The notes beneath the pieces were generated by a model that did no database searches, was not told the DNA's origin, and saw only the letters and a program-made list of their open reading frames with translations. Source: Amphibalanus amphitrite (taxonomy: Eukaryota; Arthropoda; Thecostraca; Balanomorpha; Balanidae). Taken from it: a DNA stretch of 64,000 nt. The position numbers were made by a program, and so were the translations under genes. Below are positions 1 to 64,000 of the stretch, piece by piece (within the stretch, counting starts at the first letter, position 1; each line of letters starts with the position of its first letter). Location: assembly GCF_019059575.1 (NCBI RefSeq), contig NW_024881620.1, positions 496,001 to 560,000 of the forward strand, given 5' to 3'.

Positions 1-2095
1 GTCCCAGTTCCGGATTTCCCCAGTCTCGTAGTTGAAGTTTTAGTCCTCGCCGACCATCGGTGTCGAACGCAGCTGCCCTGGTGAGCTGTCAGGGCTAGCT
101 ATGATCGGCCCAGAACTCGTCGTCTGTGGCTGAGCCTGGGTTGAACGTGGCTTCCGAGCTGTTTTGCTGGTCTGGTGGCCGCAGAGGCTACGCTCTGGTG
201 TAGACTGCCGATGATGGTTTGGCTGTCACATCTAGCGGCAGGTGTGGTTACGCTGCAGCCTGCTTCGTTGTTATTTGGCTGTGATGTTATAGCCGGGGCA
301 CAGCTCTGGTCGTTTCCGGCATCCCAGTTGGTCTGGTAGTCACGAGAGTGGTAGCCAGCCTTGACTGCCGATGCTGGAACGGATGCCGTCGGTGTGGTTG
401 CCTGTTGTCCTTCCAGTCCGCTCACGGTTGTTCAGCTGTGACGTTGAGCTCTGACCTGTTGCAGATCTAGCGAGTTGCTCTCGAAGTTTGTGAAGTGGGA
501 GCTCTTCTTTCAGTTGATTTTACGGTAGATCATCATCTTCCAGCGACCGAACGGTCTAGAAATGGGCCTGCAGACAGGTCCGGTCCCTTGCAGCTGTTCA
601 TCTTGGTGGCATTGGTCAACATGTAGATCTGCCTAATCAGTAGTGTCAAATGATGTTCCATAGTTGTGGTAGTCGTCACCGTCACTCCAGTTGCTGTCTT
701 ATTTTGTCGTCTTTAGGTAGTTGCCCTGGTATTTGCTAACATTTTAGGTTTCGGTCGATTTGTGTCTCCTTCTCCTTCTTCCGGTCTTCTGTTGTTATTT
801 ATTTCAGGCGTTGTCTTCATTTTGAATTCCCTTGGGCACTGGCCATCAGCATCAGCCAGTCGTCGTTGATGACTAGTTTTTGTCTGTTCTTCCGTTGGCA
901 TCTCTTCTTCTCTGCGCTGCACGTTTGCTCTTCCAAATGAATTCGTGATCTTATAGTTCTTCAATCATTTGTATTTTGCTCTTCTCAGCTGTCGTTTCCT
1001 TTCTGTAATTGCATGTTTCCATTGCCATGTAGTATCAACTTCATTTCCATCGGTATACTACTTCAATGTCTTCTTTCTTGCCGTCACTCGGTTGTGTGTT
1101 GTCCTTGTTCTTCTATTGCGTGTTTACTCTCCCAACTTGATTCGTGATGTCATTATTCTCAAATCATTTGCATATTCTCTTCCCAGCTGTTGATTTATTT
1201 CTGTGATTTCGTGTCTGCACTGTAATTCAGTATCAGTGGCACCGTTTTCATCGGTCTCCTCCTTCAATATCTTCTCTTCCCGCCGTCAATCTCCGCTGTG
1301 TGCCCTTCTTCTTTCACCTTGCTGTTCACATTGCTTCAATAACAATCTCGATCATCTTCAATCTGTGCCGTCACCTTTATTTCAATATCATGCGTTCTAT
1401 TTGTCATTCTTGCCTTCTTCAGCCCTGATTTCATTCGACAACATTCGATACCTTCATAGCGTCGCGCTCAGTCGTATCTTCATTACATATATACATCGGA
1501 TTCGGCAACACACATGACTGCCTGCTCATGTAACGGGGTTTTCCGTCGCGGAAAACGGCTCGTGGACGGTTGCCGGTCTCCTGTCAGTTCTCTCCAGAGG
1601 CGGGTCAGTCCACGGGTCACACATAGGTCACTGCACCTTTTTGGTATAGGATGGGTGCAATCTCTTAAAATTGGGTTAAAATGGCATCGTCGGTGTGATT
1701 ACTCTAACTTTGGATCACGGGATTTCACTCAAGGTTAGGGTTCGCTAGTTGTGAGCCACATAAATTTATTTAACGATAACTGAAGCAAAAAAAAAATACT
1801 AAGCCCGCTCGCCCGTCACTGAAAATTGATTCTCAAGTTAACTATATCACTCCATTCAGATATACACACCCTCCAGCAATCCACGCTTTCTGATTTCAGT
1901 CAAATCAATTTAACCCGAGTAACGCTGCACTGAGTGACCAGCTCCCACTGCATCTAGCTAAGACATACATTGATGAGCTTTCTCACTCACGCTCGCATTT
2001 CCTCTGAAATTTTAGCTTTGGGTTCGGCAATGCACGTTCGTCCACCGACTTCATGATTCCTTTGATTGATCCTACCCCACGTTGGGCGCCAAATC
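1..2095 (-). mobile_element. Internal region of a minus-strand LTR retrotransposon (partial)
   Basis: This stretch lies just downstream, on the minus strand, of a primer-binding site at 2075-2091, so it should be the leader and start of the internal region. Two minus-strand open frames (99-425, rich in Ser, Thr, Gln and Ala; 713-964, charged, with a Lys/Arg/Glu-rich start) sit where gag would begin. Neither shows a zinc knuckle, protease or polymerase motif, and the element runs off the left edge. The plus strand is strongly pyrimidine-rich from about 960 to 1450. The assignment rests on the primer-binding site, not on protein homology. Confidence 0.4.
2075..2091 (-). other. Retrotransposon primer-binding site
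   Basis: On the minus strand this reads TGGCGCCCAACGTGGGG, a form common in invertebrate Gypsy-like and related LTR elements that prime on the 3' end of a tRNA. Four bases upstream on that strand the sequence ends in CTACA, the expected CA end of a 5' LTR. The PBS motif is seen directly; the element family is inferred. Confidence 0.65.
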
Positions 2096-2826
2096 TGTAG
2101 CGGGGTTTCGCGACGTTGCGGGGCGAACCGGGCAGTGTCTTCTGGTAGAGATAGAGAGCAAGAGAGCTGAGTCGGTGCGCTCCTAAAGGCCCTTCTCTGT
2201 ATCCAGCCCCTCGCGAACCCGTTCCGACTCTGACTCTACCTCGGGGCGATCAATCATCGGAAGCACATAGGCTAGGGTTGATGGATGGGATGAGTGATAA
2301 GTGATAACCAATTTTCCTTGATCACATTGAAATAAGAAATTAACTCTACTTAACAGATCCCAACTCCTAACAACGGCACCCGTCCTAGCTGAGGGCTATC
2401 TCCCACCGGATATACACGACAATCACACTTTCACTTGTCCATCCCCTCTCACTCCTGTCATACGTCCAGTCATACCTCAAAATAATCAGAGTTAGCCGTC
2501 TCCGATCCCTCCCTCTTTTTCCTAACTTCCCCCGGTGGTGCTAGGGCGCACGCAAAGTCGTTATCTAGTCATTGGCCTTAAATTTCATTTAACCGTTATC
2601 CCTTCATAACCACAATGTTCCGTACATCAGACAAACGCTTCATAATGCTCACGCTACACAATTAGAGATACGACCCACCACAGATTTCGGCACTCGACCC
2701 TCGCGTTACGTGACTTATTGCGGTCCATCCCATCACCATGTCGAACTACCTACACAAAAACATAAATGTCCTTCGGCCAGCGGTTCCGAGACTACGGCTC
2801 GCAGGACACTGTGTAGTCCGGTTTCC

Positions 2827-3650
2827 GCGGGGGACTTATTTGAAATTTGAGACCGGGGCTGGGTAACTAAGGTCCGTCCGGGCTGCCTGCGTCGTCTCCG
2901 TATAGCCGCGGTTTTCGGGCCAGCCCCCGGCGACCGAAAGGGTTAGTCGTTCGTCGGCTTTACACGAATCCATGACTACCAGGTATGCCAAATTGCCTAT
3001 AAGAAAACGAAAACTAAGCGTACCACGGCCCGCGGTGGGCTTATCTAAACTTTGAAACCGGGCTGGGTAACTAGGTCCGTCCGGGCTGCCTGCATCGTCT
3101 CCGTATAGCCACGGCTTTTGAAACAGCACCGGCGACCGAACGGGTTAGCCTCCGTTGGCTTCACACAATCCACGACTACCAGCGTTATAGGTGCCCGAAG
3201 CCCTATCTATCCGTTGCTGGTAGTTAAGCTGTCGTCACAGACCTAACCGAAATGACCGCTGCACGGCCGGAGTAAATCGACTGACAGCGGGGTGGCCAGT
3301 ACCGACTTACCGCGATCACCCGACTCACATGCTTTGGTATTTAATGTTCACCCCCGTCCTGCAGCATCACACGTTTCTTCGCGGGACATTACTTAACCGG
3401 CGGCATACGTCTCCTCGCTGGGACGCCTGGGGTCCTAACCATCTCCGAGACTACCTACGTCGCTTATCGAATGTCATCCTGCGCTGATCACTCAATGGAC
3501 CGATAGCGGACCTAACCTATCTTTTAAAACCGGGCGGGGTCACTAGGTCCCTCCGGGCTGCCTGCATCGTCTCCGTATAGCCACGGCTTTATGGGGCCCG
3601 CGCCGGCAACCGAACGGATTAGCCTTCGTCGGCTACGCACTCATCCTCAA
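2827..3650. repeat. Three dispersed copies of a ~140-bp repeat
   Basis: Copies lie at about 2827-2982, 3037-3182 and 3516-3650. All share the core GTCCGTCCGGGCTGCCTGC (the third copy has CCTCCGGG), followed by CGTCTCCGTATAGCC and the stretch CCGAACGG/CCGAAAGG before GGTTAG or GATTAG. Copies are in the same orientation and have diverged by scattered substitutions. They are separated by unrelated spacer, so this is not a simple tandem array. Confidence 0.8.
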
Positions 3651-4134
3651 TAATCGATCCTCAACTCGCTCTCACCCTTTCTCTTCACTTCGCGACTTAT
3701 TGCACGCATCCAGGGCTTAACCAAGCGAGGCCTACTATTTAGTGGGGTCTATCCGAGCTGAGCTTCATTTGGGAAATCCGATTCCTCTCCGTGTACAGTC
3801 TTCTTTCATTTCACTCGCTTCTCATCTCCCTCCTAACCCGTAGCCGCGTCGGCGGACTTTCCACGCACAGGGGCGTGACGTGCATTATCTGTCCCCTCTG
3901 AGTCCCTTATTCATCTTAGGTGCGGGTTGACTTTAGTGGGGATGATTTACTGAGACTCTAGCTCGAACTAACAACTCGTCTTTCTCGTTCTCGTCCTCAA
4001 CCGTCACCCCTTTTTTCAAAGTTAAGCCACCGACCAGTGCGGACCAGGCTGAGCGGAAACTCCTTAATTGAGGCCGCTCTGGGTTGGAAAATGGGAACGT
4101 ATGACCCGGCCAGTGCTGACCTGACGAGGATAAG

Positions 4135-4869
4135 CAGCTCCTGTGCGGGCGCTGTTAGGCAGGAGGATGAACAGCTCCTGTGCGGGCGCTGTTAGGCAGG
4201 AGAATGAACAGCTCCTGTGCGGGCGCTGTTAGGCAGGAGAATGAACAGCTCCTGTGCGGGCGCTGTTAGGCAGGAGAATGAACAGCTCCTGTGCGGGCGC
4301 TGTTAGGCAGGAGAATGAACAGCTCCTGTGCGGGCGCTGTTAGGCAGGAGAATGAACAGCTCCTGTGCGGGCGCTGTTAGGCAGGAGGATGATCAGCTCC
4401 TGTGCGGGCGCTGTTAGGCAGGAGAATGAACAGCTCCTGTGCGGGCGCTGTTAGGCAGGAGAATGAACAGCTCCTGTGCGGGCGCTGTTAGGCAGGAGAA
4501 TGAACAGCTCCTGTGCGGGCGCTGTTAGGCAGGAGGATGATCAGCTCCTGTGCGGGCGCTGTTAGGCAGGAGAATGAACAGCTCCTGTGCGGGCGCTGTT
4601 AGGCAGGAGAATGAACAGCTCCTGTGCGGGCGCTGTTAGGCAGGAGGATGATCAGCTCCTGTGCGGGCGCTGTTAGGCAGGAGAATGAACAGCTCCTGTG
4701 CGGGCGCTGTTAGGCAGGAGAATGAACAGCTCCTGTGCGGGCGCTGTTAGGCAGGAGAATGAACAGCTCCTGTGCGGGCGCTGTTAGGCAGGAGAATGAA
4801 CAGCTCCTGTGCGGGCGCTGTTAGGCAGGAGAATGAACAGCTCCTGTGCGGGCACTGTTAGGCAGGAGG
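4135..4869. repeat. 37-bp minisatellite, 20 copies
   Basis: The core CAGCTCCTGTGCGGG recurs every 37 bases from 4135 to 4838, giving 20 units. Most units are identical. A variant with GGATGATCAG in place of GAATGAACAG recurs at intervals of three or four units. Each unit contains CTCCTG and CAGGAG about 18 bases apart, so it can fold into a small hairpin. The array is bounded by two related ~30-bp segments (about 4105-4134 and 4872-4901, both beginning CCGGCCAG). Confidence 0.95.
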
Positions 4870-5700
4870 GTAACCGGCCAGCACTGACCAGACGACAATA
4901 AGGGGTGGAATCGGTTCAGATGTTTGAGGCCAGCCTGGCCACTGTCGTGGCCTCCGAGATTAGAAAAATTGGGCCCACCCCTGGACTGACCCCAACTGAG
5001 CCGATCACTGACGGCTGTGACGACGGATTCCACCCCCCGTTTGGTGGTATCGGGCCCCACGGGCTCGATAAACTACCTGGGCCCTATCGGATTTGGATGT
5101 CCCTTGAGAACCAGGCAGACAGGAAGAACTGTTCTGTTACCAAATACTATGGCGAATTGTATACCTCGAAACCACTTCCTCTCCCGCAACGACTCCCTCT
5201 CCGGCTGTGTAGATGGCATATGGTCTGTGACATTTTACTCTCCGGTCCTTTCCTTTCATCACTCTTTACACTCGTATTACAATATTTACAAGTCACATTT
5301 ATTTACATTCTTGCTGACACAATACTTTCAAATCCTGTACCTGCCAAATTTTAAAGAAAACGTTCTGGGACCAGAGACCAGACCGCCCATCACTGAGCCC
5401 CACACGCCGCGCGGTACGGTATCCAGTCGCCCGTCCCTTTCCCGACTCCCCACGGAGCATAATCCCCTCCATCCGCCTTAATCACCACGGGGCGCCGGAC
5501 GAGGGTCCACTCCACGTCGGCACGCGTCTCGCACCACGCCCATAGTTAATCCGCGCGGGGCTAAATAATTGACCGAAATCGGATTTTTAAATCAAGCTAC
5601 CTAGACTGAAGGTTCTCAAAATAAATTGAACTACCTAAACTGAATGGCCTAAATTATTGCGCAACGACACCAAAAAAAGGAAACATAATGTGGCTCACAT

Positions 5701-7410
5701 AGCAGTAACGAGGGGGGGGGGGTTCACTTAAAGGATTTAGGGACTAGGTGCGCACCCGTGTTCACCGCGTGACCTTACTTGAGATGGAGTCGCTGACATG
5801 ATGGTCGTGTCCGTCCAGCGCCCGGCCCGGCGGCCAGAGCCGCCGCCGGCGCCGTGATGCCAGCCGCTGGTGTCTCGTGGGCTGTCCACGGCGTCAGATG
5901 TGAGCCGAGAGCGAAGAGCGGCGTGGAATCCGTCGTCCGAGAGAGAGCCAGAGAGCCGGTTATAGTTCCGTTTCATCAACTTATACTTTTGATGACGTCA
6001 TACTTCAGAGGGCCGGGCAGCATCTCCTTGTCCAATCTTCGTCCTCCATTCTCAGAAAGTGCGTTTGGCTCCGCCTTCAAACGTTCGTGATTTGCTGAAG
6101 TTCGGCACCCCCGTCCATGGCAGTCACACACTTTCACGCAGCGGTCGGGTGGAATTCGCCGCCGGCGATCACGGCGTCTGGGGCGCCAGGTGGCGGGGCT
6201 GACCCTCTACTCCCCTTGTTTTGAAGCCAGCTCCGGCCAGATGTCCTATATTTTGTCGTTGGCGACCGAGTTCCATTTCATCCTGTTTTCGTACAAACCG
6301 GGTCGGTCCCCGTTCCCCTTTCTTGTTTGGTTCAAATCAGGGCCGGTCTGCACTCCCCTCTCCTTGTTCTTCTCTTCTGGCGGGGTGCCGAGCGTGGGAC
6401 ATTGTCTTGTTTTCCAAAGGTTAAACTGATAAATGGTTCGAGACGGGCCGAATGGCGCGTTTCGGTATGCTATTTGTCGACTTCAAAGCTGGGTTCTCAT
6501 GAAGCGGGGTGGTCATCTATAGGGGACCCCTGTTTGTCAAAGCCGGCTGCGCCGTTTCTGTGGACGCCGGCTGGGACGGAGATCGGGTATCACAGCCGAT
6601 TTAGCCGGCTGACCGTGTCTGTGCGGCGCTCGCAGATGGCCGTGTTTCAGCTTGTGGCACAGCTTGCAGTTCAGCATAAAAGATGAAAAAATGTAACGCA
6701 TCTGCGTTACAACATACATATCATAATTCAGACAGAGCCTGCATGCATACGTACGTACTTCCAAGCGTACTACAGCAATGTTGATCGACAGTGGAAAACT
6801 GTCGCAATGTGTACCGAAACTGAGACAAGGAAACCGTTCACCTTTGGAAAATATGTATTTTCCATTAGTTTTGAATGGGATTTTGGTTTAAACTGATCAG
6901 AATGCAAAATAATTACGAACTACAAAAAGTTTTATTTAGTGTTAAGCCTTGCACGGACTTGCACTACGTTTTCGCCTCTACCACAGGTGGCGGTTATACT
7001 GCGTAAGGGAAATAATTGACTCTGAATAGGATAGCGGAAATTGCGTACGGCCAAAATCGCAACATTTGAAGTTGAATATCTTCGGCGAATGAGCTCGTAG
7101 GACCGTGGGACATTCTGATTAGGGTTTCTTACTGCCCAAACTGCTATCTCAGTTAAAGTCACATGAAGGGAAGGTGAACAGTGCCTGCCTATAATATGGC
7201 CTGAGGTTGCGTGTCTTTAAAAAAACGAACACGAAACATTGCAGTATACGCGATGAATACACTTAATATGCAATTACACGCAATTACACTATACACTGAT
7301 TAGATGACTCCGACTTCGTGCTTTCGCCGCCCATTCTCCGTCTGAATAATCCGGACAGGTACAGTGCTGACGGTACCATCATGTGAGTACATGAGGCGTG
7401 ATAGCTGGAC
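5701..7410. other. No gene seen
   Basis: A G homopolymer at about 5711-5721 is followed by a GC-rich stretch (5800-6600) and then AT-richer DNA. Several short overlapping open frames on both strands (for example 6190-6429 and 6327-6686) have no recognisable domains or consistent splice sites, and I regard them as chance. Confidence 0.5.
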
Positions 7411-9031
7411 TCACCTGGTCTTGTTGAAATAAAAGAAGGATTCTCGCGGGCACTTCTTGGTTTTATGGCGAGCTAGTACGGTACCTTCTGTCGCTGCTGT
7501 GATGCTGATAGCGGAGCGTGTGAAATTGAATTTATGCCTCCGCTGCACTTCCAAAATGAGACCGTCAGCACTGCACATGTCCGGACCGTTCCACCTCACT
7601 ATCAGCTCCTTCGCAGCGTTCTCGTGAAGAAGCTGACGGTGAGCGCCGAACACCTCTTTCACCGCACTGCCCATGCTCTCCACCACGCTCTCTGCCGGGC
7701 TGATGAGCCAGAGGCGTGATATGAGGCTGAGGAAGGGCTGGAGCTCCGGCTGAGTTTTTGAGGCCTTCCACAGCTCTTTGAAGAGCTCTTGGTTGGTGAG
7801 CCCTTCCCTTGTGTCCTGGATAGCCTGGTACGCCAGTCTCAGACTCGCCGGCGGGACGCCTGCCGGGACGATCCGCCTCGCCACCAGACGTTGGATGGCG
7901 CTGTCCACAAACCGCAAGACTCCCGACGAGCGGGACTGTCGGAGCTCCCGCAGGTCTGCCACGGTGCGGACGTCCTCCATGGCGTTCAGCAGCTTCGCGT
8001 TGTGCGAACCTTTTGTGGCGCCCCGGCGGTCGGCCCCCATCCCACGCTTGGCGCAGTGCTTGCCAAGCGCCCGCGAAAAGGCTGAGATCTCCGCTACCTG
8101 CAAAGAAAGCACTCGATTCAAATTATCGAAATGTTTATAAACGTGTCTCCATTACGATGTCGCATATCGGCATACGATAATGCATCGTTTGAACGCAACG
8201 TTGTTATTGGCATTCGATTTGAAGACCTATGTTTCCTTTGCAAGCATGTTCAATGAACATGTGACGCGGAGTCCGCGTCACCGAATAATAACAGGGCAGT
8301 CCCGATAACTACCGTGCTTTTATCTTAAGAGGTCAAGGATTCGTGAGCATAGAGACTATCCGCCCGCAGAGGAGCATTTTTACAGATAAAATAAGCTCCA
8401 ATTAACCACGGCACATAATGACTATAATTGTTTCTATGGTCCTCCAATGCTATGGAGCTGGCCGCCGAGTGGTGTACGTTTTCCATATGCTTCCAATACC
8501 CGTGTTTCTGAGAATGGGAATCACATTTCATTGCATTCTGAATCCTGCAGGCTTTTGAGAAGAATGAATACGTAGTGCAGAACGATGTAACCTTAATGAT
8601 GCTAACATGTAGGTAGAGGCCAATAATCGTATTACGTTAATGTTGTACACTTTCGTATATTCGTATGTAGGTTCAGTCATGAACAGTCGCGGAGGCTTAC
8701 CAGACTGCTGTCGATATCGGACGCGTAACGGGCGAGGGAAGGCCAGCGCTCAGCCATCTCTTCCGGGTCAGCCCGCTGCAGTTCACTGAGGATTGCAGCC
8801 GAGTCGAGAGGTGCAGCGCGTGACGTCGCCGGTGCGGGTGACGGCAGGGCGTGCGTCATGGAGTCCAGCTCCTCCCGGAGCCTTTTGGTGTGCTCCTGGC
8901 GTTCCCACGGCAGCTGCTGTAGGTCCTGTAGACACCTGCTAGTCCGGCCCAACACGGTGTACAGGTCCAGCAGTGCAGCCACGCGGATGCGGAACGACCG
9001 GTCGGCTCCTGTCAGGCCAAAACGGAACAAT
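7411..9031 (-). CDS. Transposase-like protein, two visible exons (partial)
   Basis: Two minus-strand exons join in phase: 9031-8701 (acceptor cacag, donor CTG|gtaagc) and 8097-7415 (acceptor ttgcag). Together they give about 338 residues. The C-terminal part has a run SPAESVVESMGS, then HRQLL, then KELIVRWNGP. I compare this loosely with the C-terminal dimerisation region of hAT-type transposases, but I cannot confirm the family. No ATG is in frame at the 5' end, and the first exon opens right after an acceptor, so upstream exons are missing or lie elsewhere. At the 3' end the in-frame stop (TGA, 7411-7413) overlaps a perfect donor CAG|GTGAGT, so the protein may continue into an unseen exon. 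It could be a domesticated or repetitive lineage-specific gene, or a decaying transposon. Confidence 0.45.
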
Positions 9032-9120
9032 CTGTGCGTCACAACACACGGCGCAGGCTGCAGTTCACGCTACACGCAGACGCCATAAGGCTAAAAGTCG
9101 ACGAAGATACGGTGAACGAA

Positions 9121-9151
9121 CCCCCCCCCCCCCCCCCCCACACACACACAC
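9121..9151. repeat. Poly-C plus CA microsatellite
   Basis: A run of about 19 C residues is followed directly by a short (CA)n tract. Confidence 0.9.
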
Positions 9152-9249
9152 AGGAGGCGACGCCCATGGCTGTGCTCCAGAGTCGAGTAACTCTTGATGT
9201 ATTTGCAATTCGATTCTAAAGTTACTGAAACAACATATCAGGCAAGTCA

Positions 9250-11440
9250 TATGTCATCGATTCTGCTACCTTTGGACGTTTAGTATTGCATTTTAGAAAT
9301 GAAAATATGCAAGAAAGCAAAGAAGACCGTTTTTAGTATGAAAAGGCATACTTCTATGGATTCATTCCTAAATGGCAAAATGGATCAGAATAGGCATGGC
9401 TATGCCACTTGAAAAAAGCACCTAGTTTGAAACATCAGTAGGACAGCACACAAAATGTAGACTAAACATCATACAAAAGTCCAAAAGAAACCTATGTAGA
9501 TGTGTACCAGAGCCTCAAACCACTCATATAAGTCTTGCCTAAACCATTCAGTCAGAGCCAGAGGTGTTGTGGGTTTGGAGCTCTGAGTTATTTTTGAACA
9601 CCTGAGTAAATATTAGGTACATACAGGGCCAGGGGCAAACTCAAATTAGAACAAGTCAGTCAATTTCACTAGAATAGGTAACCCTAAATATGCTAATGAC
9701 AACATTCCCTATTGTCTTTTCATATTGCATGAATAAACTACAAAAACAAACAGGTGATGATTGTTCATGAATCTCCACCCATGGCCTTTGCCCCCCCCCC
9801 CCTGGAACACAACTAGGAGACCAGGTAGCACTGGTGGATTAAGGGAGGCCAACTAGGCCCCGGGGCCAGCTATTACCCTAGCCAAAAGCCATTTTGTCCC
9901 CTTAACAAAGTTGACACAGATTTAACATTGGCCCCTGCCATACCAATGCTATCAATATTATCACAATGCCCATTTTGGCCCTTCAGCCTCCCTTGCAAAG
10001 TTGCTGGCTTTGCCAAAGCAATCAAATTGTATGCTCCAGGTCTGCCACCTATCTCATACCAAAGTTTTGTTGCTTTCAAGGTTATTTGATGAACTTATGT
10101 AATGCTCCATATGTAATGCCCATTTGAGGCACAAAGTTAAAAATATCATCATGAATCATGACTCAACTTTTCTTAATTTCACCCACACAGCATTATTATC
10201 TATTTTACTTTAGGTACGTATGTCGTATATGCCCCCTATTCCACAGATAAATTTTGCTGTGTTGATGTGATGTGATCTGAAGGCTATCTGATGTGGTTTA
10301 AAATATTCAACAATATTCTGACTATAGCACTCATTGCAGCCTGCTGGTTTGAAACAATTTTTACCAATGTCAATATGTTAGGAGAGGTTTGGTCACCAGG
10401 ATATTTTTATTTGAGCCGTTAATCAGCCACAAATAGCCATGGGAAAAAGCCTGCACATGAAACAGGTGGCAAACCTTAAGCAAAATTTCATCGCACAAGT
10501 TACTGACACTGCTGCTACCTGAAAAATGAACATGTTGTTTGTGCCAGCAATAAATCTTATATTTCAAATCATTAAGGCTGCAGAGTTGGAGTTGGTTGGA
10601 GTCAGTTATTCTGCTTGCAGCCAGATTCAGAATCAATAACATGATGTCAACTGACTCTGGTCAAGTGGTGGCCAAAATCCAACCAGTGAAGGGGATGTTG
10701 CTGACTTTTGGTCTCATTCTTTCCAAGCAACAGCTATAACCTATAGGTATGACATTAAATGTTAGTTCTCACTTCTCAAATTCTTTAGGATGCTGATTGC
10801 TGGGCATTGGCCACTGTGCTTTGCTGCATGTGCATGATTGATATTCCAAAAAAAAAAAAAAATTAAGTAGTTGCATGCAGTTCTGCGTTCGAAACACCTA
10901 GGTCTTTCTTCAGGCTGTCAAGCTGGAGTCTAACTCTGAGTCAGAGACAAAGCTAGATCCAACTGCAGAGGGTCAAAGTCTGAGTAACTTGAAAAACAAC
11001 CAACTCCGCACTTGCAGCCCTGTGAATCATTATATCCAATAAGTAATAACCTCAGAATCAAGAAACTATCAGTGAAACAGGGGGCAAACTGCCAGTGCTA
11101 GGTGCTAGGTGGATTACCTACTCATCCATGCTCATGCTACTGGCCTGACTTGGCTAGCAGTTAGCAAATTGCAAGTCCAATTGAATAATGACTGATGCAC
11201 TGATGGTGTACCTATTGATTCATACTGGGCAGCCTGAGCCCTGATATAACTAATCATGTCTCATTCTACTCAGGTAGCAGAAGTTGGGCATAGCCAAGGC
11301 TGTATAAAGGCATTGCGCACCAAACACAAAAAGCGAGTTATCAAATGTATATCAGTTATCTATGACTAATTCTTACCTTCCATCACCCTTCTTCAATTCG
11401 TCTCCAGAGCAAACTCGTTTCAAATTGTCAGTTGAAAGCT
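9250..11440. other. CpG-depleted AT-rich block without genes
   Basis: About a dozen CpG dinucleotides occur in 2.2 kb, whereas both flanks are CpG-rich. Open frames are short and unconvincing. A poly-C tract at 9791-9802 and a poly-A tract at 10848-10862 interrupt it. The segment around 9830-9880 resembles ends of short DNA transposons, but I could not define inverted repeats or a target duplication. Confidence 0.5.
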
Positions 11441-14400
11441 TCCACATCCACGATTCTATACCTACGTACCTACTACTAAAAGGCACCCCGGCTGCGGACT
11501 CGCCGGTGGGAAATCAGTGAGTCTCACTGTCCAGACAGTCGCGTTCCCCGCCCAGAACAACACAGAAGCCCCGGGTGGCGGCCCCGGGGCAAGTGTCGAC
11601 TAGACAACTAGTAGCTGGGTGGATACTAGATATGGCATATTTTCGGTCGCAAAAATAGTCGGGAGATCTGGAATCCGGACGAGTTTGGACGCAACCGCTA
11701 ATTTATAATCGTTACAAAATAGGGGCGAATAAGGCAAAAAGTATACAACCTGAAGCTCCACTACTTACGGATTTCATTTCAGCGCTGTTTTTAGCGTCAA
11801 TTTTGGCAGCTGGATTGCCAAAAAACGATAAAAAGTGAAATCTCGCCCCCGGGCCCTCTTTCCGAAGCCATATCTTGTCCCCGGCGTCATCCATAAAGAC
11901 AGAACATTTTACCACCCCTGTCCCAGATATCAGCCCGTCCGGCCGGCTGTCTTCAGCGTCAGAACCACTCAGTTGAAACTTCCGCTACCTCGGGTAACTC
12001 AATTTGAGCCGGCACCACAAAACACGTCAGTTTAAGTATCTACAGCGTGCTGCAGGGTGTAAAAGTGGCACGCAACCGCCTCGAAACAGTCTTCATCCGT
12101 CCATCGCACGACTCGAATGAGCCTTTTCGTGGCGCTGGAGCTGGCCCGGCCCGGTCCGAGTTGATGTGTTGTTTTGCCCGGCCTACCGGGGCGGGTGGTC
12201 GACCCCCGCTGGGAAGAGCGATGTCCAATCCGACAGCAGCCGGCCCAGGAGAGCTGTGGGTCCCGCTGCTCACTCGAGCCGCCCGGTAACGCCCATTCTA
12301 CTCGGATGAGTGTGAGCTACTGTATCTCGCGGAGGGCATAAATAACAACTTCAGTCGGTGAACTCAGCGCAGAAGAGTAGATATGATGCATAAAACGATG
12401 TGTCTTGTTTCGTTATGCTGCATATGATTATACCGGAGTGATTTAAGAGGTATGCGCCAGGTATGCCGGGCTCATTCCGAAGCTGTCATTGCTCATCAAT
12501 GAGCATTCTTGTTTCGCCGCCACGTCGAGTCGGCTCATGCGTTGACGCAATGCTGTAGGCTGCTAGCTCAGTGCCCGTCATTTGAGAGGTCGCGCTGCGT
12601 GCCTTAGATGTTCGGCTGCGATAAGGCATGGCAGAAAACAGCTCTGGGTCTGACACCTGTCAGTGGCGGAATTATTTAATATTCCTGACGGCTGGCAGTG
12701 GCGACTCAGCTTTTTAATGGTGAAAACCGTCGGACAAATGCACCACCACCCACTTCAAACCTCACTGGGAGTTAATTTTGAGCAACTGTTTTACCAAATT
12801 CTAGCTACGCTTGTATAAGCAAGCAGCATTCCCAGACGCTAAGAACTTAAGACGAAGTTTTATACCGCGCGTGGAGGGCAAATAAACATACGCAGGCATT
12901 TTGCGATATCTGATAAGCAAACAAAATGAAATGTCGAACTTTAGCAAAGGCCAAACATTTGCGGAATCGTGTTCCGGCACCAGTTTGCCTATCTCGCTCT
13001 ATTTTGCTTGTTTGTCTGGTCTAAATTTAAAAAAGTGGGCCGTACCTGTCGCGACACGATATTGTCTTAGCTTTCTACTGCAGAGAAGCAGGTCAAATGT
13101 AGTATATGAATGAAGTAGAAATACACAGAACAGACAATTTGTGCTCAATCACAGAATGTAATGGGATGCTCTAGCATCACCACATCTCCGATTGAGAATC
13201 TCACGCAGATCGTGGAGGGTCGAGTCCGGCCCAGTCAGAGGGCTGGCAAAAGAACGCCTTGCCGCCTCCCTTTCGCCGTCACTGCCTGCTACGGAAAGGC
13301 ATCATGATCAGCGCTGACTGACAGTTTGGAATGGGGACGTGACCAATAATCTGATCTTATGTCACTAAACTATTTGAGACACTCAGTGCTACCTTCCAGT
13401 GTTGAGCTAATTGCTTATCAGTGTCATCGTGCTGTTTTAATTAATTGGATTTTTATTGATGACATGAGCATTAATATACACCACTACGGTTGTTTGGTAG
13501 TTGTTCTTGACAGGTCAGTTGATTTATTGATTTATTGAGACATCAAACATTTAAATTTGGGCTTTTATTTGGTGGGTGTGTCTTCAGTTTCTTGGGTCTT
13601 GCGCTACTGTTTCATGTAAATGAAAATGACCTTTGAGCTATTGCCATCAATGGGGCCTGACTCTGAACAATTTAGACTTGACACTCTCCGTGTGAGGTAG
13701 CGGTCATTTACGGAGAATAGTCGCCGCTGGTCACAGACCGGCCCGGTCACTATCTACAGAGTGCAGTGAGGCGTCGCTAACCAGCCCTGTCCTGTTCACC
13801 ATGGAGGCAGCGATTGTGGGCGTAATCTAGAGAGTATCCCAAGACCCCGACGGTCTCGGTTCAGTGTGAGGGATTCCACGGAACTCCGAATCCGGTGGGA
13901 GATCCCGCCATGGTGGGAGAATGGTGGGATTCCGAGTAACCGACTAACTGAACCGTTCGCCGCGCTGTCATGAACTCGTCACAATCAGGCGAGGTGGTCT
14001 GTGTTTAGCAGACCGGTGTATAATTTACCGGCCTACAGGTGTTTGTAGGCATTCGAGGTTAAATACCCTCTCAGTGCTTGGTGATTGGTTATTTAGCGTG
14101 ATTGTGTGAGTCGAATAGTGCCGTTTGTGGTAAAATTGGCTATAATTGGCTGCCATTTTATGAATTCGCGTTTGTGAGTTTGAATGAATTTCCTCCACTT
14201 GGAGGAAAACACCATGAAATAATTTCATTTCGTTTTGCCAACGGCCTGAGAAACGGACATGAAGCTCAATCAGTACTTCGGCTGTTTAGTATCACAGATT
14301 GATTTACCCATCAAAGATGGCCAAGGAGAAGCAGCGGTAAACTTACGATTACAAGCTGAGCATGTGCGATATGTAACGACATTTTATTGAACAACATACG

Positions 14401-17400
14401 TAATCGGCATCAACACATCAACAAGTGTTCGCGGAGACTCCTGAAAGTCTCAGCCCACTCTAGCTATTATATGCGCGGCCGGGAGGTCCCACTGCCCGCC
14501 CCACCGACGCCCCGGCGCCCGGCGCCCTGACGCCCCGGCCGCGAGTGTCCGGTGTTAGTGGCCGGTGCGCCGCCGTCGAGTGCAGTCTCCGCGCCGCGTT
14601 CCTGTGGTCAGTGCGCGCGCGCGAGCCGCGAGTGTGATTGTTCTGAGGATAGCTGATCGCCGATTGTCTGCTCAAAGGTCAGAAACTGTGGGATTCAAAT
14701 GTAGATCTTACGGAATGCGGTTTGTTCGTGATAAGGGAAATTCCAGAAGCGATATTTCGAATGAACAATTTAAGCAATTAAATTCATCCGTTGTTTTGTT
14801 ATAATTTTATTTGCCAAATTAAAATATCTTTTTTATAAATTGTAAGTTTTTCCAAGTTGCGATGAAATAAGTTTGGAGCGTTGAACCGTATATTTATTTT
14901 CTGGCAATGGCAGACAAACTCAGTTATGTAGTAATTCATTAAATGCTACCACTCAACATTCATCCATAATATCTTTGGAGTTGTTGATACATTTTTTTGA
15001 AGCACGAATGCGACTGACTGGTCAATTTCTCGAAACGATAGCAGAGTTAAATGATGCAATCTATCTCGCATACTTTGATGAAGCTTATGAAGATAATACC
15101 CGGCATTCTTTGCGTTTATCGGCGTGGATGGGTTCATTTTGATCAGCGCTTTATGTTTGACGTTTGAGATGGACAGGTGGTTGGTTTAGCCGGTCGGTTT
15201 GACTCGTTCCTCAGCCCTTTGTTTGTGCGCCGCGCGTGCAGTGGTCGTTCGTGCTCGTCAGTCGCCCGATCAGTAGCTTTCAGCCCGTGAAACACGGCAA
15301 AAACGCCGCACTTCTTCTGCTGTTTACCTCTTATCGCCGCATCGTGATTGTTTCTCGCAATTAGGGAGAAATGAGCACGTCACAAACTTGGCCCGACCGT
15401 TTTTGTGGGTGACAATTGATAAAGCAAACGCAGGTAATCCAAGTCGACACGCAAGCCAATTGTTCTCGTAGCGTGCTATGCTATGGCTCGGAATTCGCAT
15501 ACTGCTGGAGCGCGGTACACTTGAGATCATTGAAGGATCTGCGGGCCGGATACGGAGTTACGAAAGCAAGAGAATAACTTGCATATGAGTCATCTGAAGG
15601 ATATGACTCGCGTACTAATAGATACATGCAGGCATTCGCACAAATTGGTATCTATTTAACATGCAAAGGGCATTGCTTTCATTGTGCATTTGTCCACTTA
15701 AGTGTTGCGATGCATGTTCTGTAGTGCAGCCTTTTGTTCACGGCTACGTGACCTGAACATGGCTCGCATGCGATAGCAGAAGTCTGCTTTGTGTCGGCCG
15801 GTTAATCATTTCTAATTGTATGTGATGAGTGGTCCGATTGCTACCCTTGTCATCACCCAAGTATCGGCCGGCCTCGGGAATTCGTCATCGCTGCCGCGGC
15901 GCGCTCTTGTGCAGTTACAGAGCCATTGTGCCATGTGTCATGGTTAACACACTTTGTTACCTCACACGGAACTCGTAATGGCCGCCCAAGAAGCTGCTGT
16001 TTAGTTAAATGAAGATGAATTTCATGGTTTATTTAACGACAGATCGTTTTGCATCGTTTGTTGAAGAATTCAAATAAAGGTTTGTCATTCAAAGAACATA
16101 ATCCTTCTTTAAAAAATCAAATCGAATCAAATATAAGCCCAACGTCATCGCTCATCAAAAGCTCACTTGACGAAATGTCCAATGAAAATATGCCACATAG
16201 GTATGTGTCCACACGTCTCTGCTTCTACCGGATTTGCTGCTTCTACATACATACAAAACTCAGTCTGATTTCACCTGTAATTACATTCAGCTATTCTGAG
16301 GCAGCTAAATAGCGCTTCCGATATTCCATACGACCTCAGGCGGCGAGCAGCGCTGCGAGGCTACCTCACTTCGCTGTTGACCGCCACGTTACCTCTGCTA
16401 CCGCCGCCCGTTTTAGTATCCCAGCCCGCCGACCGTCTCGCAGATCGCCGGTGCGCCGTGTGCGTTCGTCCTTTGCTGCCGACGCTGGCCGGCCTGTCGC
16501 CCTAAATCACAGCCGATGGACGCGGGCTCGATGGTTCCTGACCCCCGCTCCGGCCGGGCGCCACCGCCGATTGCCGATGCGTTCCAGGCCGGCGGCGGCA
16601 GCACGGATGGGGAATAAATGCCGCGCTGACATGCACCCGTTGGTGGATACCAGCGCAGAGGAACGGTCCGAGGAGGAAGTTTGGAGGTGCCGGGGTCAGC
16701 AGTGTTGCGTACTGGTGTGGCGGGGTGATCAGAATGATAGGAATTTGAAAGTGCGATAAATAATGCTTGATTTGAATGCCATATTACTGCATTTGCGCTC
16801 CGTTCAAAAGTTCATGTAATAAACCTGCATTAGAGAAATTCGCGGTTCACAGTTGGAACATTATGCATTTATAAAGACGTGATTTTTTTCTATTGCTGGC
16901 AAAGGGCAGCTGTCGGTTTTTTAAACAGGATCACGACTCACGATCTCGACCTAAAATTTATCCAGCACGACGCGTTCGTTCGACCTTCCCAAGGCCTGAT
17001 GACAGCATAGATCAAACATGAATAGACAATCAGCAGGAAAAGCTGGTCATCAGCTCCGTCGTGATGTGCGTTCGGCCACAGTCTGCCACGGGTCGTCAAT
17101 GCGCCTCCCTTCTCCGTGCGGCGCCGTCCGCTCTCCTAGTCACACGGCGCCTGCCATTAGACATTCCGTGGCGGCCCGGGCCACCCGCGGCGCCGCCCAT
17201 CGGCCACGCACCCGGCACCTCCTCAGAACGGTATTTTACTCTAACTGCGGCCCGGCCGGCAATGCCAAACAAATACGCCACAAAGCCGGCCGCGCCCCGC
17301 GCGCGTCGCCGCCATGAAATACACCGCCGCCGCATTAAGCGCGGGTCACACCGGGTCGCGGGCACTCTCACGCGCCTCGGTGCCGGGAACGGGCGAACAA

Positions 17401-18240
17401 CGACGGCGGCCGCCGTCCGCTCGGTCGTATCTCATGGGGACGACCGCTCGGCACTGTGCGCCGCCGCCTCCTCCTCCGTCGAGCTCCAGGGTTATGAGCA
17501 GCGCTTTGAGCGGCACAGCACGTGCCACGTGCAGCACGCATGCGCAGGAGGACGACTGGCAGAGGTCATGACACCCATCGGCACTGGCATGTGATTTATG
17601 CTATTGAAGTTATGTATGGGGTGGCGGAGGGCTGGCATAGGTTAGGTTTTTAAACGAACTTCCAAAGGAGTGGACGTAAATTGTCAAGTGAGTGATTGCT
17701 GCTTCCTGGAGAAGATTAACCAAATGTTTTCGTGGCAATTCTTTGTCCAGGAAAATGGGCATATCCAGCTCTTTCATGGGTCAACGCAATCTAATTTCGG
17801 CCTTATATTTGCTCAGCTCCTTTTGTAAACTTAGCGAGTGTATCTTGGATATTAAGTCGAGGCCAACTTTAGCTGACATCAGACGGATGGGTTCTTATTT
17901 TAGACATTGTGATATCATCCAAGACCGATTCGTTTCGGAGGGGCGGGAGCTGTCGATGAATATTTATATTTAAACATGAAAGTAGAGCATCGGCTCGACT
18001 GGGTCCCCTCAAAGTGTGCAGTATCGACTAGTCAATCTAACTACATCATTGCTTGATTTGGGTCAACTCGAATACTGGAGATATAACCCCACCTCGACAC
18101 ATGGTTCAACCTGTTGAAAGAACAGTTAGTTGGAAGTTCACGACCGGCAAGATTTTACCACATCTGTCACCTGATTGTGCATCGGGTGGTATTTGATAAA
18201 AGCTACATAAGTGGTTGCTACTTCCGCTGCTGTTTTTGAC
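11441..18240. other. Intergenic or long-intron DNA, no gene assigned
   Basis: GC-rich islands (about 12030-12290, 14460-14660, 16320-16720, 17040-17580) alternate with AT-rich DNA. The islands carry overlapping open frames on both strands, which is expected from base composition; none shows a domain or a consistent exon chain. Initiator-like TCAGT motifs near 14606 and 15258 are the only promoter hints and are too short to rely on. The missing 5' exons of the PARG-like gene could lie here, but I cannot identify them. Confidence 0.4.
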
Positions 18241-18349
18241 ACATGAAGAGGAGATTGAGGAAGACAATTTTCTGTAAGTTCTCGAGTACGATTTTTCCTC
18301 CCCTCAGCGGCCACCTTCTTAGATCCTATATGACTTGGTCTGATTATTT

Positions 18350-18615
18350 ATTCGCTTTGGTCCACTGTGGTCCGCTGCGTTCTTGGTCCGTTGTGGTCCA
18401 GCCTGACCCTCGTTCCGGCCTGGCTCGTGCCGGTGTAGTCCACTGTTGTCGCGGTCCGCTGTGGTCTGTTGTGGTCCCGGTCCAGTGTGGCCCTCGTTCC
18501 GGCCCGGCTCGTGCCGGTGTAGTACACTGTTGTCGCGGCCCGTTGTGGTCTGCTGTGGTCCCGGTCCAGTGCCGCCCTAGTTCCGGTCTGGCTCGTGCCG
18601 GCCCCCGCTGGGCGG
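18350..18615. repeat. 84-bp minisatellite, about three copies
   Basis: The motif CCCTCGTTCCGG (third copy CCCTAGTTCCGG) recurs at 18407, 18491 and 18575, an exact 84-base period. Because 84 is a multiple of three, long frames stay open on both strands here (18243-19034 plus, 18348-18647 minus). I treat them as repeat artefacts. Confidence 0.9.
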
Positions 18616-19213
18616 ACAGGGTTCCTCAGACACAGACAATCGCTCACGCTGACCCCGGTAATGGAGGATTGCTACTGATACGCGGCCGGCGCCGGCTGGA
18701 ACCCACTGATTGGCTGAAATATGACGTGAGTCGTGCGGCGAAATCTCGCCCACTCGGAAGACGCATATGCGGCCTTATCGCTGAGGATCGGCGCTGTGCG
18801 GCCGGCTCTCTGTTTGGAAACGGGCCGCCGTCGGCTCTCCCGAATCGGCTAGAGACCGCATTGTCTCCCGTCTCCGTGAAAACGCGCCCGTGCGCCCATT
18901 CTTTCCGAGGGCGTCCTCGTCATTGGGTGTGTCATCACTGGCGCAGTCATGCGGCACTGGCGGAGGAAGAGCAATACGAGATGTTCATTTCTCTTGGTGA
19001 GCTTCAGGTTGAGGTGCGAATGTTGCCGTCCTGATGTATTCTTATTATTTGGAGCTCAGTGCGTCTTTTTTGCTCATGTTTTATTATCCCATGGGGTAAG
19101 CAAAATACTGGAAGGGGACTAGAGGGGAAGTTGCTTTCTTATTCCTCCGTAATTTATTTCTTCCTTTCCTCTTTTCCCCTTGTTGTGGTGATATTCATGG
19201 CTGCTTTCAGAGG
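18616..19213. other. No gene seen
   Basis: GC-rich DNA from 18616 to 18990, then mixed sequence. The plus-strand open frame ending at 19034 continues from the minisatellite and has no recognisable domain. Confidence 0.4.
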
Positions 19214-19214
19214 C

Positions 19215-19294
19215 GTCTCGTCTCGTCTCGTCTCGTCTCGTCTCGTCTCGTCTCGTCTCGTCTCGTCTCGTCTCGTCTCGTCTCGTCTCGTCTC

Positions 19295-19340
<46 letters not shown>
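19215..19340. repeat. (TCTCG)n then (CT)n microsatellite
   Basis: About 17 perfect copies of TCTCG (19215-19298) pass directly into a (CT)n run to about 19340. The plus strand reads as Ser/Arg/Leu and the minus strand as Arg/Glu/Asp/Thr repeats in the overlapping frames, which are artefacts. Confidence 0.97.
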
Positions 19341-19343
<3 letters not shown>

Positions 19344-22300
19344 GTTCCTCTTTCTCATTCTCTTTTTATGTCATGCAGCTCCCTGATGCAGTGTCCTCGT
19401 CCCTGCTTGCACCTACACTTACCATCTCTTTTATCGTGTTTGATCCCTAATCCCCGCCAGTAAACCCCCGTCTCGTCCATGTTACTGGCCTTCTCTCGAC
19501 ATCCTGTTATCGCTGCCCCCATCCCGTCACCGCCTCTACCCTTCCTCCGACACCCCGTGTCCATCCTGCGGCAATCTCGACCTATCTCCTCCGACCTGCC
19601 GGCCTGCTGTGTTTTCTCGCTGTACTTGCTGCGCGATGTGCTGCTCCGACCATGTCTCTACACCGGCCGTGTGTCGTGGCCGACGGGTGTCCATCCTGGG
19701 CTGTCCCCGGTGTTGGACAGGAGGCTACCCGCAGTAGATTCACGTCTGTTAACCTCCTGGCTCGCCGCTAGACGCGTCCGGGAGACAGGAATGTCCCAGG
19801 AGTGGCGTGCAGTGTCGACACCCCGAAACGACGCACCGAGAGCGACGCATGGACAGCGTCACGCCGACAGAAGTCAGTCCTGACATAACGACCTGGCGTT
19901 CTATACTCGTATTAGCTGCGCCCGGTCTAACCGGCTGCCTCCCCACCGCAAAGGCCGTGCCATGGCCTCCCCAGACGGCTGTGGAGTGAGGGCATTCAGC
20001 CGAGCCCGTCTGCACGGGGAACTGACGGGTCAATGATGAGTCAGACGACGCGAACATTACCTTGAGCAGCCAACAAGTTTCTGCCGATATTCTCATCTGC
20101 AAGTCTGATGCAGTTTTCGCAGCGTCGCAGAACTTAGATGAGGGATGCGGCGGGTACTAAATGTAAATGTTCTGGTGCTTTCTAATTATGCATGGGAATT
20201 ATGATATATTTATCAATAATGTAAAGCATTGGGCCGTCGTTGTTGGTAGCATGGGTAAAGGATCAGATTTGACCCTGAATGATAGTTCCCCGAAGGCATT
20301 TGTAGGTATGCAAATCAAATTCTTAGTGAACCATTTCCTAAGACGAGACTGCGAAGCTAAATTTCCAATAACTAATCCAACCAGCTCTCTGCACGAATTT
20401 GCGAATGATTGAGCACACTATTCAAAAACATCCGATCTGACTAAAGCGGATGTTTTTTAGTCTCGCAATCTCTAAACGTCGACGGGTAGGCACATTGAAG
20501 CACACAGCGGCTATCAGAGCAGAATCCTTGCTTTTATTTGCATTGTGCAATTGCTGAGAAACTATCATCAATGCATCACCCTACAATGCTTGCTCCATGC
20601 GAGTACATACAAAGACAATATCCCCCGGGTGACTGATGTGCCTTTGAAATGTCACCCGCCCCTAGAATAGAATGATAAAGCTACGTCGACCCCCTGTGGA
20701 ATGTTAACACCACCGCGACCTTTGGAATGGTAATACCATTCTCACCACGCGCCGGAATGGTAACGGCGGCTCCTCTGCGATCAGTATCCTGCCCTGGTGC
20801 CATGTCTCGCGCCCAGATGGGGGTCAGCGATGGCATCAAATGTCGGCGCAGAATGTCAAGCAGATGGAGAGACGACGCCTAGCAACCGCTTCTGTGGTTG
20901 TTATTGCGCTGCCACTCATGATCTGCAACACTTTCTTTTTTTATTACGAATAGAATATTGTCTCAATTCTGTCTATGTATAGCATCTGGCTACGTTTCTC
21001 ACATTGATACCCTATTATCAGGTGTAATATCCTGCATATGTACATTTGAACAGCCCTCTAATTAAATCCATCGGCAGCACCCTGGGTCGCCCGTCCTCGC
21101 CCGCCGCTGCGCAGTTCCCGGGCCGCGCTGACACCGTTCCAATGGGCCCGGGTTCCCAGCGGGCCCGCCCGGTCGTTTTGCGGCTGGCCCGCTCTGTTGA
21201 CACTGCGCCCTGCCGCGCTAAGTTAGCGCCGCACCGGCCACCGGACGTCGTCTTTCACGGCACTGAGGACCGTCAGCGAGGGACAGCTCATTGATGGTGC
21301 GGGGATGGAGAGGCTAATGAAGCCGCCTCGCTGCCGTAAATTGGACGGGCGCGCCTGTAGAAACACCGAGCCGGGGTGGAGGCATGGTACCCGGCGCCTA
21401 GGGAGGTGGTGTTTAGGTATGTATTACTTGCTGCCACCTCCAAATTTGCACGCGCTGTAAAAAAGTTGCTAAGGGTTCGTCAACCTGCCTGAATCAAAGG
21501 ACATTTGCAATGGGATGGTGCCAATTTCACGCCGATCAGGCGGCACGTGATCAAAGCATGTATTATCGATAATATTCTTCCCGAAAAGGAGGCAAATTAA
21601 TGGTCATTCATCTGCCGTATTGTGTTATTGTTTTCATTTTGTCGCGATGATTCGTAAGTGACAATTGCATGCATTATTTTGCCACAATGTGTGGCAATCC
21701 CTCAATGAACATAACTTAGATAGACGTCAAGTCAATGATGCGTGCAGATTATAAATAGATTTGCACGAATGGGTTTTCATAATCGCTCTTTTTGTTCAGC
21801 ACAAATATGCGTGCTTTATATCTTGCGTGTCATCATGCATGTGCTGCACCACCAGGATGCCCAGGGCTTGAGGTTTGGTTTTGAAATATTGTAGTCTAGT
21901 AGCTAAGATCACCGTCTTCCGTTTATTGATGTATCGTATATTTGACCTCATTTCATCGCCAAATACGGCCTCTGGCTCGCGATCTCTATTAGTTTCGTAG
22001 CCGACAGGTTTACACCTGAGCGTCGAAAAAAATTAAACTTCCTCGTCCATCATCGCGCCAACAAACGGGAATTTTGATAACATGAGCAGATATCGCTTTC
22101 AATCGCCTCCGTCACGCCTCAGAGTCTACATTCGCGATAAGGCCTACTGTCGGCTTGCCAAAGAGACTTGTAACGGTTATTCCTCTTGGCTGGGCGTATC
22201 AAAACAACCAGTTCTAGACAAATGGCGATGTCGATCGGCTGATACGATTACATCTTATTTCATAAATATAGCTCTATTGTTTTGTGTGTGTAGAGAGGCG

Positions 22301-25260
22301 CTGCTGAAGTCGCCAGTGCTGTCCACTCCTGCCTTTCCATCATAGACTCTATTCTCTGACCCCTCTTTCCATGCGCTTTGTTGTGTCGTTCGCCGGTGCC
22401 GACCAGAATTGGCATAAATGAGCACACTGCTGGTGGCGGTGTTGGCGGACCGCTACCGTCCTTCATTCGGCCCACCAGGCGGCGTGAGTCATTTATCATC
22501 GCCGGGTTCTGCGTCTGATGTCAGCAGAGAACATGAAGATGTGAGAAACGGTGCTGGAGATAGAGGGGAAATAATAGGCAGGAGGGACCATTGTGGTAGC
22601 GATGATAGTTTTTTAGACTAGTTGTTTTGCGATTGGCACTTGCTATTTGTTTTTAAGTGACTCTTCAGATAGATGATTGACATCCTGTCAAATGCACAGG
22701 AATCAGGATTGATGTGATCAGCAGATTGTTCATTTTTTGGTTGATGGAATATTGGATCGCACAGCATGCCACCATTTTCTCGTTGTGGCGCTCCGTCACC
22801 ACTCCAGTCGCTATCTCAGGGTTATGTCTACTGTCTGGGCGGCAGACGGACCGATGCGGGCCACACCTCCGACCTGTGTCTCCCTCCTTCACCCGTGCGG
22901 CCACTTGGCCCGCGGCCGGCCCGCTCCCTTCCATCCGCTGGCACCGCGGCCAGTCGTCTGACAGCTTCCTGAACTTGGGAACCGCTCTGGCAGCCGGCGG
23001 AACCCGCGCCGGGCTGTTTTCGCCCAGCTCACTCTGACAGTCGTAACGTATTTACATGCCCGTCTGTAGCATTTCGAAATATTAATTAATGTCTGAGATT
23101 GCGTTAAAGATTAATGAAGGACGCTATGGTTGGGAATCCAATTTGCGAAGCTCCTCTTTACCGTAGATACTTTCTCCCCTCTATCGTGATATATTTAATC
23201 TTTTTCTTCCCCTCCTATTATGTTACCTCCTCATCGTTATATTCCCCTACCTACGTCTTCAGCCGTGGCGACCGCAGGCACTTCCCGACCTGCGCCGCCA
23301 CACGAGCTCGACCCCGCTGACCTGTGCAAAACACCAGGCAGGTCGGCCGGTGCGCTCGTGACCGCGGCCGGCCTCTGCCTGTCGCTAATTGTCGGTACCC
23401 GGTCGCTAATTTTCCTGTCCGTGCGTGGCGTGCCAAAAAAGCAGCGAAAGGTCGTGGTTAGTTGCAGAGGAGTGGCTGAACGTTGCAGGGAATTAGGTAC
23501 GCTGGGTCCATGGTCTTTAGATGTAACAAAAACAATATGTTGAACAAAGCATTCTCGTTTTGTCCACATCGGAAGTCCACGAATGTTTATCTTGCTCTTA
23601 ATTAAATGAGATCGAGTCCAGTGTATTCCATGCTTTATTTTCCATGGTTTCGCTAACTGGTCCGTCGCGGTGCTCCATCCTGGCGCGTTCGGGCGCTGAG
23701 ACGCAGACCTTGTTACCGCCACCCCGGGAGGTGAGTAGATGGTGACCACTCTCTGTAACTGATCGGGGATTCAAAACACGGCCGCCGGCGGCCACAGCCA
23801 CCCGCAGACCGTCGGGATCATAGTGGCCCGCCCAGAAACGGCCTGAGCGCACCCGACAGCGTTATTTAGGACGGATACTGAAAATGTTAATTTTACAGAT
23901 AGATGGCTCAAATGAGCAGATGTTGCTTGATATGAAAGTCATATTTTGTCAATGAGGATGGTGGCTCCACTTAGTTTGCTAATAAGCTCCTTATGCTCTA
24001 ATCTGTAGGGATCATCATGTTAACTTTATTGAGGATCTCTGAACAAAAGCCTTGAAATCCCACTCGACTCATTTTACTGCGGGGCCCGGCGCGATAACTC
24101 AGATCACCCACGGTTGATTCGGGGCGATCTCCGCCGCTCTGCTGTCAGTTCCAGTCAGCCGAGAGGTCGCCGGTCGGCCCGGTGCCGTCACCAGGTCCGC
24201 TCCCTCCCGGCCCACCGCCGACGCGCCGATGCCATTTTAGATATCGCTTCTCACCAAGGATGGATCGCGTCAAATAACGCCGAGGGGCACACCAGGAATG
24301 GAAAGGAACGTGGCCGGCCACGGAGGCATTCTGCTGTGAAATGGATACAACCGCCACTCCATACAGGTGCCCACGAGAGGGATTTAAATCGCGGTGGACA
24401 TCGCTATGACGATATCTGGCGTATAATTTTTTCTACGTCCATTCTTTCCAACCAAGTTGTTGCAACGCAATGCGCTCGTTTTTTTACGATAATCGATTCA
24501 CAACGCGCTAGTTATTGTATATGAGACAGAAGCATGATTGCGTCGATGACGTAATGTCGCAGACTGCCAACGTGTCCGAGGCTCTCCGATGCATCACTGC
24601 GACGTCTGAGTTCCTTCTCATCTGCATGATCAGACTTCTGAACAAGAAGGAAAACCCACGGCACCATGGATGGATGACCTGCCAAAGCCGGCGACAGCAG
24701 TGTGGATTGCTGCATCTGGAACAACGAGGGCACTCCCATGTCCAGCTATATAGAGCAGCGTCACCGTGTTCGTCAGTTGGAGAATTAATGGGCTACATCA
24801 GCATGTGTGCGGCGCCAGCTAACGCCTCTTCGATTGGTTTTGTGCTCAAGATAATGCAGAACAGGACAACTCTGCCAGTGGGTGCGCACATGGGAGGCTA
24901 ATTTGTTTTAGCAAATGATTTGGAAATGAGATGTGGCAATGTGGACTTTGTGATCGTAGTCCTACGAACACCAGTGCTTCGGTGAGTGGTACAGTTCAAT
25001 TTCCGTTGTAATTTCCTTGGCGTGGTTTTGACAGCCCTTTATCCCTATCGCATTGAACTTCCAACAGGGTCGGATATTTTTACATAAGCGATTTGTGAGA
25101 TTGTATTCAGAATCAAACTCGATAGACGTTCAGGCTGTTCCACCCTTCCAAGCTGTTGGGAGACAGTCCTCACTGGTCTGAAGCACCACTCTCTGGGCGG
25201 ATTTGGGTCAGGACCATCCCTCCAGTAGCTGCGTTGGATACCGTGTGGCACCGCTCTGGC
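19341..25260. other. No gene seen
   Basis: GC-rich islands (about 19560-20000, 21070-21290, 22780-23040, 23240-23400, 24080-24380) are separated by AT-rich spacers. A degenerate ~33-bp repeat with GGAATGGTAA occurs at about 20697-20775. Open frames of up to 170 codons overlap on both strands and show no domain or splice consistency. Confidence 0.4.
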
Positions 25261-25495
25261 GACCGGACTGGTGCCATGGGCTCGAATTGACCAGACGACT
25301 CGAATTGACCAGACGACCTTGCACCGGAGCGAGGATCGCGCGCGGGTGGAATCGATGGGCGGTGGAACAAGTGAGTCGACGAGAGCTCTAAACTCGACTC
25401 GAGTCGACCAGAGCTCTAAACTTGAGTCGACCAGAGCTCTAAACTTGAGTCGACCAGAGCTCTAAACTCGACTCGAGTCAAGTCGAACAGCGGAG
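25261..25495. repeat. Two short tandem arrays
   Basis: A 15-bp unit containing CGAATTGACCAGACGA is doubled near 25280-25315. Then units built on GAGCTCTAAACTTGAGTCG (23-28 bp) repeat four times from about 25382 to 25495, with internal CGACTCGAGTCG palindromes. Confidence 0.85.
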
Positions 25496-26440
25496 CTGGG
25501 AGAGATGTTATCTCCGTGGGTGGTTGCTGCCCGCGGTACATAAGTAGATTCGGAAGCTGATGAAGACTAATCATATTTTAATGCTAGCTGAACTACGAAA
25601 TGGTCGCCTAATCAGCGGCTCCGCTGGCCAACATGGTTATGTCCCTTTCGAAGCTAGTTCCATAGCGTTACAGATGCTCCTAACTATTATTTGATGGCTT
25701 CTAACGTCAGACGATTGGGCTGCCGCAGTTGACATTGCGTGATTACTGGGAGTACATTTTAACTGATTATCTGTTTACATGACACGAGCGCTCCTTTTTT
25801 GGAAATGGCCTGATATTTCACGAACTTAATGATTGTCCGTAATCATAAATAGTGCATTATTATAATTTATGAAATGCAGGTCACTTACGCGTCCATAGAA
25901 TATCAGCAGATTGTGAAAGCGTGATTGTCTGAGCTTGTTTGGTGCAATTTACTTAAGTGGTTCACCCTTCCAGCTCTTGTCTACTTCTTTTCCCCACGGC
26001 TCTATTCACCATTGCGTATCGCCATGTTCGCCGTTGTCCTTTCACGTGAACCACTACGATCACCTGGCTGCCCTAACTGCCCTTCCCCCAAATGCTTAGT
26101 CCTTCCATGCTTCTTTGGAGGGTATGTCCGTATTGCCCATGCCCATTCCCCCCCCCCCCATGTTCGCTGTACCTCTGACAGCCCCTCTCGCGTACAATCG
26201 GGGGAGTGGCGCGGCAGAGTGCCCGTCCGCCTGCCATTACTAAGGCGCGCACGTCCGCCGGCCCTCCGCGCCGACAGGCGACGACGGCGGCCGCCTTTTT
26301 GTGCCTCCCTATAGGGCGATGCGTCGCATGAGAGTGCGCCCGATAAGGCAGCCCTTCCGGCGGCTCGGCGCCAGACGTCGCCGTGTTCTTGTCCGTGCGG
26401 CACAGCGACGACATCCCAATAAAATAGCAGCAGAGTGGCC
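25496..26440. other. No gene seen
   Basis: AT-rich DNA to 25920, then a GC-rich stretch with a poly-C tract near 26150. The plus-strand open frame at 25925-26314 has no recognisable domain. Confidence 0.4.
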
Positions 26441-26696
26441 ACTCGGTTGTCCCACCACAACAGGCCGCAGACGGAGGTACCCTCGGTGGTCTCATTAGAA
26501 CAGATCGCAGACGGAGGTCCCCTCGGTGGTCCCACCACAACAGACCGCAGACGGAGGTCCCTCGGTGGTCTCATTAGAACAGATCGCAGACGGAGGTCCC
26601 CTCGGTGGTCCCACCACAACAGACCGCAGACGGAGGTCCCCTCGGTGGTCTCATTAGAACAGATCGCAGACGGAGGTCCCCTCGGTGGTCCCGCGG
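26441..26696. repeat. 40-bp minisatellite with 80-bp higher-order unit
   Basis: Two 40-bp subtypes alternate: one has GGTGGTCCCACCACAACAGA, the other GGTGGTCTCATTAGAACAGA. Each is followed by the same CGCAGACGGAGGTCCCCTC half. The A-B pair repeats about three times. Open frames across the array on both strands are artefacts. Confidence 0.93.
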
Positions 26697-29685
26697 GGTA
26701 GACCGCGGGTTTGGGCCCTCTCGGGTTTTTGGGTGTCGCTGGGTGGTCAGAGGTCCTTTAGAGTGGTCCCACCGAGGTGAACTACAGATGGACGTCCTCG
26801 TGATGGTGTGAACTGGCATTGAAGACAGTGCATTGTGCAAACATTGGACCAGGCAGACCGCGGACGAATGTTCTCAGTTCTGTGCTCGGAATCACCTTTT
26901 TCATTTCGCAGCTTTATGGAAATTGGTGAATGAAAGTTTTCATTCACTTAGGATTGATAAAAGGTGCTGCTAAACGTATTATGAGCATGTTTCATCGCGT
27001 GACCCAGGTCTTATTTTCTCTCCATTTGTTGACCAGCACAGATGGCGTGTTGCCCACATCCACGAAGCTCCTCGCTGCGCCTCAATTACATTAATGTTAG
27101 TTTCGTTTTTATTGAACTTTTATTGATACATGATTGTTCCATACCGTTTATCATCTAACACGCTCATATCGGTGCTCTTGAGATGGACAGCTCTGTGACT
27201 GGGCGGGATAAAAAGCCGTTTTCCACATCATGTAGTGTCTTCGATGCCAGGAGCTCCTATCATTTGGGGCTATTGTATGACTCTGCTAACTGGGGTCAGT
27301 GCTATTGCATGACCCACAGCGGTCAGGCTCCCTAATTTGTTTAACCACCAGACAATGTTCTGTGCCGCCATTACCGCTTTATTGCCGTTTCATGTAGCTT
27401 TTTGTGATAAGGGCCAGATAAAGTAAGTCCCGATCGTACTTGTACACCAGTCTACGATTAACATAATAGTTGGGATAAGATAGTGGCTAGCGAATGTAAT
27501 CCATTCGTTTATAGTTATGGCCCATAAATATTGTTGCTTAAGTGATCGAAGGCCGGCGAGTTTTGTTGCATTAACTGATAAATAACAACTAATGATGGTC
27601 GCTGTCTATTTTACGAAGGTTTGTGGCATGCAGAAATATTTTACATAATCTGTTTAGAAGTTTTTCGAAAGCCAATAGTTAAAAGAGATTTACATCATAG
27701 TGATAGTCGCTGCTACACTAAAAATATCTTTCTGACATTTAGGCAACGAGTGCCTTAAGTGCCAACCAGTCACTCAGTTTCAAGTGAGCTCTGGCTGGCT
27801 CCAAACTGTGCTGCTTCATAAGGCATAAACGGCTTTCGATAATGGCCTTTTGTCAAATAAACCATTAATAACAATGTCTCTTTGTTCTAAAATGAGTTAG
27901 CGATGATCGATGATTCACCTCCAGCGTCACTTTTAGTTTTCAATAAACAGCCAAACTCAAATGCAATAAACTCATCTAGCATTAGATGCCGAGAATGAAA
28001 TATGTTAGCCTTGATCGTACCAATGCCTATCAGATATGATAGATAAGCGCCTGCCGTATTATTATTGGAAGAAAACAAACTTAATTGCGAGGGGAGTCTG
28101 CGAGACGATTCATTTGCAGCCTTTAGATCAAGATTCCACCACCGGTTGAGGCCCTCGTTGCGTGACTGAAAACATCGCGATCGCGTCGGATCAGATAATC
28201 GAACTCTGACTAGATACACGTTTCTGAAATAAAAGCACGATACTTAGCCGAATAGCTCGGCCATCCGATTACCTGCCTTCGTCACGGCGAACAAGGCGCT
28301 GAACTAATTCGTTCAGCCAAACGGCCATCGCCGCTGAGAGTTTCTCGCTGAGGTGCGGACATTATGGGTGCTTTGGCGATGGGCGCTCGGCATCTGGGCG
28401 GGTCGTAGCCAGCTGTTGGCGGCCCAACCCAAATGAGATGTGTATCTTTACAGCGCACTGAGCCCGGCCGGCGTGAGCCATACCAGCCGCATGGGGGGCT
28501 CTCATGCGCACCCGACATGCAGTTTCGACCTCACACCAAGCTTCGCAAGTGTCGCAGAGAAGGCTGTTAGCCAAGTAGGTGCAATACCTACTCGTAGGTG
28601 AAAGGCTAAACGTTTTTTGTCTGCATTGTTTGCTCCTTGTTAACCAACGTCATCAGATCATCTTTTGCACGTTTCTCTGTCTGAAATGTGTCTAAGGTTT
28701 CTTTTAAGGACATGATGTGAAGTTTGTTAATGTAATAAGTGAATGAGGACTAATGTTGGTTTAGGGTTTGTTACCTACATGCATAATATTTCAATGAAGT
28801 TTCGCATGGGAACTATGGAAGGTTGGCGACTTTATGCAGACGAATTACGTTTCGCTGAATTTCGAATCTGATCTCCTGAGCTGGTCCAAAGCACATTTGC
28901 ATCGGTTTTCGCTCATTGTTTCTCAACGCATTTGAGTTCAATAAGTAGCCACCATGGTACGGCAAATCATAAGAATCTGGCGTCTAAGATTCTGAGCACC
29001 CGAGAGTCGGATGTCTACGCAGTAGTTCCATGTAGAGTTATGTGCGCACGTGCGGCCGCTTTTTGCTGGCGCGGGCCGCTGCGCCGGGGGTAGGCGATCG
29101 GTCTGCCGCTGCCGGGAGGCCGTGTCAGCCCGTCATCAGCTGTCAGCTGGGACGGCTCACCCGTCAGATCGCCGTCAGATTCGTCACCAGTCAACCGCGC
29201 CACGCATCGATCGTTCACGCGTGAGCGTTTTTATACGGTGGAACGACAGCGGCTCGGCCCGGAGCTATGGTGTTTGACGGGATCCGGCGGGGGTTTAGGG
29301 TAATCTGGGTCATGTGAGAACCGGCGCTCAAGTGGGCTGTCACCTGTCGGGGATGTAATTGTGTGTGGTTTTTTTGTGCCCTTCAGTGAACTTGTGACGT
29401 TAATGGACTTATGTGGCTTGGTTAAGATGGTTTTTGTTTTCGTTGTAAGATCATGACAATAACGTTTGACAATAATCAAACCAAGAAAGACATCGGAGTT
29501 CTGTGGTTATCTTTTACCGTTCTTATCTCATATCTTCATCAAATCTTGAAACAGAATGCGTGACTTTGGATCATGAACTGCGCAAATTATTCGCTGGCAT
29601 TTATTTTATGGGAACCATTTATTTTTGTGTTTGAAACAGGGCTATCTTTAGCCTGTTCCTTTAACTTCAGACTTTTTGAAGCATT
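26697..29685. other. No gene seen
   Basis: Mostly AT-rich DNA with GC-rich patches at about 28270-28520 and 29040-29280. Minus-strand open frames at 27887-28219 and 28282-28574 lack any recognised domain. Confidence 0.4.
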
Positions 29686-30611
29686 TTAACCCGCGAGTTG
29701 CTGGGGGGGGGGCGTTAAACGCCCCCACTTTTTTCGCCGGGCCATAGCATAAAAACGGCGCGCCGCAGGCGCGCCAAATTTTGGGTACCTGTAGGGAATT
29801 GATTGAAGTTTATTGTGACAAAGTTTAAAAAAAAATCGGTCGGAAAATTTTTGAGACATCAAGGTTTTAGTGACGTCATGATTTCTGAGTTTTCGACCAA
29901 AAACGGCATATGTTCAAAAAATCATATAAAATCACAGAATAGACATACAGACATGCCGTAAATGCCATTAAACTGCCAATACCATGAACAATCAAATGGC
30001 TATCTTCGATTTTTGATTATCGCTCCGCATTTTCCAAAATCTTGAACTGAATCTTTGCAATTTCTCGTGACTACCTCACGACCATGATACATGCATTTCT
30101 TAAATTTAACTTTTTGAGCCAAACGCGTACACATATGATAAAATGAATGTCACCATCGTGTTCTACGACCCAAATTACCCATAAAACATGTGTCACAGGC
30201 TGCGAATATCAGTTTTGATTTTCGGGGATATGTGCCTACCCGGTTGACCTGACCTTGACCCTGACCTATGCTTGACTGACCCCTACATGAAGCTGACACT
30301 CTTGTAGGCCTTATATGATGGATTGTGCACCGTTTTGACAGAGTTTATGACGAGAGGCGCCCATTGCGAAGTCCTGAAGTCCATGCTACTGAAAGCCCGA
30401 TTTCAGGTGTTTGACCTGACCTTGACCCGACCTCTGACCTCAAAATTCAACTTTAAAGTACTCATCTGAAGCGTCTCGTCGCGTTCTTTCGTTTGCCGCC
30501 TCGTGCGTTTCGCTGCGCCTATTGGTTCGCGAGTTATCGGCTGGGGGCGTTTAACGCCCCCCCCCCCAGCAAACGGTGGGTGGCGAAATACCCCAGCAAC
30601 TGCCGGGTTAA
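29686..30611. mobile_element. piggyBac-type MITE with TTAA duplications
   Basis: A 918-bp element (29690-30607) is flanked by TTAA on both sides (29686-29689, 30608-30611). Its ends are inverted: the left starts CCCGCGAGTTGCTGGGG and the right end read backwards starts CCCGGCAGTTGCTGGGG. Just inside both ends is the palindrome GGGGGCGTTAAACGCCCCC or its complement. TTAA duplication with ends starting CCC is the signature of the piggyBac superfamily. No transposase frame exists, so it is non-autonomous. Confidence 0.85.
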
Positions 30612-33600
30612 ACGGCACGTTAACACCTGCCATTTCATCTGAAACCGACATCGACTTACAGCCCGTCCCATTCAGTCACGGCGGCTTAAATGCGCCCGCA
30701 ATAAATGGCAGCGCCTCACCGCAACTCCGACCCGCGGCGCGGTCGTCCAACGACCTCCTAGGTCCTTACGGCGCGGCGGCTGGTAAGGCTGACCACTGCC
30801 GCAGTAACAACCGACCCTCCTTCCCTGGTGGCTGAGAGACCGCCCCTGCTCGGAGCGGCGCCACAAACGCGCGGTCGGCACGCAGCGCCTCCCGGCGCCC
30901 GGCACCCTGCGCCTACATCTCCCACGGCGGCGCGCAGGGCCCGAAGCGACATCCTCATACCCGCCCACCTGCTGACGCGACTCCGCTGCCAGCCAATTTG
31001 CGTTCGAATGCCGCCCCTCACCCGCACCCTCCGTGGTGCAAACGACACCTGTGTAGGAGCGTGTGTCGGCCTCGGAGGGCGCCGACGCCGAGCAGCCGCC
31101 ACCCCAACTCCGGGCGCGGGGAATGTGCACAATTCAGGGCGCAGGTGAAATGTGCATAGAGATGGGAATGAGTAGCGGGAATAAGAGCGCGGAGCTGGCG
31201 AGAACGAAGGGGAGCGCTGGGTCAACGATGCAGGGTCGGCGTGGTGGTCCGGGTGCAGAGCGGACCGTACCGGGCCTGCTCGGCCGATTTGAAGGTTAGA
31301 ACCAAATCAGGGCACCAGTTTGTGGCGTGCCGCGTAGGGGCGTGAGGTTATTGTAAGGAAGATTGAAGGTTAACACTGAACAATTTTAGGAAATTGATGG
31401 TAAATACCTTTTGAAATGAATGTTTGTGTCGTTATATTACGGTATAAAGTGTCAAGCAAGGTTCAACGGATTGGACTATACGCGCTTATCTGACAGTATT
31501 AACAATGCAAATTACCCAGCACCGCTCCTCGTATTGTCCGGCGCCCGGTAGCAGCCCACCCACGGAGAGTCTAATTCCCCACGCACACAGTAGCGGCGGC
31601 GGACGATGTTCACACCGCGGCAGGTCATGTCGGGGTCACAGGACCGTCTGGGAACGGCCGTGACACAGTGGTAGTGCGGGATGTAGGCACAAACTACATA
31701 CAGGAACATTACACTTCGGTGTGTGAACCTGGTGTGTACTCATCTGTGTAGCTTCTGCTCCTACAAATGGAAGTGTGTAACAACACTGAACGAAAGGCTG
31801 CAGCACGCTTCAAGATAGGGCCGTATCTCAGTCTTGGAAATGAAGTTGTGCTGTTTTAATGTTGCATTTTACAAGTATACCTACCTTACTTGAATCTATA
31901 AGTGTAGGCAACGATTTAAACACTTTGAAGCTGCGGCAATCTCGAGCGCCGCGGAATTGCTGTTTGTTTTGTTCAGACAAGACAGGGTATTTTGCTTGAG
32001 GAGTTTGTTAAGGAGCGCTGTTTCGTTAAGTTTTGTTAAGCGCTTCTGATAAAGCTTTGTAAATATCAATGTGGTGCATGTGATAGTGCATTATGGAACT
32101 GCCCCATTACGAGTATTCTGATTCTATGTAGACATTTGCAAACAATAAATCGTATATCGCTGTGTGAATGAATCGTTTTGTGGATTCAATGCCGACGGAT
32201 CCATAATGGCCTTTGTCAGTTCGATGACAGTCTCTTGCTCCAAACAAATAGCCTCTTCAGAGGTGGCTAATCAGCAAAAATCTGCGCTCAATCTCTGTCA
32301 GGAAGCTCAGTCTCGCTGATATCGGTTACATGATGCGGTCTTATATCTGCTGGGTGTTTGGACTCGCAACAAACGCACGTCATATGTTTGAAAAATGAAC
32401 TTTAATTGCTCACAGTGTTGGTATAAAGCCGCCACACAACGGTATCCATTACCCAAGTGGCTATCGTGTATGGGAGGTAGCGAATCGTGTAAGTCATGCC
32501 TTTTGTTGACGTGATGGAAAGCTGAGACATCGCTGAATTCTGAACGGCCACGAACAATGCCGTGAAAAATCGAATTGTAATTAATGGTCATCAAGCAAAA
32601 TACCTTGTCAGAAGGCGCATTCATTTGCATTACTAATGCATTCACGCTTTGGACTAACTAGGAAACGAGCGAAATGCGAGAAATTTACATTAATCTTGGT
32701 GAGGATGGCTGACGAAGCGTGGCGTGTGAGGAGACTGTGAATTCAGTGCGGCGCCCGGGACCGCCCCATCGCTACGTGGCCCTGTCACGAGCCGTCCATC
32801 GGACGGGAAGCGTGGGCGAGGAGAAGGGCGGACCCCGAGATTTGACCAAATCCGTGGAGCCACCCGCCCTTCCCAGAGATTCCACTTGAAGTGGATTGGT
32901 ATGCATCTATAGGAAGTGAGATTCTAGCGCCCCGGTCGGTGATGAAGTATTAAGGAATTGCTGTTTTTACCCGGAATCGTTTGAGGCAGTTTCTTGCTCT
33001 AGTTTTACCATCAGCCTGAACCAGAAATAGGTTGACAACTCCAACTGAACTAAGAGCCATCGTAGGAGGCGCCGACCAAATATTGATATTCGGAGCATGA
33101 ATGATTTACGATCAAACTACACATGTTCAGTAGCCGAACATGTTACGTGCATAATGCGGGAAAGTCATAACCTTCTACGCCTCGGCACATGGCACATGCC
33201 TCACTGGGAAGACGAGCACCATCAATCGCCACGCCAACCGGCGTCTGTCTGCCCCATGGCCGTCTCAAGCCGGGACGCTGTTGTCCCAGGCTGGACCTCA
33301 GCCCACTCCGTGACATGGCGGCGCGGTCTCTTTGATCCCCCGGGCTCCTTCCGGTCCACGGTGTCGGGTGGACCACCCACGGCGCCTCACGTGCACCAGT
33401 GGTCCGACGGTCTCTGTGATGTTTGTGCAGTGTTTGCCTACGCAGTGTTTGTGTTAACTTGGGTAAATGTGTGGATACGGTGATTGGACGTTTACTGTTC
33501 ATCAAGTACCTAGAGGTCGGTTTGGTATCGGATTCTGCTGTGTGATCGCGTTAGTCTGTTTTGCATTGAAAGTCATGTACACCAATGTTTTGCATGGCTC

Positions 33601-33637
33601 GTTAACACCAAATGTGACGTTGTTTCCTGCGTTTCAG
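30612..33637. other. No gene assigned; upstream of the first recognised PARG-like exon
   Basis: A strongly GC-rich island (30680-31290) has open frames on both strands but no domain. The remainder is AT-rich with a GC patch at 33190-33400. Exons encoding the N-terminal part of the PARG catalytic region would be expected upstream of 33638, but I could not recognise them. Confidence 0.4.
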
Positions 33638-36600
33638 CTGGGACCGTTGAACTCGATCGAAGGTTCATCGCCTCGCTGGTGGCCAACTGTTTCTTCAGCA
33701 CCTTCCCGAAGCGGTCGGCCATCTCGCACCCGACACTGCTCGATGTCAACTTCTCCGCGTTCTTCTACTACTTAAACAGGTCGGTGCACTCTGGCTGCCA
33801 TGATCTCTTATAGACACCTGCTGAATGAGTTTTGACTTGATTTGGCGCGCATGTAATGCTGTTGCATATTTGTAAGTGCAATAGTTATATGTAAAAGAAA
33901 GGTATATTGGCACTGGGGTATACAAATCAAATGCCTCTCCAGATCTTAAGTTCCACTTTTTGTATCGGCTAATGCCCTTATTTTCTGTTCTATTTTCTAT
34001 TTTTCTAGTCTATTTTTTCTATTTTTCTATTTTCTATTTTCTATTTTTCTAGAGTCTATTTTTAACTCCATTGGTCCTCGGTAGCGGTCTAATTATGCAA
34101 AGTGCATCATTATGCTCCACCGAGGAAATCGCACTTCGATATGGGACCATGGTAATTGACAATTAGTCTGGGCTAGTTTGGGCCATAGCTGCCGAATAGA
34201 TTGCCAATTATTCATTGATAATGATCTGAGTCATCTCAGTAGGAGCTTATCTGCACGCATATCAGCTTCACAGGACATAATGGCTTTCGCGTGTAGGTAC
34301 AGTGGGTCTATTTAAGATCTCCAGAGCCACCACGTGGCGCTACGGTCGGGGTAGGGCGAGTCCAAATCCCGAGGGAAGTGAGGTCACCGGTCATTGTGGG
34401 GGCAGGAGGGAGGGGGAGTGACGCGGTATCACGGCGCATGGGGCGTGCGTAACTGCGTAGCGCCGGGAGTGGGCCGCCCAGGGCCGCCCGCCACTGCGCC
34501 GAGGCTGAGGGGAGGGGATGATGGCTGCGGGTGCGTTCACTCCGGTATGGTGGTATCCTGTTCATGTGGAACCGGCAAGAACGCGACTGAAGGGAATCAT
34601 TATCTCAAACAAACGGGCAAGCCAGAGGCAGCGTCAGTTCCAGCCAAAATGTTGAACAATGATAATTGAAACAATCTAGGACGTATTCATAGCATGCAAC
34701 TTTTCAGTCGATAGTTGCATGATGCTTTTCATGATGCATGCTGAGGCTTTTCTAAACTGTTATTTGAGTTAGATATTTTTCATTTGGCACGTTCAGTTTT
34801 GGTGGGTTTTATCGGGTCGAAAAGAATCAGAAAAGAAAAAAGAGTTGAAATGGCTCCAGACAAATGACCAAAAATATTTTCCTAAAAAATGAAACTTAGC
34901 TAAACGTTTATAAGCGATAATTTTGACTTTTGGGGAGGATATTGGGGAAAGATATTGGGGAAAGATGTCATCGTGCTTAGCTGAGTTGCAGTAGAAGGAA
35001 AGGTTTTGGTTGTGTCTAGATAAAACCAGACCCGGGAGTGGGGCTCGAACTCACGACATCGCGTTCAGCTCACAGGTTACTCAACCTCAACGCTACGAGC
35101 ACCTATCGCCCTGCGCAGCTTGCTCAGTGTTTCGGCTAAAGTTCGGCCAAAGTGTCTGACGTCTGTCAATGTCACGAGGCGAAACCCCAAGGTAAATGTC
35201 CGTCCCGGTAGCTCGGTCGGTAGAGCGTTGGACTCCATGTGCCATGTGGTGAAGGCGCACGTCCCGGTTGCAAAAGTCCGGGTTCGAAACACGACGTGTG
35301 CTTGACGTTTTTTAGCCTCCTGACGGGTATGGTTGTGGTTGGTGGCAGGCCGCTGCCAGGCGAAGTCAGCGAGGGGACCGGCCGTGCGCGGCTATGTGCG
35401 CACGTTAAAATTTGGACTCTAAACCACAAACCATTTTGCCATAGACTAAACCTCAAAACCATAGTCTGCAATAGACCAGTATAGCGCCTTTTGGGGCGAC
35501 TAACGGAGCGAGCGAGGGGGTGAGTCTTGCACGTGCGAAATTTCGAGGGGGTACCTCCAACTGACTTGTGCACGGCACCCTACTGACCGGTTTCTAGCGA
35601 TGTGCCAAATTTGAGCACAATCGGCCCAGCCGTTCTCGAGATCTGGGAGCGGCACCCTGCACGTGCGCGCGTGCAAAATGGGTCCCAACTGACTTGTGCA
35701 CGGCACCCTACTAACCGGTCCCTAACTGTGTACCAAATTTGAGCGCAATCGGTCGAGCCGTTCTCGAGATCTGGAAACGACCCCTGCACGTGCGCACGTG
35801 CAGCAGCACCCCAACTCTGGCTCATGGATATGCAGTGCCTAGTGGGTGCCTACCTACATGCCAACTTTCAGCGCAATCGGCCAAGTAGTTACCGAGATAT
35901 CGCAACAATTACCAAAGTGACAGCTCTTCGTTTTGCACGTGGCACGTGCATAAGGGGTCACCCACATGCATCGGGAATAGTCCAGTACTTGGTAGAAGGA
36001 ATGAAGCTACCCTACAAAATTTACCGCATGTAAATCGGTAAAGTGGTTGCTGAGATATAAGCCTCGCAAAAGCGTCCGCACGGCCGGCCGGCCGCCGGCC
36101 GGCCGGCCGGCCGCTCATACTCAGAAATTTCCGTTAATCTAAGGAAAGACTTCGCTCGCTTCGCTCGCTCCGTAACCAGGAATTGCTTGATCGGAGGGTA
36201 GATGGCAGGTTTCAACGCTTAACAAGCTCAGCTTAGCGGGGACTCTGTCCTTGTGACTCCTTCCATTCAAAAGGTTCGGGCCAAATTTATATATTAAAAA
36301 AGGGGGAGCCGAACCAGGTTGGGCCGAGTAGAACCAGGCTGGACCGGGGTCATGCATGCAATCATGGTCAGACAAAACAGAAGTTAATTTCGGGTCAAAT
36401 ATTTTTATTAACTGATCTTATTGTTTTTTAGCTTACACGTAAAATAACTTTTAGCTTTTTATAACTCGATACTTCATGCACAGAAATGTGGCGTTCGTCC
36501 ACTTTTCCTCATCGTCTCTTAGCGACTTGATTTCATGTGGTGGCGGAACGGGGGGGAGGGGGGCATCGGGTCACCGTGCCCCCGTTTGATTTTGGCATTT

Positions 36601-39600
36601 TAACATTAGCCCTATGGGCGTTGCATGGAAAGAATGGGACCAAAAGTCGGCAGTGCCCCCCCTTAATTAAAGGTGTTCCGCCGCCACTGCTTGATTTGAC
36701 CCTAAAGGCGTCTTACCAGCAAAAAAATTAAAATCACCTGCGTTATACCTAAATATTTGCCCAAGGGCGCTCTACGCAAGAAACGCCAGCCGGTCAAAAA
36801 ACTGGCGAACGAATACGATCTCTCTAGTGCTTGAATTATATTCAATGAAAATTTCAGGAGACATAAATAATCTTAATCCTTATAGCTAGGCGCTCGGAGC
36901 ATTCGCTAGCATTCCATTGCCAGCTGCATTATCAACGCCACATTTGCATTACTCTGGGTGCATCATAAGCAACAGTAGGTGAACCGGCCACAGCAAAACC
37001 ATGCCTCAATTTCCTTTCCTTCCAAGCTGCCAAGCTAACCGGCCGCCCGGCCCACCACCGCGATATGGAACAACACTGGAGTGCGCCATTTGCCTACGGC
37101 AGTGCCCCACCGCGCCGGGGCTGTTTGACAGGTCACCCGCACCGTGACCTCGCCACCCGCCCCCCCCCCCCTCCCCGCCCACCTCCCCATCGGGCCCAGC
37201 TGGGTAGTGACCTCTCCTTGAATTTGACATGGACTCGACTAAGGCTCAACGCCATCTAGTTACGTCTGGAGATCCTAATAAGATCCACTGTACATATGCT
37301 GTCATTACCTACCTCCATTTGCTTTTGAATGCACATTAGCACTTGCCTCATGTTCGTTTCGTTATGTGCTGTAAGTAATTTATTCATAGAAGCCGATGAA
37401 ACTTTTTTTTCTATTTCTTAGGTACAGCAATCAGTTCGGTCAACTAGATATAGTTACACGTTGCGATTTTTTAAAGCTCATTGGTAAAAAAGACAATACG
37501 GCTTTGGTGTGGTAGATAAAAGGTAAACGACGAACTAATAATGATATGCTGACTGTTGGGTGACCCACTGACCACGTACCCGTCACCTGATGCCGTTCTA
37601 GCGCCTCTCTCAAATCATTATTTCCTATAGCCATATTGATATCGCGGCCAGGGCTCTTTTCGCCTAGATATATACCTAATGTAGGACCATGCGCCCGGTG
37701 ACTGTTCTAAGACACCGCCGACAGGCCACTGTTGGGGTGGGGCGCCCCACGACCCACCGAATACCCGACCGACCGACGGCAGGCGCCACGTAATAAAGCA
37801 GCTCCCTGTTATTGATGACCGCTCCGAGCGCGTTATTGGTGTGTGCTCCGGCATCGGGATCACGGAGCTGGTATAGGTACGGGAGACGCCTCTATCTAAA
37901 CTCGACTGCTCTGATCCCATCACGGCGTAGGGCAGGAACGGGCGTGGTGGATTGACGACCGGGCTATCATGGTGATAGGACGACGGCCAGTCCTCTGGAA
38001 AAGTGCTCTTCTAGACGTTATCTAGCGTGATCTGTCAGGGATATGCTATCTGCTCCCGGTTGGGTGAATGTAAAATCGTCTGTGTAGTCAGCTGCGCGTA
38101 ATCTGCAGCTGATTGTGTTGTCCTAGATCGATTACACTAGCCTAGGCGATCGTTTCACGTTTGCATATCGCCCGTCTGATTATTTGAGACTCGGTCTTTG
38201 TGTATCTGGGCGGCAGTGAAACACAGCTTCAGATCCGCAGGCTCAGATGTTAGACGTGCGTTGTTACCTTTAAACAAAACCCGTTAATTTGAGTTAAAAC
38301 GCGCGTGATTACGGATTGATATGATGGCTCGTGATTACGAACTGAAAGCTTCACAAATGACGCAAAAGTTAATAACAGCTTAAATTCACTGGCTAAAGTT
38401 TCCCTCCCTCCCTCCCCCCCCCCCTCCCATTTACCTACCGAACCAACTTTCGTGACGACTATCGGGGGTGCTAATTACTTCATCGTTAAACACAATTTAC
38501 AATGCCACTCCAATTCTTTCTTTTAGCGAGATCCAGTAACCGATAAAATCAGGTGAAAACTGTCCCCGCATGGGTCCAGCGGTGTCCGCCCACATTGTAG
38601 CCCCACGGACGCCGGCTTATTTGTGGACCAAAGCTCCACATCCCCAGGGGGACCTAGTGCTAATTGGGGCTCTCACCGTGCTCTTAGGTTATTAAAGGGA
38701 AGCCGATCGACGTACTGAGAGGCTTGTCTGAGGCTTGAACCCCGAGTCCCCGGCGTAGGAAGCTGGATGGCGGGATAAAACGGTCGCGCCGGAGATTGTC
38801 TTTGGTGCGCTTCGATCGGCGCCCGTCGGCTATGGCTGCCCAAATCGATTCGCAGCAAACAGCTTGTCCCTGAGCGAGGAGACGGAACTGCATATCAATG
38901 AGCACTGGCTGAAGGGTCGGACGCGAGTTAGCTTGATGGGAAGGATCGGCCCGGAATCTGCAAGGCACGGGCGTAAAAGGGCGCACTTTTATTGCGCGCT
39001 GTTACCTCGCAGAGAAGCGCGCAGATAAACGCTGTGGTTGAGTGGATCAAATTAGCACTGAGGTACTTGAAGTACTAATTACTTCATCGTGAAACATAAG
39101 TTACAAGCTGGCGTGCCAATCCGATTAATATTGATGAATATTTATGGCTTTGCGTCAGGCGTATTTAATGTCTTGTATAAAAATGTGTTTTATCGCTGGG
39201 ATAACAACCATTCAGTTATCAACTGTGTGAATTACGAGGATCGAAATCACGCGTCAATAATATTGATATCCTAATAAGTCATGAGTTTATAGGCCTATTT
39301 TCGGTATACCTACATACTGTTTAGAAGAGGTCATTATGTCGTGAAGTTTTTTAAGTTGTAATAAGGAAATTAAAAGCATTTCTATTCAAACGGTCTTTAT
39401 TTTGCAATGAATTCCCTATATTTTTGTTGCGCAAATACCTATTGGTAGTGGGCAAATTAATTATAAGGCCTGAGCCTCTTTAGGGCCGTGCCTCAAACGA
39501 TCCATGGCTCGTATTCGTTGATGTATATGTTTAATGAAGTGTTAGCACTATGCATTAGCACATGCTTCAGCAGCCCGCTGAACGTCAACGCGAAGTGCTA

Positions 39601-42600
39601 ACAAGTGCGAAGTTTGAGTGGATGTGCAAACCTTGGCTCGACACAATAATGCCACCGCTTTAGGCCAGATGAGGTGCGAAGTTGTGCAGGAATGATTCTG
39701 CTGTCGAACGCTGCGTAAAGTGGACGTGTTTTGCTCAGTCTATAAGGAAAATCAGTTGTGATTGGAACATCACAATCTTACCAGACCCATATTTTCAATC
39801 GAATCACTTTCGCGTAGTCGTTATACCGGTTACAATGTATAAACATGGAGAAACGTAAATGGGTTACCCCTGCCCTTTTCGGTGGAACGGATCCATCTTT
39901 TCCGTCCGTCGGCGTTTCATCAATCAAACGCGATACTACGATCGGCGATACATAAGAAAGGATACTGATTCATCGGTTCGCCACGCGGATATGGTGTTCT
40001 CTCGATGTTGTTTCTTGACGGCTGTCCTGATAGCCTGACAATGTTGTGTCACACATGCTGGCGTTCTGCTGGACCTTTCAATGATCGATGGTGAACACGA
40101 AAGGCGTTCCGTTTTCAACACAGCAAAATCGGTTACATGCGACTATGGTTGGACTACAAATGCGCTGATGGAAGGACCACTCTCTACCTACAGGGCTAAC
40201 ATTCAAATCTGAGCTTTGGTGCGCTGTTCCAGCATCATGACATCTAAAGACGTTAATGCATGACTGTTGCCGACTAAAGTAGCTCCGATCATAATAGCTT
40301 ACTTTCCACGATTAACCTTCGCATTTGAAAGTAAAAGACGACGTAATCGACGCGCAATCTCGCCAGATTTCATCCAGCAATCCGATAGGGTACACAAGTA
40401 GCTTTTCTAAGTTAATCAAAAGTGAGAAGACAAATAGTTGTTAGGTAGGCATTTCAACACCTAACACTTACCTCCTTTCCTATCTGATTGCAGTCCATGG
40501 CAACGTGTCAAGTTTGAGGCGATCCTGTTGTACTTTGAAGCTCTTTCAGAAGCGGAACCTACTGGTCTTGTCACCTACACCAGAAAGGTAAGTACTCGTA
40601 TGTTTCCACCATTTCAGCCTTAGTTACCCGCTCCAGTGCCTACTCTCAGTCATAACCATGTTTTGTTTTTATCTTAATCACTTCAAAAGTTTAAACGTAA
40701 CGTTTGAGCTTTCGTAAATACGTGATCTTGATGCTAATCCTTTTCATCCTTTCATGCAGACAGCAAAATGTACGCTATGCACTATAATGTATCAGCTCAG
40801 TCAGTATCTATATTCGCTGTTGTGTTGGGCAGGTGATGAGCGGCCGCGAGTTCGCCAGTCTGGCCGACTGGCTGGGCTGCTCCAAGCCTCTCTGTCCGGT
40901 GGTGGTTCGCGACACGGGCAGGATAGAGGACGCCGAGCCGGGCCTCAGTCAGGTCTGCTTCCTCAGCCCGCAGCCGGGCGGCGACACGCTCAGAGACGGA
41001 AGGTCACAGGTCAGTATTGGGTTAGATGGGGTCAAACACAGGTTAGTTGTAAATCAGATGATGGTCAGAAAGGTCGAAGGTCAGTTGAGCTCAGCTGAGG
41101 GGTTTCCTGAATGGGGGGCATCTATGCGAAAGATTGTGTATGCTGTAATATAAGCAATGTTTGTTGTTGTTTATCTTTTACGTTCTATCCACACCAGCTA
41201 CCGTGTTTAGTAGACCGCGCCTCGCGGCTCATCTTTAGCTGCACAGACTCAGAAATTTCTATTTGCTGAAGCGATTGGTCTGCATTGCTTCTTCGCTGAC
41301 ATAACACACCGCTATCCATCCGTCTACCCATCAACCATACCGTGCTATCTTTTGACAAAGTCTGTTCGTGGAACATCACTTGTAAGACGGATTAGCCGTC
41401 GGTAATCTGGTGATTATGGGATCGGATGACCGGCCACCGCGGCATCGCTCCGGCCACCGGTGAAGAACCGATGGCTCATTCTGTCACCTAACCGTGTTAT
41501 TGTCGGAAAATGACGCGATCTGAGTGAGATGGAATAAGATTGATGACGTAGAAAGGTCGGAAGAGGTGAAGATATCCGGCAGGAGGGGCGGGTGGCTTGA
41601 GTGAGTGCTGGCTTCGTTGGAGATCTTCGTTGACAACTGAATAGTGCTGGCGGGCAACCATCAAACTTGATGATCGGGTGCTTGGTAGGGTTATATCTTC
41701 GACACGGTCGAAATACTCTGAACTTCTATTCCGCCTGTTTTCCCCGTTCTCAGGAGTCTCTGAGCCACGCCAGTCACCCGGAGCTGCTGGCGTCGGCCAT
41801 CTTCCAGGAGAGACTCGAGGATAACGAGTCGCTGGCGGTGTCGGGCTGTGTCCGGTCCTGTCAGATGGCGGTGAATTCCTCCGGGGCGCCGCATCTCACC
41901 CGACTGACGGTAGGTGGCAGCAGCTGTCACACCGGGACTCGTACACTAAAAATTACGAGCATTGTAAGGGTAAATGTTCCATGAAAAACAAATGCTTTGA
42001 TTTAAGTTGAAAAAAAATACTTAACCCTTGTGTGTAACCCTTGTGTCTCTTACTATACCAGCAGCTTATAATTTGCCGACGGTGTTTCTCCTTGCTCAAG
42101 TATGTAACTAGCTCCCGTTTCTGTCACCAGGCGTCAGCACGGAGCGCCTCAGCCAACGGCCAAATCTGCTGTGTTGACGCCGAGAGTTACACCACTCTGC
42201 CCGCCGCTCAGTACGACGAGGACGCCATCCTGCGGGAGCTCAACAAGGCCTACCTGGGCTTCCAGCAGCCGAAGGTGACCAAGAGGCTGAGCCCGATCGG
42301 AGAGTCGAACGGCCCCAGCCGGCATGTGTCGGTTTCTCCCGCCCTCAGTGAGGTCGGAGAGTCCCCGGAGCTGGTCAACGGCGGTGCGAGGGGCCTCCAC
42401 AACAGTCGGACGTCTCACGGAGTACCCATGTCCCCGCTGGCCGCCCCGCCACCGGAGGTACAGCCCTCGTCACAGCCGCAGTGTGAGGAGCCGGGGAGCT
42501 GCGGCGTCCCGCTCCGCCGACCGGCGACCATCGGAGGGCCGACCACAGAGCCCCCTGCTGAGGGGTCACCGGGCGGATCAGGAGGCGCCACCAGACAGAG

Positions 42601-44045
42601 CGTGCTCCGACTCATCGGACAGATGCAGCGCTCCATTGAGCGTGAGCTGGGTCAGCTGGGACAGCAGGCCAACTCACAGATCGTGTCACAAATCATGTCC
42701 CGGATTCGGACGATAGAACGCAGTCAGTTGGTGAGACTTCTGAGTGCAGATACACCCGCCCAGCCTGCTGCAGCAGTGGGTGAACTCCCGAACTGCGATG
42801 AGGACGCTCTGTTGACTGTCTGCGAGGCGCTGATGGCCGATCAGGTACCGCTAGAGCCTCTGGACGGCGACTACTTCGAGTGGAAGCTGGAGGAGCTAGC
42901 ACAGGAGCGGTGCGCGGAGCTGCCTGGGCCCGGAGCCGGGAGCCGAGCGGAGCAGGGAGGGGAGCCGGAGCAGACGGAGCCGGGAGCGGACGTTCGGGGG
43001 GCCCGCGGCAGGACGGCCTCGGTTGATACGGATGCGTTCTTCAGTGCCTGCAGCAGTGTGGATGACAGCTGTTCACAAGGTGAGACTGAGAGCGGCTTGG
43101 CTTTGAATACAGACGGCTTAGGCTGCCGAAGCACCATAAGCAATATTATTCGGTTCGGTCTCAATCGGTTAGTTGTTTTGTGTTCAGTTTCAGTAACATA
43201 CCTAACTAACAGTAATGCAATATTGCATGCACATTTTATGTGTGCTTAGTTCTGACCACACATAATCAGTCAATTGAAGATTTGATGGATATTGGTTAGA
43301 GAGCCGAGTTGTGATTCGTAGCCGTAGGTAGGTGTGAGCCGTAGGTGTGATCCTTCCATGAGATATGCGATGCTGAGCTACAAATGAGTCTAAGCCTCCG
43401 TATTATTCACCTCCACACTCCCCCTCTGACAGACGGCCGGAGCGCGGACAGCGGCTGGAGCGGCTCGCCGCCGCGGTACCGACGCTCCGTGTCGCCCGGC
43501 CGACCTCATCCAGGCCCCCCACGGCGCCGCAGCACCTTCCGGGACCGGCTCGAGGAGGCCAACCGGCGCGCCGAGCGGGAGGAGCTGGCCGACAGCCGCG
43601 ACTCCACAGAGGACGAGCACACGGTGGCCACCGCCGTCCGGCCCGCAGCGGCCGCCGTCAGCGTCATCCGAGCCAACCCGGCCGTCACCGCGGCGGCGGC
43701 CGCCGCCGGCCGCGCCGCCACCGCCGCCGATGACGGCGATGACGGAAAGATGAGGTGAGGACGGACGATGGGAGTGCGGGGATGGGATTGGAAGAGGGAC
43801 TGGTTTATTAGGGTGTGTCTGGTATGTGTTGGAGTGGATTGTTTACGCGTGGTGATGGGTTAGGCAATTTATGGGCGCGTTAAGCATTCTTAATAAAAGT
43901 TACGAATTAACCGTGTTCAAATCATTCCGGAGACCTGTAAGCTGCTATTCTGAGCTCTGATGATCAGCGTTGATGAACGTTCAGATCCGGCATACAAACC
44001 GTCACCGATTTCATTTACGTTATCTGCCGTCGCCTGACACCCTCC

Positions 44046-44117
<72 letters not shown>

Positions 44118-47100
44118 CCCAGCCGCGCTGGTTCGTCGGTCGGTGAGGACCTGGACGAGGTCGCCGATCAGCTCACCAACGGCCGGCGCTGGGCCAGCCG
44201 ACTCCGCGGCAAGAGCCGCAGCCTCACCGGCAACAGCTCCCGACTGAGCTTCAGCTCAGACTTCAGCTCCGGTGCGTAACACTTTACCGAGAATTCAAAA
44301 GTAATCAAGCTATTGTCATGATTCTACCAAATATTTCACGTATTGTATGCCCTAACCTTGATCACTGCTCAAGTCATCTGGGTCGCAGGAGAGTGGAGAA
44401 CCCGATGGTTCATGAAAAGTAATAGCATGACCGACAACAGTGCTCTAACCGTGTCCCCGTGTCCCTGCGCCTCTCGTCAGACGTGGAGGAGCTGTGTGAC
44501 AAATTTGGCCACTGGCTGGAGGAGCCCGGGGCCGAGCTGGGACCACGAGACTTGGCCGTCATGCGGGTCACCCAGCGCATGCTCAAGAGGACGCTGTCGG
44601 ACACATTTGCCGGCAGCGTGATGGACATGGAGCAACTGGATACGGCGTGTCACATCCCCAGCGCCAGCGGACTCAGTCACAGTCAGTACCTGAGTCAGTC
44701 ACAGTCAGTACCTGAGTCAGTCACAGTCAGTACCTGAGTCAGTCACAAGTAGTACCGGACTCAGTCACATCCCCAGTGCCAGTGGACTCAGTCACAGTCA
44801 GTGCTCACAGTCACAGTCAGTATCGGACTCAGTCATATCCCCAGCGCCAGCGGACTCAGTCACAGTCAGTATCGGACCCAGTAACTGTCATTGGGTACCT
44901 GAGTAGTAGGTGCCTGCGTCAGTCATGATTCACTAATTGCAGTCAGTCACTATCTCAGTGATAAATGGCATCAGTCACATTCGTTACGTGGATCAGCCAC
45001 AAGTCACTAGTCAATCACAGTCAGTACCATAACGATAAGTGGGATTATGTGCTCAGTCCCCATGTCCTCGATATGTCCTGGGCTTGGTCTGTTCGTGTTG
45101 GGACTATCATGGTACCCGAAGTCGATATCGTGCCCATGAGTGAGCATTGAGTGCTTACTACTATATTTCCTCCCATAGGATTGGAGTCTGACGCCCGACA
45201 GCGGAAGCGCGCCTGTGCCCGATCTCTGAGCCTCTCCGATCAGTGGGCGAGGGAGAGGCTCGCCCTGGAGGTGGCCAGGAAACTGGTAGAGCCCTCGCCT
45301 GACCAGGTACGCTGAGGACCGATCTGCCAGGGGTAGGAGTGCCACTAACCCGACCGATCGCCGGACGAGCGGCCGAGTGGTGTGCCGTGTGCGTGGAACT
45401 AATGAGTTATTACACTGCATACGATACCATCTTGTTATAGGCATTTATTTAAATGTCAACGCAACAATCACGCTGTTGGACGGTTACTTATTACACGCAT
45501 CGTTCACCCTAGCTATTCAGAGTGATTAAACGCTGTCCAGTGATGGCAATGCCATTTGTTGAGCCTCGTTTGTGACCCCTGCATTATTGTTTGACCTAGC
45601 TGAACTAGCGTTTGCTGTGTGCTCGGTGCAACGTGTGTGGCTGTACGTACCTCTCCCGTGTCTCGTCACTAACCGACCCCCGGGCACGGCCGACCCGTGC
45701 CCCAGCCCTCTGCTCCCGTCTGCGCCAAGCCCAGCTCCAGCTCCGTGGTGGAACTCCTCGAGGCCGCACACGCCGCCACCCTGCGCCAGGAGCGGCTCTG
45801 CCCTGCCATCTACCGGTACTCGGAGGAATTAGCCAGCCGCCTGGTTCCCGAATGTGTCCACGAGAGCGCCTTGCTGCTGCGATTTCACCTTGCCAAACAC
45901 CGGCGCGCCTATCGCAAGATATCAGCTCGACCGGAGCGGAAGCTGACCGAGTTTCCGCGGCGGCCGGCGGCGGCGCCACCGTCGCCGCCTCCCGCTCCGC
46001 CGCCCACCGGGCCTCTCCCGCTGGACGAGGCCACTGTGGAGGGATTCAGCTGGACCCTGGTAGAGCGGCTGCTGGAGGAGACGATCCGCCAGCTGCCCAG
46101 CCCCCGCCGGCAGCTGCTGAAGCGGCTCATCAGCGGCAGAGCCGTCTCTCTCGACCGTAAGAAGGGCATTCTGAAGAAGCCGCGCTCGGCGGTGCCGCGG
46201 AGTCGGAGCAGCACCTCCGATCGGCCGCCGCCGCTTCAGGGGAGTCCCGAGGGTGTCCCCAGCAGCGGGCTGCCTAGCCAGACGGGCCGGCCGGAGGCGC
46301 AGCGCCGCAAGAGCCGGCGGGAGAGCTTTCTGGAGGTGGGTGGGCGATTCAGTCCTGCACCGGTCAGTGAACGGTCGACCGTTAGCCCGCGGTTGAAAGG
46401 GGCGTATTGGTGAGGCTGTGTGGTCTAATAGAGCATCTAACAAACTAATGTGTAGAACTTTCTAACTAACGATTTACCGATGTTGTATTGCATCATGTAA
46501 AGCATGCTTGCGATTCGTGTCCCACATGTTCTATGTTGTATCGTAATTCGTAATGGAATTCACAAATTAGTGTTTTCTCTGCTAATGACGTGTCAAAGAA
46601 GGTCATGTCACTGAATGCCATTGTCGTTATTGATAAAACAGATTTGATGTGCATTATACACCCAATTTACATCACAAACCCTCGTGATCTCCCCCTGACC
46701 GGCCCTCCTCTGGCCCGCTCAGTCTCGGGCCGCCGCCGCGGCCGCCGCCGCCTCCGCCGGCGGTGCCGCCGCGGAGGACACCGTCGAGCCGCCCGACTCC
46801 GGCCGGCCGGCGGTCACGGGCAACTGGGGCTGCGGCCGGCGCCACGGCGGCGACCCCCAGCTGAAGGCGGCGCTCCAGTGGCTGGGAGCCAGCCGCGCCG
46901 AGCTGCCCTGTCTCATCTACTACACCTGCGGCAACGCGGCCGTGCAGACGGTACGGACTCGTATGGATAGAGGAAAGGGGAGAGAATCTGTGTCTGAGGT
47001 CCGGAGGGCAAAATATGGTGGGCCGAGAATCGCCAATGCAATGGGTCGAAACTTACTTGGGGTTGCCTGAGTACACACTGATTGTTGCTGACCACTGGCC

Positions 47101-47725
47101 AGTCACTGCTCGCTTTGACTGACTAAATCGGTCATCTCCCCCGCCCCCACCCCCTCAGTTCCTATGGGTGTGCACTGTGCAGTACCGGTCACCGACCGAC
47201 ACTGGACGGTCGCGGAGCTGTCTGTCTCCCTCCTGTGTGTGCACTGTACGCTGGGGATCTAACTGTACCCTCCGCCCCTCCCCACAGCTCCAGTGGGTGT
47301 GCAGTACGGTCACCGACCGACACTGGACGGTCGGGGAGCTGGCCGCAGCCGTCCTGTCCCACTGCCACCGCAGACTGGAGGCGGCCAAACGCAGCGCCAG
47401 CAGGCAAAGAACAGGTGAGCATTCAACTACTGGCGGTCGCTCAGACCGGTCAATAATGGTAATGACTAAAAGATGTCGTGTACTGCAATGATAGTCCTTT
47501 GACCTAGGATTCTTAAGTTTCTTCAGACTGACACAGTTACGCCTACGCTATGCACCGCGAGAACACTGTAAGCGCCGTTTCATGTTGTTTCATGGGCGAT
47601 ACATAAGTGTTTTTGCTCTTCTTTCAGTGGCCACTCCTGGGGACCTGTTTGAGGACCTGCTGCGCTCGGAAGTGCCGCCAACAGCGGAGGCCACCTTCAA
47701 AACCCGCATACCTTCCCTCGACTGA
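33638..47725 (+). CDS. PARG-family macrodomain protein, catalytically degenerate, with a ~778-residue insertion (5' end not found)
   Basis: Thirteen exons join with consistent phases: 33638-33779, 40494-40587, 40833-41009, 41754-41909, 42131-43079, 43433-43754, 44123-44271, 44481-44681, 45179-45306, 45706-46335, 46723-46950, 47288-47414, 47628-47725 (stop TGA 47723-47725). The visible product has 1132 residues. PARG cleaves ADP-ribose polymers, and the fold is seen here in order: FIASLVANCFFSTFPKR, the PTGLVTYTRK segment, GRIEDAEPGLSQV, HPELLASAIFQERLEDNESL, QYDEDAILRELNKAYLGF (near residue 225) and VTGNWGCG (1013). The catalytic QEE is QES (137-139) and GGG is GGD (127-129), so I infer no hydrolase activity. 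Residues 235-1012 are an insertion with no match I recognise. A possible poly(A) signal AATAAA is at 48493. Catalytic loss could be lineage-specific; the 5' exons are missing from this model. Confidence 0.85.
35025..35115 (-). mobile_element. tRNA-like SINE fragment
   Basis: On the minus strand a B-box-like GAGTTCGAGCC sits about 45 bases downstream of an A-box-like TAGCGTTGAGG, followed by CCACTCCCGGG. The arms do not fold as a proper tRNA. This layout is typical of tRNA-derived SINE heads. Confidence 0.5.
35202..35305 (+). mobile_element. tRNA-derived SINE head
   Basis: An intact A box (TAGCTCGGTCGG) and D-arm (AGCTCGGTCGGTAGAGC) are followed about 65 bases later by a B box (GGGTTCGAAAC). 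The region between is too long and the T stem does not pair, so it is not a functional tRNA gene. It lies about 90 bases from the opposite-strand tRNA-like fragment. Confidence 0.6.
35480..36175. mobile_element. ~670-bp interspersed repeat, copy 1
   Basis: This is a near-identical relative of 51891-52575. After a shared short lead (CGCCTTTTGGGGCGA) it has TAACGGAGCGAGCGAG at 35501 and ends TCGCTCGCTCCGTAA at 36175, so TTACGGAGCGAGCGA-type ends are inverted. Inside, a module with TGACTTGTGCACGGCACCCT and TCTCGAGATCTGG occurs twice, with CACGTG palindromes. A CCGGCC tract at about 36081-36113 is longer than in copy 2. Short open frames in it are not maintained between modules, so it is non-coding. 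Confidence 0.85.
36526..36697. mobile_element. 156-bp hAT-type MITE with 8-bp duplication
   Basis: The element 36534-36689 is flanked by CTTGATTT on both sides (36526-36533 and 36690-36697). Its ends are inverted: CATGTGGTGGCGGAAC on the left, and CAGTGGCGGCGGAAC read from the right. An 8-bp target duplication and CAGTGG-type ends are typical of the hAT superfamily. It has no coding capacity. Confidence 0.85.
40833..41909 (+). other. PARG signature-loop exons with altered catalytic residues
   Basis: Exon 40833-41009 ends GGDTLRDGRSQ and exon 41754-41909 opens ESLSHASHPELL. In active PARG this region reads GGG, seven residues, then QEE; the human catalytic glutamate is E756. The seven-residue spacing is kept here, but the third Gly is Asp and the second Glu is Ser. 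The preceding FAN motif is FLS. The donor CAG|gtcagt and acceptor ttctcag are both good, and the phase-0 junction falls between Q and E, so the change is not caused by a misplaced splice site. The intron (41010-41753) shows no other feature. Confidence 0.8.
44054..44114. repeat. (CT)n microsatellite at a 3' splice site
   Basis: About 30 CT dinucleotides end less than 10 bases from the acceptor cgtccccag at 44122, so they form the polypyrimidine tract of the PARG-like exon 44123-44271. Confidence 0.95.
44641..44960 (+). repeat. Degenerate tandem repeat copying an exon end and its splice donor
   Basis: The 3' end of PARG-like exon 44481-44681 (CCCCAGCGCCAGCGGACTCA, then GTCACA|GTCAGT) recurs in the following intron at 44766-44801 and 44835-44870. 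The copies are embedded in short repeats of GTCAGTACCTGAGTCA and CAGTCA. Each copy keeps the GTCAGT donor. Confidence 0.85.
47151..47235 (+). pseudogene. Frameshifted duplicate of PARG-like exon 47288-47414
   Basis: An acceptor-like pyrimidine tract ending ctcag (47158) leads into sequence nearly identical to the start of the next exon, sharing GGTCACCGACCGACACTGGA and CGGTC-GGAGCTG. Compared with that exon it has about eight extra bases (CACTGTG-type and one C), which break the frame. No donor matches the real exon's end. I read it as a decayed tandem exon copy; a rare alternative exon is possible. Confidence 0.7.
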
Positions 47726-49633
47726 GGCCCATAGACGGTGACTGAGGACCTCAGCGGGCCGTCGGAGGCCGCACCCAAGCGTCCAGCTGTGGTGTAGTGA
47801 GTTGTGATCCCCGTGGGCCCGATAGTGTTCCAGGAACCGACTGAGGTCCCCGTATTGACCAATGGTCCTCAGGCCGACCAGTGGTCCTCTTATCGACCAC
47901 GTGGTCCTCACTGGTCCGGGCGGGACACGTCTGGTCCTACGTCCCAGGCCTCCGTGAGTCCCGCTAGCGTCCGGGGGCCTTCGTACCGCCCTTTGTAGTG
48001 CATTCCCAACCCCGAGTCGGCCGTCCCTCCTAGGAGTCTGACGTCCCCGTCCGCAGAGATGCAAACTCCCAGTGGAGATGAAGATTGTGAGACAGTCATC
48101 CCCGCGGGCGACAGTGATACAGGCAATAATGATGATACGCGGGAGGCGCCGCGTGTTAAATATGATTTACATGAGCTGAATGTCACATTTGTAGGTTGTG
48201 CGATATATTATGTGCATGCTTTCTTACCCTTCCATGATTCCCCATGAGCGCTTCCACTGCTGTGTCGGTAATTGACTATATATATGCCCAGAGGATGTTG
48301 TGGGAAACGTTAGCGCGTTTTGATGGACGCCGTACCGATATGTAGTAAACCAAACGTCCCGTGTCGAGCCGTCCCATTCAACGAATATGGGCCGGACCGC
48401 GCGTTTTTAACGCGTGCTGCTTGTTACGAGACGTGCTTGGATGCCCTGCGCTCGTCGTGGCGTGTCGTATATCACTCGATCGCGAGTTACGAAATAAAGA
48501 TACAGCATTCGTAATGATCAGGAACAGGCGGAAGAGAGCGACGTACTGCGAGCGCACGGATATCACTGCCGTGCTCTCGATGTTGATGATGCTGACGTGG
48601 TCAGTCAGAAAGCATAATCATTTCATCGATGGTTTGACCTCCAAAATCAATGCGAAGCAATGTAACAGCTTCATTAGTGCTAAGCCGATATGCGTGTCTT
48701 TGCCAGAGTTAAAACAAATCAGTGTTTCCAATGTGGTATCCACCTTTAGCCGTCCCTGTTCCTCACATACCGACAGATAAGTCTTCGTCTCCGGCCTGTA
48801 TTGTTCCCAGAGGCACAAACACAGCGGACGGCGGTGGTAGGCTGTCGCACGACCCCACTCGAAGGCTTCTGTGACCACAACAGTAGCACGGGGCCACAGG
48901 TCAGACATCTGAGCCACCCAACCCTCAGAATATGTACACAAATGGAGACAGACATGCTCAAGAGAAAGCCTAATCTACGATGGCAGAAGCAGTAGGAAAA
49001 AAGGCGCTTACAGGCCGATTTGCACAAGTATGATATGTGGTAAAACGCAGCAATTCATCTTAGACTCCTCACTTACCACATCGTTGTTAACTTTGTAGCT
49101 CGCTGATAGCGTCACTACCCTAAAACTGACAAAAGCTACAAAACGCAAAACTAAATAACTAAAATAACTACAATGATGAACAATTTTGCACTGTAATTGG
49201 CCTCCCACGTAGAGAGCCAATATGGGAAGCGGCACCCGCGACGCGTCGATGCCCAGAGCCGGTTCGCCTCGGTTAGCTAAAACGTGTTTCGATCGCGTCA
49301 GAATCAGGTCGACAGTTAAAAGGCCGCCGGTGGGTCGTAACCCGGCGGCGGCTCGGCTCAGGCGCGCTGCCGTTGTGGCTCGTAATCGGACGAATCGGCG
49401 CCAACACAATATCGACAATCAGCCATTCCCCATTCACGCTCACATTTACACTGACCCACACACACATACAAACATCCACACGGCATTACGACACACACTC
49501 ATGGCCGCTCGCTGGAGATGCCTCGGATCGTTCCTAACAAATATCGCCCTGCGCCGGCCGGGCGGCTGGCGCTGCCTCCCGGCGGGGACGGGCCAGGCGG
49601 GGAGCAGCTGCGGCGGGCCGGTCGCTCACCGCG
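47726..49633. other. Convergent 3' intergenic region between the PARG-like gene and cyclin B3
   Basis: Both genes end toward this gap. A plus-strand AATAAA at 48493-48498 may serve the PARG-like transcript. The region 47740-47990 has short repeats of GTGGTCCTC type. I found no clear minus-strand poly(A) signal for cyclin B3. Open frames (for example 49222-49827) overlap the cyclin end or have no domain. Confidence 0.45.
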
Positions 49634-52600
49634 CTATAACGCCGGCGCCTGACGCAGCAGCGGAATACAGGCCACCTTGTGGAACACTTGGTGCGAGTAC
49701 TTGGCGCGGATCGTCTTCAGGTGGGGGTTGGGCTCGCGGCCCAGCATGTTGTGCAGCTTCTCCGTCAGGTCCTGGAACTCGGAGACCGAGTAGCCTGCGA
49801 AGGAGCGGGGCGGATAAGTCAGCCTAGATCAAACTACTAAAGTAGATAATGTAAAATGAATTAACGGTATGCTGGGAAAAGGAAAACACCAGTGGGACGA
49901 GGAAAACCATAGGGTAGTAGTTCTATTCTAGAGCAATAAGATGCCACCCCATACCGTCTCTTCCGCCAACCCCGTCTCACCGGAGAAGTATTCCACGGTG
50001 GCCTTGATCTGCTCAAAGTGACCAGGCATCCTCATGTGGACGGCAAGCGCCAGGGCGGCGGCCGCCAGTCGGGAGCCGGCCACCGACACGAACTGGTACT
50101 CCATCAGCGACAACTCCAGGACGTAGCGCGCCAACGTCAGCACCTCCACGGGCAGCTTACAGCACTGCGGGGAGCGGGGGAGGGGAGTTAGCACCTCTAC
50201 TGAGAGGGATAACACAGGGGAGTTAGCACCTCTACTGAGCGGTATAACACAGGCCGGGAGACAACATCCCCACAGGGAGCCATAGGGGAGGGGGAGTTAG
50301 CACCTCCACTGAGCAGGATAACACAGGAAAGACAGCACCTCGACAGAGAACTTACAGCACTGCGGGGAACGGGAGAGGAGAGTTAGCACCTCTTATAATG
50401 ATGTACGGCATTGTGCGGAATCGGTTTTCTGGGTGGAGGGATAAAAAAGTCTGCTTTAGCGTTGTATAAGATCTATGGGGCGAGACGGACCCGGGACCGG
50501 GAGGCTGATTTCCTTACCAGTGTACCTGTCTTCATTCTGTGATGTGTTTAGAAACGCGGAAACAAGCAAGAAAGCCATATAGAGAGGCTATCACAGTGGG
50601 AAAGTTTTACTGACATGGAGAAAAGTCAGTCGAGCGATAAGAGACCGCAAACACCAGCTGCAGATGGCTGGCTTGGACGGATCGGGGAGACATTCGAGAT
50701 GGGATTTACAAAACAACGCTGAGTGTCCCCGGGTAAGGCCTTGAGGTAGGATTTTGGCAAGGCCTTAGGCCAGTAGGATGTTTGAACGAAATTAATGCAA
50801 TCCGGTACTGCTAATGAAAAATGGGCGACAACTATCATGGCCTATGAGAGCTGTAGAAGCCGCTCCCTATTTTTCATAACCACCTACATCCCACCAGCTG
50901 CAATCAAACTAATTATGGACACATTAGCAGACGTTCGCAGTCGCACAGATACCAAGCACCTCATAGGCCGTGCAAACCACAATAGCCGCTGATCATTAGT
51001 CCGCCTGCGAACGTCACATCGATGTGGGACCCTCCCGTCATATGATCCCAATCACAGGCAGCCCATTAAACGGAGCGGGGCTCGGGTTACCGGCGGGAGT
51101 CTGGCCGACAGACCGACCGGCAGCCTCGGCGGCGGGGCACAGATTCACAGCCGCCCGCCGTGACCCGCACTCACGATCCTACCCTATCCGCCGCCGTTCG
51201 GCACTCCCAGCCGCCGCTCCCCACAATAGGCCCCGTTCCCAGGTCGGGTGATGAGAACCAACCGCAGAATATCAATCAACGGTCCAGGGCAGACGCTAGC
51301 TTCACTCTCAGACCAGCACGTACTCTAATACGTTGCCGTTGTAAGACAACAGTCACCGCGGGGTATTACAATATAATACGTCTTGGGACGCCCACACCGG
51401 GACCTGGCGCTTATCCCCGGATCCCCAGCTTTCAACTAACCCGTGCGTATCGGCGCAGGAACCGGTAGGAGACCGGCAGGCCGACGTCAAAGTTGACGGT
51501 GCGCAGGATTTTCATTTCCGTGGCTATGATCTCGCGCCTGGCGTAGGCGTCCTCGCAGATGTAGAGAAAGTCGTCCAGCGGCGGCGGCAGCCGCTCCTGA
51601 AATAAGATAGCTCACGGTCAGTGACTGCTCAGTGCTCACGCTTACAGAAGGACAGAACAGGACGAGAGTAGAAGTATAGGTATTGCAGAAAGCAAGACAG
51701 ATTGAAATAGGACACAAGCGGGCGAGTTTCGATTAAAATTTCAACGCATCTAACCACGCATATTCTGAAAACCATTAGAGTAAAAACGTGCCCGCTATTA
51801 ACGCTTTCACACAACGAACCTTAATTTGATGCGAATGAAACGCAATCGGCAATACACATGTCAATACCCAATCACTAAAAAACCAGTACCTATAACGCCT
51901 TTTGGGGCGAGTAACGGAGCGAGCGAGAGGGTGAGCCTTGCACGTGCGAAATTTCGAGGGGGTACCTCCAACTGACTTGTGCACGGCACCCTACTAACCG
52001 GTCTCTAGCGATGTGCCAAATTTGAGCACAATCGGCCCAGCCGTTCTCGCGATCTGGAAGCGGCACCCTGCACGTGCGCACGTGCAAAATGGGCCCCAAC
52101 TGACTTGTGCACGGCACCCTAATAACTGGTCCCTAACCGTGTACCAAATTTGAGCGCCATCGGTCGAGCCGTTCTCGAGATCTGGAAACGACCCCTGCAC
52201 GTGCGCACGTGCAGCAGCACCCCAACTCTGGCACATGGATATGTAGTGCCTAGTGGGTGCCTACTTACATGCCAACTTTCAGCGCAATCGGCCAAGTAGT
52301 TTCCGAGATATTGCAACAATTACAAAACTGACACCTCTTCGCTTTGCACGTGGCACGTGCATAAGGGGTCACCCACATGCATTGGGAATAGTCGAATACT
52401 TGGTAGAAGGAATGAAGCTACCCTACAAAAATTACCGCATGTAAATCGGTCAAGTGGTTGCTGAGATATAAGCCTCGCAAAAGCGTCCGCACGGCCGGCC
52501 GGCCGGCCGGCCGCTCATACTCAGAAATTTCCGTTAATCTAAGGAAAGACTCCGCTCGCTTCGCTCGCTCCGTAATAAAAAATAGTCGACCACTCACGTC

Positions 52601-54708
52601 GAACTTGCAGGCGATGAAGATGGCGGTGGCGCCGACCAGCTGCAGCGTCTCCCTGCTGACCTCGACCTGAGCCAGGTACAGGTCGACCAGCCGCACGGCC
52701 AGGTACAGCGTCTCGTGGTTGAGCTCAAACGACTCCTGCACCTCGACCATCCAGTCGACCAGGATGGAGCGCATCATCTCAGTGAGATCCGTCTGAACCG
52801 TGCCCAGGTAGGGCCCCACCTGACACATGGCCTGTCGGAGCAGCACGCGCAGAGGTCAGTGGTCAGAGGTCGGCGGTCAGAGGTCAGCGGTCAGAGGTCA
52901 GCGGTCAGCGGTCAGAGGTCATAGGTAAGCGATCAATAGCGGTGGATTTCGTGGGGTGTGGGAAACTGTAGGCTTTCGGTGGCAGACGTTGCAGCGTACA
53001 TCTCAGTTGGAACAAAACCATTAACGTATAGACGAACGGAAGAGATCTCGCCATAATACGAAGAAATTAGAGAAAACGTCTTTTTAGCTTTCAGCTACCC
53101 CAAAACCAAGCCAAGCACGTCTGTTGTCAGTCCAACAGCATATGTTAGATTTCCAGCTCCCAAAAGCCCGCCCACCTCGCGTTCTTTGTAGTGTCTGAAG
53201 AGATCGTTGACGTATTCGGGCACGGCGAAAATGTCGCCGGCCGCCTCGGAGTCGAAGTCGATGACGCCCTCGGGCAGCGCGCTCGTTCTCCGCTCGTTCT
53301 CGGCGTTCAGACGGCTCACCAGGTCGGCGGCGCGCTCAGACTCGGGGCTGGTTGGGCGACGGCGGTATAGCAGTCAGAAACCCAAAGTATCTAATTGATC
53401 TTAGACTTAGAGTAGAGTTCAAAAAGGGAAACAAGCAATTCTATTGCAGATTCTGAGCAGGTTACCGAATGCAGAGCCGGTGATCACGTCAGGGCAGTCA
53501 AGTCTCAAAGGGGACTTAATCTTCTTAACACTCTCCCAATATCTACCGTTCATTAATACGCGTTCCCCCTTTCACAGTTCCCTGGCAGTCCCACATTCTC
53601 ATTAGTTTCCTTACTCTGTTTTGTCACTCAATTCTTCCTACCCGGCCTATAGTCTGCGCTCACCTGTTTCCCTCTGGCGGCGTCTCGAAGCCGGTGGTCT
53701 CCTCGGATGTGATCGAGGCCAGGCTGGAGGAGGCGGTCGACACCTGACTGGTGCTGCTGCTGCCCTCCGCCAGGCGCGTCACGCTCACAGACACCCGCAG
53801 GTCGGGCAGCGTCGGGATCGAGCGCAGCTTCCGCGCCTGGCAGGCGGCGGGGACGATAGGTCAGACAGTGCAGCCACAGCGGCGTGTGGACTCGGCTGTG
53901 GTGCGTCCGTCACGTGGTCAGGTGACTGTGTAGGGCGGGCACTAGTGCTAACTGCTGAGCTATCCCGCTTAGACATTACAATAACTGTTCAATTACTACA
54001 GTATCACCTAAGACATAAGTCATCTTATTCTACTCACATTCCTGGCTAACACAATTACACTGTGAATGATACGATTTATTATACGCTGATCGTGTATTCT
54101 GCGGCATCCTGACCTTTTTGACGGCGCCATCGGCGGCGGCGCCGGCCGCGGAGCGTTTGACGCCTGCGCGCGGTTTGAGCGCTCCGCGCGGCTGGGCGTC
54201 GGTGGCGCGCGGCGCCTGCTGTGTGGAGTCGCCCGACTGCTGCTGCTGCTGACCGGCCACCCGGTGCACGCGGCCCTTCCGAACGCCCAGCTTGGTGATG
54301 TTCTTCTTACCCTTCTCGATCGCCTGCAACGGGTGCAATAAATTCATTTAACGAGATAAACACATCAGATACGAACAGAAAGACAATATTCAAATCCTTC
54401 TGGAATCCTTAAAATCATCTGAAGTGAATAACAAATAAAAACCAGTTGATGAAATGAGCAGAAAACTGAGAACGCTCACAATGTGGCCATCAGACCATAC
54501 CACCATGCTCTCAGACCTGTACACACCGTATCAGAGTACGTTCAGTGCTCACATTGGAGAGGTCGATGAGCGCTGCGCGCGGTTTGCCCAGCTTCTGTTT
54601 GGTAGCCAGCGTCTGTTTGCCGACAGGCTGGGCCGGCTCGTTTTCGGCGTCGATCCTCGGCGCCGGGAGGTCGGCCGGTGCCGAGCGCAGAGAGCGGCGG
54701 GTCGTCAT
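49634..54708 (-). CDS. CycB3: Cyclin B3, complete 8-exon gene
   Basis: Exons (minus): 54708-54553, 54323-54114, 53836-53664, 53347-53176, 52831-52598, 51596-51441, 50164-49981 and 49794-49634. All have GT-AG borders and matching phases, giving 481 residues; the stop is TAG at 49636-49634. B-type cyclins activate CDK1 in mitosis and are destroyed by APC/C. A destruction box RAALIDLSN lies at residues 44-52, ending exactly at the first splice junction. A basic Gln/Ala-rich linker spans 53-180, then EYVNDLFRHYKERE. The cyclin-box N lobe has MRSILVDWMVEVQESFELNH (exon 5) and the KFDERLPPPLDDFLYIC motif (exons 5-6). The C lobe has FLRRYAR and the final helices (exons 6-8). The ESFELNHETLYLAV stretch is close to B3 rather than B1/B2 or A type. 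The first ATG in this frame (54706-54708) is chosen; a non-coding 5' exon upstream is possible. Confidence 0.93.
51891..52575. mobile_element. ~670-bp interspersed repeat, copy 2 (in cyclin B3 intron 5)
   Basis: This is a near-identical copy of 35480-36175 in the same plus-strand orientation, with TAACGGAGCGAGCGAG at 51912 and TCGCTCGCTCCGTAA ending at 52575. It fills most of the intron between cyclin B3 exons 5 and 6 and stops 20 bases before the exon 5 donor at 52596-52597. TAAAAAA occurs just outside both ends and may be a target duplication. Confidence 0.85.
52852..52926. repeat. AGGTCA/GGTCAG short tandem repeat
   Basis: About ten degenerate copies of AGGTCAGCGGTCAG lie in cyclin B3 intron 4, starting some 20 bases from the exon 5 acceptor. 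On the gene strand they read as TGACCTCTGACC and add pyrimidines near that acceptor. Confidence 0.85.
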
Positions 54709-57700
54709 CGTGCAGACTCCTCCTGTGGAGCGGGCGGACACAACGCGTCAACACACGGAAATCCAATAGGTGTCATGATTATGACAAGTTGAATGGCAAG
54801 TCCAGGCTAGGGCCACAGGTGGGACACGGAATGGTCTTATACATTTCACAATTGAAATTTTATGTTGGCAGCATATTTTATCAACTTGAAGTTGCTTTGG
54901 CAAAATTTTACTGGTTATTTCATACAACGCCGTAGGTGGACTGCGTGGAATAGTGAGCAAAGATTGGGCATTCTTCCACCAGATTGGTTTTCATGTTCGT
55001 GTGACGGAGTAACGATGATAAGCGGCATTCGAAAATTCGTTAAAAAAATCAAGAAAGTAGTAAGAACTATATTTACATCTTAGAATTTAGATCAATCAAA
55101 ATATGTAGTGAAAATGACATATTTCATGAGTAGTAAATGGTCATTTTCGACAGGTTCTGACATTTTCGCAATGGCAATAATTCCTTGTGAACGCTGGGCC
55201 TACATCACGAAAGAACCATTAAATAGCCCGGCGCCCGCTGCAACTGGCGAGAAAGGGCCACGTAAGAGCCGGAATAAGTGTCGCCATCTATATGCGGTAC
55301 ATGAACCTTTCGGTTTAAATAAACACCAATGCACCGACCCCAGGCAAAGTAAGGTGGCGGCCGGTGGAGCTATCTGTAATCTGGGCCGGTGCATGACATC
55401 ATTCCCGACAACCCCCGATGAAAGTGGCATCACGGATGAGTGACAGCCCACTCAATCGAACTTTATCTCTTTAACAGAGGTCAGTTAAAAAAAAACCTGC
55501 CAGGATTTGTAGCCTTCGGTCACCCCGCAAGTCGGCAACCGCGAAAAACTTTGATGTGAAAAATAAATCAGCTACCCTAACTGGTATTTTCACAATATCA
55601 ATCATGACTTGTTGGGATGGTTGATTTAACTCGTCGGAGACTCAGAAAATACACAATGGCAGCGGCAGACGGCGATTTATATGTCACGAATTTCACTGGC
55701 CTCTCGTTAAAAAAAAACTTTGTAATCTACGAATTGAAACGAATGTATATGGGTAATTTTCACATAGTTACAATTACACTCATTTGGATGCAACAATTTA
55801 TATACGAGCTGAAACTTGAAAGGCAACCGCAAGTCAGTCAGCCAGGACAAAGGTCATGCTTCAAAATTTATTCATATTCTACGGTTAAAGAAATTTTCAT
55901 TTATGAAATCTGCAGCATGCCTATAGAAAGTTCATAGCTTTCTTTGAGAAATGTGGGGAAGTCACTTCACCAGACTGATGACCTAAACTTACATGGCATG
56001 ACACAAAAATTACACATGTACCTACATGCAAAGTGTTGGCCAACAACTTTTGCCAACAAGTTGGGGATAATAGGACAGGTACAAGAATACCACAAATTAT
56101 TCTAAGGTCATCAACAATTCCAACATCCAAATGATTAATTCAAAACCATTCCCTTTTCACCAGTGCATTCCTAGTGTAATTTCAAAAGATATTAACAAGT
56201 TTTGGCATCAAATAAGGTGGTCATGGTATATAGGGCCTAGGTGGTCATGTGCATGAGTTGATCAGGGCAGCTCCAACTAAGGATTTTCTGCCCCAGAGAC
56301 TTGGTGTGACCATTCAACTGTTTTAGGTGCGCTTATAGTATTACAGCACTCATGTAACAGAATAATGAACAGCTGAGGCATATACTAGCCATGGATGTAC
56401 AAGGTTGGCACTCAGTCTATTGTCATTCTTTGAAACACCTAACCTGAACCTGTACTCAAGCTGTTGATCAGTGATCAAACTGTAAACTTAATATTGAATT
56501 AATGTTACGGTAACTAAGTTATTGTAAAAAGGTTTTATTGCTCTAGTTATCACATTTTTAGATGTGATATAATTTCCCAAGGCAAGCATTTCCTTTTTAA
56601 TGACAGCACACAAGAAAAATTAGGTACCATAAAAGGCACGTAAAACACAAGTTCGAAAGAATGCCTGAGCACTGACTGCTGACACAAACTGTATCCTAGG
56701 CCAGGTATGAGAACCAGAAGTTCAGAACATAGGTAGGTAGCTTTCAAACTCAAGACAAAAGATGTGATGTGCCCACTGAAACAGGAAAACCCTATACCAG
56801 CTGAAATTAATTTTAAAAAATACAGACAATTTATAAGCATTTATTCCTAGTCTTTCAATCATGATCAAGCAAGTAAATATTTCAAAACTCACTGAAATGA
56901 TGATATAGCTGCAACAACAGTACGCAACCAAAATTTGAATGCAATTGCTATTAGTTGTTTCAATTTCATAGGTCACAATGATAAAAGCACAGGATAAAAG
57001 GAATCACAATCAGTACATGATGCCAACAAAACAAGGATCATATTCACAGTTTGAAACGACTTATTTAATCACTTTAAAACAGACAAGTAATAATTTATAT
57101 ATACTTTGAAATGAATGTGTCGGTAGTATGAGATGAGAGAAATGAGACTGAAACGACGCAACAGGAATTGCTGGAATCCTATACATAATAAGCACTTAAA
57201 ATGTCAACTTACCGTTTCGTACGAATCCCGCTCTTCTAGCTGTCCAATAAAACCTATATTTCTATAAAATAATAAGTAGTGGCGTCAAAAAGGAGAGAAA
57301 CAGCACCACGCACGCGACTCAGACACCGATCGAAAATTCAAAAACAGCCCAAGACACGGCAGCGCTGTGATTGGCCCAGTCGGATCACGTTCAACCATCT
57401 GGACCAATCAGAGACGAGAACGGTGGCAACAGCAACAATCAGCTGTCCCATTGATTTCAGAGGCTTGCAGCTACTAAAATGTATACAATCGCAAGCATGC
57501 ATATGCTTTGCCCATTTCTGTCCGACATACAACATATACTTGGAGTTTCATCTTTTCATTTTCTGACTGATGTATTTTTTCTATTTATTAAGTGAGCTGT
57601 GTTTGATATAAACAATGACAAGAATCGATTTTAAGACCCTACAATATTCAGGATTGGTTGTTTTTACATGAAGCAGATCGAGAAGAATTTAAACAATTGT

Positions 57701-57755
57701 CTAGCTTTAGAATTATATGTAACTCAATCCGTTCGCTCAGTGTTCGCGTTCTCTA

Positions 57756-57948
57756 GGTGCCCTTTGATGGACGAGCTCGGCAGGACGCCCGGGACGCCGA
57801 TGCCACAAGTGTGGTGTGGACCTGCGGTTTTCCTGCCCTCGAGGCTCTCGGCAACGGGCGAGGGACGGGGCTGGACAGCTGGGGGAGGGGAGGGGAGAGG
57901 ACGCGCGTGCTTCCCACGTACCGAGGCGTGACGCCGGGGGCGACGCAG
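57756..57948 (+). other. Exon-like open segment of unknown identity
   Basis: A pyrimidine-rich acceptor (gttctctag) and a good donor (GCAG|gtgagg) bracket 193 bases that are open in phase 0, beginning VPFDGRARQDARDADA. I recognise no domain and found no partner exon, so it may be chance in GC-rich DNA. Confidence 0.2.
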
Positions 57949-58568
57949 GTGAGGAACGCGACGCTGAGGGGGAGGGGCATTGAGGGATGGGTGTAAAGGT
58001 CGGTAGGAAGAGGGAACCAGCGGGAAGTAACTGGTGATGTAACGTTGTAGTATAGCTCGTGGTCTGAGCCACAGTTATCAGTTGAGTAAATACAGGCCTT
58101 GAGTTGAGTAAAGCCATTTGAGCACCCCTGCTGATGACCACACCAAACGCTATCTGACAAATGCCGCATGAGACAACTTGGCAGGGCAGCAGTGGTCGAA
58201 TTTTACGTGCAGAAAGCGAATATTAAATGCAAAACGGTTTTTACACATTCGATCTCACCGTATACTGACGGTCCCAGGAATCGCCTCGTTTTCTCGGATT
58301 CCTACCCTTCTACTTTTCGGCCTCATCGTGACTTTGAGTTTGAATTGAGGTCATGTTTTAGGCTAAGATCACTTACAGTCAAGTGATAGATGATTTGACG
58401 CATCTCGAATCTCGATAAGCACGTCGATGTCAAATGTAACTACGTACCTATTCATCGCATTAGAAGTTAGGTATAGCAAAAACGTTTATTTGGACGGCGA
58501 AACGGCGAGAACACCCAAGGAACACGGCATGGACTACCTGATGCTTTTCACGATATTATTGCTCTATA

Positions 58569-58701
58569 GAGTCTACCATAGTCCATAGTGTAATAAATAA
58601 CTATGTTGTAACTATGTTATTTATGATAACTAACTATGTTATTATAAATAGCATAGTTAGTTATATAAATAACTATGTTATTTATTACACTATGAGTCTA
58701 C
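58569..58701. mobile_element. ~117-bp foldback element with 8-bp duplication
   Basis: GAGTCTAC occurs at 58569-58576 and 58694-58701. Between them the sequence is a near-continuous hairpin: CATAGTGTAATAAATAAC at the left pairs with GTTATTTATTACACTATG at the right (the last base shared with the duplication), and further AACTATGTTAT-type repeats fill the middle. It has no coding capacity. The duplication length suggests a hAT-like origin. Confidence 0.75.
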
Positions 58702-59259
58702 TGTACTAGAGCACTAGAGTGACGAGTAATGAATTTTAAAATATATACCAAAAAAAAAATAACTTTATCGATGACCTCTGGTGAAGTCTCAGACGTACTC
58801 GGGCGAAATACTTATTAATTAAACGTAGAGTTTAAAGCTAAGGTACTCGCCAAGCTTTTGAGCACCGCTAACGCTTTGTCGCCATTGATCAAGATAGAGC
58901 CGTGTAAGAACGCGGGCGGTAATCGTCCCCTGATTTTATCGATTTGCTTTTATCGGACCGCTGCACGCTGCAGCCTGCATGCGTGTTTTACGGAAAGGTC
59001 CTTTTTTAATTTGTACGTTAGTTACGAATTTTTAACAGCCAATGTAATAATTATGGTAGGTAACTATGTGCAGCCAATTTTAGCGCATTCAGCCTTCGAG
59101 TCTCGAGAGGGAAAATCAGCCATGGGTAGGGGTCAGCAATATCGGTTACGACAAATTTATAATGTAGATGACTCGATCACACTGCATAGCATATATTCAC
59201 ACATCAGCGCGAAGCCTCAAGAAGAGCACGACAGGACGGCCACCCGTCGACACTCTCAC

Positions 59260-61623
59260 TCATTCGGCGATGGCGTCCGTCTCCTCCTCCTGTTCCTCTC
59301 GCAGCGTGCTGAGCACCCTGAACAGCTGCGTCTGTACCACCTCCTCCAGCTTCTCGACGTGGTCGGGCTCGGCGGCCGGCAGGTTCTCCAGCTGGTAGAC
59401 GGCCACACTGCCGGCCGAGTCTCCGATCATCAGACACTCGCCGTCGGGGCCGAACGTCAGCGTCGTGTTGGTGGCGCCGCGGGTGACGTTCGGGTGGACG
59501 ATAAGCGGGTCCAGGGTGCTGACGGCTAGGTCCCACACCTCCACCTCGTGGTCGGTGCAGAGCGCCAGCTGGGTGGCGCACAGTGGGCTCCACTGGATGT
59601 CGTTGATGGCCGAGCGACTGGCACTCTGCACCACGATCACGGCCACCTTCTGGTCGGCGTGCCAGACGCGGAAGCTCCAGTCGGCCGAGCAGGTGACGAG
59701 TACGTCGGCGCTGAACGGCGACCAGTGAGCGCGGTACACAGCCGCCAGGTGGCCGCTGTACGTGAACAGGTACTGGTCCGAGTGAGACGTGCTGCACAGG
59801 TGCGCCGTGCCCGACTCCGTGGCCACCAGGTACTGAGCCGTGTTGCCCGGACGGAAGCTGAAGTGGAGGCCTACTGCCGAGCGCGAGATGAACGCATCGG
59901 ACTTGCGCGAGCGGTTCTCCTTTTTGGTGCTGAAGCTGGGGTCGCGGCGCATGGACATGACGGGTACCGTCTGAAGGCCCTGGCGGGTGTTCCACTGCAG
60001 AACGCGCCCGTCCTCCGAAATGGACATCAGCACCTCCCGCTTCGCCTCACCTACCCCTTGATCCTTCAGCACGAACTGCACGTCCCAGATGACACCCATA
60101 GGCTTGTCGACTCCCCGGAAGCAGTCGTTCACAGGACGGTCCGACTTCTGACTGGTGCTGTACAGCGCCAGCGATCCGTCGTAGCAGCCCACAGCGAGCA
60201 TGGCAGCGTTCTGCGTGGCGAAGTCGCAGCAGGTGGCGCCGCTGGGCGTGCGGTAGATCAGCGCCGGGTGATCGGGGTTCTTTGGCGACCAGCAGCAGAC
60301 CAGGCCTGGGTGCGCGCCGAACTGGAGCGTGCCGTAGGTGACTGCCAGCAGGTCGGGGTTGGCCGGGTTCCAGCGGACGCAGGTGACGCGCTGGCCGCTC
60401 GTCTCCGGACAGCGGTAGTTCCAGAGGTGTAACATGTGCGGCGCCACCATCACCACCGACTGCGAGTGCTCGGCGACCGGCTCGTCGGGCTCGGTCCGGC
60501 CCGGCAGCATGCGGCGGAACTGCGCCAGCCGCTGCTGGTACGTGTTCATGCACAGCGCCTTCTCCATGATGAACGTCTTCTCCTGGATGTCCGACAGCGT
60601 GTCCAGCGGCACCTGCTGGGACGAGTCTTCCTCGTCATCGCCTGCCGCCTCGCCCTGTTTTGGAGACTGAACAGCTGGACCGGCGAAGGCGCTTCCTCCC
60701 GGCCGCAGCAGCGCGCCGCCGACATCCTCTCCGAGGGGATCGTCTTCCTCTTCGTCCTCTTCTTTAGGCTCCAGCTTCTTGTACTCGTCGAACATGTCCC
60801 ATACGGCTGCAAAGTCGCACTCATCCGCCTTGTTAGCTTGCGATGCTTGAGTGCCCTTTATCTTCAGAGGCTCGTTGATTGTTTGCATTGCACGTTCGGT
60901 GTAACGGCTGTTACCAGCTCGAGACTTGCATAGCTTTTCATAGGCGGCATTCTTGGCCTCGATCTCTGGAACTTGCTGGTCATCTTCTGGTACACAGGTA
61001 CTTGGAAGCTCAAACAAGTTGATGGTGTCCGTTTCGGTGCAATGACAGATGACGGGTCTCTCCAAATCATAGCCGATTTCATCTTCTAAGTTATCAAAAA
61101 TTGAGTGATAAGCACTGTGCGTTGGTGCTACGCCACTCGCTAACTCCGACTCCTTTTCTTCCACGATGTAAGTTTGAGAGAACCCCGATAGCATCGTCGA
61201 GCGTTTCAAGCCCGTGCCAAGTGTCCCTCCGCGTTTGTCGGTGACAGTGCGGGTGTACGTGGAGTTCATCGGACTCCATTCTGACGCCCCGTCCTCACTG
61301 CCTTCACCAAAGCCAAACAAGACACTGTGAGTCAGCTTCGGACCACTGTCTTGGTCTTGGAGTGACAGAGGAGTGACATCTTCTCCGAGTTCACTTATGA
61401 TTCGTAAACCTCGAGTGGTCGGTCCTGGCTGTGTTGTGGTCAGGACGCTTCTGGCCACCCTACCAGATGATTTGGCAAATTTCGACGATCGATGACTAGC
61501 CACGGAGTAGTTGCTCCGAGCGAATATGCTTCGAGCACTAGGTATCGCTTTCTTATGCTGCTTCGAACTTGCCTGTGAGCCTCCATGCTTCGATGCAGCA
61601 ACGGATGATCTTGGAGTAGACAT
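59260..61623 (-). CDS. DNAI4: Dynein axonemal intermediate chain 4 (WDR78), single exon
   Basis: One uninterrupted frame of 787 residues encodes the protein from the first in-frame ATG (61623-61621) to TGA (59262-59260). An in-frame TGA lies just upstream of that ATG, fixing the start. DNAI4 is an intermediate chain tied to axonemal inner-arm dynein assembly in cilia and flagella. The N-terminal third is Ser/Arg-rich. A conserved block follows, with CHCTETDTINLFELPS, KNAAYEKLCKSRAGN, RYTERAMQTINEP and AVWDMFDEYKKLE, then an acidic stretch (KEEDEEEDDPLGED). The C-terminal half has about six WD units, for example VTCVRWNPANPDLLAVTYG, VLVTCSADWSFRVWHA, INDIQWSP and EVEVWDLAVS. Length is close to the human protein (about 850). 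The lack of introns is unusual beside the multi-exon neighbours. Confidence 0.93.
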   Translation of the reverse strand: MSTPRSSVAASKHGGSQASSKQHKKAIPSARSIFARSNYSVASHRSSKFAKSSGRVARSVLTTTQPGPTTRGLRIISELGEDVTPLSLQDQDSGPKLTHSVLFGFGEGSEDGASEWSPMNSTYTRTVTDKRGGTLGTGLKRSTMLSGFSQTYIVEEKESELASGVAPTHSAYHSIFDNLEDEIGYDLERPVICHCTETDTINLFELPSTCVPEDDQQVPEIEAKNAAYEKLCKSRAGNSRYTERAMQTINEPLKIKGTQASQANKADECDFAAVWDMFDEYKKLEPKEEDEEEDDPLGEDVGGALLRPGGSAFAGPAVQSPKQGEAAGDDEEDSSQQVPLDTLSDIQEKTFIMEKALCMNTYQQRLAQFRRMLPGRTEPDEPVAEHSQSVVMVAPHMLHLWNYRCPETSGQRVTCVRWNPANPDLLAVTYGTLQFGAHPGLVCCWSPKNPDHPALIYRTPSGATCCDFATQNAAMLAVGCYDGSLALYSTSQKSDRPVNDCFRGVDKPMGVIWDVQFVLKDQGVGEAKREVLMSISEDGRVLQWNTRQGLQTVPVMSMRRDPSFSTKKENRSRKSDAFISRSAVGLHFSFRPGNTAQYLVATESGTAHLCSTSHSDQYLFTYSGHLAAVYRAHWSPFSADVLVTCSADWSFRVWHADQKVAVIVVQSASRSAINDIQWSPLCATQLALCTDHEVEVWDLAVSTLDPLIVHPNVTRGATNTTLTFGPDGECLMIGDSAGSVAVYQLENLPAAEPDHVEKLEEVVQTQLFRVLSTLREEQEEETDAIAE

Positions 61624-64000
61624 TGCCTCGGGGAAAAGGTTAAAATTGCTGTTCAATTTAAATCATAAGCAAACAATGCTGGTAGTGATACGAACAGCTG
61701 AATAAAAGTCACATTTTATTAGCTCCACTTGATGAAGAAGTAATGCCACTGCACACGGTTCTTCATTTCACGTGCTTCCTATCCGTCCTATAGGTAAGAA
61801 CGGATTGATGGAGAATGGTCCATCCAGGGCACTAAAGAGTCCATCCTAACTCTTGATCATGCGATCCAAAGTGTCTTGCATGACGCAACAAATAGGTAAG
61901 TACTTTATATGGTAGATCTTACGTCTGATGGCCTCGATCACTCCGATATCAACGCACTAGACACAAAATATCACAAAATATTGGTCACAATTCTAGCGCA
62001 CACAGGCATTTGCTACACTACCTAGAATGCAGCCGTATCACTGGCGAACAGCCCAACGTTGCTATGGCAACCCGACTGGCAAATCAATGGCACTTCCCCA
62101 GTATGTGTCTTTTACATCAAAACTGAGCAATCCGGATCTATTGATTAAACGGACGGCTGTCGGCAAGTAGAATGAAGCGGACAATTTGGCAATGCTACTC
62201 GAAGTGGAGATATGTAAGCCTTTACTTATATATTAGTACGGCTTTTATCGTAGGGACACTATGCGTCATACTTGCTATGTTGAATAGGCTGGTCCAAGGT
62301 ACATGCATAAAACTACTGGCTGGTCGGTAGGTTTGTTTTTTAGGACTGTATTTACTGTATTTGTACTGTATTACTGTATTTTAACTGTATTTGTTTAACT
62401 TAAATTTTTTCATCGTCTGCAATGAATCATCGTCTATTTGCAGGTACATTACATACATGTAACGGAGCTAGGTTATAGGTAGACGCATGCGTATGCAATG
62501 CATATTAAATGCGCGCATAAAGTCATGCATCTCCTGCTCCAACGGTTAAAACACAGCTCCTCTGTCAATCGTTTTACCAATGAGCCTTCGAACAATGGTA
62601 GGTATACATAGGCGGAACGGTTATCAATATATTCGAACGTTTTAATCATTCGACGAAATATCTATGTACCTATAATAGCGTTTAAACGTCTTTGAGCCTG
62701 TACTTAAAAAATGTTCTTCGTTATTTTTTGTAATTATGACAACGTATATACCTATTACCTACTATACAGGTGATATACCCCATGAATGAACTCTGTGAAC
62801 CACCGGGTATTTTGCGAGCGGCACCGTGACAGGAAGCGATTCCGCGACGCTTACGTCACGGGAAGAGGCCTACCACGTCACTGGGAACAGCTGGCTACCT
62901 ATCAGCGGTGTCGTAACATCACAGTTGCGCAGCCTGCAAGTTAACGTCAGCAAGTTTTTGTTCACTTTTATACGGCTATTCGATCTATACTGTATCGATT
63001 TCTTAGCTTTCGGTGGACTTATCTCAACCGATGTCACAACAACTTTATTGACGTGTTTTCCTCACCTTTAAGCACAACCAGTTTCTTTGGAAACTGGCAG
63101 GCCGAGTCAAATTCATAACCGTCAGCAGGGTTATGCTGAACACGCCTGTGAGGACCCTGACGAGTTGTGAAGACGGCGAATTGTGACGTTAGCTCGACTG
63201 ACCCACCTGCGCTCGCACAGTAGGTACTGAATAATATACACTGGGGAGTTGTGATAGACAGGATCGCGCTATGCGGCCTCGAGCAAAAACTGGTCTTCCA
63301 GGTTGACGTCTCCGCTGGCGGGTATGTAGTGTAGGTAGTCGATTTGTATGTTCTTTTCTTATAGGTGCTGTTGCACTTACGTTTTATCCGTTTTAACAGA
63401 ACGTCTCGTGGATCTGAGAGCTCTGCGTTATGCGTAGGCACGTCTGGGCTACGTGTATGCACACAGCACATATAAAAGAGCATTTAAATTTGACTTAACA
63501 CATTTTGCTCATTTTTATCAGCATCGACCTTCAAACGATAAGTGAAGGAACGTAGTTGATTCTGTAAATTCCGCGTTACTTTATAAGTGAACCGTCTTCA
63601 AACGAGGTTGAGGTCGATTGATTGTGGAAAAATAATATTTCAAAATGACTGAGAATTCGCAACAATTAACGTCACTATGATGACCCAATGTGCATGCTGA
63701 GTTATGACGATACCGCGCCCTCAGCACTGTCCTCCCAACAGTCACATTTTGCACTTGTTGCGGCAAACTCTGTGCATAAAGTTTACCAGAGATCACGACG
63801 CAGCCGGTTGAATAACGGTTCGATAACTCAGGAAACGTGACACCATATCGTGCCATCTTCGTGGCTCGTTCAGTGAGGCACCTGTGCCCCGGGGTCGGCG
63901 TGTGGCGCTGCCCTTCCTAGCGCCGAGTGACCCTGACCCAGTCGCCTTACAATGGATCCCGGGCGTCTGCGCAGCTCGCCGCTCGCGTGGGTGGGCGCTT
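61624..64000. other. Upstream of DNAI4, no gene seen
   Basis: AT-rich DNA with a short repeat of TACTGTATTT around 62344-62390. It presumably holds the DNAI4 promoter, but no core element is distinct. Open frames at 62826-63071 (plus) and 63034-63483 (minus) have no recognisable domain. The last ~150 bases become GC-rich and may begin another gene beyond the window. Confidence 0.4.

Follow-up and report, generated by a model that had tools for sequence, protein, structure and literature searches.

A PARG-like gene of Amphibalanus amphitrite: a macrodomain split by a large insert, a lost catalytic signature and a C-terminal half that leans towards the AKAP_110 family

A stretch of 64,000 nucleotides from Amphibalanus amphitrite (contig NW_024881620.1, positions 496,001 to 560,000), here called the window and used for the numbering below, carries a gene in which two motifs of the PARG macrodomain, ELNKAYLGF and GNWGCG, are separated by several exons. 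This raises the question of whether the gene, termed split-PARG, encodes one protein or two, and what a PARG fold with so large an embedded region may be. The reading favored here, with a probability of roughly 0.6, is that of one protein: a catalytically inactive paralogue of PARG in which an insert of ∼770 residues interrupts the macrodomain. In this reading, the protein shares its PARG-derived lineage with AKAP3, AKAP4, AKAP11 and SPHKAP.

At the DNA level, the split-PARG gene is on the plus strand at 33638–47725 and has 13 exons and 12 introns, which yield a partial protein of 1132 residues. The matching intron phases claimed by the sequence-only reading are borne out, as all 12 introns display GT..AG ends and compatible phases. 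Exon 1 (33638–33779) encodes the PARG_cat_N core, with LVANCFFSTFP, and exon 2 (40494–40587) the end of the PARG helical domain, with TGLVTYTRK. The macrodomain starts in exon 3 (40833–41009) and continues through exon 4 (41754–41909), which has HPELL, into exon 5 (42131–43079), where ELNKAYLGF (42236–42262) is at residue 225 of the partial protein. GNWGCG (46819–46836) is at residue 1015, and 781 residues (234–1014; 42263–46818 with introns included) lie between the two motifs. The insert accounts for about 770 of these; it begins in exon 5, which encodes its first 273 residues, spans exons 6–10 and stops within exon 11 (46723–46950). Thus, the large insertion across seven exons that had been proposed from the letters of the DNA is present in the gene model.

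At the domain level, both PARG_cat_N (1.4e-11, the match beginning at profile position 42 of 118) and PARG_cat_C (2e-36, matched by the whole protein in two separate segments, of which residues 90–241 are the best) are found above the Pfam cut-offs, and the C half by itself matches PARG_cat_C at 2.1e-11. The two-domain PARG fold is therefore recognized by Pfam, and the best solved PARG aligns over residues 3–239 and 1005–1083. Exon 1 enters with two bases of a split codon, and therefore a coding exon upstream is still missing. Upstream searches for this 5′ exon, with the N-terminal PARG helix, by tblastn and a BLOSUM62 scan returned exon 1 itself (1.6e-5) and otherwise chance-level matches, the best at 0.39. 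No ATG is found upstream of exon 1 in the open frame. A scan between gene copies for the same exon gave nothing at the first limits and one unexplained segment, 21227–21349, at looser limits.

A second copy of the gene is found on contig C126, where exon 1 is at 524564–524705. It has 13 of 13 exons and GT..AG ends at 12 of 12 introns, and the frame is kept throughout. Exon lengths differ between the copies by whole codons only (3 bases in three exons), and exon 5 shows two small balanced gaps on each side when the copies are compared by blastn. In a scan of aligned parts of 20–48 kb between the copies, in which the gene model was not used, the nine best segments are split-PARG exons (4–8 and 10–12, with exon 5 found twice); exons 1 and 2 rank lower, mixed with segments that are not exons, and the list lacks exons 3, 9 and 13. 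A search of the same genome with the C half gives nine matches, seven of which are on the two gene copies and two of which are weak (E of 0.15 and 0.59).

The dN/dS between copies is 0.053 overall, 0.013 for the N half, which is the PARG part, and 0.066 for the insert (24 nonsynonymous and 113 synonymous differences). The insert is under purifying selection. Its most conserved block, residues 613–770, has a dN/dS of 0.010, with one nonsynonymous difference over 359 sites; residues 341–395, a predicted helix region, have 0.016, and residues 481–515 are identical in the second copy. Less constrained stretches (234–340, 396–480, 516–612, 851–880 and 933–1013) range from 0.09 to 0.45.

As judged from the sequence, a single protein is supported for the split-PARG gene; in-phase joining, the frame kept in the second copy and purifying selection all argue for one protein rather than two genes, as had been thought. 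It is hardly credible that the gene is an artefact, with two genes, an assembly error or a pseudogene in decay mistaken for one gene. The 5′ end that was not found would fit such an artefact, but the 12 phase-compatible introns, their conservation in frame in the second copy and the overall dN/dS speak against it. The sequence-only reading was to be given up if exon 5 were joined directly to exon 11 in all transcripts, and frame arithmetic answers this in part: exons 6–10 total 1430 nt, a length not divisible by 3, and the boundaries of the insert are inside exons 5 and 11, so that a direct join would shift the frame and would not remove the insert. Smaller skips that keep the frame are possible for exons 6–7, 6–8, 8 and 10.

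The catalytic signature is where split-PARG departs from ordinary PARG. Exon 3 has a degenerate signature, GGDTLRDGRSQ, which continues in exon 4 as ES, and the signature thus reads GGD...QES, in contrast to GGG...QEE of ordinary PARG. The second glutamate is changed to Ser and the third Gly of GGG to Asp; one glutamate is kept, and the GGG-X6-8-QEE pattern with both glutamates is absent. In addition, GAFGGD of human PARG reads GRRHGGD, and the Phe of the diphosphate loop, which our mapping assigns to human Phe875, is gone. Both glutamates are described as critical in PARG, with Glu756 and Phe875 named, in PMC4030884. Because the signature reads GGD...QES and not GGG...QEE, split-PARG is probably hardly active, and we infer that catalysis has been lost. 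The two halves of the fold had been described as well preserved; this applies to the fold, which is recognizable with Pfam and a solved PARG, but not to the active site. Ordinary PARG is present elsewhere in the same genome, on C52 and C354. The C52 copy, which was read, has GGGVLGDGCVQEE, GGG...QEE and GAFNGD, and is devoid of the insert, with 13 residues in the ELNKAYLGF-to-GNWGCG region in one open frame; the ordinary PARG of this genome scores 264.9 bits against PARG_cat_C. An active PARG, or another ADP-ribosyl hydrolase, that tolerates the insert would explain the two-domain architecture and the remaining glutamate, but the three altered residues and the intact PARG elsewhere make it very improbable.

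The C half is encoded by the last part of exon 11, with GNWGCGRRHGGD, by exon 12 (47288–47414), with DRHWTVGELAAAVL, which is AKAP_110-like, and by exon 13 (47628–47725), which has the C-terminal tail LFEDLL and the stop codon. Against Pfam AKAP_110 (PF05716), the C half cut to 83 residues scores 17.4 bits (E=0.0014) and does not reach the curated Pfam threshold of 25 bits. The score depends on the cut, with 15.9 bits for 150 residues and 11.5 bits (E=0.087) for the whole protein. Human PARG scores 9.7 and the PARG of the same genome 11.4, and mouse PARG is not among the matches listed; the C half is thus closer to AKAP_110 than are these three PARGs. The AKAP_110 profile gave no match at E<=10 in the same genome, and this search is uninformative because control genomes also gave none.

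The comparison with AKAP family sequences is based on the C-terminus of AKAP4, with a sequence that scores 120.6 bits with Pfam AKAP_110 and 17.1 bits with PARG_cat_C. With this query, the split-PARG C half scores 20.5 bits, and the PARGs of the same genome, mouse and human score 8.1, 6.2 and 5.7; over the range of pairings, the values are 20–22 bits for split-PARG and 6–9 for PARGs. The best of 500 shuffled split-PARG C halves reaches 5.7 bits against AKAP4, and the 5.7 bits between AKAP4 and human PARG are hardly above shuffles (5.0). Seven alignment columns are common to split-PARG and AKAP4 only, W, S and P among them. The C half scores 33–39 bits against PARGs and is still nearer to them than to AKAP4. 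A tree of five sequences places split-PARG and AKAP4 apart from the three PARGs (UFboot 97); it is built on 76 ungapped columns and its AKAP4 branch is long, which makes long-branch attraction possible. By these scores, the C half leans towards the AKAP_110 family. The sequence-only reading, which had a PARG fold with an embedded region, is supported in this by the gene model, the second copy and the dN/dS values, but it missed both the lost catalytic signature and the lean of the C half.

Outside of the C half, no AKAP_110 match was found by Pfam in the whole protein or in pieces of it, and homology between the insert and the AKAP4 body was not detected (−4.2 bits, with shuffles up to 3.7); a body homology to the family is thus absent in the comparisons with AKAP4 and Pfam. 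Perhaps split-PARG is instead a lineage-specific dead PARG paralogue with an insert of its own, unrelated to AKAPs, its likeness to AKAP4 stemming from shared PARG ancestry and fast evolution. The lack of likeness to the AKAP4 body would fit this, as would the AKAP_110 score under the cut-off, the shortness of the alignment, the long branches of the tree and the greater nearness of the C half to PARGs than to AKAP4. However, the clear preference of AKAP4 for split-PARG over the PARGs, the seven exclusive columns, the AKAP-like helices and FFAT-like motif described below, and the PARG origin of AKAP_110 proteins reported independently in PMC11377751 make this alternative rather unlikely, though it is the most serious of those considered.

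The insert matches no recognized family, as first noted: no Pfam family is above its cut-off, and NCBIfam shows no match in three pieces of the protein. CDC73_N (one piece, 0.0039, 17 of 27 bits), CLIP1_ZNF and K_channel_TID were below their cut-offs and were rejected as composition-driven, and PDB matches within the insert (E of 4.2 to 6.2) were rejected as chance. Exon 6 (43433–43754) is a basic, Ser/Pro- and Ala-rich linker. Exon 7 (44123–44271) opens the most conserved block; exon 8 (44481–44681) has VEELCDKFGHWLEE and RVTQRMLKRTLSD, with a tandem repeat overlapping its end, and exon 9 (45179–45306) has RLALEVARKLVEP. A helix of 51 residues (344–394; 42593–42745) is predicted in exon 5 by single-sequence AlphaFold, with block means of 72, 87, 81, 64 and 50 in a model of mean pLDDT 49.8, which is usable for this one helix only; the exon 10 (45706–46335) model, with a mean of 45.5, is too poor for use.

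Two segments of the insert appear AKAP-helix-like, YSEELASRLVPECVHES (45817–45867), which scores 15.6 and has a proline in mid-helix, and LGQQANSQIVSQIMSRI (42656–42706), inside the predicted helix, which scores 12.3; FSWTLVERLLEETIRQL (46045–46095) scores 3.6. The profile is made from ten helices, two of which receive low scores (3.9 and −1.8) from a profile built without them. None of 500 shuffles of either kind reaches 15.6, and the best score in 42 E. coli proteins is 8.0 (42 of the 45 CDS of the control stretch, two cut CDS and the tiny yacM being left out). A model of two helices, AKAP-IS and RIAD, gives one E. coli segment 13.2, no less than the 13.0 of split-PARG. Pfam RII_binding_1 has no match in the protein, and a poly-alanine run is the sole match to a strict RII pattern. 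RIIa (D/D) matches in the genome number 12, with PKA subunits and other D/D proteins counted together. A phospho-FFAT-like motif, AFFSACS (43034–43054), is in an acidic stretch, SVDTD-AFFSACS-SVDD, within the identical residues 481–515; it is the one match in the protein, compared with a mean of 0.03 in shuffled inserts, and its positions 1 and 4 are suboptimal. Basic Ser sites include RRKSRRES (46303–46326). In 2000 shuffles of the insert, none reaches the 26 R-x-x-S/T sites observed (mean 13.4), [RK][RK]xS/T is found 7 times versus 2.2 (0.006), and RRxS/T 4 times versus 1.5 (0.06, not significant). The choice of helix test, FFAT pattern and PKA-site counts was made after inspection of the sequence.

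These properties suggest how the protein might work. The two PARG halves would fold jointly into a pseudo-macrodomain that binds protein or perhaps ADP-ribose and does not hydrolyze. The insert would loop out and serve as a scaffold: its amphipathic helices may dock PKA regulatory subunits at their dimerization domain, its phospho-FFAT-like motif may bind ER-resident VAP, and its numerous basic Ser/Thr sites could be local PKA substrates. Another proposal is that the pseudo-macrodomain is a poly(ADP-ribose) reader and the insert a disordered linker devoid of any PKA role. The retained GNWGCG, the less constrained insert stretches and the PAR binding proposed for AKAP macrodomains (PMC11377751) are in its favor, but other blocks show no less constraint than the PARG part (613–770 versus the N half), beyond the need of a linker, and the proposal seems quite improbable.

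At the evolutionary level, the lean of the tail towards AKAP3, AKAP4, AKAP11 and SPHKAP means that split-PARG may show the origin of this family from an enzyme. With odds a little better than even, split-PARG keeps the ancestral architecture: a PARG duplicate older than the arthropod/vertebrate divergence would have lost catalysis and acquired, in mid-macrodomain, a region that anchors kinases; the N half would later have been dropped in jawed vertebrates, and cyclostomes may keep it. The family would then have arisen neither in vertebrates nor by domain shuffling in cyclostomes. If so, the combination of both PARG halves with an anchor-like insert in a pancrustacean protein places the origin of the AKAP11/SPHKAP family before the vertebrates, accounts for the half-macrodomain ends of AKAP3, AKAP4, AKAP11 and SPHKAP, and offers an intact pseudo-PARG for testing the binding partners of that domain. 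AKAP220/AKAP11 is counted among anchors first appearing in vertebrates in a 2025 perspective (PMC12203939). AKAP11 has been reported to confer risk of bipolar disorder and schizophrenia, and at ER junctions PKA is organized by SPHKAP (PMC11952666 and PMC10460453). The split-PARG gene also shows that a very large region can sit inside a globular enzyme fold.

Split-PARG shares the helical domain, macrodomain, ELNKAY and GNWGCG with canonical PARGs (4a0d and 3uek; C52 and C354), and differs from them in its broken catalytic signature and its insert. With the AKAP_110 family (AKAP3, AKAP4, AKAP11, which is AKAP220, and SPHKAP) it has in common the C-terminal PARG-type half-macrodomain, reported for these AKAPs in PMC11377751, and, probably, AKAP-type helices in a long region before it. 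The N half appears to be lost in that family (PMC11377751), whereas it is recognizable in split-PARG, as is GNWGCG, and the split-PARG insert cannot be aligned with the body of AKAP4. AKAP11 and SPHKAP have FFAT or phospho-FFAT motifs (PMC3261905 and PMC12696101), to which the motif in the insert may be compared. Among the matches listed, PARG is tied to AKAP3/4/11/SPHKAP in PMC11377751 and PMC11788884 only, and PARG_cat occurs together with AKAP_110 in a single paper of the literature searched. The cyclostome gene CGG08 (PARG_homolog g7740) is listed with PARG_cat and AKAP_110 in Table 3 of PMC11788884, and is classed there as cyclostome-specific domain shuffling. Both domains are in one gene in CGG08, here known from its table row, as in split-PARG, and the row fits a pancrustacean relative of AKAP11 and SPHKAP that keeps the ancestral split-PARG architecture.

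The window gene lies on the + strand and has 13 exons, at 33638–33779, 40494–40587, 40833–41009, 41754–41909, 42131–43079, 43433–43754, 44123–44271, 44481–44681, 45179–45306, 45706–46335, 46723–46950, 47288–47414 and 47628–47725. These join across GT..AG introns of matching phase to give 1132 residues and a stop. Exon 1 begins within a codon, and the model is thus without the 5′ end. Pfam detects PARG_cat_N (1.4e-11) and, in two stretches, PARG_cat_C (2e-36), and the best solved PARG aligns with residues 3–239 and 1005–1083. The sequence-only reading, that an insertion of some 778 residues splits the PARG macrodomain, is confirmed: 781 residues separate ELNKAYLGF (42236–42262) and GNWGCG (46819).

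Several repeats accompany the exons. A tandem repeat with periods of 12, 22 and 68 (44670–44871) overlaps the end of exon 8 and contains further GTCAGT donor-like sites, so that exon 8 could also end at other 3′ positions. An uninterrupted (CT)30 (44054–44114) lies immediately 5′ of the exon 7 acceptor, and a GCC repeat at the start of exon 11 (46729–46772) encodes poly-alanine. Intron 11 has a partial copy of exon 12 (∼47158–47230, seen by eye), and the same intron in the C126 copy, a second copy of the gene elsewhere in the genome, has three (C126:537130–537429); these look like exon-duplication debris. The next gene downstream (49634–50296, − strand) matches Cyclin_C in two pieces and resembles cyclin B3. 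At 59263–61662 (− strand) an open frame of 800 residues carries WD40 repeats; judged by eye, it might tentatively be assigned to an axonemal dynein intermediate chain.

In the genome searched (807.55 Mb, 2644 contigs; the window is C123:496001–560000), contig C2644 has tRNA-Leu(UAA) between COX1 and an open frame recognised by eye as COX2, a gene order typical of insects and crustaceans. The C126 copy of the window gene retains 13 of 13 exons with their GT..AG ends and frame, differs from the window copy (C123) by one codon in length in three exons, and is probably the other haplotype. The divergence would be very high for haplotypes of one animal; dS is 0.19 in coding sequence, and long aligned flanking stretches differ by about 5–15%. 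Between the copies, dN/dS (Nei-Gojobori) is 0.053 for the complete gene, 0.013 for the N half (before the insert) and 0.066 for the insert (24 nonsynonymous, 113 synonymous differences), and the C half has zero nonsynonymous changes. Within the insert, residues 613–770 show 0.010 and less constrained stretches 0.09 to 0.45. When the two copies were scanned for synonymous-dominated stretches across the aligned parts of 20–48 kb, independently of the gene model, the nine best segments were all exons of this gene; exons 3, 9 and 13 are absent from the list. The tenth segment, 21227–21349 (41 codons, 5 synonymous and 0 nonsynonymous differences), is a candidate upstream exon or chance. A direct join of exon 5 to exon 11, which the earlier reading had named as telling against it, is answered in part, as skipping exons 6–10 would lose 1430 nt and break the frame. 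The retained frame, the low dN/dS and the frame-breaking skip argue that the insert is a maintained part of the protein. The claim of one protein rather than two genes stands on these comparisons, and a single maintained product is almost certain.

An ordinary PARG is present elsewhere in this genome, on contig C52, with a near copy on C354. The C52 copy, the one examined, carries GGGVLGDGCVQEE and a 33-residue stretch in one open frame and, joined by eye, scores 264.9 bits with PARG_cat_C. At the corresponding places the window gene has GGDTLRDGRSQES and GNWGCGRRHGGD, with Ser at the position aligned to Glu756 and without the Phe of GAFGGD, which we take to be Phe875. In PARG both glutamates are described as critical, Glu756 protonates the leaving group, and Phe875 restrains the diphosphate (PMC4030884). 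The product would hardly be an enzyme and is, with little doubt, catalytically dead.

The C half resembles the AKAP_110 family below its cut-off of 25 bits: an 83-residue cut scores 17.4 bits (E=0.0014, profile 609–669 of 690), a 150-residue cut 15.9 and the whole protein 11.5 (E=0.087). The same region scores 9.7 (E=0.31) in human PARG and 11.4 (E=0.094) in the genome's own PARG, and no AKAP_110 match is listed there for mouse PARG. A sequence taken as the human AKAP4 C-terminus scores 120.6 bits as AKAP_110 and 17.1 (E=0.0044) against PARG_cat_C. With AKAP4 as phmmer query, the window protein scores 20.5 bits, own PARG 8.1, mouse PARG 6.2 and human PARG 5.7; among 500 shuffles of each kind the maximum was 5.7 for AKAP4 against the shuffled window protein, 7.9 for the window protein against shuffled AKAP4 and 5.0 for AKAP4 against shuffled human PARG. 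In a five-sequence LG+G tree with AKAP4 the sole AKAP_110 member, the window protein and AKAP4 group apart from the own, mouse and human PARGs (UFboot 97); the tree is small and may reflect long-branch attraction. In 76 ungapped columns, 7 are common to the window protein and AKAP4 only, 3 to the window protein and own PARG only, 4 to the window protein and human PARG only, and 9 to the window protein and both PARGs against AKAP4. The C half is intermediate between PARGs and AKAP4; its score is still nearer the PARGs (33–39 bits) than AKAP4 (20–22 bits). The window gene probably belongs to the AKAP_110 lineage (probability about 0.7).

The insert was scored with a 17-column profile of ten AKAP helices, of which AKAP-IS and RIAD are confirmed in print. 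YSEELASRLVPECVHES, a helix that contains a proline, scores 15.6 (18.7 in the C126 copy), and LGQQANSQIVSQIMSRI 12.3. Best scores in shuffles averaged 2.8 (global) and 3.6 (local), with 95% points of 8.4 and 8.9, and 0 of 500 reached 15.6 in either. Known helices left out of the profile score −1.8 to 27.9, and the best E. coli score is 8.0 (42 proteins, 14,790 residues). With a two-helix profile (AKAP-IS and RIAD), YSEELASRLVPECVHES scores 13.0 versus 13.2 for one E. coli segment. A strict RII pattern matches only poly-alanine in the window protein, and Pfam RII_binding_1 does not match. LGQQANSQIVSQIMSRI lies within a predicted 51-residue helix (AlphaFold, exon 5 as a single sequence; block means ≤87, model mean 49.8). 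R-x-x-S/T sites number 26, versus 13.4 in shuffles; the insert has no alignable likeness to the body of AKAP4, the member compared. The genome has 12 RIIa (D/D) matches, PKA subunits and others taken together. At 43034, in acidic surroundings, is an FFAT-like AFFSACS; the FFAT-type motifs described are DFLTASE for SPHKAP and EFFDS-D and DFVTA-E for AKAP11 (PMC12696101, PMC3261905). The odds are about even that the protein acts as a PKA anchor, perhaps at the ER.

AKAP3, AKAP4, AKAP11 and SPHKAP are described as ending with the C-terminal piece of a PARG domain whose N-terminal portion appears lost (PMC11377751). AKAP220 (AKAP11) is counted among the anchors that arose in vertebrates (PMC12203939), and a cyclostome gene that combines PARG_cat with AKAP_110 is classed as domain shuffling (PMC11788884). 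The window gene, set beside these descriptions, suggests a simpler account, in which a PARG duplicate would have lost catalysis and gained an anchor region before the arthropod/vertebrate split; AKAP11 and SPHKAP enter this account by their descriptions, and its invertebrate sequences are those of this genome. If so, the cyclostome PARG_cat and AKAP_110 gene would be a retained ancestor-like form.
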